From positions 1 through 52,179 of the forward strand of contig CAMCRC010000010.1 of NCBI GenBank assembly GCA_945877175.1: DNA of 52,179 nt. Direction: 5' to 3'. The position numbers and the translations under genes were made by a program. The DNA is from Klebsiella pneumoniae (GTDB taxonomy: Bacteria > Pseudomonadota > Gammaproteobacteria > Pseudomonadales > Pseudohongiellaceae). Shown piece after piece: positions 1-52,179 of the stretch. A model generated the notes under the pieces. It did not search any database, had not been told where the DNA came from, and worked only from the letters and a program-made list of their open reading frames with translations. The first letter of the stretch is position 1. The number at the start of each line of letters is the position of its first letter.

Positions 1-88
1 ACATTGGCTTGCCCGCGATGTCCAGAAGGGGCTTGCCCGGCAGCCGCGTGGCCGCAAAACGTGCCGGAATGACAACGATGAAAGACAT
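1..88 (-). CDS. kdsB: 3-deoxy-manno-octulosonate cytidylyltransferase, N-terminal fragment (runs off window)
   Basis: KdsB activates KDO with CTP to give CMP-KDO, the sugar donor for the inner core of lipopolysaccharide, in the cytoplasm. Only about 29 codons lie inside the window. They contain the nucleotide-binding start typical of the family ([17 protein letters not shown], then GKPM). The ATG overlaps the stop of the upstream Trm112-like gene by one base (TGATG), which suggests translational coupling. It is the last visible gene of the minus-strand envelope string and fits beside lpxK and msbA. The identity is clear from the N terminus; the rest lies outside the window. Confidence 0.9.
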
Positions 89-273
89 CAGCGGTTCTCC
101 CTCTCCTCCAGACTGAGATGCCGCGCTTCGTTTTCCAGCATCACGGGAATACCGTCACGCACGGGAAAGGCAAGGGCATCGCCGTAGCACAGCAATTCCG
201 CTGCTGCCCTGTCGAATTTGAGCGGTCCTTTGCACAGGGGACACGCAAGTATGGCGAGCAACTTCTGATCCAT
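88..273 (-). CDS. ycaR: Trm112 family small protein (YcaR-like)
   Basis: A 61-residue protein with the usual length and layout of the YcaR/Trm112 family: [18 protein letters not shown] at the start, and a VRDGIPVML segment near the end. The visible CxxC (C11, C14) would be half of a zinc site; a lone C29 follows, so a complete four-Cys site is not seen. Bacterial members commonly sit between lpxK and kdsB, as here. Their biochemical role is not settled, although the eukaryotic relative activates methyltransferases. The start is ATG. The stop overlaps the kdsB start by one base, and lpxK ends 9 bases upstream. Confidence 0.88.
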
Positions 274-282
274 ATGAACTCC

Positions 283-1344
283 TCATTCAATTCCGGGGTG
301 TACTTCACGCGCCGCAATCAGCGCGTGCACTGCGGCCAGCAGCGGCGTCGTGAACGCGGGCGCCAGCCGGGCTTCTACTTCAAGGTACCAGCAATGGGTG
401 CCGGCGAAGACTTCACACTTCACGGCATCCTTGCTGGTCATCACCAGCGTGTGCGCGGCGGCAAACTGCAGGTCATGCGCTGTGAAACGATAATGATCGG
501 GAAACGGGTGACACAACGGGGTATAGCCCAGACCGCGTACCGTGTCGAAGAAGCGCTGCGGATTGCCAATGCCCGCGAGTGCATGCAGCACCCCGGAATC
601 GCGCAAGGGCAATGCTGTCAGTGCGACACGCTCACCTGACGCAAGATTGACCCAGCAGGCCGGTTCCAGCGTCATGGCAGTGCGCACGGGGAAATTGGCG
701 GGCAACCCCGCCTGACGGGCCACTGTATCCTGCCCCCCCGCAGTGCCACCATTGAAGACCAGCCAGTCCACTTCCCGCAGTCGCGACGGCGGTTCGCGCA
801 GTGGCCCTGCCGGAAGACAATGGCCATTGCCCAGCAGGCGCTCACCATCGATGACGACAATTTCCAGCGCACGTGGCAGCGCATAATGCTGCAGGCCGTC
901 GTCACTCAGAATCACATCGCAGGCGCTTTGCACGCACAATGCTTCCACGCCCCGCAGACGCTGCGCGTCGACACGCACCGGACATCCTGTCTGCCTGTGC
1001 ACAAGCACAGCTTCATCACCCACATCCTCTGGTCGAGACAGCGCTGTGACGCTGGCCGGCTCCTTGCTGCCTCCATAGCCACGGCTCACGATCCCAGGCT
1101 TCAAACCGTGGGCCAACAGCAGTCTGGCAAGTGCGATTATGAGCGGCGTCTTGCCGGTGCCACCCAGGGCAATGTTGCCAATCACGATGACAGGGGGCAG
1201 CGTCGGATTGCGCGCTCTGCGCTGCTCAAGATGAATACGGCGCCTGCGTGCCAAGGCTGCGTAAACGCGTGACACCGGCCATAGTGGCCACAACCAGAGG
1301 CGCGTGCGCTGCGACTTGTCGTACCACGCATCGAGAAGGCTCAT
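283..1344 (-). CDS. lpxK: tetraacyldisaccharide 4'-kinase
   Basis: LpxK phosphorylates the 4' position of the tetraacyl disaccharide 1-phosphate to make lipid IVA, at the inner face of the cytoplasmic membrane. The protein is about 353 residues, normal for the family. It has a hydrophobic, basic N terminus (DAWYDKSQRTRLWLWPLWP) and the P-loop IGNIALGGTGKTP (around 56-67), followed by the conserved SRGYGG and LSDDGLQH segments. I chose the ATG at 1344, which overlaps the msbA stop by one base (TGATG). A GTG one codon upstream (1347) is the alternative and would give a 4-nt overlap. It is co-transcribed with msbA, whose flippase acts later on the same lipid. Confidence 0.95.
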   Translation of the reverse strand: MSLLDAWYDKSQRTRLWLWPLWPVSRVYAALARRRRIHLEQRRARNPTLPPVIVIGNIALGGTGKTPLIIALARLLLAHGLKPGIVSRGYGGSKEPASVTALSRPEDVGDEAVLVHRQTGCPVRVDAQRLRGVEALCVQSACDVILSDDGLQHYALPRALEIVVIDGERLLGNGHCLPAGPLREPPSRLREVDWLVFNGGTAGGQDTVARQAGLPANFPVRTAMTLEPACWVNLASGERVALTALPLRDSGVLHALAGIGNPQRFFDTVRGLGYTPLCHPFPDHYRFTAHDLQFAAAHTLVMTSKDAVKCEVFAGTHCWYLEVEARLAPAFTTPLLAAVHALIAAREVHPGIE

Positions 1345-3122
1345 CACTCACCTGCAGTGAGATCGGAGAACTGGATTCTGTGCAGTGCCGCATACTGTCC
1401 GTTGCGAGAAATCAATTCCTGATGCGTACCGGATTCCACGATTCGTCCTTTGTCCATCACAACAATGACGTTGGCGTTTTCAATGGTGGACAGGCGATGC
1501 GCAATCACGAACGTCGTACGGCCTTTCATGAGGGTGCTCAAGGCCTGCTGTATGTGCTGTTCTGACTCGGAGTCCAGCGCTGACGTGGCTTCATCGAGTA
1601 CCAGGATGGGTGCATTCTTGAGGAAGGCACGGGCAATCGCCACACGTTGCCGCTGTCCGCCGGAAAGCATGAGTCCCGAGTCCCCCACTATCGAATGAAT
1701 ACCATTGTCGAGCTTGTCGATGAACTCCATGGCATGAGCGCTGCGGGCAACGTCCACGATCTGCTCGTCGGTGATGCTGCCATCGTTTCCGTAGGCAATA
1801 TTCTCGGCAATGGTGCCCTCAAACAACACGACATCCTGACTCACCACGGCGATCTGCTGACGCAGGTTGTCAAGCGTGTAATCTCTTGCCGGAACCCCGT
1901 CGATCAGAATGCTGCCGGACTCCACATCATAGAAACGCGGCAGCAGACTCACCAGAGTTGTCTTGCCGCTGCCGGACTTGCCGACCAGCGCCACGCTCTG
2001 TCCAGGCTCAACCCGCAGTGACACATTGGCCAGTACGGGCTCATCCCCTTTGTCTTTGTCCTTGTACTTGAAGCTGACGTCGGCAAACTCGACTTCGCCG
2101 CGAACGCGGCCAACGGTATGGTTGCCCGCATCCTTTTCGACAGGTTCATCCAGCAATGCAAAGATGCTGTCAGCGGCAGAGATGCCGCGTTGAACCACAG
2201 AGTTTACCTGTGAGAGCTGACGGATAGGCTTGGCCAGCAAGCCCGCTACCGTCAGAAAGGCCACAAAATCGCCAGCAGTGGCATTGGCAAAATAGGCGGG
2301 AGACATGGCGAACCAGATCAGCACAGCCATCGCGATGCTGACCAGCAATTGAATCACGGGAATAGCGATGGACTGGGTGCCCACCATCTTCATGTTCTGG
2401 CGTCGATTGCGCTCGCTCGCACGCTCGAAGCGTTCCAATACGAAGTTCTTGCCGTTGAAACTGCGTACCACCTTCTGACCTTTGATGGATTCGTTGGTAA
2501 TCTGGGTGACGTCGCCCATGGAATTCTGCATCTGGCGGCTGTATTTGCGGAATCGGCTGGAAGCCAGGCCTACAACGATTGCCACACAGGGCGCTACCAG
2601 CAGGAATACCAGACTGAGGCGCCAGTTGCTCCAGAACAGCGAGATCAGAAGTCCGACCACTGTCAGGCCTTCCCGAAAGATCACCGTCACGGCATTGGTT
2701 GCGGCGCCACTGATCTGCTGAACATCATAAGTGACCTTGGAAACCAGTCGCCCGGCGGTGCTGTTGTCGTAATAGCGCATCGGCAGAACGAGCAGGCGCT
2801 CCATGATCTCGCAGCGCAGCTTGTGAATGATGCTGTTGGATATGTATTCCAGCGAATAGCCACCCATGAAACCGCCGATGCCCCGCACCAGCACAATCGC
2901 AACACAGATCAGCGGACTGAGCAGCCGGGCATCGGGATTCTGTGCCGTCACCTGATCGACGGTCCAGCCCAGCCACTCAGCAGTAGCCACCCCGGTAATG
3001 GAAAAAATGATATAGCCGATGATGCTGATCGCAAACATGCCGCGATGAGGTTTGACATAGGCAAGAAGGCGCTTGTAGACCTGCCAGCCCTGCGTCGAAG
3101 TGTCGGGTTCGTGATGACTCAT
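1344..3122 (-). CDS. msbA: lipid A export ATP-binding/permease protein
   Basis: MsbA is a homodimeric ABC exporter that flips core-lipid A across the inner membrane. At 592 residues it has the usual half-transporter length. An N-terminal transmembrane domain (about 25-320) is followed by an ATPase domain with Walker A GKSGSGKT (381-388), signature LSGGQ (486-490), Walker B ILVLDEA (506-512) and an AHRLST H-loop near 540. It starts with ATG 9 bases after exbD and its stop overlaps lpxK, so exbB-exbD-msbA-lpxK look like one transcript. The lpxK neighbour favours MsbA over a drug exporter of the same fold. Confidence 0.93.
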   Translation of the reverse strand: MSHHEPDTSTQGWQVYKRLLAYVKPHRGMFAISIIGYIIFSITGVATAEWLGWTVDQVTAQNPDARLLSPLICVAIVLVRGIGGFMGGYSLEYISNSIIHKLRCEIMERLLVLPMRYYDNSTAGRLVSKVTYDVQQISGAATNAVTVIFREGLTVVGLLISLFWSNWRLSLVFLLVAPCVAIVVGLASSRFRKYSRQMQNSMGDVTQITNESIKGQKVVRSFNGKNFVLERFERASERNRRQNMKMVGTQSIAIPVIQLLVSIAMAVLIWFAMSPAYFANATAGDFVAFLTVAGLLAKPIRQLSQVNSVVQRGISAADSIFALLDEPVEKDAGNHTVGRVRGEVEFADVSFKYKDKDKGDEPVLANVSLRVEPGQSVALVGKSGSGKTTLVSLLPRFYDVESGSILIDGVPARDYTLDNLRQQIAVVSQDVVLFEGTIAENIAYGNDGSITDEQIVDVARSAHAMEFIDKLDNGIHSIVGDSGLMLSGGQRQRVAIARAFLKNAPILVLDEATSALDSESEQHIQQALSTLMKGRTTFVIAHRLSTIENANVIVVMDKGRIVESGTHQELISRNGQYAALHRIQFSDLTAGE

Positions 3123-3131
3123 GGGTCCGGA

Positions 3132-3554
3132 TCAGTTCTCTTCGTTGGGCTTGCGTGTTGCAATGCTCAGCCGGCTGAAGCCTGACTGCCCTATGGCATC
3201 CATCGCCGTGACGACCGACTGATGTGTCGCATCCGCATCGGCAATCAGAATCAGGGCAGCGGTACGGTCGCCACGCGACACTTCTTCCAGCCCCTGCATC
3301 AAAGTACTCAGTTCGGCGTTGACCAGCGTCCGGCCGTCGATGGCATAGCTGCCACTCTGGCTGACGGAAATCTCGATGACTTGTTCCGCGTCCTGTGCCG
3401 GCGCGCCATCGGCCTCCGGGAGATTTACGGCCAGCCGGGTCTCGCGGGTAAACGTAGTGGACACCATGAAGAAGATCAGCAGCAGAAACACCACGTCAAT
3501 CAGCGGCGTCAGATTGATTGAAAGTTCTTCCTGAATGCGCCGCTGAAATTTCAC
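3132..3554 (-). CDS. exbD: biopolymer transport protein, ExbD/TolR family
   Basis: A 140-residue protein with a short cytoplasmic N terminus, one transmembrane helix (about 18-35) and a periplasmic domain. The helix begins LTPLIDVVFLLLIFFM; the Asp at residue 20 matches the proton-carrying aspartate of ExbD/TolR. It should work with the adjacent ExbB as a proton-driven motor that energises a TonB-like partner, but no tonB is present here. The GTG start overlaps the exbB stop by 4 nt (GTGA). ExbD and TolR cannot be separated by sequence alone; the missing tolA/tolB context favours ExbD. Confidence 0.88.
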   Translation of the reverse strand: MKFQRRIQEELSINLTPLIDVVFLLLIFFMVSTTFTRETRLAVNLPEADGAPAQDAEQVIEISVSQSGSYAIDGRTLVNAELSTLMQGLEEVSRGDRTAALILIADADATHQSVVTAMDAIGQSGFSRLSIATRKPNEEN

Positions 3555-4186
3555 TGATTGCCAATCTCTTTGATGTCGACACGGCGATCACTGTGCAGTG
3601 CGTCCACCAGCTTGATGGACTCCTGTTCCAGATTCAACACGAGCGTGTCAACCCGTCGCATGAGCATGCGGTGGAAAGTAAAGGTGGGGATGGCTACGGT
3701 CAATCCGGCTGCCGTAGTGATCAGTGCCTGGGAAATGCCCCCGGCCAGAGCGTTGGTATTGCCGCTGCCCTGCACCATGATCTGCGTGAACACATCGATC
3801 ATGCCGAATACTGTCCCCAGCAAGCCGAGCAGGGGCGTGATGGCTGCAATGGTGCCCAATGTGCTCAGGTAGCGTTCCAGGTCGTGAATGACCTGGTTGG
3901 CGGCCTGCTCGATGCTGACGGTCATGGCAGCTTTGCCGTATTTGGAGTTCACCAGTCCCGCGGCCAGAATCTGGCCAAGCGGCGAGGCCAGGCGCAGCTC
4001 GCGCAGGTGAGCACTGTCGAGTTCATTGTTCTTGATCCAGGTCCAGACCTGGCCGAGCGTGTAACGCGGCGCGATACGGGCGGCGCTGAGTGTCCAGAAG
4101 CGCTCGATGACAATGGCAATGGCAATGATCGAACTCAAGATGATCGGCAACATCAACCAGCCACCGGCTTTGACAATTTCTACCAC
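3551..4186 (-). CDS. exbB: MotA/TolQ/ExbB proton channel family protein
   Basis: A 211-residue inner-membrane protein of the ExbB/TolQ family. One N-terminal helix (about 10-27) precedes a cytoplasmic stretch, and two further helices follow after ERYLSTLGTIAAITPLLGLLG, which is the conserved proton-channel segment. The start is GTG, supported by a strong ribosome site (GGAGG, 6 bases upstream) that lies in the 97-base gap after comEC. It overlaps exbD by 4 nt. The gap to comEC is long enough for an internal promoter, but I could not pick one convincingly. Confidence 0.88.
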   Translation of the reverse strand: MVEIVKAGGWLMLPIILSSIIAIAIVIERFWTLSAARIAPRYTLGQVWTWIKNNELDSAHLRELRLASPLGQILAAGLVNSKYGKAAMTVSIEQAANQVIHDLERYLSTLGTIAAITPLLGLLGTVFGMIDVFTQIMVQGSGNTNALAGGISQALITTAAGLTVAIPTFTFHRMLMRRVDTLVLNLEQESIKLVDALHSDRRVDIKEIGNQ

Positions 4187-4283
4187 TGGGAACCTCCGGG
4201 CGTGATGGCGCGTACTCTACCATACTCGTCTGAGACCCTGTGAGCACGACGTGCAATGGCCGCCAGGATATGATTCTCAAGGG

Positions 4284-6764
4284 CTATGGCGCAGCGGGCT
4301 GCTCGCCGTGCAACTGGCGGGACTCCTCCGGAACCAGGGGTTGCCACCAGCGGCGCCGCGTTTCGCGCCAGCTCTGCGGCGTGGTTTCGCAGTCACCTGT
4401 GTTCCCGAGACACCACTGCAGCGCACCGCGCAGCGCCGTATTCCACGCGGCAACTCCCTGAGAATGGTAACGCGCGGCGACGACCGGCGCAGGGTGTCGA
4501 AACTGGCTGCGGTAGCCCGCAGAGTAGATCACGCCGCCCGGAGCTGCGGCCGCAAGAAACCCCGGGGTGGAGGAAGTCTGACTGCCATGGTGGGGCGCAA
4601 TCAGCCAGTCACTGCGCAAGTCCGATGCGCCTGCCCGCCGCAATGCGGACTCTGCACCCTCCTCTATGTCCCCAGTCAGCAGCATGACGTAGCCTCCTGC
4701 CTCTATTCGCAGAACACAGGAACTGTCATTGCCGGCGTCATGCTGACCGGGTGGCGGCCACAGGACTGAGAAATTCACCCCGTCCCACTCCCAGTTCTGT
4801 CCGCGGGCACACATAGTCAGAGTCGCCCCGGACGCCTTCACGGCTGCCGGCATCGGCCCCTGAGGATCCTCGCCAAAGCTCACTTCCCGTGTGGGCAAGG
4901 CTGACAATAGCGACACCAATCCGCCGGCATGATCGTTGTCCCCATGACTGACCATGACAGTGTCAAGTTGCCTTACCCCCACGCTGCGCAGATAGGGCAC
5001 GAGGATGCCGGCTCCTGCGTCAAAGTTCTCGCTGAAGCGCGGCCCCGTGTCGTACACCAGCGCATGGGAAGCGGTCCTGACAACCACGGCAAGACCTTGC
5101 CCGACATCGAGGACGGCAAGCCTGGCGATGCCAGGTGCCGCCAACTCGCGCGACGGCAGTGCAAGCGGGAGCAAGAGAATCAAGCCCAGCCAGCGGCCAG
5201 GCCAGCCGCGCGGCAGCAGCAACATCACGCTTCCTGCCATCGCAAGAAGAAACTCCGGCAGGGTTGTTCCCCTGAATTCCCAAAGTACCGGCAACGGTGC
5301 TCCCACGAGAGCCTGCAGGCCCGCTGTAAACACACCCAGCAAGCAATCTGCGAGGTGCAAGGCTGCGCTGCCAACTGGCAGCCAGACGAACAGCAGTAGC
5401 GAGCCCAGCAAACAAAGTGGCACTACCAACAGACTTACGAGCGGAATAGCCAGCACATTGGCGACGGGCGACAAAAGAGAAAGTTGCTGCATCCAGACAG
5501 CCATCGGTACCGTCATGCCGATAGAGATCACCCATTGCGGATGAGCCCAACGCAGCCAGAGTCCCGCCCAATCGGGTGTCCACGAGTCAGCAGGCATTTT
5601 GCCAGGCACTGGGGCGCGATGGTGAAGTGTCCGCAGCCCGTTGTATGCCAGCAACAACGTGCCGACTGCGCCAAAGGAAAGCCAGAATCCAGCCCCTAGA
5701 ACGCTCATTGGGTTGCCCGCCATGACCAGCAACAAGGCGAGACAGAAACTGAAAGAATGTGAGACTCGCCTCGCAAGAAGCTGTGTGCCCATGAACACCA
5801 GCACCATGACACAGGAGCGCTGCGTCGGCACTGAAAAACCTGCCATCAGGCTGTAGAGCACGGCGCCAGTAACCCCCGCCACCGCGCCCCATTGCTGGGC
5901 CGGCAGTCGCAACAGGAGCAGCGGACTCAAGCGCACAAGCACGGCCACCAGCCCATGGCACATCCAGGCGACGAACGCGATATGCAGCCCTGAAATCACT
6001 ATCAGATGGTTGGTGCCTGTCTGTGTAAAAAGCTCCCAGTTTTCTGCGCTGATCTGCTCACCGTCACCGAGCACCAGCGCCACGATGATGCCTGCATTCG
6101 GCCTGCCCTCCAGTGCCAGCAGCAGACGTTCGCGCAGAACGTAACGTACCCGCGACACCCATGCTCCGCCGTCCTCAAGCCGTTGCGTGAAGGACGTATC
6201 CCGCACATAGCCCCGCGCGGCAATACCTTGCTGAATCAGCCAGGCTTCATAGTCAAAGCCTCCGGGATTGGCAAAGCCTCGCGGTGCGTTCAGACGCACG
6301 CGCCAGAACCAACGTTGACCTGGCTCCAGCCTTTCATGTCCGTAATAGTTGAGCAGAATCTGGCGATTACTAAAGACACTGCTGGCTGCAGGACAATCGG
6401 ATGGAAGCAGATCGAAGCAACTGCTTTCAACCGTGAACCGCACCTGCTGAGCCCTGTCACCTTGTTCTGGCAGACCGGTTACAAGCCCCGTAACCCAGAA
6501 ATCGCGCGCTTCCAGATAAGGAGGCAACAACGCCTCCAAGCGGTTTTGTGCAAACCACATGCTCCAGACAAGTCCGAGCAGAAATGCAAGCAGCAGTGCG
6601 TTTGCCTGCCGGGCTCGCCAGACTCCCACACAAAGCACTGGCACAAGTGCAGGCAACAGCAAGGGAGACAGTGGCGGCAAAGCAGGAAAAAGAGTTACCA
6701 GGGCCATGCCGAAACAGGCGGCGATCATCCGTGAGCGCATGGAAAATCCGTAAGCGGAAGACAT
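4284..6764 (-). CDS. comEC: DNA internalisation-related competence protein ComEC/Rec2
   Basis: ComEC forms the inner-membrane channel for single-stranded DNA during natural transformation. At 826 residues it has the full three-part layout: N-terminal helices and an OB-like soluble domain (about 85-190), a multi-helix competence domain (about 225-505) with the family motif HLIVISGLHIAF (253-264), and a C-terminal metallo-beta-lactamase-like domain (from about 547) with SHGDNDHAGG (606-615) carrying likely metal ligands. The frame is intact, so the gene may be functional, but no other competence genes are in the window. It lies 47 bases after lolE, a placement also known in pseudomonads (from memory). 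Confidence 0.93.
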   Translation of the reverse strand: MSSAYGFSMRSRMIAACFGMALVTLFPALPPLSPLLLPALVPVLCVGVWRARQANALLLAFLLGLVWSMWFAQNRLEALLPPYLEARDFWVTGLVTGLPEQGDRAQQVRFTVESSCFDLLPSDCPAASSVFSNRQILLNYYGHERLEPGQRWFWRVRLNAPRGFANPGGFDYEAWLIQQGIAARGYVRDTSFTQRLEDGGAWVSRVRYVLRERLLLALEGRPNAGIIVALVLGDGEQISAENWELFTQTGTNHLIVISGLHIAFVAWMCHGLVAVLVRLSPLLLLRLPAQQWGAVAGVTGAVLYSLMAGFSVPTQRSCVMVLVFMGTQLLARRVSHSFSFCLALLLVMAGNPMSVLGAGFWLSFGAVGTLLLAYNGLRTLHHRAPVPGKMPADSWTPDWAGLWLRWAHPQWVISIGMTVPMAVWMQQLSLLSPVANVLAIPLVSLLVVPLCLLGSLLLFVWLPVGSAALHLADCLLGVFTAGLQALVGAPLPVLWEFRGTTLPEFLLAMAGSVMLLLPRGWPGRWLGLILLLPLALPSRELAAPGIARLAVLDVGQGLAVVVRTASHALVYDTGPRFSENFDAGAGILVPYLRSVGVRQLDTVMVSHGDNDHAGGLVSLLSALPTREVSFGEDPQGPMPAAVKASGATLTMCARGQNWEWDGVNFSVLWPPPGQHDAGNDSSCVLRIEAGGYVMLLTGDIEEGAESALRRAGASDLRSDWLIAPHHGSQTSSTPGFLAAAAPGGVIYSAGYRSQFRHPAPVVAARYHSQGVAAWNTALRGALQWCLGNTGDCETTPQSWRETRRRWWQPLVPEESRQLHGEQPAAP

Positions 6765-6811
6765 CAGTGTCGTTCCGCAAGTATAGGCAGCGTTTGCAGT
6801 TGCCGCGGGGG

Positions 6812-8104
6812 CTATTCCAGACGCAGAGCTTCGGCAGGTTGCACGCGGGATGCGCGCCAGGCAGGGTAAAGAGTTGCCAGAAGGGACAGGACGAATACGC
6901 CAATGCTGACACCCAGTATATCTCTCAGCCGCAGCTCTGAGGGCAGAAAGTCCACCGGATACACCTCTGCACTGAGCAGCGTGATGCCAAGCATCCGCTC
7001 CAATATCGCGGCAAAGTCTCCGACTGTCAGGGAAAACAGGATCCCGAAGGCTATTCCAATGGCGGTACCGATGAGCCCCACGATGCAGCCCTGAGTCATG
7101 AATATTCGGCCGATAGTCTTCGGGCTGGCGCCGATCGTGCGCAGAATGGCGATGTCGCCCCGCTTGTCGCGCACGATCATGACAAGACTTACCACGAGAT
7201 TGAACGCGGCCACGCCCACCAGAAGCCAGAGCAGAAAACTGACGATCGTGCGGGAAAACTGAATATTCTCGTAGATGTTCCCGAACACGCGAGTCCAGGT
7301 GTCCACTTCCAGTCCACCAGGCAGGTCCTCGGCAAGATCGTCAGCGACCGCGCGCACCTGCAGCAGGTCCTGAATCTTGAAGCGCAAGCCCGTGTAGGTG
7401 TCGCGCAATCGGTAGAGCGCCTGTGCATCCTGCAGCGTAATCATGGCCATGGCACTGTCCAGCTCCAGCGTGCCCACCTTGTAAATACCGGCCACGGTGA
7501 ACTGTCGCTGCGTTGGCAGCGGAACCAGAGGATTCACGGAGACTTCCAGAGAATAGAGAGTGACACGGTCACCCAGACCTACGCCCAGATTCTGAGCGAG
7601 TGTCGCACCGAGGATTATGCGGAAACGGGCTTCCTGAAGTCCGGCAAGCGACCCTTCCACCATGAATCGGTCAACAATGGATATGCGCTTTTCGGCTTCC
7701 GGATCGACGCCCTGCACCAGGACGCCCTTGGCGAAACCGTTCCCTGCCACGACGCCAGTGGTTTCAATCTGGGGAGCAAAATCGAGGACTGCCGGATTGG
7801 CGGCCAGAACGGCTTCGATGGCCTGCCATTGCTCAGGTCCCCGGGGCTCCTGAGACTTGACTGTGCCATGGGGCAGAATACCCAGAATGTTTTCCCGCAC
7901 CTCGCGGTCGAAACCATTCATGACAGACAGCACTGTGATCAGGATGGCAATGCCCAGGGCGAGCCCGCTGACGGTGAGAGCGGACATGAACGACACCAGC
8001 TGACTGCGCCGGCCAACACTGACATAGCGCAGCGCGATGAATGCCGAAAAGGAGTGTTCGGCATATGGCGCAATCGCGGGAATGCGGGAGGCGTCATTCG
8101 CCAT
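6812..8104 (-). CDS. lolE: lipoprotein-releasing ABC transporter permease LolE
   Basis: One of the two permeases of LolCDE, which extracts outer-membrane lipoproteins from the inner membrane and hands them to LolA. About 430 residues: a first transmembrane helix after [20 protein letters not shown], a large periplasmic domain, then three C-terminal helices with the FtsX-like segment [15 protein letters not shown] chose the ATG at 8104, which overlaps the lolD stop by 11 nt. A longer reading frame upstream is only lolD read in another frame. It is called LolE because it follows lolD, as in the classical lolC-lolD-lolE order; sequence alone separates LolC and LolE poorly. Confidence 0.9.
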
Positions 8105-8927
8105 GAAGAAGTCCCTGCTGCTCCGGCGCTTCGACCAGGCTGGCCTTGAGACCCCGGGCAGCGATCGCGGCGCGGGTCGGCGCATCCAGCTCTTCCAGGC
8201 GTCCGTTGCGCAAGAGCAACACTCGATCGAGAGAACGGGCAAATTCCTCGTCGTGCGTGACGACAATGAAACTGGTAGCCAGCTGGGTATTGAGCTCGGC
8301 CATCAGGGAGTGAATTTCGTGAGCTGTATGGCGATCGAGATTGCCCGTAGGTTCGTCCAGCAACACGCAGCGTGGCTCTGTGACCAGGGCGCGCGCGATC
8401 GCGACGCGTTGCCGTTCGCCTCCGGACAACTCGGAAGGCTTGTGCTGCAAGCGGTGGCCGAGGCCGACGCGCTCCAGAATGGCAGTGGCGCGGGCCGCGG
8501 AGCGCTTGACATCGTTGCCTGCGATCAGCAGCGGCATGCAGACGTTCTCCAGCGCAGTGAATTCCCCAAGCAGATGGTGAAACTGATAAACAAAGCCCAG
8601 GTTGCGATTGCGCATGCGGCCACGCTGGGCTTCGTTCAGGCTGGCAAGATTGAGACCAGCGATCATGACCTCACCCGAGCTTGGCAGATCCAGACCGCCC
8701 AGCAAATTGAGCAGCGTGGTCTTGCCTGAGCCCGACGCGCCGACGATCGCCACGCGCTCTCCGGCATAAACACGCAGATTCAGATCCTTGAGCACCTCCA
8801 CCTGGGCGGGCCCCTGCGTATATACCTTGGAGAGATGGCGACACTCCAGCATCAGTTCGGGTTCCTGCATGTGCGGCGATACGATCTGGGCAACTGGCGA
8901 GGGAGTGATGGAGTCACGCATGTTCAT
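8094..8927 (-). CDS. lolD: lipoprotein-releasing system ATP-binding protein LolD
   Basis: ATPase of the LolCDE complex, at the cytoplasmic face of the inner membrane. It has Walker A GASGSGKT (63-70), signature LSGGERQR (167-174) and Walker [13 protein letters not shown] (187-198). At 277 residues it is longer than the usual 225-235, because about 25 residues precede the conserved [14 protein letters not shown] start and about 25 trail at the end. The ATG at 8927 overlaps the lolC stop by 4 nt (ATGA), which supports that start, although Met20 or Met26 would give a standard-length protein. Confidence 0.93.
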
Positions 8928-10180
8928 TCGTACCTCAGTACTTCGGCGGGCTGAATTCGCGTGGCCCGGTAAGCAGGATAGAGTGTGGCCAGAAAACTGA
9001 CGATGAGGGCGCTGATACAGGTCAGCATGACGTCTTCGGGGCGCAGTTCCGCACGAAGATAGGAAATCATGTAGACGTCCTCGGGGGAGAACGTGGCATT
9101 GAGTGCAGCTTCGATCCAGGTAGTGACAACGGTCAGATTCTGCGCCAGCAGCACGCCGGACAAGGCCCCGAGCGCCGTGCCGAGCACGCCGACGGTGGTT
9201 CCCTGCGTGACAAATATGCTCATGATGGTGGCCCTGCTTGCCCCCATGGTGCGCAGTATCGCGATGTCGGCACTTTTGTCAGCAACCACCATTACGAGGG
9301 TGGAAACGATATTCACAGCCCCGATCACCACAATCATCAAAAGCATGAAGCCCGTCATTGCCTTCTCGAGTCGCAGCGCGTCGAAGAGGCTGGCCTGCGT
9401 CTCGCTCCAGCTGGTACTGCTAAGGCCCTGACTGAGAGCCTCATCCTCCATGCCTTCAATTGCGCGGGTGGCGATCTGGCCTGCATTGAACACATCATCC
9501 ACACGCAACCGAAGTCTCACATCCTGAGCTGCGGCGCTATCACCGAACAGTTCCTGGGCCGCCGCCAGATCGATCATCACGGTATTGTCATTGCCATAGA
9601 AGCCGAAGTCGGCGGCCCCGATAACCTTGAAGCGCATGACATCGTCCAGTTCCCGATTGATCAAACTGTTAAGGGACATCAAAGTCACCTCGTCATCCAG
9701 ATAGATACCCAGACGGTTGGCGAGACGAATGCCCAGGATGATGCCATTCTCGGTGTTTCCCAGCGTCTCCAGCAGGGAGTCGAAACCTGGACTCTCTACC
9801 TGCAGGACCTCACTCTCGTATCGAGGATCAACACCACGCAGCTGCACGAACTCTGCTGCACCGTCATACCGCAGCCAGCTTTCGCCTTCCACAAAGGGCG
9901 CTGCGCCGATGACCTGAGGCTGTGCTGCGAGTGCCTGACGCACCGGTTCCCAGGCGTCCAGACTCTGACTGGACAACACACTGGCATGTGGAACGGCCTT
10001 GAGGGTCTCATCCCGCATGGTGCTGGTCGAGCCATTGATGACGGAGGTCACCACGATCAGCGCGAGCACGCCGATAGTAATGCCCAGCGTGGACACCACG
10101 GAAACGAAGGAGATGATCTGGCTCTTCTTGCGGGTGCGGATGTAGCGCAGGCCAATGAAGAGGGATACCGGTTTAAACAT
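8924..10180 (-). CDS. lolC: lipoprotein-releasing ABC transporter permease LolC
   Basis: First permease of the LolCDE lipoprotein extractor, about 418 residues. It begins [19 protein letters not shown], the characteristic short cytoplasmic lead into helix 1. A periplasmic domain follows, then three C-terminal helices including the [18 protein letters not shown] segment. In LolC the periplasmic domain carries the Hook that recruits LolA. The chosen ATG at 10180 overlaps the stop of the upstream recombinase-like gene by 8 nt. An in-frame upstream start at 10249 would add 23 residues without homology appeal. Confidence 0.9.
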
Positions 10181-10856
10181 GGCGCTGCAGAATCCTTTGC
10201 ACGGTCTTGAAACTGACCGGAGCGACTGGCGTGCTGACTTCCGCCGCAATGACTCGCAGGGATTTGCCCTGATCGCGCAACTGCAGGATTCGTTTCAGCA
10301 CTTTCTGCTCCATGGGATTTTCGATAAGACGGCCATTGGAATAGATCATGTATCCAAAGGGTCTGCTTCCGCCAAGATAGCGACCCTTGCTGCGCTGGTT
10401 CTTCTTCACATTGCAAATGCGTTCAACCGAGCGGCGCCTCTCCAGACCTGCAAACAGCCGCGCTGAAGTCAGAACGTCCAACCTGAGCGACGGGTCTGTG
10501 GCATCACCGTCCAGTTCCAGTACGAAGAGCGCAATACCGCGGTCCCGCAGGTGCTGCAAGGTAGTGACGGCATCATAGCAGGAGCTGAAGAGGCGCTCCA
10601 AGGCGAAGACTACTATGGTGTCGCCGGACTGCAAGCGCGAGAGCAGTGCCGCCCCACCTTCCCGGTTCGCAAAATCGGCATTCCATGGCAGGGCAGATTC
10701 AACAACGCAGCCTTCAATGGTCCAGCCGCGCGTGTGACACAAGCGCAAAAGTTGCTGTTCTTCGTCGGCCAGTGCCAGCGCAAGATCGCGCACAGTGTTG
10801 ACGGACCCAGATTGCGTCTCGAATTCCGACGTACGCCAGTAAAGCGTCACTTTCAT
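10173..10856 (-). CDS. serine recombinase-like protein heading the lol operon
   Basis: A 227-residue protein of the resolvase/invertase family. The N-terminal catalytic domain (1-145) shows Y6, R8 and S10 in LYWRTSEFETQ, spaced as in gamma-delta resolvase, and GDTIVVFALERLFSS (79-92). There R88 matches the conserved Arg68, but the second active-site Arg (Arg71) is replaced by Ser91 and Asp67 by Glu87. A short recombinase-type segment (GRYLGGSRPFGYMI, 158-171) and a small C-terminal DNA-binding helix region follow. The start is ATG with GGAGG 8 bases upstream. The stop overlaps lolC by 8 nt, so it seems to be the first gene of the lol operon. No transposon ends are seen. It may be a DNA-binding protein with weakened recombination; the real role is unknown. 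Confidence 0.75.
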   Translation of the reverse strand: MKVTLYWRTSEFETQSGSVNTVRDLALALADEEQQLLRLCHTRGWTIEGCVVESALPWNADFANREGGAALLSRLQSGDTIVVFALERLFSSCYDAVTTLQHLRDRGIALFVLELDGDATDPSLRLDVLTSARLFAGLERRRSVERICNVKKNQRSKGRYLGGSRPFGYMIYSNGRLIENPMEQKVLKRILQLRDQGKSLRVIAAEVSTPVAPVSFKTVQRILQRHV

Positions 10857-10880
10857 TGCCTGTGCCTCCGCACGAACAAT

Positions 10881-10936
10881 GCCACAATTGAACCGCAGTC
10901 TACGCTTCGGTGCACCGGTACAGCAAGCATTGTGGC
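10881..10936. repeat. inverted repeat with internal palindrome upstream of the recombinase-like gene
   Basis: GCCACAAT at 10881-10888 is repeated in inverted form as ATTGTGGC at 10929-10936, with 40 bases between. A perfect 10-base palindrome, CGGTGCACCG, sits inside at 10908-10917. The block lies 25 to 80 bases upstream of the recombinase-like start, where an operator or recombination site would be expected. A weak minus-strand promoter (TTGCTG, 18 bases, TAGACT) falls between the arms. Function is inferred from position only. Confidence 0.45.
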
Positions 10937-11048
10937 GATTTCACTGGGTTGCAGGCGCACGGGAGAGTCCGTCTGCCAGCGAGAGGAAGAGGCACCAAAG
11001 CATTGTTGCAGATATCCCTCGAAACTCCGGAGAGTATTCGCCAGGTGT

Positions 11049-11077
11049 TTGAATTAAAAAGTATTTGCTGCTATATT
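11049..11077 (+). promoter_or_regulatory. sigma70-type promoter for rne
   Basis: A -35 box TTGAAT (11049-11054), a 17-base spacer and a -10 box TATATT (11072-11077) lie in an AT-rich patch of an otherwise GC-rich region. Transcription would begin near 11084, giving a leader of about 565 nt before rne. A long leader is expected, because E. coli rne also has a long 5' UTR used for autoregulation. Called by eye from consensus match and spacing. Confidence 0.6.
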
Positions 11078-11083
11078 CACCAA

Positions 11084-11648
11084 GACTCATAAAACGTCAG
11101 ACAGCCAGGATCAAGCCTCGCGATGACGAGGTGACAAATTCTGAACTACCGGCCTCATCTCGTTTTGACATTCAGGCCGTGTGTGATGACGCAGTGAAGA
11201 CAAGTCGGGCGCAGTAGCGCTGCTCCACCCCGAGCCAGCTTTGACGAATGAAAAGACAGCAGGAACAGCGCCGGAATGCGACGCTGCGAACATACGGAGT
11301 GCCGTCCTTGCTGGACGGCACGAACAGAAAGCCAATACAGCCGGATGAATCCGGGACGTATCAAATTCAACACGACACTGCCCTCGCAAAACACGCGAGA
11401 GTGGCAGCGTTGTAAAGCAGTCAGGTTCACATGAATCGACTCGGCGCAGCGAGACTGCTGAACGCCTGAGTCAGAGATGTCAGTCAACGGATTACTCGGT
11501 TCCCGGACCACCAGGTACAGCGATGAAGTTCAGATGTCACCATGGTTCTCTAGAAAGGAAAGCTGATCCGCTTTCAGTAACTTACTGCCCGCAGGTTTGA
11601 TGGCCCCGGGTTCACGCATCTGGCTCAACAGAGAAGTGAACCTGAAAA
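11084..11648 (+). promoter_or_regulatory. structured 5' leader of rne (candidate autoregulatory region)
   Basis: This stretch has no credible gene but several hairpins on the plus strand: CCTCG/CGAGG (11116-11131); CGGCCT/AGGCCG (11150-11179); a perfect 9-bp stem GTGCCGTCC/GGACGGCAC with loop TTGCT (11299-11321); CTGCC-CTCGC/GCGAG-GGCAG with a 3-base bulge (11378-11407); a long composite hairpin GACTCGGCG-CAGC/GCTG-CGCC-GAGTC (11438-11472); and GAAAGC/GCTTTC (11558-11575). In E. coli, RNase E represses its own synthesis by recognising hairpins in this leader. A similar role here is inferred. The upstream 10,937-11,048 portion shows only the promoter. Confidence 0.55.
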
Positions 11649-14612
<2,964 letters not shown>

Positions 14613-14615
14613 GGA

Positions 14616-14659
14616 ATGAAAAAGGCCCGTGATTCGCAAGAATCACGGGCCTTTTTCAT
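14616..14659. terminator. bidirectional Rho-independent terminator between rne and etfA
   Basis: A perfect 20-bp stem (14616-14635 with 14640-14659) closed by a GCAA tetraloop. The outer arms are A-rich and T-rich, so each strand reads a GC stem followed by a T run. It lies between the convergent ends of rne and etfA and should stop transcription from both sides. Confidence 0.93.
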
Positions 14660-14677
14660 TTGCAGAAAAGCGTCGGA

Positions 14678-15604
<927 letters not shown>

Positions 15605-15653
15605 GTTTCGTCCTTCAACAAACGTGCGTATGGGGTGATCTGAAAGCGGATGG

Positions 15654-16403
15654 TCAAATGACCTTGGCTTCCGTCTTCAATCTGGCAATCAGTTCATCGA
15701 CACTGCCAACTTTGATGCCGGCTGTGCGCACAGGCGGCGCTTCGACACTGACGGTGCGCAGGCCCGACTGGACGTCGACACCGAGGTCGGTAGGCGTCAC
15801 CGTGTCAATGGGCTTCTTCTTGGCCTTCATGATGTTGGGCAGCGACGCATAGCGCGGCTCGTTCAGACGCAGATCGGTGGAGACAACCGCTGGCAGTGTG
15901 AGCAGGACTGTCTGCTCACCCCCATCGATTTCACGGACCACTTTCAGTTTGCCATCCTGCACTTCCACGCCACAGGCGAAGGTACCCTGCGGCATGCCAC
16001 TGATGGCCGCAAGCATCTGACCAACCTGATTGTTGTCGGTGTCGATGGACAGCTTGCCCACCAGCACAAGATCGATATGCTCGCGCTGCACGATAGCCCT
16101 GAGCAGCTTGGCCACAGCCAGTGGCTGCAGTCCGTCTTCTGTTTCCACGTGAATGCCACGGTCAGCACCAAGTGCCAGAGCGGTACGGATCTGCTCCTGA
16201 CAGGCCTTCTCGCCAATCGACACAACGATGACTTCGTCGGCCTGACCCTTTTCCTTGATGCGGATAGCCTCTTCCACGGCAATCTCGCAGAAGGGATTGA
16301 TTGCCATCTTGGCATTGGCAAGCTCGACGCCGCTGTTGTCGGCTTTCACCCGCACTTTGACATTGGCGTCGACAACACGCTTGACGGCCACAAGAATCTT
16401 CAT
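15654..16403 (-). CDS. etfB: electron transfer flavoprotein beta subunit
   Basis: Beta subunit of ETF, binding AMP and contacting partner dehydrogenases. About 249 residues from [17 protein letters not shown], the standard family start. The ATG at 16403 is preceded by GGAG six bases upstream; the longer in-frame extension upstream has no family character. Family segments include [19 protein letters not shown] and the recognition-loop-like [21 protein letters not shown]. It is the first gene of the etfB-etfA pair and is divergent from a small lipoprotein gene across 227 bases. Confidence 0.96.
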
Positions 16404-16630
16404 GGATTCTCCACTTGGATATGAAATTTTAATGTAAGAAAGCAAATCACGAGCGGCGCAGTAACGACAATATTCTGTCAATAATCCTGTGCGGGGCGCC
16501 CGAAAAAGGCTGCCAATGATGCCGGGTTTATCCTTGAGCGTCAATTGAACAGCTAGTTCGACAATAGCGGCGCAAAGTTTGCTGAGATTGATCAAAATGC
16601 CAATACGCACACCGTTGCGAGGACTTTCTC

Positions 16631-16903
16631 ATGCGCCATCGATACGCCCTGACGCTCCTGTCACTTTGCTTTGCCAGCCTGCTGGGGGGCTGTGGATTCG
16701 TGGCCGCACCTATCGCCGGCACCGCGACAACAGCTGCGCAGCTGAGCGTCAAGGGTGCCGACAAAGGCATCCACTACAGCAAGATAGCGGCAAAGAATGT
16801 CGTCGAAGCGGCAGGAAACGTCTCCAGCGCTGCCGCAAACGGCCTGCGGCCGGTCACCAGCGAGGAAGCAGCGGCGCTGCATGAGCGCTTCTCGGACCGT
16901 TGA
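16631..16903 (+). CDS. small putative lipoprotein, unknown function
   Basis: A 90-residue protein with a short basic N terminus, a hydrophobic stretch and a lipobox-like LGGC, with the lipidated Cys at 21. The mature part is Ala-rich (AAPIAGTATTAAQLSVKGADKG...) with helix-forming character and ends in a charged tail. I do not recognise a family. It stands alone between etfB (divergent) and the DUF1285 gene, whose end is only 6 bases away on the other strand. The start is ATG without an obvious strong ribosome site. Confidence 0.65.
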   Translation: MRHRYALTLLSLCFASLLGGCGFVAAPIAGTATTAAQLSVKGADKGIHYSKIAAKNVVEAAGNVSSAAANGLRPVTSEEAAALHERFSDR

Positions 16904-16909
16904 GACATC

Positions 16910-17428
16910 TCAAAGCGTTGTACCAAGCGCAAAACGCTGACCATGGCTCCAGACCACCCAGGCACTGACGCCATTCACCGTATCCTCCTGCGCCAGATCT
17001 GACAGCTGATAGAAAACCGCACGGGTAAGTCGTGCGTGCAGGCCTTCCCGCACTTGCAGAAGCGGATGCGGCCCGCCTTCCCTTTCCTCCACCCATAAAG
17101 GATGCCGGGCATTCGCTGTGACATGCTCACCCGTGTTGAGTTCAAATGTGAAAGCAGCCTCCGAGCCATCGCCCGTCACCTGCAGCAGAACCGCCACAAA
17201 TGGACAATCGTCGACCTGGATCAACATTTTTTCCACAGGGGTCACGAGATAGAACTGACCGTCCGCTTCCCGTTGCAGGATGGAGGCGAACAGGCGCACA
17301 AGTGCGGGACGCAGAATCGGACGACCTTCGTGAAGCCATACGCCGTCAGCGGTGATGCGAATGTCTATCGCGCCGCAATACGGTGGATTCCGCAGGGATT
17401 CAGAAAGAAAGGGCGCCGTGTCAATCAT
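16910..17428 (-). CDS. DUF1285 family protein
   Basis: A 172-residue soluble protein matching the DUF1285 pattern: an early DIRITADGVWLHEGRPI segment, then RLFASILQREADGQFYLVTPVEK, and a late LTRAVFYQLSDLA. Members are widespread in proteobacteria and their function is not established. It starts with ATG 6 bases after the stop of the upstream lipoprotein gene, so the two are probably co-transcribed. Its end nearly touches the convergent small lipoprotein gene with no visible terminator. Confidence 0.8.
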   Translation of the reverse strand: MIDTAPFLSESLRNPPYCGAIDIRITADGVWLHEGRPILRPALVRLFASILQREADGQFYLVTPVEKMLIQVDDCPFVAVLLQVTGDGSEAAFTFELNTGEHVTANARHPLWVEEREGGPHPLLQVREGLHARLTRAVFYQLSDLAQEDTVNGVSAWVVWSHGQRFALGTTL

Positions 17429-17434
17429 CGACCC

Positions 17435-18109
17435 TTACGGTACCAGACTATCCACGTACTGACCAAGCGCGGCGACCAGCAGTCTGTCCGGGGTTTCTTC
17501 GTACAGACCCAGGATTCCGGCCCGCGTTTCGATGGATACCACATCGACTATTCTCCCCGTCGTCGTATCCAGGACGGTGAGCTGGATGCGGGCCCGATCA
17601 AGTCCGAAGGCATCCTGCACCTCCTCGCCTGTGCGATAGCGCAGGGTGTCCGCAATTTCCGACCAGGTACCGACAGTGTCTTCCCACAGCAGCACTCGCG
17701 GATAGATCACGAAGTCGATGCGGTTCAGCGTCGCAGATTGTCGCGCATCGAAAAGAGATTCCGAGCGCTCGGCACGCAGCACTCTTGGAAACAGCCTCCG
17801 CACCTCTCCCGCCAGGATGATCGAGAGGCTGTCATCTGGCGCCGGCTGGAGAGTGGGCAGGTCAGACGCCGCTGTGGGGCGCAGAAAGGGGTATTGTTCG
17901 AGTCCACTCAGAGCAACGTAGAAACTGACATCCTGAGACAGCACCCAGTGTGCGCTGCGCTCCACCTTGTGGTCGTCCAGAATACCGGCGTCGGAAGTCA
18001 GTGCCAGGCTTTCGTTATAAACCTGCTGGAGTTCGCCGCGCAATGTCTGCACATTGCTGCAGGCAGTTGTGGCAAGCAAAAGGACGATGCCGGTCATGGC
18101 GCGGATCAT
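17435..18109 (-). CDS. putative DUF4823-like lipoprotein
   Basis: About 224 residues with an N-terminal signal (MIRAMTGIVLLLATTACSN) and a likely lipidated Cys at 17. The Thr at -3 makes the lipobox less typical. The middle segment IDFVIYPRVLLWEDTVGTW, then RARIQLTVLDTTTGRIVDV, resembles DUF4823 lipoproteins of pseudomonads as I remember them. I chose the ATG at 18109 over a TTG three codons upstream. Function is unknown; it probably sits in the periplasm or outer membrane and is co-transcribed with the DUF1285 gene. Confidence 0.65.
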   Translation of the reverse strand: MIRAMTGIVLLLATTACSNVQTLRGELQQVYNESLALTSDAGILDDHKVERSAHWVLSQDVSFYVALSGLEQYPFLRPTAASDLPTLQPAPDDSLSIILAGEVRRLFPRVLRAERSESLFDARQSATLNRIDFVIYPRVLLWEDTVGTWSEIADTLRYRTGEEVQDAFGLDRARIQLTVLDTTTGRIVDVVSIETRAGILGLYEETPDRLLVAALGQYVDSLVP

Positions 18110-18208
18110 GGTAAGCAAGCCTCAATCAGGGAACTCAGGCGGCAAAGATCGGCCGTTGCCAGCACTTTTTGCCTTGATTCTTCATAGCAAGCACATTGCT
18201 TGCCAACC

Positions 18209-18502
18209 CTACATTTCCCGGACGCGGGAACACCGGCGACAACGATAGACATGATCCGCGCCTGTCAGCACCATGATCTGAGGAGGCCAGGTACATTTGC
18301 ACAGCAAGTATCCAAGTTTCTGCGCCAGCTCGATCTCCTGCAGACGCTCCTGCAGTGTGACTGCCTGCGGCGCCGTAGCAAGCTCCGGGAATGGCGGCTC
18401 CTGCACTTTGGGGACGAGTTTCACGGGAGCAGACGTTGTGATCGGCGCGGAGGACTCTGCGTCCGTTGTATCGAGCAGCGCTTCCAACTCCGTCAGATTC
18501 AT
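18209..18502 (-). CDS. small protein with zinc-ribbon-like C terminus
   Basis: About 97 residues. The first part is acidic and Pro/Ala-rich, then comes a helical stretch (ERLQEIELAQKLGYLL), and the end carries CKC and, about 20 residues later, CRRC, which could hold a zinc ion. The ATG at 18502 overlaps the stop of the upstream BY-kinase-like gene by 4 nt (ATGA), so it looks translationally coupled. An ATG five codons further up is possible. I recognise no family. The coupling suggests it partners the ATPase. Confidence 0.6.
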   Translation of the reverse strand: MNLTELEALLDTTDAESSAPITTSAPVKLVPKVQEPPFPELATAPQAVTLQERLQEIELAQKLGYLLCKCTWPPQIMVLTGADHVYRCRRCSRVREM

Positions 18503-20121
18503 GGCGCCTTCGTCCACAACGGCAAGGGTGTGCTATCGAATTGCCGGGTTCGATTCAGAACCACATGAACGGGCGGCATGTCCGCCACGTCCAGCTTGCG
18601 CAGTTCCGCTCGGGCCTGTTCAACCCTTGTGCTTCCTGCTGCCACGACGAACACGATGTCACTGCACAATTTCCCGACAAGCAGTGTATCGCTGACATCA
18701 CCGAGGGCAGGCACATCAAGAATCACAGTGTCATAACGGCGTTGCAGCATGTCCAGAATGCGTCGAAAGCGTTTGCCTGCCAACAATTCCTGCGGATTTG
18801 GAGGCAGCACACCCGAAGGAATCACATCGATTCCCTTGCTCTTGAGCGTGTGTGCGCAATCGCGCAATTGCGCGGCGCCCGCAACGAGATGAGACAAACC
18901 TGCGGCGCGAGCGGGCACTCCGAGAAATTCGCGGCTAGACCGCATGTCTGCGTTGATCAGCAAGACTCGCTCCGTGCGGCCCATTGCCAGCGCAAGGCTG
19001 GCCGCGATGGTGGACTTTCCCTCGCCGTGCACGCTGGACGTCGTCAGAATTACGCGTCCTTTGGGAAACTGCTCAAGGGGGTCTGGCTCCGGCCGGCGCA
19101 TTTGCAGCCGAATGCGCAAGGCTGCCAGAGCCTGTGCGTAGGGACGATCTTCCAGGAACTCGGGAATATCAATCGCGGGGGACAGTGGCAAGCTGGCGGC
19201 ACACGACCGGGCCAAGCTACGGGCAATGTCCGAAGGAAAATCCAGACTGTCGCGCCATTGGAACTGCGCTGCCAGCGCGAGCGCAGGCACGGCGACGCTA
19301 CCGAGGTAGCCAAGCAGTACCCACCACCCCAGAGTGGTTTTCAGGGGCTCAACTGGCAATGTAGCGGGATCCATAACACGGGCACTGATCATTTGCCCAA
19401 GTGTCGCGTCGTAACTGCGCACTACCTGGCTGACCAGCGCCGACTCAAGGACAGGCCCAAGAACGCGTTGTCCGGCCGACGTCAATCCAGTCAACGCTGC
19501 GCGCGCTGGTGGCTCTGTCAGCAATGGCGGGATCAGATCATTCACAGGGGAGACAGACAAGGCCGACACCTGCGTCTCAGCGTCGCCGACATCGATCATG
19601 TTGTACTCAGGAATCTGCGTGACACTGTCCAGCTTGGCGATCAGCAATCCCGCCGCGCGCCGCACTTCCTGGATCTGTGCATTGACGGTGTAGTCAACAT
19701 AGGCCTGAGCTACGGCGCTGGCCCCGGTGCGGGCAGCCTCTGCGTCTGCAGCCCGGTAATGCAAGGCCAGCAGGAACGACTGCGGAACAATCTCCACACG
19801 AAGCCCGTCTCGCAAATCGCCGGCGACGGTTGCCGACTGCAAGATGTTCCTCTGGGTTTCCATGAGCATCGGCAGACTGCCCGTGACGCGACTTTCCTCA
19901 CTGGCCGATGCAAACACCGGAGCCTGCACTTCCACCAGAGCTCTGGATTCAAACTGCGGTTCGCGAAGAAACCCGAGCAAGGCAATGACCAGAGCAACTG
20001 GCAATCCAGCCAGCAGGAGATGGCGAGTATGGACTCTCAGCGGCCACCACCACTGCGGCGTCTGGCTGCCATCAGAGCGTGAATGCGCAGAAGTGTCCTG
20101 CAATTCATCATTGTTTGTCAC
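18499..20121 (-). CDS. polysaccharide co-polymerase/BY-kinase-like ATPase lacking a tyrosine tail
   Basis: A 540-residue inner-membrane protein laid out like a Wzc-type bacterial tyrosine kinase: helix 1 (about 34-52), a short periplasmic Wzz-like domain, a Pro-containing approach to helix 2 (about 265-285), and a cytoplasmic P-loop domain. Walker A is SSVHGEGKST (362-371), Walker A' is LLINADMR (387-394) and Walker B is TVILDVP (465-471). The A' motif has Asn390 where kinases usually have the first Asp. No tyrosine follows residue 463, so the usual autophosphorylated cluster is absent. The start is GTG. No polysaccharide genes are nearby. It may be a chain-length or secretion regulator rather than an active kinase. 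Confidence 0.75.
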   Translation of the reverse strand: MTNNDELQDTSAHSRSDGSQTPQWWWPLRVHTRHLLLAGLPVALVIALLGFLREPQFESRALVEVQAPVFASASEESRVTGSLPMLMETQRNILQSATVAGDLRDGLRVEIVPQSFLLALHYRAADAEAARTGASAVAQAYVDYTVNAQIQEVRRAAGLLIAKLDSVTQIPEYNMIDVGDAETQVSALSVSPVNDLIPPLLTEPPARAALTGLTSAGQRVLGPVLESALVSQVVRSYDATLGQMISARVMDPATLPVEPLKTTLGWWVLLGYLGSVAVPALALAAQFQWRDSLDFPSDIARSLARSCAASLPLSPAIDIPEFLEDRPYAQALAALRIRLQMRRPEPDPLEQFPKGRVILTTSSVHGEGKSTIAASLALAMGRTERVLLINADMRSSREFLGVPARAAGLSHLVAGAAQLRDCAHTLKSKGIDVIPSGVLPPNPQELLAGKRFRRILDMLQRRYDTVILDVPALGDVSDTLLVGKLCSDIVFVVAAGSTRVEQARAELRKLDVADMPPVHVVLNRTRQFDSTPLPLWTKAP

Positions 20122-20258
20122 AGTTTTTCCAGGCCCGGCTTCGCAGGCACTTCAGCATCTGACATTGCGAGGAGTATCCTTGTCCCCGTACTTTCATTCA
20201 TGTTATATCGGCCGCTCTTTCAAGAGCTTGAACATTTACACCGGCGCGGGAGCGACCA

Positions 20259-21365
20259 TTGCAAGACTCAGATCAGGGGCTTTTTCGCTCACTTTTGCTC
20301 AATAATACTCCATTAATGGATGTCAGAGCCCCCATGGAATTCGTGCGGGGTGCATTTCCATGCGCCGAAAATCTACCCTTGCTGCAGGATTCAGAACGTC
20401 AGCGTGTCGGCACGTGCTACAAGCAGGAAGGACAGGACGCCGCCATCGCCCTTGGGCACAGACTGGTCAACGGGCGCTTGAAGCAGGCAAGGATCGACGC
20501 CTGGCTGGCATGGATCGACTCACACCCGGGCGCATGGCTTTACTGTTTTCGTGGAGGGCTGCGCTCTGCCATCACTCAGCAGTGGCTGGAAGAGGCCGGA
20601 GCCGCATGTCCCCGCGTGCCGGGTGGCTACAAGGCGCTGCGGCAATTCCTTGTGGAGACCATTGAACAGACCAGCAGCAAACGCCAGTTCCTGGTGATCG
20701 CCGGCCCTACCGGATCTGCCAAAACCCATCTGCTGCACCGACTGCCGAATGGGGTGGACCTCGAGGGGCTTGCCAGACATCGCGGCTCCGCGTTTGGTGC
20801 CATGATTGCAAACCAGCCCAGCCAGATAGATTTCGAAAATGCACTGGCAATCGACTTCCTCCGCCAGGAACAATTGCCCTGGGAACGCATCTTTGTGGAA
20901 GACGAAAGTCAGGCGATTGGCTCGCTGTCTGTGCCATTTGCGCTCTACGGCGTGATGAAACAGGCCCCGATTGCGCTCATAAGGGAAACCCTGGAAAAAC
21001 GGGCGGACACTATTCTGAACGACTACATCCGCAGCAATCTTGCCGATTTCCAGAAGGCCGATCCCGCGCAGTCATTCACCTTGTTTTCGAAGTATCTGCA
21101 GGACAGTCTCGACCGCATTCAGCGGCGGCTCGGCGGCGACCGCCATGCGCTTCTGACAAATATGATGCGCAGTGCTCTGGAGGTACAAGCCAGGACTGGA
21201 GATACCGAAGCGCATCGCGACTGGATCAGCCACCTGCTGCAGGAGTACTACGACCCTATGTACCGCTATCAACTCTCGAAGCGACTGGATCGCGTGATCT
21301 TTCAGGGCAATGGCGAAGAGTTCATAGCGTGGGCAGCTGGCCTTCAGGACTCCGCGACCGCGTAA
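20259..21365 (+). CDS. mnmH: tRNA 2-selenouridine/geranyl-2-thiouridine synthase
   Basis: MnmH (SelU, YbbB) converts 2-thiouridine at the wobble position of some tRNAs to 2-selenouridine. 368 residues, normal length. The N-terminal rhodanese domain has PLMDVRAPMEF and the active-site loop YCFRGGLRS (Cys about 96). The C-terminal P-loop domain has GPTGSAKT in place of the usual GxTGSGKT, then PNGVDLEGLARHRGSAFG and EEYYDPMYRYQL. I kept the TTG start because GGGAG lies 6 bases upstream and the N terminus matches E. coli; an ATG 19 codons in would cut into the domain. Its 3' end overlaps the convergent hpt by 22 bases. No selD is in the window. Confidence 0.93.
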   Translation: MQDSDQGLFRSLLLNNTPLMDVRAPMEFVRGAFPCAENLPLLQDSERQRVGTCYKQEGQDAAIALGHRLVNGRLKQARIDAWLAWIDSHPGAWLYCFRGGLRSAITQQWLEEAGAACPRVPGGYKALRQFLVETIEQTSSKRQFLVIAGPTGSAKTHLLHRLPNGVDLEGLARHRGSAFGAMIANQPSQIDFENALAIDFLRQEQLPWERIFVEDESQAIGSLSVPFALYGVMKQAPIALIRETLEKRADTILNDYIRSNLADFQKADPAQSFTLFSKYLQDSLDRIQRRLGGDRHALLTNMMRSALEVQARTGDTEAHRDWISHLLQEYYDPMYRYQLSKRLDRVIFQGNGEEFIAWAAGLQDSATA

Positions 21366-21892
21366 ATGCCCGGGGCATTGCGCAGATAACCCTTGTAGTC
21401 CATGCCAAAGCCGAACAAGTAGCGATCGGGGGCGTCCATACCGGTAATCTCGGCACGCTTCAGTTCTGGATGCCGGCGCTCATGATTCTTGTCCACCAGT
21501 ACCGCAGTGAACACCCGCGCAGCGCCGTTGGCCAGACAATGGGCCCTGATCCCGACGAGCGTGTCGCCCTCGTCAAGAATGTCATCCACCAAGACGACTA
21601 CCCTCCCAGACAGCTCCAAGGCGGGAAAGACTTTCCATTGCAGTTCAGCCCCCGTGAGCTTCCCGCGATAGCGTGTTGCATGCAGATAGTCGACCTGCAG
21701 GGGAAAATGCAGCCGCGGCAGCAACATTCCTGTCAACACAAGTCCACCGTTCATGACACACATCACGATGGGATTCCGGCCTGACACTTCACTCGTGAGT
21801 TGTTCAGCCATGGTGTCCAGAATGCCATTCAGAGCGTCCGCATCAGCCAGGCAATCGGCTTCCTCCATGACCTTGCCAATCTCGTCGTTCAT
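21344..21892 (-). CDS. hpt: hypoxanthine-guanine phosphoribosyltransferase
   Basis: Purine salvage enzyme joining hypoxanthine or guanine to PRPP. 182 residues with the PRPP-binding loop VVVLVDDILDEGDTL, an early MCVMNGGLVLTGML, VDKNHERR, and a C-terminal PDRYLFGFGMDYKGYLRNAPGIY. The ATG overlaps the nagZ stop by 4 nt, so nagZ-hpt form a coupled pair. The 3' end overlaps the convergent mnmH by 22 bases, with no room for a terminator. Confidence 0.92.
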   Translation of the reverse strand: MNDEIGKVMEEADCLADADALNGILDTMAEQLTSEVSGRNPIVMCVMNGGLVLTGMLLPRLHFPLQVDYLHATRYRGKLTGAELQWKVFPALELSGRVVVLVDDILDEGDTLVGIRAHCLANGAARVFTAVLVDKNHERRHPELKRAEITGMDAPDRYLFGFGMDYKGYLRNAPGIYAVAES

Positions 21893-22929
21893 GCCTTTGA
21901 CCCCAGCGCCTGAAGCATGTCACTGGCCATCAGCCAGCGCTCGGAATTCATCAGATTTTCGCGATCAAAATCCTGCTGACGACGCATGCGGGACAAGCGC
22001 GGGTTGGCCGGTTCGCTGCGTTGTTCCAGATGCTGCAATGCCGCCAGCGCCATCGTGCGGTCATTGCAGACCAGCACCATGTCGCATCCAGCCTGAATAG
22101 CGGCGTCAACCCGAGCTTCGATGTTGCCGGCAGCAGCCGCACCGGCCATGGCCAGATCGTCGCTGAAAATTACGCCATCAAAACCCAGTTCCCCGCGCAA
22201 GACTGTCTGCAACCAGAACGGAGAAAAACCCGCACATCGCGAATCCGCCTGGGAATAAATGACATGGGCAGGCATGACCGCATCCAGTTGCCCCAAACAC
22301 GCGGAAAATGGCTGCAGATCCTGATCGCGAATGGTTTGGAGCGAGCGCGTATCAATTGGAATGTCGGTATGGGAGTCAGCGCCGACGTTTCCATGTCCCG
22401 GAAAATGCTTGCCCGTGGTGGCCATTCCGGCAGCGCGCATGCCGTGCATGAAGGCATTCGCCAGTGCAGCAACCTCTCCTGGTGTACTGCCGAAAGCGCG
22501 ATTGCCAATGACTGCACTGATGCCTGCATCGAGGTCGAGCACCGGGGCAAAGCTGAAGTCGAACCCAGCAGAAAGCATCTCCGCGGCCATCAACCAGCCA
22601 CATTCTCTGGCGCAGAGCACCGCCCTTGCCGGTTCCTCGCGCAACAGCCCGGCAAACACACCCATCGGCGGCAGTCTCGTGTAAGCCTCGCGTAGTCGCT
22701 GCACGCGCCCGCCCTCTTGGTCTACCGCAATCAAAAGGGCCGGATTGCAGGTACGGATGGCATCGTTGAGTTCGCGAACCTGCTTTGGATTCGCGTAGTT
22801 GCGGGCAAACAGGATGACACCTCCTACTTGCGGATGAGCCAGCAGCTCCTGTTCCTTAGCGGTCAGAGCCAACCCTTCGAGGTCGAGCATCAACACACCG
22901 GGCGCTTTGAGTTCGGAAGAGTGATTCAT
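21889..22929 (-). CDS. nagZ: beta-N-acetylhexosaminidase NagZ
   Basis: Cytoplasmic glycoside hydrolase family 3 enzyme that removes N-acetylglucosamine from anhydromuropeptides during peptidoglycan recycling. 346 residues from ATG at 22929. It shows LIAVDQEGGRVQRL (67-80), the KHFPGHGNVGADSHTDIP loop (174-191) carrying the catalytic Asp/His pair, and the nucleophile motif FSDDLAM (255-261). The reading frame continues upstream for 38 codons, but that part lacks family features and runs into the lexA promoter. In pseudomonads nagZ activity also affects ampC induction. Confidence 0.94.
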   Translation of the reverse strand: MNHSSELKAPGVLMLDLEGLALTAKEQELLAHPQVGGVILFARNYANPKQVRELNDAIRTCNPALLIAVDQEGGRVQRLREAYTRLPPMGVFAGLLREEPARAVLCARECGWLMAAEMLSAGFDFSFAPVLDLDAGISAVIGNRAFGSTPGEVAALANAFMHGMRAAGMATTGKHFPGHGNVGADSHTDIPIDTRSLQTIRDQDLQPFSACLGQLDAVMPAHVIYSQADSRCAGFSPFWLQTVLRGELGFDGVIFSDDLAMAGAAAAGNIEARVDAAIQAGCDMVLVCNDRTMALAALQHLEQRSEPANPRLSRMRRQQDFDRENLMNSERWLMASDMLQALGSKA

Positions 22930-23036
22930 TGGATGCTGCGGCCTCCGCGGCCGGAACTGCGCATGCGGCAGAAGTGGACAACCCGGAATGTCGGGCTGCG
23001 GGATTATCACAAATTCGCCCAGACCGGGCAAAGCCC

Positions 23037-23064
23037 TTGTCATTCAAGGATGACTGTATATAAT
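23037..23064 (+). promoter_or_regulatory. lexA promoter
   Basis: A -35 box TTGTCA (23037-23042), a 16-base spacer and a perfect -10 TATAAT (23059-23064). The -10 box lies inside the LexA operator, so repressor binding would block the polymerase directly. The distance to the lexA ATG at 23099 is about 28 bases from the expected start site. Confidence 0.8.
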
Positions 23065-23069
23065 TACAG
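23054..23069. promoter_or_regulatory. LexA operator (SOS box)
   Basis: CTGT-ATATAATT-ACAG matches the CTGT-N8-ACAG consensus exactly, with the AT-rich centre typical of proteobacterial SOS boxes. It covers the -10 box of lexA and would give the usual negative autoregulation. No second box is visible beside it. Confidence 0.92.
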
Positions 23070-23098
23070 CACATTTGCCCAGAACAGGTGACAGCGCC

Positions 23099-23707
23099 AT
23101 GATCAACCTTACGCCACGCCAGGCAGAGATTCTTGCCTTCATCCGGGAATACCAGCAGGAAACAGGCTTCCCCCCAACCCGTTCCGAGATTGCCCACAAA
23201 ATGGGGTTCAAGTCGCCAAACGCCGCAGAAGAGCATCTGCGCGCACTGGAGCGCAAACATGCCATTGAAATGGTGCCAGGCACATCGCGGGGAATTCGCT
23301 TGCCAGCGCTGGAGAACACAGGCTTGCCAATAGTCGGGCAAGTTGCTGCGGGCAGCCCGATACTGGCGATCGAGAGCATCGACGATTATTGCGACATTCC
23401 ACCGGATTTTTTCAAGCCACGTGCTGACTATCTGCTCACAGTGAGAGGCAACAGCATGATCAAGATCGGCATCCATGATGGCGACCTGCTGGCAGTGCAC
23501 AAAACAGAGCAGGCAATCGACGGCGACATCATCGTAGCCCGGATAGACGAGGACGTGACAGTGAAACGTCTCTTGAGAGGCAACAACAAGTATTCACTGC
23601 AACTCATTGCGGAGAATGATGATTTTTCCCCAATCGAAGTAGACTTGAGGTCACAGCAGTTCACGATTGAAGGCGTCAGCGTGGGCGTCATTCGCCGCGG
23701 ACTATAG
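23099..23707 (+). CDS. lexA: LexA repressor (SOS response)
   Basis: LexA represses SOS genes and cleaves itself when RecA filaments form on damaged DNA. 202 residues from the ATG at 23099, the same length as E. coli LexA and with identical key numbering: winged-helix DNA-binding domain with the recognition-helix region [26 protein letters not shown], cleavage bond A84-G85, and catalytic S119 and K156. An in-frame start eight codons upstream is less likely. Unlike pseudomonads, where sulA follows lexA, here it is followed directly by convergent topA. Confidence 0.97.
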
Positions 23708-23710
23708 ACA

Positions 23711-23743
23711 GCAGCAGGATGCCGGAACCCGGCACCCTGCTGC
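23711..23743. terminator. hairpin between convergent lexA and topA
   Basis: GCAGCAGG-a-TGCCGG, a short AAC loop, CCGGCA-c-CCTGCTGC: 14 base pairs with one mismatch. It starts a few bases after the lexA stop and ends 10 bases before the topA stop. The T run after it is weak on the plus strand, so termination efficiency is uncertain. Confidence 0.65.
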
Positions 23744-23752
23744 GTTTCTGGT

Positions 23753-26377
23753 TTACTTTTCAACGACCCAGCGACCGGAACGGTAGAACGCCTTCCATCC
23801 GGTTGGCTTGCCCTCCGCCTCTGACAACACATACTGCTCCGCCGTCTTGCGACTGTAGCGTATGACAGCCATGTTGCCTTCGGGATCCTTCGCTGGCGCA
23901 CTCAGCAGGAACTGATACTTGGGATCCAGTTCGTCCCTGTGTGACAGCAACTCGGCCACAAGTGGCGCGCGGGTTTCCCGATTTTTCGGGAACTTGCTTG
24001 CCGCAAGGAACAGCCCTGCTGCACCATCCCGCAGCACGTAATGATCGTCCACCTTCTCGCAACGCAGTTCGGACATCACGACAGGTGGCATCTTGGGCGG
24101 CGCAGCCTGGCCACTGCGAAGCAGTTTGCGGGTGTTCTTGCACTCGTCATTGGTACATCCGAAATACTTGCCGAAGCGCCCGGATTTCAACTGCATCACT
24201 GATCCGCATTTATCACAGTCGATCACTGGGCCTTCATACCCGCGAATCTTGAAGCCACCGTCTTCGACCAGGAAGCCGGAGCAGTCTGGATTGTTGCCAC
24301 AGATATGCAACTTGCGGTGCTCATCAATCAGATAGCTGTCCATGGCAGCATTGCATTTGGGGCAACGCTTGCGATGGCGCAGCAATTCGTTCTCGGCTTC
24401 CTCAGCTTCTTCCGCATTGTCGGTGCTGATGGCCTCCTCACCTGGCGTCAGGTTGATGGTGGACTTGCAGCGCTCCTTGGGGGGCAATGCATACCCAGAA
24501 CACCCCAGGAACACACCCGTAGAAGCCGTGCGAATCTGCATGGATCTGCCGCACTTTGGACAGGGAATATCCGTGTCCGTCGGCTTGTTGCTGCGCATTC
24601 CGCTGGCATCTTCCGATGAAGCGATTTCCAGCTGACTCCTGAAGTCCTTGTAAAACGTGTCCAGTACTTGCTTCCAATCCAGAGAGCCAGCAGCCACCTT
24701 GTCCAGATCGTCTTCCATCTTGGCAGTGAAATCGTAATCCATCAGGTCGGTGAAGCTTTCCAGAAGACGCTCGGCAACAATGTCGCCCATCTTCTGAGCA
24801 TAAAAGCGACGACTCTCAACCTTGACGTAGCCCCGTTCCTGAATCGTGGAGATGATGGCCGCATATGTGGACGGACGGCCAATACCGCGTTTTTCAAGCT
24901 CCTTTACCAGACTGGCTTCGGTATACCGCGCAGAAGGCTTGGTGAAATGCTGATTCGGGTCGAGCTTCTCGAGCGTCAGCGTCTCGCCCACCTGCACAGC
25001 GGGCAGAACCACGTCTTCTTCCTTGACCGTCAACACACGCAGATAGCCGTCGAACTGCATGATGCGGCCCTTGGTGCGCAACTCGTAGTCCCCTGCGCCA
25101 ACGGCGATCAGACTGCTCTGATACTGCGCCGGCGGCATCTGACAGGCCACGAAGTGCTGCCAGATCAGTGCATACAAGCGCTCAGCATCACGCTCCATGT
25201 TTTGCAGATCATTGCTGGAGGTAAACACATCCGTGGGCCGAATGGCTTCGTGAGCTTCCTGTGCACCTTCGCGGGCGCTGTAGCGGATGGGCTGCTCAGG
25301 CAGATAAGATTTGCCGAATTTTTTCAGGATATAGTCACGACACATGGCTACGGCGTCATCGCTCAAGTGAGTCGAGTCAGTACGCATGTAGGTGATGTAG
25401 CCAGCCTCATAGAGTCGCTGCGCCAGCGTCATGGTCTTCTTCACGCCGAAACCCAGACGCGTGCTTGCCGCCTGCTGCAAGGTCGAAGTGATCAATGGCG
25501 CCTTGGGCTTCGACGACGTGGGCTTGTCTTCGCGACGCGTTACCACATAAGGTGATTTCTGCAACTGTTGCAGAGCGACATCCGTCTGCATCTTGTTGAC
25601 GGGTCGAAAGTTCTCATCCAGTTGCTTCACGACCTGGAAACGCAGTGCATCGCGCTTGGCTGTCTTCAGATCGGCGAAAACTTCCCAGTATTCTTCAGGG
25701 ATGAAGGCACGAATCTCGCGCTCGCGTTCGACAATCAGTCGCACTGCAACAGACTGAACACGCCCCGCAGAAAGACCTCTTGCAACTTTTGCCCAAAGCA
25801 AAGGCGACACCATGAAGCCTACGACGCGGTCGAGAAAGCGTCGGGCCTGCTGTGCCTGCACGTATTTCATGTCCAGCTCGCCTGGATGCGAAAACGCCTC
25901 GTTGATGGCCTTTTTGGTGATCTCGTTGAACACGACACGCTTGTATCGTGACGGATCTCCGCCAATGGATTCCTTGAGGTGCCAGGCGATAGCCTCTCCC
26001 TCGCGGTCAAGGTCGGTTGCGAGATAGATGATGTCCGCGTCTTTGGCGAGCTTCTTCAGATCGGCAACGACCTTTTCCTTGCCTGGCAGAATTTCGTATT
26101 GCGCGGCCCAGTCCCGTTCGGGGTCCACACCCATGCGCGCGACCAGTTGCTCTTTTGCTTTTGATTGCTTGTGCAGCGCTTTGTCATCCGCGCTGAGCTT
26201 GCGGGTTACGGCAGCCGCTTTGGCGCGCTCCTTGGTATCGATGCCTTGAGCATTGCCACCCGATGGCAGGTCGCGAATATGCCCCACGCTGGATTTGACG
26301 ACAAATTCCTTGCCAAGGTACTTGTTGATGGTCTTTGCCTTGGCAGGCGACTCCACTATCACCAACGATTTGCTCAT
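23753..26377 (-). CDS. topA: DNA topoisomerase I (type IA)
   Basis: Relaxes negative supercoils by single-strand passage. About 874 residues from the standard start [17 protein letters not shown]. The Toprim domain has TDLDREGE (121-128) with metal-binding acids, and the active-site tyrosine is Y330 in [11 protein letters not shown]. Three C-terminal four-Cys zinc ribbons follow (CPKCGRSM..., CPKCNAAM..., CDKCGSVM...), then a basic tail. I rejected a 51-codon upstream extension in favour of the conserved ATG at 26377. A good promoter lies about 90 bases upstream. Confidence 0.97.
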
Positions 26378-26401
26378 TGTTTGTAACGGTTCCTGATCAC
26401 T

Positions 26402-26427
26402 GCGCGGGAGGTGGGCTGGGCCCGCGC
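26402..26427 (-). promoter_or_regulatory. GC-rich hairpin in the topA leader
   Basis: GCGCGGG and CCCGCGC form a perfect 7-bp inverted repeat around a 12-base loop. It lies 25 to 50 bases upstream of the topA ATG and downstream of the predicted transcription start, so it would be in the mRNA leader. It might affect translation or mRNA stability; this is inferred from position only. Confidence 0.45.
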
Positions 26428-26467
26428 CGCACATCGTGCAAGCTGTCGGGTTCGAAAGAAGGCGACA

Positions 26468-26496
26468 TATATAAGGGGTGACTGCGTGAGGGTCAA
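26468..26496 (-). promoter_or_regulatory. sigma70-type promoter for topA
   Basis: Read on the minus strand: -35 TTGACC (26496-26491), a 17-base spacer and -10 TATATA (26473-26468). The expected start near 26461 leaves a leader of about 84 nt before topA. E. coli topA promoters respond to supercoiling; whether this one does cannot be seen. Confidence 0.6.
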
Positions 26497-26535
26497 GCGT
26501 TTGTTTGTGCCATTGCCAAGCGAGGCACAACGAAC

Positions 26536-26557
26536 TCCGGGCCGGTTGCTTCCCGGA
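26536..26557 (-). terminator. possible terminator hairpin after ilvE
   Basis: TCCGGG and CCCGGA form a 6-bp stem with a 10-base loop shortly after the ilvE stop. No clear T run follows, so this is a weak candidate that separates ilvE from the topA promoter just downstream. Confidence 0.3.
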
Positions 26558-26574
26558 ATTAGCTGCTCAAGGGA

Positions 26575-27624
26575 TCAGTCCACGTGCACTTCGTGGAGCC
26601 AGCCGTTGTCATCAGCCAGCTCTCCACGTTGAATTCCAACAAGCAGGTCATAGACCTTCTGCATGACCGGTCCTACTTTTTCGCCGTTGCCATGAAACGC
26701 ATGCCACCCGCCATCTACCCATATCTTGCCGACAGGAGTCAGGACAGCGGCAGTGCCACAGGCTGCCACTTCTTCAAAATCAGACAGCTCGCCTCGCAGA
26801 TCGATCGGACGATTTTCGACAGTCATGTTCAAGTGCTGCTCGGCCAGAGTCATTACAGAGCGTCGCGTTACACTCGGGAGAATGGCGTTCGATTTGGGTG
26901 ACACGAATCGATTGCCCTTCATTGCCACAACGATGTTGGCAGAACCTGCTTCATCTATAAAAGTTCGGGTCTTGGAATCCAGATAAAGCGCTTCATTGGC
27001 CCCCAGTGCCTGCGCATGCCTGGTTGCCAGAAGTCCCCCTGCGTAATTCGCGCCTACCTTGTAAGCGCCTGTACCCGCCGGTGCCGCACGATCAAACTCC
27101 GATACCGCAAGGGAAATCAGCGCCATTCCGGCGCTCTTGTAGTAGGGCCCGACTGGCGACACAAACACACGAAACTCGAAAGACTTTGCAGGACGCAGGC
27201 CAAGGTTCTCGCCCACACCAATCAACATCGGCCGGATATACAGGGAGGCCCCGGACCCGTGGGGAGGTATCCAGGCATAGTTGGCACGCACCGCGTCTTC
27301 TACTCCGCGAAGGAACAGCTCATAAGGCACTTCGGGCATCAGCAGACGGCCTGCAGCCAGATTCATGCGCTCACTGTTCAGAGCGGGGCGAAACAACAAC
27401 ACCCTGCCATCTGGCGCCGTCTGCGCCTTCATCCCTTCAAAACACTGCTGCGCATAATGCAAGGCAGGTGCGCCTTCATGCACCGCAATCAAAGGAGACT
27501 CCAGCAGCTCGCCTGCAGACCAGGCGCCCTCACTGTATGTAGCACTGAACCGGAAGTCCGTCTGGCGATACTGAAACCCCAGTTCTGCCCAATTGAGCTC
27601 CTTCTTTGCTTTGGAAATACCCAC
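26575..27624 (-). CDS. ilvE: branched-chain amino acid aminotransferase
   Basis: PLP-dependent transaminase for the last step of leucine, isoleucine and valine synthesis and the first step of their breakdown. 349 residues, the longer class II type, with LHYAQQCFEGMKAQ, IRPMLIGVGENLGLRPA, the PLP lysine K189 in GTGAYKVGANYAGGL, and a C-terminal EEVAACGTAAVLTPVGKI. The start is GTG with a modest AAGG upstream. It is a single gene, with topA downstream on the same strand and the EAL-HDOD gene divergent. Confidence 0.93.
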   Translation of the reverse strand: MGISKAKKELNWAELGFQYRQTDFRFSATYSEGAWSAGELLESPLIAVHEGAPALHYAQQCFEGMKAQTAPDGRVLLFRPALNSERMNLAAGRLLMPEVPYELFLRGVEDAVRANYAWIPPHGSGASLYIRPMLIGVGENLGLRPAKSFEFRVFVSPVGPYYKSAGMALISLAVSEFDRAAPAGTGAYKVGANYAGGLLATRHAQALGANEALYLDSKTRTFIDEAGSANIVVAMKGNRFVSPKSNAILPSVTRRSVMTLAEQHLNMTVENRPIDLRGELSDFEEVAACGTAAVLTPVGKIWVDGGWHAFHGNGEKVGPVMQKVYDLLVGIQRGELADDNGWLHEVHVD

Positions 27625-27753
27625 TTCAATTACCTTCGTCGAGTTTGGTGTGATAAGCGCATCGCCCGCAGTGCAGCGAGCTTGGCGCGGTATTATGGGC
27701 GAATCACCCGGGCAGGTCTATGGCCCGATTTGCGGCAAATATACTTCAAAGAC

Positions 27754-27782
27754 ATGGCAAAAAGGGACTGTTCGGATACAAT
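27754..27782 (+). promoter_or_regulatory. possible promoter for the EAL-HDOD gene
   Basis: A -10-like TACAAT (27777-27782) lies 17 bases after ATGGCA (27754-27759, four of six matches to the -35 consensus), about 30 bases before the gene. Visual call only; the -35 is weak. Confidence 0.35.
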
Positions 27783-27811
27783 GTCGGTTAGCTTAACCCT
27801 CGAGATTCGCC

Positions 27812-29038
27812 ATGTCCGAACAACACATACTCCTGGCCCGACAGCCAATTTTCGATGAAAACATCAAGATAGCTGCCTACGAGTTGCTGTTCAGGTCTGA
27901 CAACACCAATCAAGCAAACATCTTCGATGGAGACTCTGCAACGTCTCAGGTCATGCTGAATGCCTTCAATGAAATGGACATAGGCGATGTTGTTCAGGGG
28001 CATCCGGCCTACATCAATTTCACACGCAATCTGATCCTCAATCCACCGCCATTCGACAAGAATCGTTTCGTGATTGAAGTGCTGGAAGACATCGAAGTCG
28101 ACGAGGAATTGAATCGCAATCTCAGGTCCTTGAAGGATGCTGGCTACACCATCGCCCTTGACGATTTCGTCTACGACAACAAATGGGATGCTGCGTTGCA
28201 TATTGAAGATATCGTGAAAATCGACGTGCTTGCTTTCGACGAGGCCGAAATAAAGCGCCACGTTGAACTGCTCAAGCCATTCAAGGTGGTATTGCTGGCC
28301 GAGAAAGTCGAAACCCACGAAATGTTCCACTATTGCAAGTCGCTTGGATTCAAGCTGTTTCAGGGTTACTTCCTGAGCAAACCAGAGCAGGTCAAGGGCC
28401 GCAAGGTGCCAGCCAGCAAGCTCGTGGTGCTCAATCTGCTGGCACAACTTCAGAACCCAGATGTCGAACTTTCCAGTATCTCGAGCATCATCGCAAAAGA
28501 CCCCGTGCTGAGCGTGAAGTTGATAAAGCTCGTGAATTCAGCAGCATTTTCTGGTCGACGAGAAATCACTTCGCTTCAGCATGCTGTATCGATGCTGGGC
28601 CTGCTTCAGGTCAAGAGCTGGGCCACCCTGCTCTATCTCAGCAATATGGCCGACAAGCCCAATGCCCTTTCCGTTCTGGCGATGACCCGGGCCAAGATGT
28701 GCCAGCTGCTGGCGGAATGCTTCACAAATTCTTCAAATAGTGACCCCTATTTCACGACCGGTCTGCTGTCGAATCTCGACGCATTCTTCGATGTGGAGCT
28801 CAAGGAAATCATAGCCTCCATGCCGTTGTCTCAAGTGGTTGTGGACGGACTGATGGAGGGTGCGGGAGCCATCGGCGTGGTTCTGAAGACCGTCGTGGCC
28901 TACGAAAAGGCCAACTGGCAGGACATTGACTGGGAAGGGTTGCGCAAGTTGAACATCGGCGCGCGCGAACTTGAAAGCAGCTACAGAGAAAGCATTCGCT
29001 GGGCCTCGCAGCTGGGCGCAGTCGTCGGCAATGCATGA
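27812..29038 (+). CDS. EAL-like plus HDOD domain signalling protein (YuxH/CdgJ type)
   Basis: A 408-residue cytoplasmic protein. The N-terminal domain (about 5-190) resembles EAL phosphodiesterases but has YELLFRS where the catalytic EALLR-type motif should be, so cyclic-di-GMP hydrolysis is unlikely; it keeps ALDDFVYD and KIDVLAFD-like strands. The C-terminal HDOD domain (about 195-390) has SSIIAKDPVLSVKLIKLVNSAAF and QHAVSMLGLLQVKSWATLLYLSN. CdgJ-like proteins affect motility in vibrios; any such role here is inference. The stop overlaps tatD by 8 nt. Confidence 0.88.
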   Translation: MSEQHILLARQPIFDENIKIAAYELLFRSDNTNQANIFDGDSATSQVMLNAFNEMDIGDVVQGHPAYINFTRNLILNPPPFDKNRFVIEVLEDIEVDEELNRNLRSLKDAGYTIALDDFVYDNKWDAALHIEDIVKIDVLAFDEAEIKRHVELLKPFKVVLLAEKVETHEMFHYCKSLGFKLFQGYFLSKPEQVKGRKVPASKLVVLNLLAQLQNPDVELSSISSIIAKDPVLSVKLIKLVNSAAFSGRREITSLQHAVSMLGLLQVKSWATLLYLSNMADKPNALSVLAMTRAKMCQLLAECFTNSSNSDPYFTTGLLSNLDAFFDVELKEIIASMPLSQVVVDGLMEGAGAIGVVLKTVVAYEKANWQDIDWEGLRKLNIGARELESSYRESIRWASQLGAVVGNA

Positions 29039-29840
29039 CATCGTGCGCGCGCCACTGATCGACATAGGCGCAAACCTTGGTCATGAATCATTTGCAGCAG
29101 ACCTGAACGCAGTGCTTGATCGCGCCTGTGCCGCCGGTCTTGTGCATATGCTCGTCACCGGCACCACTCCCGATGCGAGCGACCGCGCCATCGCCCTGGC
29201 AGAAAAGTACCCAGCCCTGCTTTCCGCAACATCGGGAGTTCACCCCCACGAAGCACAGCATTGTGATGCCGAAGCCTTCTCGCGCATTCGCGCACAGGCT
29301 CAGCATGCCTCTGTGAAAGCGATCGGCGAAACCGGCCTTGACTTCAATCGCGATTTCTCTCCTCGTCCACAACAGGAAAAAATCTTCGAGCAGCATCTGG
29401 AGCTGGCCGCAATGACCGGCAAACCCGTGTTTTTGCATCAGCGCGACGCGCATGCGCGTTTTCTGCCAATATTGAGAACGTATAGAGACGCCTTGAAAGC
29501 GGGAGGTGTAGTGCATTGCTTTACTGGCGAGAAGCACGAACTCTATGACTATCTGGACTTGGACATGTACATCGGCATCACGGGCTGGATTTGCGATGAA
29601 CGTCGCGGAGCTCACATGTTGGAATTCCTGCATGACATTCCTGTGGGGCGTTTGTTGCTTGAAACGGATGCGCCTTATCTACTGCCCAGAACGCTGCGCC
29701 CGAAGCCCAAAAGTCGGCGCAACGAGCCCGCGCTGCTTGAAGAAGTGTTGCGCGTCGCAGCGCAGGCTATGAAGAAGAACACTGCCGATATCGCGCAGCA
29801 GACTACAGCGAATGCCAGAATGCTGTTTGCGCTGCAGTGA
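29031..29840 (+). CDS. tatD: TatD family metal-dependent hydrolase/nuclease
   Basis: About 269 residues closely following E. coli TatD: PLIDIGANLGHESF at the start, SGVHPHEAQH, KAIGETGLDFNRDF, FLHQRDAHARFLPIL, VVHCFTG, MYIGITGWICDERRG and LLLETDAPYLLPR, ending in RRNEPALLEEVL. TatD is a cytoplasmic metal-dependent deoxyribonuclease. The ATG at 29031 overlaps the EAL-HDOD stop by 8 nt, which implies co-transcription. Tat transport genes are not adjacent. Its end is 15 bases from a convergent glutaredoxin-like gene. Confidence 0.93.
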   Translation: MHDIVRAPLIDIGANLGHESFAADLNAVLDRACAAGLVHMLVTGTTPDASDRAIALAEKYPALLSATSGVHPHEAQHCDAEAFSRIRAQAQHASVKAIGETGLDFNRDFSPRPQQEKIFEQHLELAAMTGKPVFLHQRDAHARFLPILRTYRDALKAGGVVHCFTGEKHELYDYLDLDMYIGITGWICDERRGAHMLEFLHDIPVGRLLLETDAPYLLPRTLRPKPKSRRNEPALLEEVLRVAAQAMKKNTADIAQQTTANARMLFALQ

Positions 29841-29855
29841 ATGGTTCACTGCGCT

Positions 29856-30137
29856 TCAGCGCGAACACTCGCTGAGAAGCATGAATATGTCTCCCTGGTC
29901 GAAAGGCCATCCAAGTTCCACCGTTCCTCCCTGAATACAGAGCACTGGAATACGCACACCAAAACGCTCAACCAGCGCAGGTTCATCTGCAATATCCACA
30001 GACTGTAGAAGGAATGGGACCAGTCCGGATTCCTGCCTGAGGCGATTTGCATGCATCAGCACTGGCTGGAGAAGCTGCTCCGCCTGCTCACACAAATGGC
30101 AGCCCATCGTTGTGTAGAGATAAAGTGAGCGCGTCAT
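29856..30137 (-). CDS. glutaredoxin-like family protein (DUF836 type)
   Basis: A 93-residue thioredoxin-fold protein with the redox-type CxxC in TTMGCHLCEQAE near the N terminus, a strand SVDIADEPALVERFGVRIPVLCIQ with the cis-Pro, and a short C-terminal helix. Function is not established for this group. The ATG overlaps the pyrD stop by 4 nt, so it is coupled to pyrD as in several gammaproteobacteria. Confidence 0.85.
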   Translation of the reverse strand: MTRSLYLYTTMGCHLCEQAEQLLQPVLMHANRLRQESGLVPFLLQSVDIADEPALVERFGVRIPVLCIQGGTVELGWPFDQGDIFMLLSECSR

Positions 30138-31156
30138 TCTCCGGCCTCGATTGCGGCAACAGCTTCGCCTATCAATGCCGGACCTCGATAGATGAATCCA
30201 GTGTACAACTGCACCAGACTGGCGCCCGCCGAAATCTTTGCGGCCGCATCTTCCCCGCTCAAAATGCCACCGACACCAATGATGGGAATCTGACCGCGCA
30301 ACGCAGCATGCAAAACTCGAATCACATGGGTTGACTTGTCAACCAGCGGCGCGCCACTCAGACCACCTGCCTGCTCACGATGTACACTGCTCTGCACAAG
30401 GCTGCGATCAAGCGTGGTGTTTGTGGCGATCACTCCTTCAATGGCGTTGCTGAGCAAAGCCTGCGCAATCAGGTGAATCTCGTCATCTGACAAATCCGGC
30501 GCAATCTTGACGACGAGCGGCACCTTGCGCCCATGCTGCAGGGACAGGATTTCCTGTTCAGCCTTGAGCAGTGCAAGCAGCTTCTTCAATTCATCCCCAA
30601 ACTGAAGACTGCGCAGACCGGGCGTATTGGGTGACGAAAGGTTTACGACGATATAACTTGCAACGCCGTAGCACTTGCGCATGCAGATCAGATAGTCCTC
30701 GACGGCCTTCTCAACCGGCGTATCGAAATTCTTGCCGATATTGATTCCAAGAATTCCCTTGTAGCTACTGCGCGCTATGGCCGCCAGTGCGTGATCGATA
30801 CCCTTGTTGTTGAAGCCCATGCGATTGATGATGGCGCGCTCGGGGGCCAGGCGGAACATTCGCGGTCTGGGATTGCCAGGTTGAGGCCTTGGGGTCAGCG
30901 TACCCACTTCGATGAAACCGAAACCCAGTGCCGCCAGGGCGTCGATATGGTCTGCGTTCTTGTCCAGCCCCGCGGCAAGCCCCACGGCATTCGGAAAGTG
31001 CAGCCCCATCACATCCCGGGGAACAGCCTGTGAAGTGCGGGATGCCAACAAGCCTATTACTCCAGCCTTGGCTGCAATATCCAGCAATGGCAATGTCACA
31101 GAGTGAGAGGTTTCCGCCGGTAGTGTGAAAAGAAGGGTTCGCAATAAGCTATACAA
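30134..31156 (-). CDS. pyrD: dihydroorotate dehydrogenase (quinone), class 2
   Basis: Membrane-associated flavoenzyme oxidising dihydroorotate to orotate in pyrimidine synthesis, with quinone as acceptor. About 340 residues. It has the N-terminal membrane helix (YSLLRTLLFTLPAETSH), GLAAGLDKNADHIDAL, GTLTPRPQPGNPRPR, INRMGFNNKG, and the class 2 segment NLSSPNTPGLRSLQ with its catalytic Ser. I chose a TTG start at 31156 because it aligns with the conserved MYxLxRxxLF start and gives normal length; it overlaps the upstream DUF2835 gene by 8 nt. In-frame ATGs at 31189 and 31213 would add 11 to 19 residues inside that gene. Confidence 0.92.
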   Translation of the reverse strand: MYSLLRTLLFTLPAETSHSVTLPLLDIAAKAGVIGLLASRTSQAVPRDVMGLHFPNAVGLAAGLDKNADHIDALAALGFGFIEVGTLTPRPQPGNPRPRMFRLAPERAIINRMGFNNKGIDHALAAIARSSYKGILGINIGKNFDTPVEKAVEDYLICMRKCYGVASYIVVNLSSPNTPGLRSLQFGDELKKLLALLKAEQEILSLQHGRKVPLVVKIAPDLSDDEIHLIAQALLSNAIEGVIATNTTLDRSLVQSSVHREQAGGLSGAPLVDKSTHVIRVLHAALRGQIPIIGVGGILSGEDAAAKISAGASLVQLYTGFIYRGPALIGEAVAAIEAGE

Positions 31157-31370
31157 TTTTGGTGATCGCTCTGAATTTGTTGGTGTCATCGAATTCGATG
31201 ACAAAGGTCCCATGCACTCCGTCGTGCTTCAAGTATTTCTGCAGAATCATGCCGGGAAAACGCACTCGGACTCCTTCTCTCGAGATGACCTGCACGTCTT
31301 TGACCGAGCCAGTATAGAGCGCTTCATAGCGATCGGCGGGCAGGGATATGTCCAGTATCAATTTTTTCAT
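31149..31370 (-). CDS. DUF2835 family protein
   Basis: About 73 residues from MKKLILDISLPADRYEALY, through VQVISREGVRVRFPGMILQKYL and HDGVHGTFVIEFD, matching the DUF2835 family in length and pattern. Function is unknown. An ATG at 31388 adds six residues (MSEQAF) and is possible. It is the first gene of a likely DUF2835-pyrD-glutaredoxin transcript. Confidence 0.82.
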   Translation of the reverse strand: MKKLILDISLPADRYEALYTGSVKDVQVISREGVRVRFPGMILQKYLKHDGVHGTFVIEFDDTNKFRAITKIV

Positions 31371-31425
31371 GAACGCTTGCTCACTCATGTAGCGGGCCGC
31401 TCCCGCCTTTCCGCGAAAGCCAGGC

Positions 31426-31454
31426 ATTATAGGAGATTGAAAGCGCCCCGTCTG
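31426..31454 (-). promoter_or_regulatory. promoter for DUF2835-pyrD
   Basis: On the minus strand a perfect -10 TATAAT (31431-31426) is 17 bases from a poor -35 CAGACG (31454-31449). The expected start lies about 30 to 50 bases before the candidate start codons. Confidence 0.5.
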
Positions 31455-31475
31455 CGCGCGCAACAAGGCGTTGAC

Positions 31476-31492
31476 GGCTCCAGCAAGGAGCC
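31476..31492. repeat. inverted repeat between divergent pyrD and MoxR transcripts
   Basis: GGCTCC-AGCAA-GGAGCC is a perfect 6-bp inverted repeat placed between the two divergent promoter candidates. It could be an operator or a chance hairpin. On the minus strand its loop reads TTGCT, the same as the strongest hairpin of the rne leader. Confidence 0.3.
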
Positions 31493-31514
31493 ACACACTG
31501 ACGCAAATCGTCCC

Positions 31515-31542
31515 TAGACTTCGCAGGCAAAACGGTTACAAT
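31515..31542 (+). promoter_or_regulatory. possible promoter for the MoxR-Bat operon
   Basis: TAGACT (31515-31520) and TACAAT (31537-31542) with a 16-base spacer, about 57 bases before the MoxR start. Two moderate boxes; visual call. Confidence 0.4.
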
Positions 31543-31599
31543 CGCTGACTTTCGCCCAACCAGATCAAGCATTTAACTAAAAAGAAACAGAGAAAAAAT

Positions 31600-32559
31600 A
31601 TGAGTCATCACGCCATTATCACAGAACTCAGGGACTGGCTTTCGCAGCAGATCATCGGGCAGGAGCGTCTGGTGGACCGCTTGCTGATAGCACTTCTGGC
31701 CGATGGCCACTTGCTGGTAGAAGGCGCTCCCGGTCTCGCTAAAACCAAGGCAATCAAAGACTTGTCAAAGGCTGTGGAAGGTGACTTTCACCGCATTCAG
31801 TTCACGCCCGACCTGTTGCCAAGTGACATCACAGGCACGGAAATTTTCCGACCCGAAGATGGTTCTTTCCGCTTCCAGCCCGGCCCCATTTTTCACAACC
31901 TCGTACTGGCAGATGAAATCAACCGCGCCCCTGCCAAAGTGCAGTCCGCCCTGCTGGAGGCCATGGCCGAACATCAGGTCAGCGTCGGTCGTCAGTCTTT
32001 CCAGTTGCCTCCCTTGTTTCTGGTAATGGCGACACAGAACCCGATCGAGCAGGAAGGCACCTACCCCCTGCCGGAAGCACAACTTGACCGTTTCCTGATG
32101 CATGTTTCCATCGGTTATCCGTCTACGGAAGCCGAACGTCGCATATTGCAGCTCGTGCGCAATGAAGCTCAGAACAAGGCGCCCACAGCACCTCGCATCA
32201 TCAGTCAGGAAGATCTGTTTGCTGCACGGCAGGAAATCCTGGCAATGCACATGGCCCCTGCTGTTGAGGAATACATCATTCAACTGATCATGGCGACACG
32301 GCATCCGGAATTGTACGGTGACGACCTGGCAAACTGGCTTGAATATGGCGCCAGCCCACGCGGTACCATTTCTCTGGATCGTTGTGCCAGGGCTCACGCC
32401 TGGATTCTCGGCAAAGACTTCGTCAGCCCGGATGACATACAAGCTGTCTTCTTCGACGTCTTGCGACATCGCATCCTGCTGAGTTTTGAAGCTGAAGCCA
32501 GTGGCGTTACTCCGGACAAGGTGCTGACCACAATCCTTGAACGCGTGCCCGCGGCCTGA
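31600..32559 (+). CDS. MoxR family AAA+ ATPase
   Basis: A 319-residue AAA+ ATPase of the MoxR group, with Walker A GAPGLAKT (42-49), Walker B LVLADEINRAPAKVQSALLEAM, ATQNPIEQEGTYPLPEAQLDRF, and a C-terminal lid with PRGTISLDRCARAHAW. MoxR proteins act as chaperones, working with von Willebrand factor A (VWA) proteins to activate or assemble targets. It is first in a plus-strand operon with DUF58, DUF4381, BatA, BatB and BatD, the arrangement known as the Bat (aerotolerance) operon. The ATG follows an A-rich leader. Confidence 0.93.
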   Translation: MSHHAIITELRDWLSQQIIGQERLVDRLLIALLADGHLLVEGAPGLAKTKAIKDLSKAVEGDFHRIQFTPDLLPSDITGTEIFRPEDGSFRFQPGPIFHNLVLADEINRAPAKVQSALLEAMAEHQVSVGRQSFQLPPLFLVMATQNPIEQEGTYPLPEAQLDRFLMHVSIGYPSTEAERRILQLVRNEAQNKAPTAPRIISQEDLFAARQEILAMHMAPAVEEYIIQLIMATRHPELYGDDLANWLEYGASPRGTISLDRCARAHAWILGKDFVSPDDIQAVFFDVLRHRILLSFEAEASGVTPDKVLTTILERVPAA

Positions 32560-32607
32560 AGATTAGAGTCACGCGACAGCCACCAATAAGAAGGCACTGC
32601 GAGTGCC

Positions 32608-33606
32608 ATGCAACGAGACAGTTGTCCAATGTCCATTTCGACGCAGAGTGATCAACAGCAGGCGCTCTACCAGAGCAAAGGCGCCATCATCAGTCTGCAG
32701 CAGCTGCTGATACAGCGTCACGCTGCCAAGATTGTGGAGTATGTCCCCTACTCGAGGTCCATTGCCGGAATCTCGGGATTGCACATGTCCAAGATGCGCG
32801 GACGCGGGATCGACTTTGAAGAGTTTCGACCCTACCAGGCTGGCGACGACATTCGCACCATCGACTGGCGGGTAACTGCCCGCACCGGCAAGCCGTTTAC
32901 AAAAGTTTTCCGGGAAGAACGTGAGCGTCCGGTTATCATCGCGATAGATCAATCCAGCAGCATGTTCTTTGGGTCACAAGTCGCTTTCAAATCGGTGATA
33001 GCCGCTCAGGCCGCCGCTATATTCTGCTGGATGGCGATAGATAATGGCGACCGCGTCGGCGGCCTGGTGTTTTCAGATTCTGATCAGGCTTTGGTCCGTC
33101 CGAAACGCAGTCGCAGGTCAGCACTGCACCTCTTGAATCAGCTGCAGACGTTCAATGCCCGTCTCGCGGACAAGGAAGCGCGCCTTGCAGCCGCTCAAGA
33201 AGGCCAAACCCATGGCGGGCTGACGCAGGCGCTTGCTGATATCCGACGCATCACCAAGCCCGGCAGCACACTCTATATATTGAGCGACTTCAGCACGCTG
33301 GACGAGACGGCCATTCAATACCTGAACCAGCTTTCCCGGCACAACAATGTTGTCTGCTGCATCATTTATGACGCGTTGGAAGAGAATCTGCCAGTTCCTG
33401 GGTACTACAGCATCACCGATGGCGCGCGCAAAGGCACCTTGAATTCCTACAGCCAGACAGCGCGCAGAGACTATCAGGCACTTTTCAAGACCAGGATGGA
33501 CGCTCTGCAGGCCGATTTCACACGCCTGCAGATTCCCTATCTGAAACTTCGTACCAATCAATTTGTTGTTGAGCAGATCAGACAATGGACAGTGCAAACC
33601 CTCTGA
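32608..33606 (+). CDS. DUF58/VWA-like protein of the Bat operon
   Basis: A 332-residue soluble protein with the DUF58 signature RGRGIDFEEFRPYQAGDDIRTIDW (65-88; short form RPYQAGDDIR) and a VWA-type metal site DQSSS (D114, S116, S118). It probably binds the MoxR ATPase. An alternative ATG is seven codons in (32629). Its 3' end overlaps the DUF4381 gene by 22 nt. A second DUF58 gene is at 41,205-42,200, but that one is membrane-anchored and lacks this metal site. Confidence 0.88.
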   Translation: MQRDSCPMSISTQSDQQQALYQSKGAIISLQQLLIQRHAAKIVEYVPYSRSIAGISGLHMSKMRGRGIDFEEFRPYQAGDDIRTIDWRVTARTGKPFTKVFREERERPVIIAIDQSSSMFFGSQVAFKSVIAAQAAAIFCWMAIDNGDRVGGLVFSDSDQALVRPKRSRRSALHLLNQLQTFNARLADKEARLAAAQEGQTHGGLTQALADIRRITKPGSTLYILSDFSTLDETAIQYLNQLSRHNNVVCCIIYDALEENLPVPGYYSITDGARKGTLNSYSQTARRDYQALFKTRMDALQADFTRLQIPYLKLRTNQFVVEQIRQWTVQTL

Positions 33607-34157
33607 GCCAACTGGCGGATATCCATATGCCGGAGCCCGTCGGGTTCTGGCCACCCGCGCCCGGGTGGTGGATTCTGTTCTTCATTCTGTGTGCAATCCT
33701 GGTCTGGGCATTGCGCCGCTACTACGCCAATTGGAAGCTGCAGCGCGCACGCAGTTTTGCGATCCGCGAGCTCGACAAGTGCCTGACCGCCTTGCGCGAC
33801 CAGTCGCAAGGAAAAGACGCGACCGAAGTCGATATTCTGAAACTGAACTTCGTCAGCGACGTCAACGGCGTTCTGAGACGCGTGGCCATGAAGAACTTCA
33901 GGCACGAAAATTTCGCCAGCCTCGGGGGCGCTGCGTGGATTGTGTTTCTTCGCGATCATGGTGATGCAGCATTGCTGGACGACACACTGGCTTTCACACT
34001 GAGTCAGGGCCGCTTTGCCAAGCAATGGGAAGTTGATGAGCAACGTCTATATCAAATGGCGCACCAATGGATTGGCAGTGTCTATTTGGCTAGAATCAAT
34101 CCGGAGAAGCCCTCCAACAACACGTCCGCTGCGACGCCGGTTTCCGACCATGCTTGA
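33585..34157 (+). CDS. DUF4381 membrane protein
   Basis: A 190-residue protein with a short N-terminal segment (LADIHMPEPVGFWPPAPGWW), one transmembrane helix (about 27-44) and a cytoplasmic helical domain with VDILKLNFVSDVNGVLRRVA. This is the DUF4381 pattern, a regular member of Bat operons with no assigned activity. It overlaps DUF58 by 22 nt and BatA by 8 nt. Confidence 0.85.
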   Translation: MDSANPLSQLADIHMPEPVGFWPPAPGWWILFFILCAILVWALRRYYANWKLQRARSFAIRELDKCLTALRDQSQGKDATEVDILKLNFVSDVNGVLRRVAMKNFRHENFASLGGAAWIVFLRDHGDAALLDDTLAFTLSQGRFAKQWEVDEQRLYQMAHQWIGSVYLARINPEKPSNNTSAATPVSDHA

Positions 34158-35208
34158 GTTGACCTGGCCCTGGGCCCTGCTGGCACTGCCTCTTCCGCTT
34201 CTGGTGTACCGCTTCTTTACGCGCGCGGCACGTCAGGATGCAGCCCTGTTTGTCCCCTTCTACCAACGCCTGTCGCAACTGCAGACCGATTCTGTTCGCT
34301 CTGACGCATACCGCATCCTCAAGCTGATTTGTCTTACACTGATCTGGATCGGACTGGTGCTGGCGGCAACCCGCCCGCAGTGGGTAGGTGAACCGATTGA
34401 ACTGCCTTCGACAGGGCGGGATCTCATGCTCGTCGTGGATATCTCGGGCAGCATGGAGGCACGCGATATGGTGCTCAACAACGCACAGTTGTCGCGCTTC
34501 GAAGTCATGAAGGCTGTGGTCAGTGACTTTGCTGAGCGCCGCGAAGGCGACCGCCTTGGCCTGATTCTGTTCGCGGCCCACGCTTATATCCAGACACCGC
34601 TGACCTTCGACCGCAGTACCGTTGCCAAACTGATTGCAGAACTTGAAATCGGGATGATCGAAGAGTCCGCCACCGCCATCGGAGACGCCATTGGTCTTGG
34701 TGTGAAGCACCTGCGCGAGCGTCCCGCTGACAGTCGGGTAATGGTCATGTTGACAGACGGCGTCAACAACGCTGGTGCTGTGAGCCCTCTGCAGGCTGGC
34801 CAGCTGGCCCAGATCGAGAACATCAAGATCTACACGATCGGCATGGGCGCTGACACCTTGGTACAACGCTCCTTCCAGGGCTCGCGGGCCATCAATCCTT
34901 CCGCCGAACTGGACGAGGAAAACCTCACTCAGATTGCCGAGTCCACTGGCGGGCGCTACTTCCGCGCCCGAGACGTACAAGACCTGATTGACATCTATGC
35001 CGAACTGGACACACTCGAGGCTATAGAACAGGATCAGCAGACTTTTCGTCCGGTCAATGTGTTGTTCTACTGGCCTCTCGGCGCTGCGGTGCTCCTGAGC
35101 TTCCTGCTGGCAATGCTGAGCTTCCCCTGGTCCGTGCTGTCAAGTGGACAGCCCGCTGTTGCCACAGACAAGGACGCTGCGCGTCCAGCCGCATCAGGAG
35201 GTCAGTAA
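34150..35208 (+). CDS. batA: VWA domain membrane protein BatA
   Basis: About 352 residues. Two N-terminal helices (about 6-23 and 57-73) anchor it, then a VWA domain follows with the metal-ion site DISGS (D97, S99, S101) and LTDGVNNAG, and a final helix lies near 310-330. BatA-like proteins are thought to form inner-membrane VWA complexes with BatB. I chose the ATG at 34150 because MLELTWPWALL is the typical start; it overlaps DUF4381 by 8 nt. A longer frame upstream is a shadow of DUF4381. Confidence 0.88.
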   Translation: MLELTWPWALLALPLPLLVYRFFTRAARQDAALFVPFYQRLSQLQTDSVRSDAYRILKLICLTLIWIGLVLAATRPQWVGEPIELPSTGRDLMLVVDISGSMEARDMVLNNAQLSRFEVMKAVVSDFAERREGDRLGLILFAAHAYIQTPLTFDRSTVAKLIAELEIGMIEESATAIGDAIGLGVKHLRERPADSRVMVMLTDGVNNAGAVSPLQAGQLAQIENIKIYTIGMGADTLVQRSFQGSRAINPSAELDEENLTQIAESTGGRYFRARDVQDLIDIYAELDTLEAIEQDQQTFRPVNVLFYWPLGAAVLLSFLLAMLSFPWSVLSSGQPAVATDKDAARPAASGGQ

Positions 35209-37004
35209 TGGCCGAAGCCAGTCAGCTCGCCTTGTTTCTTGCCGAATTTCATTTTCTGCGTCCACTCTGGTTGCTGGCCTTGATTCCTGCCCTGCTTTGC
35301 GTGTTCTTTCTGTGGCGCCTGAATGAAAGCGCCAGTTCCTGGGACAGAGCGATCGACAAGGACCTTTTGCCCTACCTGCTCGACAGCAGCAAAAGTGTGG
35401 CGGAACGGACGCCACTGGTCATTCTGCTGGCACTGTGGACACTCGCAATCCTGGCGCTTGCCGGACCCGTCTGGGAAAAAATTGCACAACCCGTTCAGGC
35501 CCGCCAGGACGCCATGGTCATTGTCTATGATCAGTCACTGTCCATGTACGCCACCGACTACGAACCCAATCGCCAGACGGTCAGCAAGCGCAAGATCATG
35601 GATGTCCTTGACCGCCGGGTTGAGGGTCAGACAGCTCTGATTGTGTATGCCGGAGATGCCCACGCCGTCACACCGCTTACAGAAGATTCCGTCACCATCC
35701 GCTCCCTGGTGCCCTCCATCAATCCCAACATGATGCCGGCCTTTGGCAGCAATACCATCGCTGCCGTGCAAACGGCGAGACAGCTCTTTGCCGATGCGGG
35801 TGCTGCTTCCGGCACTATTTTCCTGGTGACCGATGGCGTAGAGCGTCGCGATCATGCAGAACTGCAACAGATGCTCTCGCAGAGTGGCGTCCGCCTGGTG
35901 ATACTGGGAGTCGGCACCGACGCTGGCGCTACCATTCCTGCGGCTGGCGGTGACTTCCTGCGGGATGCCAACGGACAAATCGTGGTGGCGCGCCTGGACC
36001 GCGCCAGCCTTCAGGATCTGGCCGCTGCCGTTGACGGTCGTTACGCCGACATGGATCTGACTGGCGGGGACCTGGATTATCTGCTGGAAGACGACGGGTT
36101 CCTCGACGAAGACGAGCTGAGTGCCGTGGAAGAAAATTTCGACATCTGGTTCGAAGCAGGACCCTGGTTGCTGGTGCTGATACTGCCATTGGGTGCCATG
36201 GCGTTCCGCCGCGGCTGGCTGCTGACAATCACGCTTCTTCTGGGTACAGCCGGGCTGATCAGTCCTTCCAGTCAGGTCCAGGCGGCCGAGTGGACTGACT
36301 TGTGGAAAACCAAGGACCAGCAAGGTGCAGACGCAATGGCGCAGGAAGATGCCATAGGAGCCGCGGCTCTTTTCCAGTCCCCCGAATGGCGCGGCACGGC
36401 AGCCTATCGTGCAGGTGACTTCGCGGGTGCAGTGCAGGCCTACAGCCTCGATCCCGGCACCATCCCGGACAACCACTACAACCTTGGCAATGCCTACGCA
36501 ATGACGCAGAACTTCGAAGCGGCCGTCTCCGCTTATGATATTGCCATCGCCATGGACCCGGAACACACGGACGCAATCCACAATCGCGAAATAGTTGCGG
36601 CGCTCCTTGAGCAACAGCAGAACGAAGAAGAACAACAGTCTGATGACGACATGACCTCACCGCAGGACCAGACAGAGGAACAGTCCGAAGAACAGCAAGA
36701 AGAAGGCGAGCAGGAAGAACAGGATCAGGAACAGCAGCAGGAACAGCAGGAAGAAGGCGAAGAGCAGGAACAGCAGGAGCAGCAGCAAGGCTCCGAGCAG
36801 GAACAACAGGAAGAACAGACACCTGGCGAGCAGCCCAATCAGAGCAGTGCGGAAACGGAAAGCCAGGAGTCTCTCGAGCAGTGGCTGCGTCGTATCGACG
36901 ACGATCCGGGCGAATTGATGCAGCGCAAGTTCCAGTTCGAATATCGCCGACGACAGCTTGAAAGCCGCACCTCACCACAATCGACGGACGGGCAAATATG
37001 GTAA
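35208..37004 (+). CDS. batB: VWA-TPR protein BatB/BatC type with Glu/Gln-rich tail
   Basis: A 598-residue protein. N-terminal helices (about 18-35 and 69-86) precede a VWA domain with metal site DQSLS (D108, S110, S112). Two more helices (about 315-350) are followed by a TPR-like region (about 395-460) with HYNLGNAYAMTQNFEAAVSAY. A very acidic Glu/Gln-rich stretch (about 467-550) and a basic end complete it. It looks like a BatB-BatC fusion, which is common in gammaproteobacteria. The start is well supported: AGGAGG is 6 bases upstream, and the start overlaps the batA stop by one base (TAATG). Confidence 0.87.
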   Translation: MAEASQLALFLAEFHFLRPLWLLALIPALLCVFFLWRLNESASSWDRAIDKDLLPYLLDSSKSVAERTPLVILLALWTLAILALAGPVWEKIAQPVQARQDAMVIVYDQSLSMYATDYEPNRQTVSKRKIMDVLDRRVEGQTALIVYAGDAHAVTPLTEDSVTIRSLVPSINPNMMPAFGSNTIAAVQTARQLFADAGAASGTIFLVTDGVERRDHAELQQMLSQSGVRLVILGVGTDAGATIPAAGGDFLRDANGQIVVARLDRASLQDLAAAVDGRYADMDLTGGDLDYLLEDDGFLDEDELSAVEENFDIWFEAGPWLLVLILPLGAMAFRRGWLLTITLLLGTAGLISPSSQVQAAEWTDLWKTKDQQGADAMAQEDAIGAAALFQSPEWRGTAAYRAGDFAGAVQAYSLDPGTIPDNHYNLGNAYAMTQNFEAAVSAYDIAIAMDPEHTDAIHNREIVAALLEQQQNEEEQQSDDDMTSPQDQTEEQSEEQQEEGEQEEQDQEQQQEQQEEGEEQEQQEQQQGSEQEQQEEQTPGEQPNQSSAETESQESLEQWLRRIDDDPGELMQRKFQFEYRRRQLESRTSPQSTDGQIW

Positions 37005-38767
37005 CTCTGCGGACTTGCCTGACGGCGGCACTCTTCTGTGTGTTTTCAGTACTGGCCCAGGCGCAACCTGTTACGGCGACAGTCGATCGTACGGAAATCA
37101 TACGAGGTGAAACTGTCATACTGACCATCCGCGTGGAAGGTCAGTCTGGTGGCGTGGAAATGGACCTCGCCCCTCTGGAAGCCGGGTTTCAGGTCATCTC
37201 CACTCGTACCTCCAGTCAGATCAGCGCCGTCAACAACAGCATGCAGTCCAGAATCGATTACCACCTGACGCTGTTTCCCTTGAACGAGGGACCGATCACC
37301 ATTCCGGCCCTGCAGGTAGCAGGCACGACAACAGCTCCCTTGACGATCACTGTGGAGCCCCGCACTTCGTCGGGCCTTGCTGGACAGGAACTGTTCATGG
37401 AAGCGGTGATAAGCAAGGATTCCTTGTTTGTCCAGGAGCAACTGCTTTTCTCGATCCGCCTGTATTACACCATCAGCGGCATTCGCAATCCGATCTTCAC
37501 AGAGCTTGATCTGCCTGACGCAGTAGTGGAACCCATTGGCACGCCCAATCAGTACGAAACTCTCGTGGACGGCATGCGCTATGGCGTCTACGAAAAACAG
37601 TACGCAATCTTCCCGCAGCGCAGCGGCACTCTGGAAATTCCTGACATCATGTTCCGGGGCGAAGTCACTGACAGCTCCAGCAGTTACGTGTTCCGCAATC
37701 TGAACACCCGCACCATCACGTCTTATGCAGAGGGGCATTCCATCACTGTCAGTGAGAAACCGGCAGATTATCCGGCTGAGGCACTCTGGCTGCCAGCCAC
37801 TGAGATAAGCATTCGCGAAACCTGGGACAACGACTTCAGCAATGTTCGTGTCGGTGATTCCGTATACCGCATCATCGAAATTGAAGCGCATGGATTGGAC
37901 GGTGCGGCGTTGCCACCCTTGGAGACGCCAAGCATTACCGGCGTGAATATCTACCCGGAACCAGCTTCCATTGAGCACGCCTTTGTGGAAGGCAATATCG
38001 TGGGCAAGCGTATTGAGTCCACTTCCATGCTCATGACTGCCGACGGCACTGTCGTGGTGCCGGGCATCAATATCCCTTGGTATGACATTGACACCGGCGA
38101 GATCAAGTATGCGACTGTTGAAAACACCGCGATCACAGTAGGATCTGTGCGCTCGGGCAGCACCGGCGAAGCATTGCTGCTTTCCAATGCCGACCTTGAA
38201 GAGCCGACCCGCGAAACCTTTGCTGCCTCAGCCATTCCGCCCGAAGAGCAGATCCTGGTCAGCTCCCCCACTACTCCACTCTGGATTCTAAGTCTGGCGG
38301 CAGCCCTGACAGCATTGGTGTTTGCATTGAGCTTCGTCAAATTCAAGCGCCGTGCACCAGCAGTTGCTCCACGCAAGGAATATCCGGTTGCAGCGCCCAT
38401 GTACCGACGCGGCATCGCCCCTGAGGCAGAAAGCCAGGCCTTCAAGGAATTCATCAACGCCTGCTCTGGCAAGCACCTGCCGGCGCTGCGACTGGCGCTC
38501 ATCGGTTGGGGACGCCAGTACTTTGCGGACGCTGAACTGCATACCCTGGATGCCTTGGCTGTGCGCTCCGGGAACGCCGAAGTCCGCGACATCTGCCTCC
38601 GTCTGCAGCAATCACTCTATGGCCAGGGAAGCACACAAAGCTCCCTGGACAAAGACATCCAGCGCCTGCAGACGCTGATCTCCGAACTGCGCTCAGCACA
38701 CAGGCAACAAATCGCCACCGCCCGCAAGGACCAGGACTACATCCTGCCTCCGCTCTATAAAGCCTGA
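36998..38767 (+). CDS. batD: BatD family periplasmic-facing membrane protein
   Basis: A 589-residue protein with an N-terminal signal sequence ending near AQAQ (about 22), several beta-rich repeats outside the membrane (TVDRTEIIRGETVILTIRV is the family start), one transmembrane helix (about 427-445) and a cytoplasmic helical tail. BatD is the large 'oxygen tolerance' partner of BatA and BatB. The ATG overlaps the upstream gene by 7 nt. The encoded protein appears intact. Confidence 0.87.
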   Translation: MVTLRTCLTAALFCVFSVLAQAQPVTATVDRTEIIRGETVILTIRVEGQSGGVEMDLAPLEAGFQVISTRTSSQISAVNNSMQSRIDYHLTLFPLNEGPITIPALQVAGTTTAPLTITVEPRTSSGLAGQELFMEAVISKDSLFVQEQLLFSIRLYYTISGIRNPIFTELDLPDAVVEPIGTPNQYETLVDGMRYGVYEKQYAIFPQRSGTLEIPDIMFRGEVTDSSSSYVFRNLNTRTITSYAEGHSITVSEKPADYPAEALWLPATEISIRETWDNDFSNVRVGDSVYRIIEIEAHGLDGAALPPLETPSITGVNIYPEPASIEHAFVEGNIVGKRIESTSMLMTADGTVVVPGINIPWYDIDTGEIKYATVENTAITVGSVRSGSTGEALLLSNADLEEPTRETFAASAIPPEEQILVSSPTTPLWILSLAAALTALVFALSFVKFKRRAPAVAPRKEYPVAAPMYRRGIAPEAESQAFKEFINACSGKHLPALRLALIGWGRQYFADAELHTLDALAVRSGNAEVRDICLRLQQSLYGQGSTQSSLDKDIQRLQTLISELRSAHRQQIATARKDQDYILPPLYKA

Positions 38768-38771
38768 CATC

Positions 38772-39131
38772 GTGGGACGACACTCTTCGCTGGTGTATTC
38801 CACGGATGCCGGACGCCTTTGCCCTGAGTGTTCGCGTCCGATCGCGGCCTGTGAGTGCCGCAGCAGAATGCAGGCAGCACGCGCGCAAAGCGACGGTTTT
38901 GTGCGCCTTCGCCGCGAGACCAAAGGCCGCGGGGGCAAGGGTGTCACATTGATTGATGGTTTGCCCCTCACCGAGGAGGCGCTGCAGGCCCTTGCGAGGC
39001 AGCTCAAGAACAAGTGTGGAACCGGAGGCACAGTAAAGAACGGCACAATCGAGATTCAGGGTGATCATCGTGTGCAGCTGCAGCCGCTGCTGGAAGCCCT
39101 GGGCTTCAAAGTCAAACTTGCCGGAGGCTGA
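38772..39131 (+). CDS. yciH: translation initiation factor Sui1/eIF1-like (YciH)
   Basis: A 119-residue protein with an N-terminal Cys cluster CPEC...CEC (C17, C20, C27, C29) and a SUI1 domain containing RRETKGRGGKGVTLIDGL, LKNKCGTGGTVKNGTIEIQGD and HRVQLQPLLEALGFKVK. E. coli YciH influences initiation fidelity. The GTG start at 38772 is 4 bases after batD, giving a homology-consistent N terminus (LVYSTDAGR). It is the last gene of the plus-strand run and ends 8 bases from a convergent gene. Confidence 0.9.
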   Translation: MGRHSSLVYSTDAGRLCPECSRPIAACECRSRMQAARAQSDGFVRLRRETKGRGGKGVTLIDGLPLTEEALQALARQLKNKCGTGGTVKNGTIEIQGDHRVQLQPLLEALGFKVKLAGG

Positions 39132-39139
39132 CCGAGTCC

Positions 39140-41221
39140 TCAGGGCACCAGTCTTGCCCCCGCCAGCAGTCTGCGCAAAGGCGTCATCAAACGTCGGCGC
39201 AATTGTCGGCACGTCAGCCGCAGCCTCCTGAAATCAGCATTGCTGCCGTTCTGAAGTGTCTCCATATTGACCTTGTTCACGTAGGCAAGCTTTAGAAACA
39301 AGTCCGTCACTTCGCTCATCTGCATTGCAATTTCAGGACGCTGCGCTGCAACGCGACTACAGTAGTCCACTGGCCCTTCCCCGCGCTGACGCGGCACTCC
39401 GCTCCTCGCAAGTTCCTTCAGCAAATTCAGATACAGGCGTGTCGCGGGATCATGACGCGTGACTTTTCCATGGCGCAGCAGAAACCAGCCCGCCAACACG
39501 AAAAACATGGCGATGGTCGAAACCAGCGCTATCAATAGCCCCCGCCTCGCGTTGTCGCCGAACCAATTCCCCAACAGTTCCATCTGCATGTTTTCGTCGT
39601 AACTGACAACCCAGCGGTTCCAGGCGTAGTCCAGCCCCTCAAGTCGCAGCCGAACGGTATTGAGCCACTGCGTGTCGCGAAAGCGCATCATCGAAAATCC
39701 TGCATCTTCCATGAAGCCTGGCTGATCCTGAAAGAACGTCTCTACACCCAAAGTGATGCGTTCTGGAGCAACAGCCGCCGTGGGGTCGAAGCGCACCCAG
39801 CCTTCGCCTTCGATCCACACCTCAGCCCAGGCATGGGCGTTGTATTGATACACCAGCGTGTAGTCTTCATAGGGGTTGTATTCACCACCCTGGTAACCCA
39901 CGACGACACGCGCAGGGATTCCCACTTCCCGCATCATGTAGACAAAGCTTCCGGCATAGTGACCGCAGAAACCTTCCCGCGTCGTGAACATGAATTCATC
40001 AATGCTGGAATCACCCAAAGCGGAGGGCGTAAGCGTGTAATAGAAAGGCAGCTCGCGGAAGTGCTGCAGCACTGCCATTGCAAAATCAATGTCTGTGGCA
40101 GCCGCGGCGCGCATCTGCGTGGCCAGGGCCGAAGTGCGCGGATTCAAGTCGCCTTCGGGCATCTGCAAACTGCGAGCCCTTTGGGTGCCCGCCAGTTGCA
40201 GGTCAGTCTGATGCTGCAGGTAGGAATTCACTTGATAGCGATAGCGCTGATTGATGGGCATTTCGGTAATCAAGGAATAATTGCGGTCCTGCACCATGTC
40301 CCTCGCACTGACTTCGGCAAGCTGCAGCGAGTACACCCAGCTTTGCTGGGTCGGCTCCATGATCACATCATAGGAGACGGGCTCGCCAAGAGGCACACCT
40401 CGGAAGTCCGTCGGGAAGCGGGAAATCATCTGATAAGTCTGCAATGTGGAACCCGCACGGCGCCAGGTGCGGCCATCGAAGAAGTCCAGCACCAGACCCC
40501 GCCAGTAAAGCGCTTCGTTGGCTGGCGCGTCACCAGTGAAACTGACTCTGAATGCCAGCTCGGTCGAGCGCCCGAGATTGGTGATGTCACCGGGTGTCAT
40601 TTCGTCCGACACCCCCGTGCTCGTCGAGGAAGACACAGGCAAAGGCATGGACCACAGCGGCGAGACGCGGGGCACCAGCACGAACAGGGCGATGGTCAGG
40701 GGAATACTCTGCAATACGAGACGCACTGCCAGCCGGCCATTGTCCTTGAACGTATTGCGCGCATCGTCGCGATACAGGGAAAGCATGGTGGCAGTAATCA
40801 GAATGAAACAGACGATGGCATGCAACGTGGCCAGAATGGTTTGCGTGTAGATGAAACCCAGCATGGCCAGGACATAACAGAGCGCGATCACGATGAGGAT
40901 GTCGCGTCTGTCGCGCATTTCCAGAAGTTTGAAAACCACGCCGAGAATGAGGAGACAAACCGCGGTGTCCAGCCCCTCTCCCGCCGCACCGTACTGCATT
41001 ACCGTCAGTGGCAGTGCCACCAGGACAATCGAGATCTTCAGCAATTTGCCGGGAAAGCCCAGACGGCCCGCGTAAATCAGCAACCGCCATCCCATGCAGC
41101 TGAACAGCAATACAGTGACCCAGACCGGCAGGCGAACGACGTGCGGGACGATCAGCAACAACAGTGCCGCCAGCAGCCAGAGCAACGAAATTCGGGGTAT
41201 GGCGTCACGCGCTTCGATCAC
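39140..41221 (-). CDS. tgpA: membrane transglutaminase-like protease, TgpA type (DUF3488/DUF4129)
   Basis: About 693 residues: five or six N-terminal helices (DUF3488, up to about 190), a periplasmic transglutaminase-like domain with the Cys-His-Asp triad in EGFCGHYAGS (Cys419), YNAHAWAEVW (His463) and VRFDPTAAV (Asp479), one more helix (about 565-585) and a cytoplasmic tail. TgpA is essential in Pseudomonas aeruginosa. I chose the GTG at 41221 because AGGAGG lies five bases upstream; an ATG at 41242 would add seven residues. It overlaps the DUF58 gene by 17 nt. Confidence 0.88.
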   Translation of the reverse strand: MIEARDAIPRISLLWLLAALLLLIVPHVVRLPVWVTVLLFSCMGWRLLIYAGRLGFPGKLLKISIVLVALPLTVMQYGAAGEGLDTAVCLLILGVVFKLLEMRDRRDILIVIALCYVLAMLGFIYTQTILATLHAIVCFILITATMLSLYRDDARNTFKDNGRLAVRLVLQSIPLTIALFVLVPRVSPLWSMPLPVSSSTSTGVSDEMTPGDITNLGRSTELAFRVSFTGDAPANEALYWRGLVLDFFDGRTWRRAGSTLQTYQMISRFPTDFRGVPLGEPVSYDVIMEPTQQSWVYSLQLAEVSARDMVQDRNYSLITEMPINQRYRYQVNSYLQHQTDLQLAGTQRARSLQMPEGDLNPRTSALATQMRAAAATDIDFAMAVLQHFRELPFYYTLTPSALGDSSIDEFMFTTREGFCGHYAGSFVYMMREVGIPARVVVGYQGGEYNPYEDYTLVYQYNAHAWAEVWIEGEGWVRFDPTAAVAPERITLGVETFFQDQPGFMEDAGFSMMRFRDTQWLNTVRLRLEGLDYAWNRWVVSYDENMQMELLGNWFGDNARRGLLIALVSTIAMFFVLAGWFLLRHGKVTRHDPATRLYLNLLKELARSGVPRQRGEGPVDYCSRVAAQRPEIAMQMSEVTDLFLKLAYVNKVNMETLQNGSNADFRRLRLTCRQLRRRLMTPLRRLLAGARLVP

Positions 41222-42200
41222 CCTGCCCTCCTTTGCTGCCATTCCACAACGCGAGTGCGGAGAGCACTTTACGGCGATGCACATCGCCCCTGCCAAGGTC
41301 GATCTCCAGTCCCGGCAGCCGCAGGCCGTAGTCGATGTCACCGCGATCCAGTTCCAGCACCCAGTAGCAGAGGCGAGAAAGTCGCTCTTCGGAAGACAGT
41401 CCGGGAAACATCGCCCAATCCAGCATCAGCCTGTCGTCGGCGTTGTCGACAAACTGTTTCACCTTCAGCCCTTGCCCGCGCGCCAGGGATTTCCAGGCGA
41501 TCTGCCTGAGAGAGTCTCCTGCTTGATAGTTGCGCAGGCCATGGAAGTCTTCCGTGCCCACGAGGCTGGCTTCTGACTTGCCGGAGACACTGGCAAGGAC
41601 ATGCCCTTCAAGTGGCCCCGCAACAGGCACCGGATACACCAGGCACTGCATCGCCAAGTCGACGTTGGACCAGGCACGCCATAGCCCGAGCGGGAAACGC
41701 GTCTGCACCACAAGCCGTGGCCCCTTGACCAGCCCGCGTTGCGCGGTTGGCAGAAAGACGCTCAGCCTGGACTCGGAATTGTCCAGCAGATCGGCATGAC
41801 TCCAGCGCTGACCTGGGAAGCGCAGCTCGAGCATTTCGTGGGCGCGCTCCCCTTCACGTTCCAGCAGAATGACAAATGCTGCTTCCTGCCCCGCAAACAC
41901 TGGCTCTGCGCCAAGGCCTCGCAGACTCAGATGCTGCAAATTGCGAAAAGAGTAGAGAATGGACAGAAGGAAAACACTGACCATCAGAAATGCCAGCCCG
42001 AAGGCCATGCTGAGGATGTAGTTGATGGCTGTAACAAAGATCAGGGTGGTAGCCGCCAGAAACAACAAGCCGGGGCCGGTAGGCAAAATGAAGATATTGC
42101 GACGGTCCAACCTGACATGACTGACAGCGGGAACCCTTGCCGCGAGCCATCGCTGCATTCTCTGAGAAAACCAGTTGTTCATGGCAGCAATGGATGTCAT
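41205..42200 (-). CDS. membrane-anchored DUF58 protein
   Basis: A 331-residue protein with two N-terminal helices (about 38-58 and 62-84) and a C-terminal DUF58 segment GTEDFHGLRNYQAGDSLRQIAWKSLARGQGLKVKQF. A VWA metal site is not evident; the matching position reads LMLDWAMFPG. This type usually lies between MoxR and TgpA, as here. The ATG at 42200 comes 7 bases after the MoxR stop; Met7 (42182) is an alternative. Confidence 0.87.
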   Translation of the reverse strand: MTSIAAMNNWFSQRMQRWLAARVPAVSHVRLDRRNIFILPTGPGLLFLAATTLIFVTAINYILSMAFGLAFLMVSVFLLSILYSFRNLQHLSLRGLGAEPVFAGQEAAFVILLEREGERAHEMLELRFPGQRWSHADLLDNSESRLSVFLPTAQRGLVKGPRLVVQTRFPLGLWRAWSNVDLAMQCLVYPVPVAGPLEGHVLASVSGKSEASLVGTEDFHGLRNYQAGDSLRQIAWKSLARGQGLKVKQFVDNADDRLMLDWAMFPGLSSEERLSRLCYWVLELDRGDIDYGLRLPGLEIDLGRGDVHRRKVLSALALWNGSKGGQGDRSA

Positions 42201-42207
42201 GGCGGGC

Positions 42208-43125
42208 TCAGAAAACGTCCACCTCTGTCAGCAGGCGATGCGCCAGCGCTGCGCCAGTGCGTCCATCACCATCGGTGGTGGCGCGGAGGCGATGCTCCAC
42301 TACAGCAGGAAGGATGGCCTGCACATCTTCCGGCACTGCATGCTGACGCCCTTCCAGCCATGCCCAGGTACGTGCAGCACGGACTATGGCAATACTGCCA
42401 CGGGGAGAAAGTCCGAAGTGAAATCCTGCACTTTGCCGTGTATGAGCGACCAGTCGTTGGACATAATCAAGCAGCAGTGGACTCAGCGCGACGGCATTGG
42501 CTGCCGTGCGCATCGCCCGCAAATCCTCAACGGACAGCAACTGCTGCAGCTTCTCACCTCTATCGCCCTCGTTGCTGCGTTCCAGCAGTAACCGCTCGGC
42601 ACGCGGGTCCGGGTAGCCGATGCCGATGCGCATCAGAAAGCGGTCGAGCTGCGACTCCGGGAGCGGAAAAGTGCCGGCCAGACTCACCGGGTTCTGTGTG
42701 GCAATCACGAAAAACGGGGAAGGCAAAGGCCGCGTCGCGCCTTCCACTGACACTTGCCCCTCTTCCATGGCCTCCAGCAGCGCGCTTTGTGTCTTGGGGG
42801 TGCTGCGGTTGATCTCGTCTGCCAGCACGAGTTGCCGGAAGATTGGCCCGGCGTGGAATGTGAATCGACCGGTGGACTGCTCGAAGACCGAAAGGCCGAG
42901 AATATCGGCCGGCAGCAGGTCGCTGGTGAACTGGATGCGGTTGAAGTCAAGTCCGAAGACGCGGGCCAACGCGTGCGCCAGCGTCGTCTTGCCCATGCCG
43001 GGCAAATCTTCTATGAGCAGATGTCCACCAGAGACCATGCAGCACAAAGCCAGTCGAATCTGCGTTTCCTTGCCCAGCAGCACCTTGCCGATTTCGTCGA
43101 CAGCCGCCTGAATTCTGTCCTGCAT
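42208..43125 (-). CDS. MoxR family AAA+ ATPase (second copy)
   Basis: About 305 residues with Walker A EDLPGMGKTT, Walker B LVLADEINRSTPKTQSALLEAM, ATQNPVSLAGTFPLPESQLDRF and GLSPRGSIAIVRAARTWAW. It is clearly homologous to the MoxR at 31,600 but differs through much of its length. I chose the ATG at 43125, preceded by AGGGGACAAC, over a TTG six codons upstream. It heads the minus-strand MoxR-DUF58-TgpA module. The 83 bases to purF include an AT-rich patch that may hold its promoter. Confidence 0.92.
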   Translation of the reverse strand: MQDRIQAAVDEIGKVLLGKETQIRLALCCMVSGGHLLIEDLPGMGKTTLAHALARVFGLDFNRIQFTSDLLPADILGLSVFEQSTGRFTFHAGPIFRQLVLADEINRSTPKTQSALLEAMEEGQVSVEGATRPLPSPFFVIATQNPVSLAGTFPLPESQLDRFLMRIGIGYPDPRAERLLLERSNEGDRGEKLQQLLSVEDLRAMRTAANAVALSPLLLDYVQRLVAHTRQSAGFHFGLSPRGSIAIVRAARTWAWLEGRQHAVPEDVQAILPAVVEHRLRATTDGDGRTGAALAHRLLTEVDVF

Positions 43126-43208
43126 GTTGTCCCCTGCTTGCAATTTTATTTTTGGATCTGCGGGTCAAACCAGGCGGTTTCCCCCTGGGTCGGCGGGGGG
43201 CCGGAGGC

Positions 43209-44687
43209 TCAGTCCCCTGACTTGCCCTCCTTCGCGGAGTCGTTGCGACTGTCTTCCAGGCGCTTGAGATAACGCGCGTCGACGTCGCCCGTGACGTACT
43301 TGCCATCGAATACGGAACACTCGAACTTCTTTATGGCAGGATTGCCCTCGGAGGAAGCCGCAATCAAGTCTTCCAGGTCCTGAAAGATCAGCCAGTCAGC
43401 ACCGATCAATTCCTGCACCTCGTCATCCGTACGACCGTGGGCGATCAGCTCGCTGGCAGCCGGCATGTCGATGCCGTACACATTGGGGTAGCGCACTGCC
43501 GGAGCAGCAGACGCGAAATACACCTTGCGGGCCCCGGAATCGCGGGCCATCTGAATGATCTGTCGACAGGTGGTGCCACGCACTATGGAATCATCCACCA
43601 GCAGGACCGTCTTGCCCCGAAATTCCAGTTCAATGGCGTTGAGCTTCTGACGTACGGATTTCTTGCGCTGACTCTGACCGGGCATAATGAAAGTGCGACC
43701 GATATAGCGGTTCTTCACAAACCCTTCGCGGTACTTCACGCCCAGCCGGTTGGCGAGCTCCAGTGCCGAGGTGCGGCTGGTGTCTGGTATGGGGATGACG
43801 ACATCAATATCGTGCTCCGGCCGCAGGCGCTTTACCTTGTCTGCCAGCTTCTCACCCATACGAAGACGCGCCTTGTAAACCGAGATGCCATCCATCAGCG
43901 AATCAGGGCGGGCAAAGTAGACGTGTTCAAAGATGCAGGGGGTATATTCCGCTGGGCCCGCGCACACGCGGGTGTGAAGATTGCCGAGAATATCGACATA
44001 TACCGCTTCGCCCGGAGCGACATCGCGCACCAGCGTAAATCCTTGGGAATCCAGCGCCACACTTTCGGACGCCATCATGTATTCCGTAAAGCCATCACGC
44101 TCACGCTTGCCGAATACCAGGGGACGAATGCCATTGCGGTCCCGAAATCCAACAATCCCGTAGCCCCCCAGCATGACCAGGGCCGCATAGCCGCCGCGGC
44201 AGCGTCGATGCACGCCGCGCACTGCAGTAAATACATCTTCAGGGCTGGGGACCATCTTGGCCAGCAGCTGCAATTCATGCGCGAATACGTTGAGCAGGAC
44301 TTCAGAATCCGAATCCGTATTGATGTGCCGCAGGTCTTCCTTGAACAGATCTCGACTCAGTTCGGCCGCGTTGGTGAGATTGCCATTGTGAGCCAGGCTC
44401 AGACCGTATGGAGAATTCACATAAAACGGTTGAGCCAGCGCAGGGCTGGAACTGCCTGCCGTGGGGTAGCGGACATGACCGATACCCATATTGCCAGCCA
44501 GTCGCTCCATGTGCCGCGTACGAAATACATCCTTGACCAGTCCATTGTCCTTGCGCAGATTCAGTTTGCCATTGTCACTCGTGGCAATACCTGCGGCATC
44601 CTGGCCTCGATGCTGAAGGACGGTCAGCGTATCGTACAAACACACTGCCACATCTGATTTGCCAACCACACCCACTAAGCCACACAT
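43209..44687 (-). CDS. purF: amidophosphoribosyltransferase
   Basis: Commits PRPP to purine synthesis by adding the glutamine amide to give phosphoribosylamine. 492 residues. The N-terminal glutaminase nucleophile is Cys2 (MCGLVGVVG), with [25 protein letters not shown] and LAHNGNLTN. The C-terminal domain has [14 protein letters not shown] and the PRPP loop [13 protein letters not shown]. It starts with ATG one base after the cvpA stop, the conserved cvpA-purF pairing. Confidence 0.97.
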
Positions 44688-44688
44688 A

Positions 44689-45228
44689 CTACGTACTCCA
44701 ATTGTTACTGCTTTCCTGCTCGCCAGTCAGTCCTGGGCACACCAGGGACAGTTGCGTTGCCGGTACCATATCGGTCACGAACATGCGTGACTTTTCAATC
44801 AGATCAAGGGCATGGGGAATCAGCCTGGACTCCTGCCACCAAGGCGCATCGGCAAAGAACCCACTGCCGAAGTAGACAAACACCATGACGATCACCACGC
44901 CACGCGCGACACCAAAAAGGGAACCCAGCAGGCGGTCAGTCAGCTTCAGGCCGGAGATGTCGATCAGCTTTGCTACCAGATTGTTCACCAGCGCACCCAG
45001 CAGCAACGTGACGATGAACAGAATCGCGAACGAGAAAGCCTGCTGCATTGCGGCGCTCTCAACCCACCCTCCCAACATGGGGGCCAAAGGCTCACTGTAC
45101 AAGCGGGCGATCAGCAAAGCGGCAATCCATGCCAGCAGCGACAACACCTCTCTGACGAATCCGCGCCAGAGACCGAAGAGACAGGAGACTACAGTCACTA
45201 TCAAGAAAGAGGCGTCCAGCCAGTGCAT
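44689..45228 (-). CDS. cvpA: CvpA family membrane protein
   Basis: A 179-residue inner-membrane protein with four predicted helices, starting [23 protein letters not shown] and including [19 protein letters not shown]. CvpA is needed for colicin V production in E. coli and takes part in envelope homeostasis. The start is ATG, 42 bases after the SPOR gene. It is one base from purF, the usual arrangement. Confidence 0.93.
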
Positions 45229-45270
45229 TGTTTTTGTTCCTCCGATCCTCGCCTGTTCAGGCGCTGCCCA

Positions 45271-45966
45271 TCACAGGGCTTCTATCTCGAAACGCACCAC
45301 CATGCCAGAGAGTTGAAACTCCTCCTGCAACTGTCTCTGCAGTTGCAACATGGCGGTACGTTCTACTCCAGGCCCGACAAATACTGCAATCAGTGGTCCT
45401 TGCGTCGAGGTAATCTGACGTGTGTAGGCGCGGTGTCCGCGTGCCTGCAAGCGTTCCACCAGCGAACGTGCATTGGCCTCGCTTGAGAAGGAGGCCAGCC
45501 GCACGCTCCATCCCTCCGGCAAACCGGCGCTGTCAAGCACTGGTGGCGCCACGACGGGAGCGGCCAAAGGCGCCGGAGTGGATGCTGCGCCTGCCTGCAA
45601 TTCGGGCTCAGCGGAAGGCAGGATCACGGTTGTAGCCAGGGTGTCTGCAGGAAGATTCTGAGCGTTTGCAGACACGGGGGCATCTTCCGGAAGCGAATCA
45701 AGGGGTTCTGCGTCAGGCTGGAAACCCAGCTGACCGGTATCGGCCGCGATGACGGGGCGTTCGGCAATGGCCTGGGGCACATCGGGAAAGGCTTCAGCGA
45801 CGGGAATGCGACTCTCGAGTGGCAACTCATAGCTGCCCTGTCCATCGAACAAAACGGGCAGAATGACAGCGGCGGCAATGACCAGCACGGTGGCACCTAC
45901 GACTCTTTGCTTTTTGCTGTGGTCCAAACCAGTGGTGCCCCTGTAAGTAGACTGCCTGCGGCTCAA
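45271..45966 (-). CDS. dedD: SPOR domain protein, DedD-like
   Basis: A 231-residue bitopic protein: a cytoplasmic N terminus (SRRQSTYRGTTGLDHSKKQR), one helix (about 22-40, VVGATVLVIAAAVILPVLF), a Pro/Ala-rich linker and a C-terminal SPOR domain (about 150-231) with WSVRLASFSSEANARSLVERL. SPOR domains bind glycan strands without stem peptides at the division septum. The start is TTG, overlapping the folC stop by 4 nt (TTGA), with no later usable Met. The folC-dedD-cvpA order supports DedD. Confidence 0.88.
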   Translation of the reverse strand: MSRRQSTYRGTTGLDHSKKQRVVGATVLVIAAAVILPVLFDGQGSYELPLESRIPVAEAFPDVPQAIAERPVIAADTGQLGFQPDAEPLDSLPEDAPVSANAQNLPADTLATTVILPSAEPELQAGAASTPAPLAAPVVAPPVLDSAGLPEGWSVRLASFSSEANARSLVERLQARGHRAYTRQITSTQGPLIAVFVGPGVERTAMLQLQRQLQEEFQLSGMVVRFEIEAL

Positions 45967-47276
45967 TGCCGGGATGCTGTCTGAATTGGATTGGATCGGA
46001 TGCCGTCAAGGTGGCGAACGACATCGGCAACACTGACAAATGAACCTGTGACAAGGACCAGATCATCAGGACCGGCAATGGCGCAGGCTTGCTCGTAGGC
46101 GACGGCGATGTTGTCGTACGGACCTTGCAGTACTCCGCCCTCGCCCAGCAATATACCGAACAGCGCTTCGGCCCTTTGGCCGCGGGTTTCCGCGAATGCG
46201 GCAATATACCAAAAGTCCACTGCGGATTCTAAGGCCTTGTAGAAACCAAACTGATCTTTGTCAGCCATCATTGCCAGCACGACATGTACTCTGCCTCCAC
46301 TTCCCGATCGTTGCTTGAATTCCTGAAGTTTCTGCACAAGCAGGCCTGCAGCGTGAGGATTGTGGGCCACATCAACCCGTACTTCGAAGGCATGTCGGGG
46401 GTCTGCCATCTTTTGGAAACGGCCCTCAAGACCCAGGCCATCCAGCGCGCCATGCACGGCAGCCAGCGGCACGAACAAGGGCAGGAACTGAAGGGCCTGC
46501 ACAACCGTAGCAGCGTTCACCAGATCGAGCGCTGGCAAGGGCAAACCGTCCCAATGCAGCGGGCGCCCGGCCTTGTCTTGCCCCCACCACTGCCAATTCC
46601 GTTCATGCTTGACGAATCCGAAGTCGACCCCTTGCAGCCGCAAATGGGCACCTGCACGACTGGCCTCTTCGATCACTGAGTCCGGCGGCTCAAGATCACC
46701 GCACAACGCTGGAATGCCGCTGCGGAAAATGCCGGCTTTCTCACGCCCGATTGCTTCACGGGTATTGCCCAGCCAGTCCATATGATCCAGTCCGATACTG
46801 GTGACGATAGCGATATCCGGATCCACCAGATTGACCGCGTCAAGCCGGCCGCCAAGGCCAATCTCCAGAACGGCAACGTCCGGACGTGCCTGGGCAATGA
46901 GCCAGAGTCCAGCCAGCGTACTGAATTCGAAATAGGTCAGAGAGAGATCTTCACGCGCTGCTTCAATGCGGGCAAAGGCGTCGCAGATCTGTGCATCAGA
47001 CGCATTGTGGCCCTGGATTCGGATGCGTTCGTTGTAAACATGGAGATGTGGCGAGGTGTACGTGCCCACATGCAACCCAGAGGCGCGCAGAATGGCGTCC
47101 AGCATGGCAACAGTGGAGCCCTTCCCATTGGTGCCTGCGACTGTGATGACATGCTGTGCAGGCCTGGTTATCCCCAGACGACCTGCTACCTCGCGCACCC
47201 GATGCAGGCCCAGATCTATCTCGCGAGGATGCAGGGCCTGAATCCTGTCGAGCCACTGCTGCAGAGTCAGATTCAC
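45963..47276 (-). CDS. folC: dihydrofolate synthase/folylpolyglutamate synthase
   Basis: Joins dihydropteroate to glutamate and extends folate polyglutamate tails. 437 residues with the P-loop VAGTNGKGS (46-54), TSPHLHVYNERIRI, TYFEFSTLAGLWL, LEIGLGGRLDAVN and GLDHMDWLGNTREAIGREK. The C-terminal ligase domain has VDVAHNPHAA. The start is GTG. It follows accD by 47 bases and overlaps dedD by 4 nt. Confidence 0.95.
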   Translation of the reverse strand: MNLTLQQWLDRIQALHPREIDLGLHRVREVAGRLGITRPAQHVITVAGTNGKGSTVAMLDAILRASGLHVGTYTSPHLHVYNERIRIQGHNASDAQICDAFARIEAAREDLSLTYFEFSTLAGLWLIAQARPDVAVLEIGLGGRLDAVNLVDPDIAIVTSIGLDHMDWLGNTREAIGREKAGIFRSGIPALCGDLEPPDSVIEEASRAGAHLRLQGVDFGFVKHERNWQWWGQDKAGRPLHWDGLPLPALDLVNAATVVQALQFLPLFVPLAAVHGALDGLGLEGRFQKMADPRHAFEVRVDVAHNPHAAGLLVQKLQEFKQRSGSGGRVHVVLAMMADKDQFGFYKALESAVDFWYIAAFAETRGQRAEALFGILLGEGGVLQGPYDNIAVAYEQACAIAGPDDLVLVTGSFVSVADVVRHLDGIRSNPIQTASRH

Positions 47277-47323
47277 AGTTCACTTCACCTGGCGAAAGGC
47301 GCAGCACTGGCGCTGCGCGTTTG

Positions 47324-48193
47324 TCATAAGTGCATCAGTTTGGAGACCAGCGAAGAAACGCGGTCACGCATGTCCTTGCGATGAACGATCATGTCGATCG
47401 CGCCATGTTCCAGGAGGAATTCACTGCGCTGGAAACCTTCCGGCAGTTTCACCCGCACGGTCTGGCGAATGACGTCTGGACCTGTGAATCCCACCAGGGC
47501 GTTGGGCTCAGCGACATTGATGTCTCCCAGCATTGCGAGACTCGCCGATACACCACCGTAGACAGGGTCAACAAGCACAGAGATATATGGCAGCCCTTGT
47601 TCGCGAAGGCGGGCCAGAGCGGCAGAGGTTTTGGCCATCTGCATCAAGGAAATCAAGGCTTCCTGCATTCGAGCCCCACCGCTGGTGGAGAAACAAACAA
47701 GCGGCAGACGTTTCTCGATACAGGTGTTGACAGCCTGCGTGAATTTTTCTCCAACAACCGCCCCCATGGAACCGCCGATGAACGCGAACTCGAACGCGGC
47801 GACGACCATTTCCACAGAGTTTACAGTGCCCTGCACAACAATCAGTGCGTCACGCTCGCCTGTAGACTTCTGTGCAGCAAGCAGTCGGTCCTTGTACTTT
47901 TTCAGATCACGAAATTTGAGGATATCGACAGGTTCCATGTCGGCATTCAGCTCTACCTGCCCCGCAGGGTCCAAAAACAGCTCCAGGCGACGTCGTGCCG
48001 TAATCCGAAGGTGATGGTCGCATTTGGGACACACCTCCAGGTTGCGCTCAAGGTCTGGTCTGTACAGCACTGCCTCGCAACGCGGGCACTTCTTCCAGAG
48101 ACCTTCGGGGACACTCGCGCGCTGCTTGCCCGGAACACCCGTGGTGCTGCTCGTGCTGCGAATGGAGGGCAGGATTTTATTGATCCAACTCAT
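47324..48193 (-). CDS. accD: acetyl-CoA carboxylase carboxyltransferase beta subunit
   Basis: Beta subunit of the carboxyltransferase that makes malonyl-CoA for fatty acid synthesis. 289 residues with the N-terminal zinc ribbon CPRC...CPKC (C36, C39, C55, C58) and a crotonase-like domain with [26 protein letters not shown] and [25 protein letters not shown] start. It is separated from trpA by an unusually AT-rich 53-base spacer that may hold its own promoter. Confidence 0.97.
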
Positions 48194-48208
48194 AGATAGC
48201 TTCCGTAA

Positions 48209-48237
48209 TTTATAAATTCAATAAATAAATCAATTAA
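48209..48237 (-). promoter_or_regulatory. possible internal promoter for accD in an AT-rich spacer
   Basis: On the minus strand TTAATT (48237-48232), a 17-base spacer and TATAAA (48214-48209) lie just before the accD ATG. The whole trpA-accD gap (48,194-48,246) is almost only A and T, in contrast to the GC-rich genes on both sides. Low sequence complexity makes chance matches easy. Confidence 0.4.
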
Positions 48238-48246
48238 ATACTTAAA

Positions 48247-49065
48247 TTACTTAATGTTTTCTATTGCTTGCCTGATGCTCGAAATGACTGCAACAGTATC
48301 CGCAAGGGCAGCCTGCGAATAGGTCTCGCCACTGCGCAGATGCGATATTCTGTCCACCAGGGCACTTCCCACTATAACACCGTCACTGATGACGGCCATG
48401 TCGACGGCTGATTGCGCATCCTTGATGCCAAAACCCACGATCACGGGTAAATCAGTGATGGTACGCAAATGTTCAATCTTGCCCTTGATGTCGCCCTTGT
48501 CCTTAATCGCGGCCCCGGTAACTCCCTTCAACGAGACGTAGTACAGATAACCGGTGGAGTGAGCACAGATCGATGCGAGGCGCGCTTCAGTCGTTGTCGG
48601 CGCCACGAGAAAAACTGTGTCCAGGCCCCGCGGGCGCACTGCTCGGAACAAGTCTTCGCATTCGTAAGCGGGCATGTCCACAATCAACACACCATCTGCG
48701 CCTGCTGCCTGCGCGTCACTGGCAAATGCTTCATAACCCATTATCTCCACAGGATTGAGGTAACCCATGAGAACAATCGGAGTTCGGGTGTCTACCTCAC
48801 GGAACTGGCGGACGATGTCGAGAACATCGTGAAGCGTGGTTCCTTGCCGCAGTGCGCGCTCCGCGCCCAGCTGAATGACCGTCCCGTCTGATGACGGATC
48901 GCTGAAGGGAACGCCCAGCTCGATGATGTCGGCGCCTGCTTCCACAAGGGCGTGCATCAATGCCACAGTGGTGCCCTTGTCGGGATCACCGGCCACCAGA
49001 TAGGGAACAAGTACCTTGCGTTGTGCTGACCGCAGGGCGGCGATGGTCTGACTGATACGGCTCAT
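48247..49065 (-). CDS. trpA: tryptophan synthase alpha subunit
   Basis: Cleaves indole-3-glycerol phosphate to indole, which passes to the beta subunit through a tunnel. 272 residues. The catalytic E49 and D60 fall at the same positions as in Salmonella (IIELGVPFSDPSSDG), with LMGYLNPVEIMGYEAF and the phosphate-binding GFGIKDAQS. ATG start, 24 bases after trpB. Confidence 0.97.
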   Translation of the reverse strand: MSRISQTIAALRSAQRKVLVPYLVAGDPDKGTTVALMHALVEAGADIIELGVPFSDPSSDGTVIQLGAERALRQGTTLHDVLDIVRQFREVDTRTPIVLMGYLNPVEIMGYEAFASDAQAAGADGVLIVDMPAYECEDLFRAVRPRGLDTVFLVAPTTTEARLASICAHSTGYLYYVSLKGVTGAAIKDKGDIKGKIEHLRTITDLPVIVGFGIKDAQSAVDMAVISDGVIVGSALVDRISHLRSGETYSQAALADTVAVISSIRQAIENIK

Positions 49066-49089
49066 GGCGTGTTGACTCGATTCCAGGCT

Positions 49090-50343
49090 TTAGATATTGA
49101 TGCCATCGATGCTGGCAACGGTGTGTATGTCCTTGTCTCCGCGGCCGGAAAGATTGACCACGATGATCTTGTCCTTCGACATGCCCGCTGCGAGTTTCCC
49201 GGCATGGGCAATGGCGTGACTGGTCTCCAGCGCCGGAATGATGCCTTCCATTCTGGAAAGGCGACGGAACGCCTCCAGAGCCTCTGTGTCTGTAGCAGCA
49301 ACATAGCTGACTCGACCGATATCCTTCAGCCAGGAATGTTCCGGTCCGACACCCGGGTAATCCAGCCCCGCAGACACGGAGTGTGTCTCCATGATCTGAC
49401 CGGCATCGTCCGTCATAAGATAAGTTCTGTTGCCATGCAGAATGCCGGGGCGACCAGCACTCAATGGCGCTGCATGCCTGCCCGTTTCCAGGCCGTCACC
49501 TCCTGCCTCCACGCCATACATGGCGACATCGACGTCGTGCAGAAACGGGTGAAAGAGTCCGATGGCATTGGACCCTCCACCGACACACGCAACCAAGGCA
49601 TCGGGAAGACGGCCGAACTGTTCCAGGGACTGCTGACGCGCCTCGCGTCCGATCACGGACTGGAAGTCGCGCACCATGCGCGGGTAAGGATGCGGCCCTG
49701 CTGCGGTGCCAATGATGTAATAGGTATTGTCGACATTGGCAGCCCAGTCGCGCAGTGCCTCGTTGAGGGCATCTTTCAGTGTGCGTGAACCTGACTCGAC
49801 GGGGATCACATTCGCGCCCATCAGCTTCATGCGAAATACGTTGGCTGACTGACGCTTGATATCTTCCGCGCCCATGTAGACATCGCATTGCAGACCGAGA
49901 CGCGCAGCGATTGTCGCGCTGGCAACGCCGTGCTGACCTGCGCCGGTTTCGGCGATTATACGGGGTTTGCCCATGAACTTGGCAAGAAGCGCCTGGCCTA
50001 TGGTGTTGTTGATCTTGTGTGCGCCGGTGTGGTTCAGGTCCTCTCTCTTCAAAACAATCCTGGCGCCGCCAAAGTGCGCGGTCAGGCGTTCGGCTACATA
50101 CAGCGGCGACGGTCTGCCGACGTAGTACTTCAAGTCCCGGTCAATTTCCGCCCAGAACTTCGGGTCCTTGGACATGGTGGTGTAGACCTGATCCAGCTCC
50201 TCGACTGCGGCGATAAGTGTTTCGCCAACGAAAATGCCGCCGTAACGACCGAAATGACCGTGGGCATCAGGACCGCTGAAAGGATCGGCGGCGATGCCGG
50301 CAACAGGACTGCTGACTGCTTGATCTGGCTTAGTAAGTGACAC
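49090..50343 (-). CDS. trpB: tryptophan synthase beta subunit
   Basis: PLP enzyme that condenses indole with serine to tryptophan. 417 residues. [13 protein letters not shown] is near the start, the PLP lysine is K110 in [18 protein letters not shown], and there follow [20 protein letters not shown] and [13 protein letters not shown]. The start is GTG with GAGG six bases upstream, and it overlaps trpF by 14 nt. The N-terminal 25 residues are longer than in many TrpB proteins. Confidence 0.97.
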
Positions 50344-50965
50344 GGTATACCTCGTCTATGAACTCTCTCATTCTTGCTGAACTCTTTATGCCTGGGGCTG
50401 ATTCCACACCACTGCTGACATCTACAGCCCACGGCTTCACCTGGTGTATGGCGACAGCGACATTTGACGCGTCAAGTCCGCCGGCGAGCACAATCTTGGA
50501 GTCTGTATTTTCAACGCAGTGCTGAGCAATTGCCCAGTCGAATGTTGTGCCAGTCCCTCCGGCTACGAGCTTGTCGTAACTGTCGAGAAGGATTGCTGAA
50601 CTATTTGAAAATCTGGATATTTCAGCGAGCAGATTGAGTTCGGGGCGGACACGGATGGCTTTCATGTAAGGCAAACCGAAAGACGCACAGAATGCAGGTG
50701 GTTCGTCACCGTGAAACTGCAGACAATCAAGGTGCACATGCTTGAGAACCAGCTCGACCTCGGCTTCAGTAGGATTGACGAACAGGCCAACGACATTCAC
50801 AAACACCGGCAGGGCCTTGCGGATGGAACCTGCCTTTTCGGCCGTAAGCGCACGGGAACTGCGTGGGTAGAACACCAGACCGATGGCATCGGCCCCTAAC
50901 TCTGCTGCTTGCAATGCATCATCTACGCTTGTCAAACCACAGATCTTTACGCGAGTTCGCTGCAC
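50330..50965 (-). CDS. trpF: phosphoribosylanthranilate isomerase
   Basis: Third step of tryptophan synthesis from chorismate: an Amadori rearrangement in a TIM-barrel enzyme. About 211 residues starting [18 protein letters not shown], with catalytic Cys9, [24 protein letters not shown] and [12 protein letters not shown] chose the GTG at 50965, with AGGCGG five bases upstream, because the family starts here. An ATG at 51079 would add 38 residues and run into truA. It is coupled to trpB by a 14-nt overlap. Confidence 0.95.
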
Positions 50966-51020
50966 AGTACCGCCTGATTCTGGAAAAGGCTGAGATTCTA
51001 TCAAAGATACCGCGGGGAGC

Positions 51021-51842
51021 CTACGCAATTGGCTGTAAAAATGCCGGCCCGATTGTATCTGCAGGAAGCCCGAATTCACTCGGATAACGCACCGCTACAA
51101 GGTACAAGCCATTGGGGCTGGCGGTCTTCGCGGCAACACTGCGATCTCTCGCATGCAATACGTCCTGGGCCCATTCTGGAGAGCGTCTGCCACTGCCGAT
51201 TTCCATCAAAGTCCCCGCAATATTGCGCACCATGTGCTGCAGGAAGGCATTGGCTTCAATGTCGAGCACTATGAACCGGTGATGGCGACTGACACTGAGC
51301 CGCATGACATTGCGAAATGGCGTTCGTGACTGACAACCGGCCGCACGGAACGACGAAAAATCCTGTTCTCCAAGCAAGTATTGACCCGCTGCATGCATCG
51401 CCTCCAAATCCAGCACTTCTCTGGTATGGGTCAGCTGACCGGCCATGACGGCGGGCTCGACGGGCGAGTCGTAGATGACATAGTGGTAACGACGGGATTG
51501 CGCAGAAAAACGCGCATGAAACGTTTGCGGCACTGCTTGGGCCCAACGTACGCGCAGAGTACGGGGCAGAAGGCTGTTGGTTCCGCGCAGCCAGGCCTTT
51601 GCTCCCCTGTCAACGGCGCAGTCGAAATGCACCACTTGCCCGGTACCATGAACACCGGTATCCGTTCGGCCTGCACAAACAAGAGTTACGGGGTGATTGG
51701 CAATCGCGGCGAGCGCTGTTTCCAGTCGCGCCTGCACGGTCGGCAGCTCTGGACTGCCCTGGCGTTGCCAGCCATGAAAGGCGGCCCCGTCATACTCCAC
51801 CGCCATGGCAATACGATTCGGATGTGTTGATGCAACGCTCAA
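51021..51842 (-). CDS. truA: tRNA pseudouridine(38-40) synthase
   Basis: Makes pseudouridine at positions 38-40 of tRNA anticodon arms. 273 residues with AVEYDGAAFHGWQRQ, the catalytic Asp61 in CAGRTDTGVHGTGQVVHFD, and FLQHMVRNIAGTLMEIG. The TTG start at 51842 overlaps the fimV stop by 4 nt (TTGA). An ATG at 51806 is possible but would trim the N terminus more than is usual. Confidence 0.95.
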   Translation of the reverse strand: MSVASTHPNRIAMAVEYDGAAFHGWQRQGSPELPTVQARLETALAAIANHPVTLVCAGRTDTGVHGTGQVVHFDCAVDRGAKAWLRGTNSLLPRTLRVRWAQAVPQTFHARFSAQSRRYHYVIYDSPVEPAVMAGQLTHTREVLDLEAMHAAGQYLLGEQDFSSFRAAGCQSRTPFRNVMRLSVSRHHRFIVLDIEANAFLQHMVRNIAGTLMEIGSGRRSPEWAQDVLHARDRSVAAKTASPNGLYLVAVRYPSEFGLPADTIGPAFLQPIA

Positions 51843-52179
51843 AGCTTGCTCAAAAGGTCCCGGGCATCCATGACCTGATCATCGTTGCCTTCACGCAGAA
51901 CTTCTTCAAGTATCTCGCGAGCTCCGGCACTGTCACCCATTTCATAGTAAGCGCGGGCAAGATCAAGCTTAGTGGCTGCTTCATCAGTATCGGATAAATA
52001 TTCGAAACCGTCGTCATCACTGTCGCTGAACTGGACAGCAGTCTTTTCTATGGAGTCCAGCAAAGTCTCGTCTACAAACTGCAGATCTTCCAGATCATCA
52101 GCGGGTGCCACTGCCGTATCTGCCGGAGGCACTGCCTCTTCCTCCACATCCAGGTCGAAAATCTCGGCATCAAAGTCGA
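51839..52179 (-). CDS. fimV: FimV C-terminal fragment (runs off window)
   Basis: The open frame continues past the right edge, so this is the 3' end of a larger gene. It is very acidic, then ends with a TPR-like motif TKLDLARAYYEMGDSAGAREILEEVL and NDDQVMDARDLLSKL. This is the conserved C terminus of FimV, a peptidoglycan-binding inner-membrane protein needed for type IV pili and polar organisation in pseudomonads. The neighbours truA and trpF fit the fimV-truA-trpF order. Confidence 0.88.
   Translation of the reverse strand, partial: DFDAEIFDLDVEEEAVPPADTAVAPADDLEDLQFVDETLLDSIEKTAVQFSDSDDDGFEYLSDTDEAATKLDLARAYYEMGDSAGAREILEEVLREGNDDQVMDARDLLSKL

Follow-up and report, generated by a model that had tools for sequence, protein, structure and literature searches.

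A gene for a Wzc-like, probable BY pseudokinase paired with a small cysteine protein gene in one gammaproteobacterial lineage

The gene for a Wzc-like protein, probably a BY pseudokinase, and the gene for a small cysteine protein beside it form a real two-gene unit, present in the window (the whole stretch of 52,179 nucleotides that was analysed) and in related genomes. The large protein is probably a derivative of a Wzc-type co-polymerase kinase that has been reused for another job, given that its kinase tail is gone and that the usual export genes are often not found in the carriers. We favour, tentatively and at rather less than even confidence, a lineage-restricted unit in which this PCP-2a-derived BY pseudokinase would serve as a membrane scaffold for the small protein.

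Gene pair and insertion site

The ATPase gene occupies 18499..20121 on the minus strand, starts with GTG and encodes 540 amino acids. The small gene lies downstream at 18209..18502, also on the minus strand, with its ATG at 18502 and its stop ending at 18209 (97 aa). An earlier note on this DNA, made from the sequence, had described a 4-nt overlap between the ATPase and a 97-residue protein with CKC and CRRC motifs; both were confirmed, the overlap being an ATGA common to the ATPase stop and the small-gene start (18499..18502, minus) and the cysteines being C68, C70, C88 and C91. The ATGA is kept at 12 of the 14 loci found, the window's included, and is absent in G008 and G019; the two genes are probably coupled translationally through it. 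A scan for promoters and terminators gave results no better than those from shuffled sequences.

Searched with the ATPase at E 1e-10, a set of 57 genomes that includes the window's own gave matches in 27, comprising 14 close orthologues at one site and 13 ordinary BY-kinase homologues. The 14 carriers are the window's genome, 12 of its 13 same-genus relatives and G019, which belongs to another genus. A profile of the small protein finds the same 14 genomes and no others. Since this profile was built from those 14, the matches there arise by construction, and the weight of the co-occurrence lies in the 43 other genomes without the small protein and in the adjacency of all 14 copies to the ATPase or, in two cases, to its broken remnant. 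Lack of conservation of the small gene next to the ATPase had been named beforehand as what would speak against an unrecognised two-gene unit; the small gene is kept there in all 14 carriers, and the proposal is supported.

The chromosomal site is identical in 14/14 carriers, with the gene order, as far as the contigs reach, topA, lexA, nagZ, hpt, selU, ATPase, small gene, DUF4823, DUF1285, etfBA; the exceptions are G019, which has no selU match at the site, and G002, whose contig starts inside selU. In the window, selU/mnmH (tRNA 2-selenouridine synthase; 20259..21365, plus) lies divergently on one side of the insertion site, and on the other side a DUF4823 lipoprotein-like gene (17435..18118, minus) is the conserved downstream neighbour of the pair and is followed by the DUF1285 gene (16910..17428, minus), which marks the site. 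The pair is absent from the sister genera G017 and G018, where selU adjoins DUF1285 with about 300 bp between them, and in G016 it is hpt that adjoins DUF1285. Loss of the pair was considered for G010, the only genus member without it, and set aside: its contig ends just past etfB, so that the absence is uninformative.

A three-gene unit that includes DUF4823 was also considered. All three genes co-occur in the carriers, yet in a survey of 44 other DUF4823 matches, 29 of them with loci, in which about 1.5 kb on each side was checked for the ATPase and the small gene, DUF4823 adjoins DUF1285 without the pair in 20 of the 29 loci, all from elsewhere in the order. The unit therefore consists of two genes, and DUF4823 is probably an older neighbour. 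The same recurrent adjacency links DUF4823 and DUF1285, two uncharacterised families, to each other; a search of open-licence PMC text found no mention of the former. Farther along the window, 31600-43143 holds two MoxR/DUF58-type sets, one on the plus strand (31600-38767: MoxR, DUF58, DUF4381, two VWA proteins and BatD) and one on the minus strand (39140-43143: a TgpA-type transglutaminase, a weak DUF58 match and a second MoxR).

The kinase-like protein

The large protein consists of an N-terminal hydrophobic segment (residues ~34-52), a periplasmic part of about 215 residues, a second hydrophobic segment (~267-285) and a domain of the MinD/BY-kinase fold (~290-525); its hydrophobic peaks begin at about 34 and 267, and a weaker peak at 480 falls within the kinase domain. 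The stretch between the segments in Wzc is about 400 residues long. Of the Wzz-P-loop architecture previously called intact, the two hydrophobic segments and the P-loop domain stand, but the Pfam Wzz model (PF02706) scores 12.8 bits (E 0.15), far below its cut-off of 25.5, and the periplasmic part is short of that of Wzc. In the C-terminal half AAA_31 exceeds its cut-off, TIGR01007 matches with E 8.2e-31 at 107.1 bits, slightly below the cut-off of 108.05, and VpsO matches with E 2.8e-24. Foldseek aligned an AlphaFold2 model of the protein (mean pLDDT 73.7, pTM 0.51, from an alignment of 12 rows) with Wzc along the chain, with E down to 1.7e-27 and a TM of only ~0.4 at large rmsd, while the kinase domain of the model matches CapAB chains at TM 0.83-0.90. 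By fold and by sequence similarity alike, the window ATPase groups with BY-kinases of the Wzc/CapB type.

Its Walker A motif reads GEGKST and its Walker B motif VILDVP. Walker A' is LLINADMR, with NAD replacing DAD, and the last tyrosine is Tyr463, so that both the Asn for the first Asp and the absence of any later Tyr are as the earlier note had them. The ExxRxxR motif, which serves oligomerisation in BY-kinases, is degenerate (QALAALR), a point that the earlier note had missed. With the Walker A Lys and the Walker B Asp in place, the window ATPase may still bind and hydrolyse ATP.

These motifs were followed through the 12 intact orphan orthologues, namely the window copy, ten from same-genus relatives and that of G019, the broken copies of G002 and G004 being excluded. 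Tail tyrosines, counted after the LNR motif, number zero in six, one in five and four in G019; none of the 11 intact ATPases of the genus, the window copy among them, has a Tyr cluster (0-1 tail Tyr). The Walker A Lys is kept in nine; in G001 and G003 it is replaced by Val, and by Arg in G019. At the position of the first A' Asp, seven have Asn, four Asp and one Glu, and the Walker B Asp is kept in 12/12. Strict ExxRxxR occurs in none of the 11 same-genus proteins and only in G019 among the 12, with DxxRxxR in G005. Loss of catalytic motifs is only partial: five of the 12 keep Walker A, Walker B and an acidic A' residue together, and the window copy keeps A and B with A' changed.

As controls we examined 14 of 18 non-orphan BY-kinase matches from the same family and order, those with loci. 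The Walker A Lys is present in all 14, at least four tail Tyr in 12 and strict ExxRxxR in 11; the first A' Asp is kept in 12 and changed in two. The Walker A' Asn is consequently weaker evidence than had been thought, being variable among the orphans and altered in some ordinary homologues too. The claim of a kinase without tyrosine tail holds for the same-genus orphan clade but not for G019, whose copy is near a normal kinase (with intact ExxRxxR) apart from the Arg in Walker A and an Asn in A', nor for the wider family. A branch with support 93/97, slightly below the level that the tool takes as firm, sets the orphans apart in a tree built from 26 kinase domains; some of the non-orphan rows are long-branched. 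For the same-genus clade, the absence of a Tyr cluster makes Wzc-style cluster autophosphorylation unavailable, and the absence of strict ExxRxxR makes ring assembly through that motif doubtful.

The small cysteine protein

The small protein begins with an N-terminal MNLxELxxLL helix, continues in a variable linker with VKLVP and ends in a C-terminal zinc-ribbon-like module, GYLLCKCTWPPQIMVLTG..YRCRRC. The 14 orthologues range from 88 to 198 aa, with the linker variable. All share the four Cys (CxC + CxxC), and invariant among others are M1, N2, L3, E5, L6, L10, G64 to C68, C70, WPPQIMVL (72-79), C88, R90, C91, R93 and R95; the sole invariant Tyr, Tyr65, lies within the cysteine module. The predicted model comprises the N-terminal helix, a disordered stretch, a second helix and a small-strand module (block-mean pLDDT 78-88). 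Foldseek returned insignificant matches only for this model, with no PDB match at E up to 0.001, and the window protein matched no Pfam, NCBIfam or PHROGs family over its cut-off, as was also the case for three orthologues and relatives. That the gene is a chance open reading frame was considered and is ruled out by its 14 orthologues and by dN/dS values mostly below 0.2.

Small proteins encoded in an accessory region of G338, in a Vibrio filamentous phage and on five IMG/VR contigs also carry the cysteine module. The Vibrio phage protein was found with the window small protein as lone query (E 2e-7). Viral contigs gave no match to query A1, and other queries gave one locus and then five, with one contig common to both. 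This small phage and mobile-DNA family (~100-130 aa) carries GYxLCxC[TS]FPP(Q/V)(I/V)ML...C..C, and its members include L064:9661-9984, L065:6606-6941, L066:1142-1432, L068:4905-5225, L069:1103-1405, L070:4809-5222 and L072:4800-5180. No Pfam family matches the L064 member, for which PHROGs gives just a weak match (phrog_12810, E 0.0095), and in the Vibrio phage the module gene comes after a gene annotated as gene-1-like. Otherwise the search with the small protein gave no match among plasmids, only the one Vibrio phage among phage records, only G338 besides the window among 390 order-wide genomes, and no further genome among 398 phylum-wide and 369 class-wide ones, these sets overlapping and each being drawn from a larger group. 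The phage and mobile proteins resemble the window protein in the C-terminal cysteine module; read by eye, they differ in an N-terminal half without the MNLxELxxLL helix and VKLVP linker, and their loci show no recognisable BY-kinase-like gene adjoining.

Selection and broken ATPase copies

Selection was estimated as dN/dS by the Nei-Gojobori method; with several dS values close to or exceeding 1, the lowest ratios are rough. Six pairs of intact ATPase copies gave 0.06-0.17: 0.061 for G001/G003, 0.065 for G007/G012, 0.141 for the window and G006, and 0.157-0.173 among G009, G011 and G013. Seven values for the small gene span 0.034-0.383, six of them below 0.2, and an eighth pair has no synonymous change; the value for the window and G002 (0.38) is based on few changes. 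G001 and G003, which both lack the P-loop Lys and are the single measurable pair of that kind, have a small-gene value of 0.034, and their ATPase ratio indicates purifying selection on the ATPase despite this loss.

In two carriers, G002 and G004, the ATPase is broken and the adjoining small gene is intact (L047:826-1516 and L046:8826-10282). In G002, the nearest relative of the window, about 930 bp of the ATPase is missing and the remains give dN/dS 0.37-0.39; relative to G006, the G004 copy has a stop and lacks about 160 bp, and its C-terminal piece compared with that of G006 gives 0.096. By protein identity, both genomes rank among the window's three nearest relatives. Both are also drafts, and the breaks are possibly assembly errors.

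Polysaccharide context

Among the 49 window ORFs scanned with family models, no polysaccharide synthesis or export family was found, so that the earlier remark on the absence of such genes nearby holds. As envelope-sugar genes, the closest are lpxK with an adjoining ABC exporter (lipid A), which we take to be MsbA, about 15-18 kb off, and nagZ (21889-23043), which acts in peptidoglycan recycling. Homologues with conserved tyrosines inside polysaccharide operons had been proposed as evidence against an orphan kinase; no orthologue of this kind was found, every one lying at the one site beside DUF4823 and the 11 same-genus proteins having no cluster.

Poly_export (Wza), searched in 15 genomes (the window's, 13 same-genus relatives and G019), was detected in six, G001, G003, G005, G007, G013 and G019, and not in the window's. 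Wzy_C (PF04932), at E 0.001, was detected in 35 of 57 genomes and, among the 14 carriers, in G003, G005, G007, G013 and G019, again not in the window's; both searches gave matches in control genomes. Eight of the 14 carriers have neither (G000, G002, G004, G006, G008, G009, G011 and G012, the window's genome among them), at a completeness of 76 to 100%, with G011 and G012 at 99-100% and the window's genome at 90%. Wzy proteins are diverse, so that the absence of PF04932 does not exclude every polymerase. Since these genes were not found in most carriers, the pair is unlikely to serve ordinary export of capsule or EPS by Wza/Wzy, and identity of the large protein as a capsule Wzc was judged unlikely on the same grounds. 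In G005 and G019, Poly_export, Wzy_C and a second BY-kinase match lie together within about 6.5 kb at another locus, and the orphan pair is kept too. Loci of EPS type that encode a Wzy_C protein and a short Poly_export protein, apart from the orphan pair and coexisting with it, were seen at L088 (G005:C24), L089 (G019:C262) and L090 (G013:C25).

Comparison with known systems

PCP-2 kinases are thought to work by phosphorylation-driven assembly cycles within Wzx/Wzy export. The window protein resembles the PCP-2a BY-kinases Wzc, Etk, VpsO and BceF in its two hydrophobic segments around a periplasmic part, in its C-terminal MinD-type BY-kinase fold and in its retained Walker A and B motifs. It differs from them in a periplasmic part of about half the length (as judged against Wzc), in lacking the Tyr cluster, strict ExxRxxR and the first A' Asp, and in lying outside a polysaccharide locus, coupled, it appears, to a small cysteine protein.

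BY pseudokinases, including PCP-fused ones, are already in print. EcpK of M. xanthus and HfsB of C. crescentus are BY pseudokinases with a proposed scaffold role (PMC12004946), having, like the orphans, the BY-kinase fold without the residues for Tyr phosphorylation. Each of these two is a protein of its own that works with a distinct PCP-2 in a Wzx/Wzy pathway, and EcpK is without all Walker motifs (PMC12004946). The window domain, by contrast, is fused to its membrane part, and motif loss in the orphan clade is partial; most orphan carriers, moreover, differ in having no detected Wza and Wzy_C. The Discussion of that paper names SMc01795, VV1_2305 and others as PCP-2 proteins with a BY pseudokinase fused to them; by this description they resemble the window protein in joining membrane part and pseudokinase in one chain, and that section mentions no zinc-ribbon partner for them (PMC12004946). 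What is new here is the coupled cysteine-ribbon partner and the setting without Wza and Wzy_C. Searches of open-licence PMC text turned up neither the pair nor the cysteine module; PPQIM occurred in one paper, unrelated by its title, and no paper joined tyrosine kinase, Wzz, zinc ribbon and operon.

Interpretation

If the large protein is a membrane scaffold, its cytoplasmic domain, with or without nucleotide, would dock the small protein, probably through the latter's N-terminal MNLxELxxLL helix. The near-invariant C-terminal ribbon, a putative zinc-binding element, would be the effector end and would bind a conserved cytoplasmic partner, which the unit might position at the inner membrane; alternatively, the unit might respond to the state of the periplasmic domain. 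Against a scaffold pseudokinase stand the Walker A and B motifs of the window copy, which may still use ATP, the five of 12 orthologues in which A, B and an acidic A' residue persist, the near-normal kinase of G019, and the one tail Tyr that five of the 11 same-genus orthologues keep. Moreover, a broken ATPase with an intact small gene in G002 and G004 would mean that an obligate scaffold is not needed there, unless the breaks are assembly errors.

The large protein could instead still be a polysaccharide co-polymerase: a PCP-2, joined to a BY pseudokinase domain, would control how long the chains of a Wza-independent polymer grow, such as an LPS side chain built by a polymerase that PF04932 does not cover. 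Its scaffold would cycle as proposed for EcpK/EpsV and HfsB/HfsA, with the small protein as regulator. We consider this unlikely, though by no means far-fetched: the fold match to Wzc runs along the chain and such fusions have been named in PMC12004946, but Poly_export and Wzy_C are both undetected in 8/14 carriers, the orphan pair is never in a polysaccharide locus, and G005 and G019 keep it despite a separate Wza/BY-kinase/Wzy_C locus. An unusually active kinase that phosphorylates another protein, perhaps the small protein, rather than its own tail seems improbable. A dedicated substrate would fit translational coupling, and Walker A, Walker B and acidic A' persist together in 5/12 orthologues, with A and B in the window copy; against this, the P-loop Lys is lost in 3/12, the only pair of this kind with a dN/dS value is under purifying selection, and the small protein's only invariant Tyr is inside the cysteine module.

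We give equally little credence to the ATPase being a decaying relic, dispensable at least in the window's sublineage, with the small protein as the working gene. The breaks in G002 and G004 beside intact small genes point that way, as does the contrast between the G002 remains (0.37-0.39) and the intact pairs (0.06-0.17); yet the frame is intact in 12/14 carriers, those six intact pairs have low ratios, the breaks come from draft genomes, and the small gene's own value for the window and G002, from few changes, is likewise 0.38. Least probable of all, and very improbable in our estimation, is a domesticated mobile or anti-phage module, the cysteine part having been acquired from phage or mobile cargo and the pair now protecting against phage. 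The module's occurrence in the Vibrio filamentous phage, the five IMG/VR contigs and the G338 accessory region would suit such an origin, but neither window protein has a PADLOC match at E 0.1 (for the G019 ATPase there is a weak match to mads_8, E 0.017), and a single identical site in 14/14 carriers speaks against it.

Returning to the membrane scaffold that we favour, it is conceivable, though we would not put it higher than a one-in-three kind of chance or slightly better, that in one gammaproteobacterial lineage, mostly without recognisable Wza or Wzy_C, a capsule-export kinase scaffold became a membrane platform that needs no phosphorylation and serves a new zinc-ribbon effector, its ATPase site being lost stepwise although selection still maintains the protein. 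The small cysteine module, also borne by phage, has no match over cut-off to a Pfam or NCBIfam family in the members scanned; it could be given a name and tested in its own right. The orthologue series, which lacks the Tyr cluster, in some members lacks the P-loop Lys, appears from its dN/dS values to be under purifying selection and resides mostly in genomes without detected Wza and Wzy_C, would offer a probe of what the scaffold does alone.
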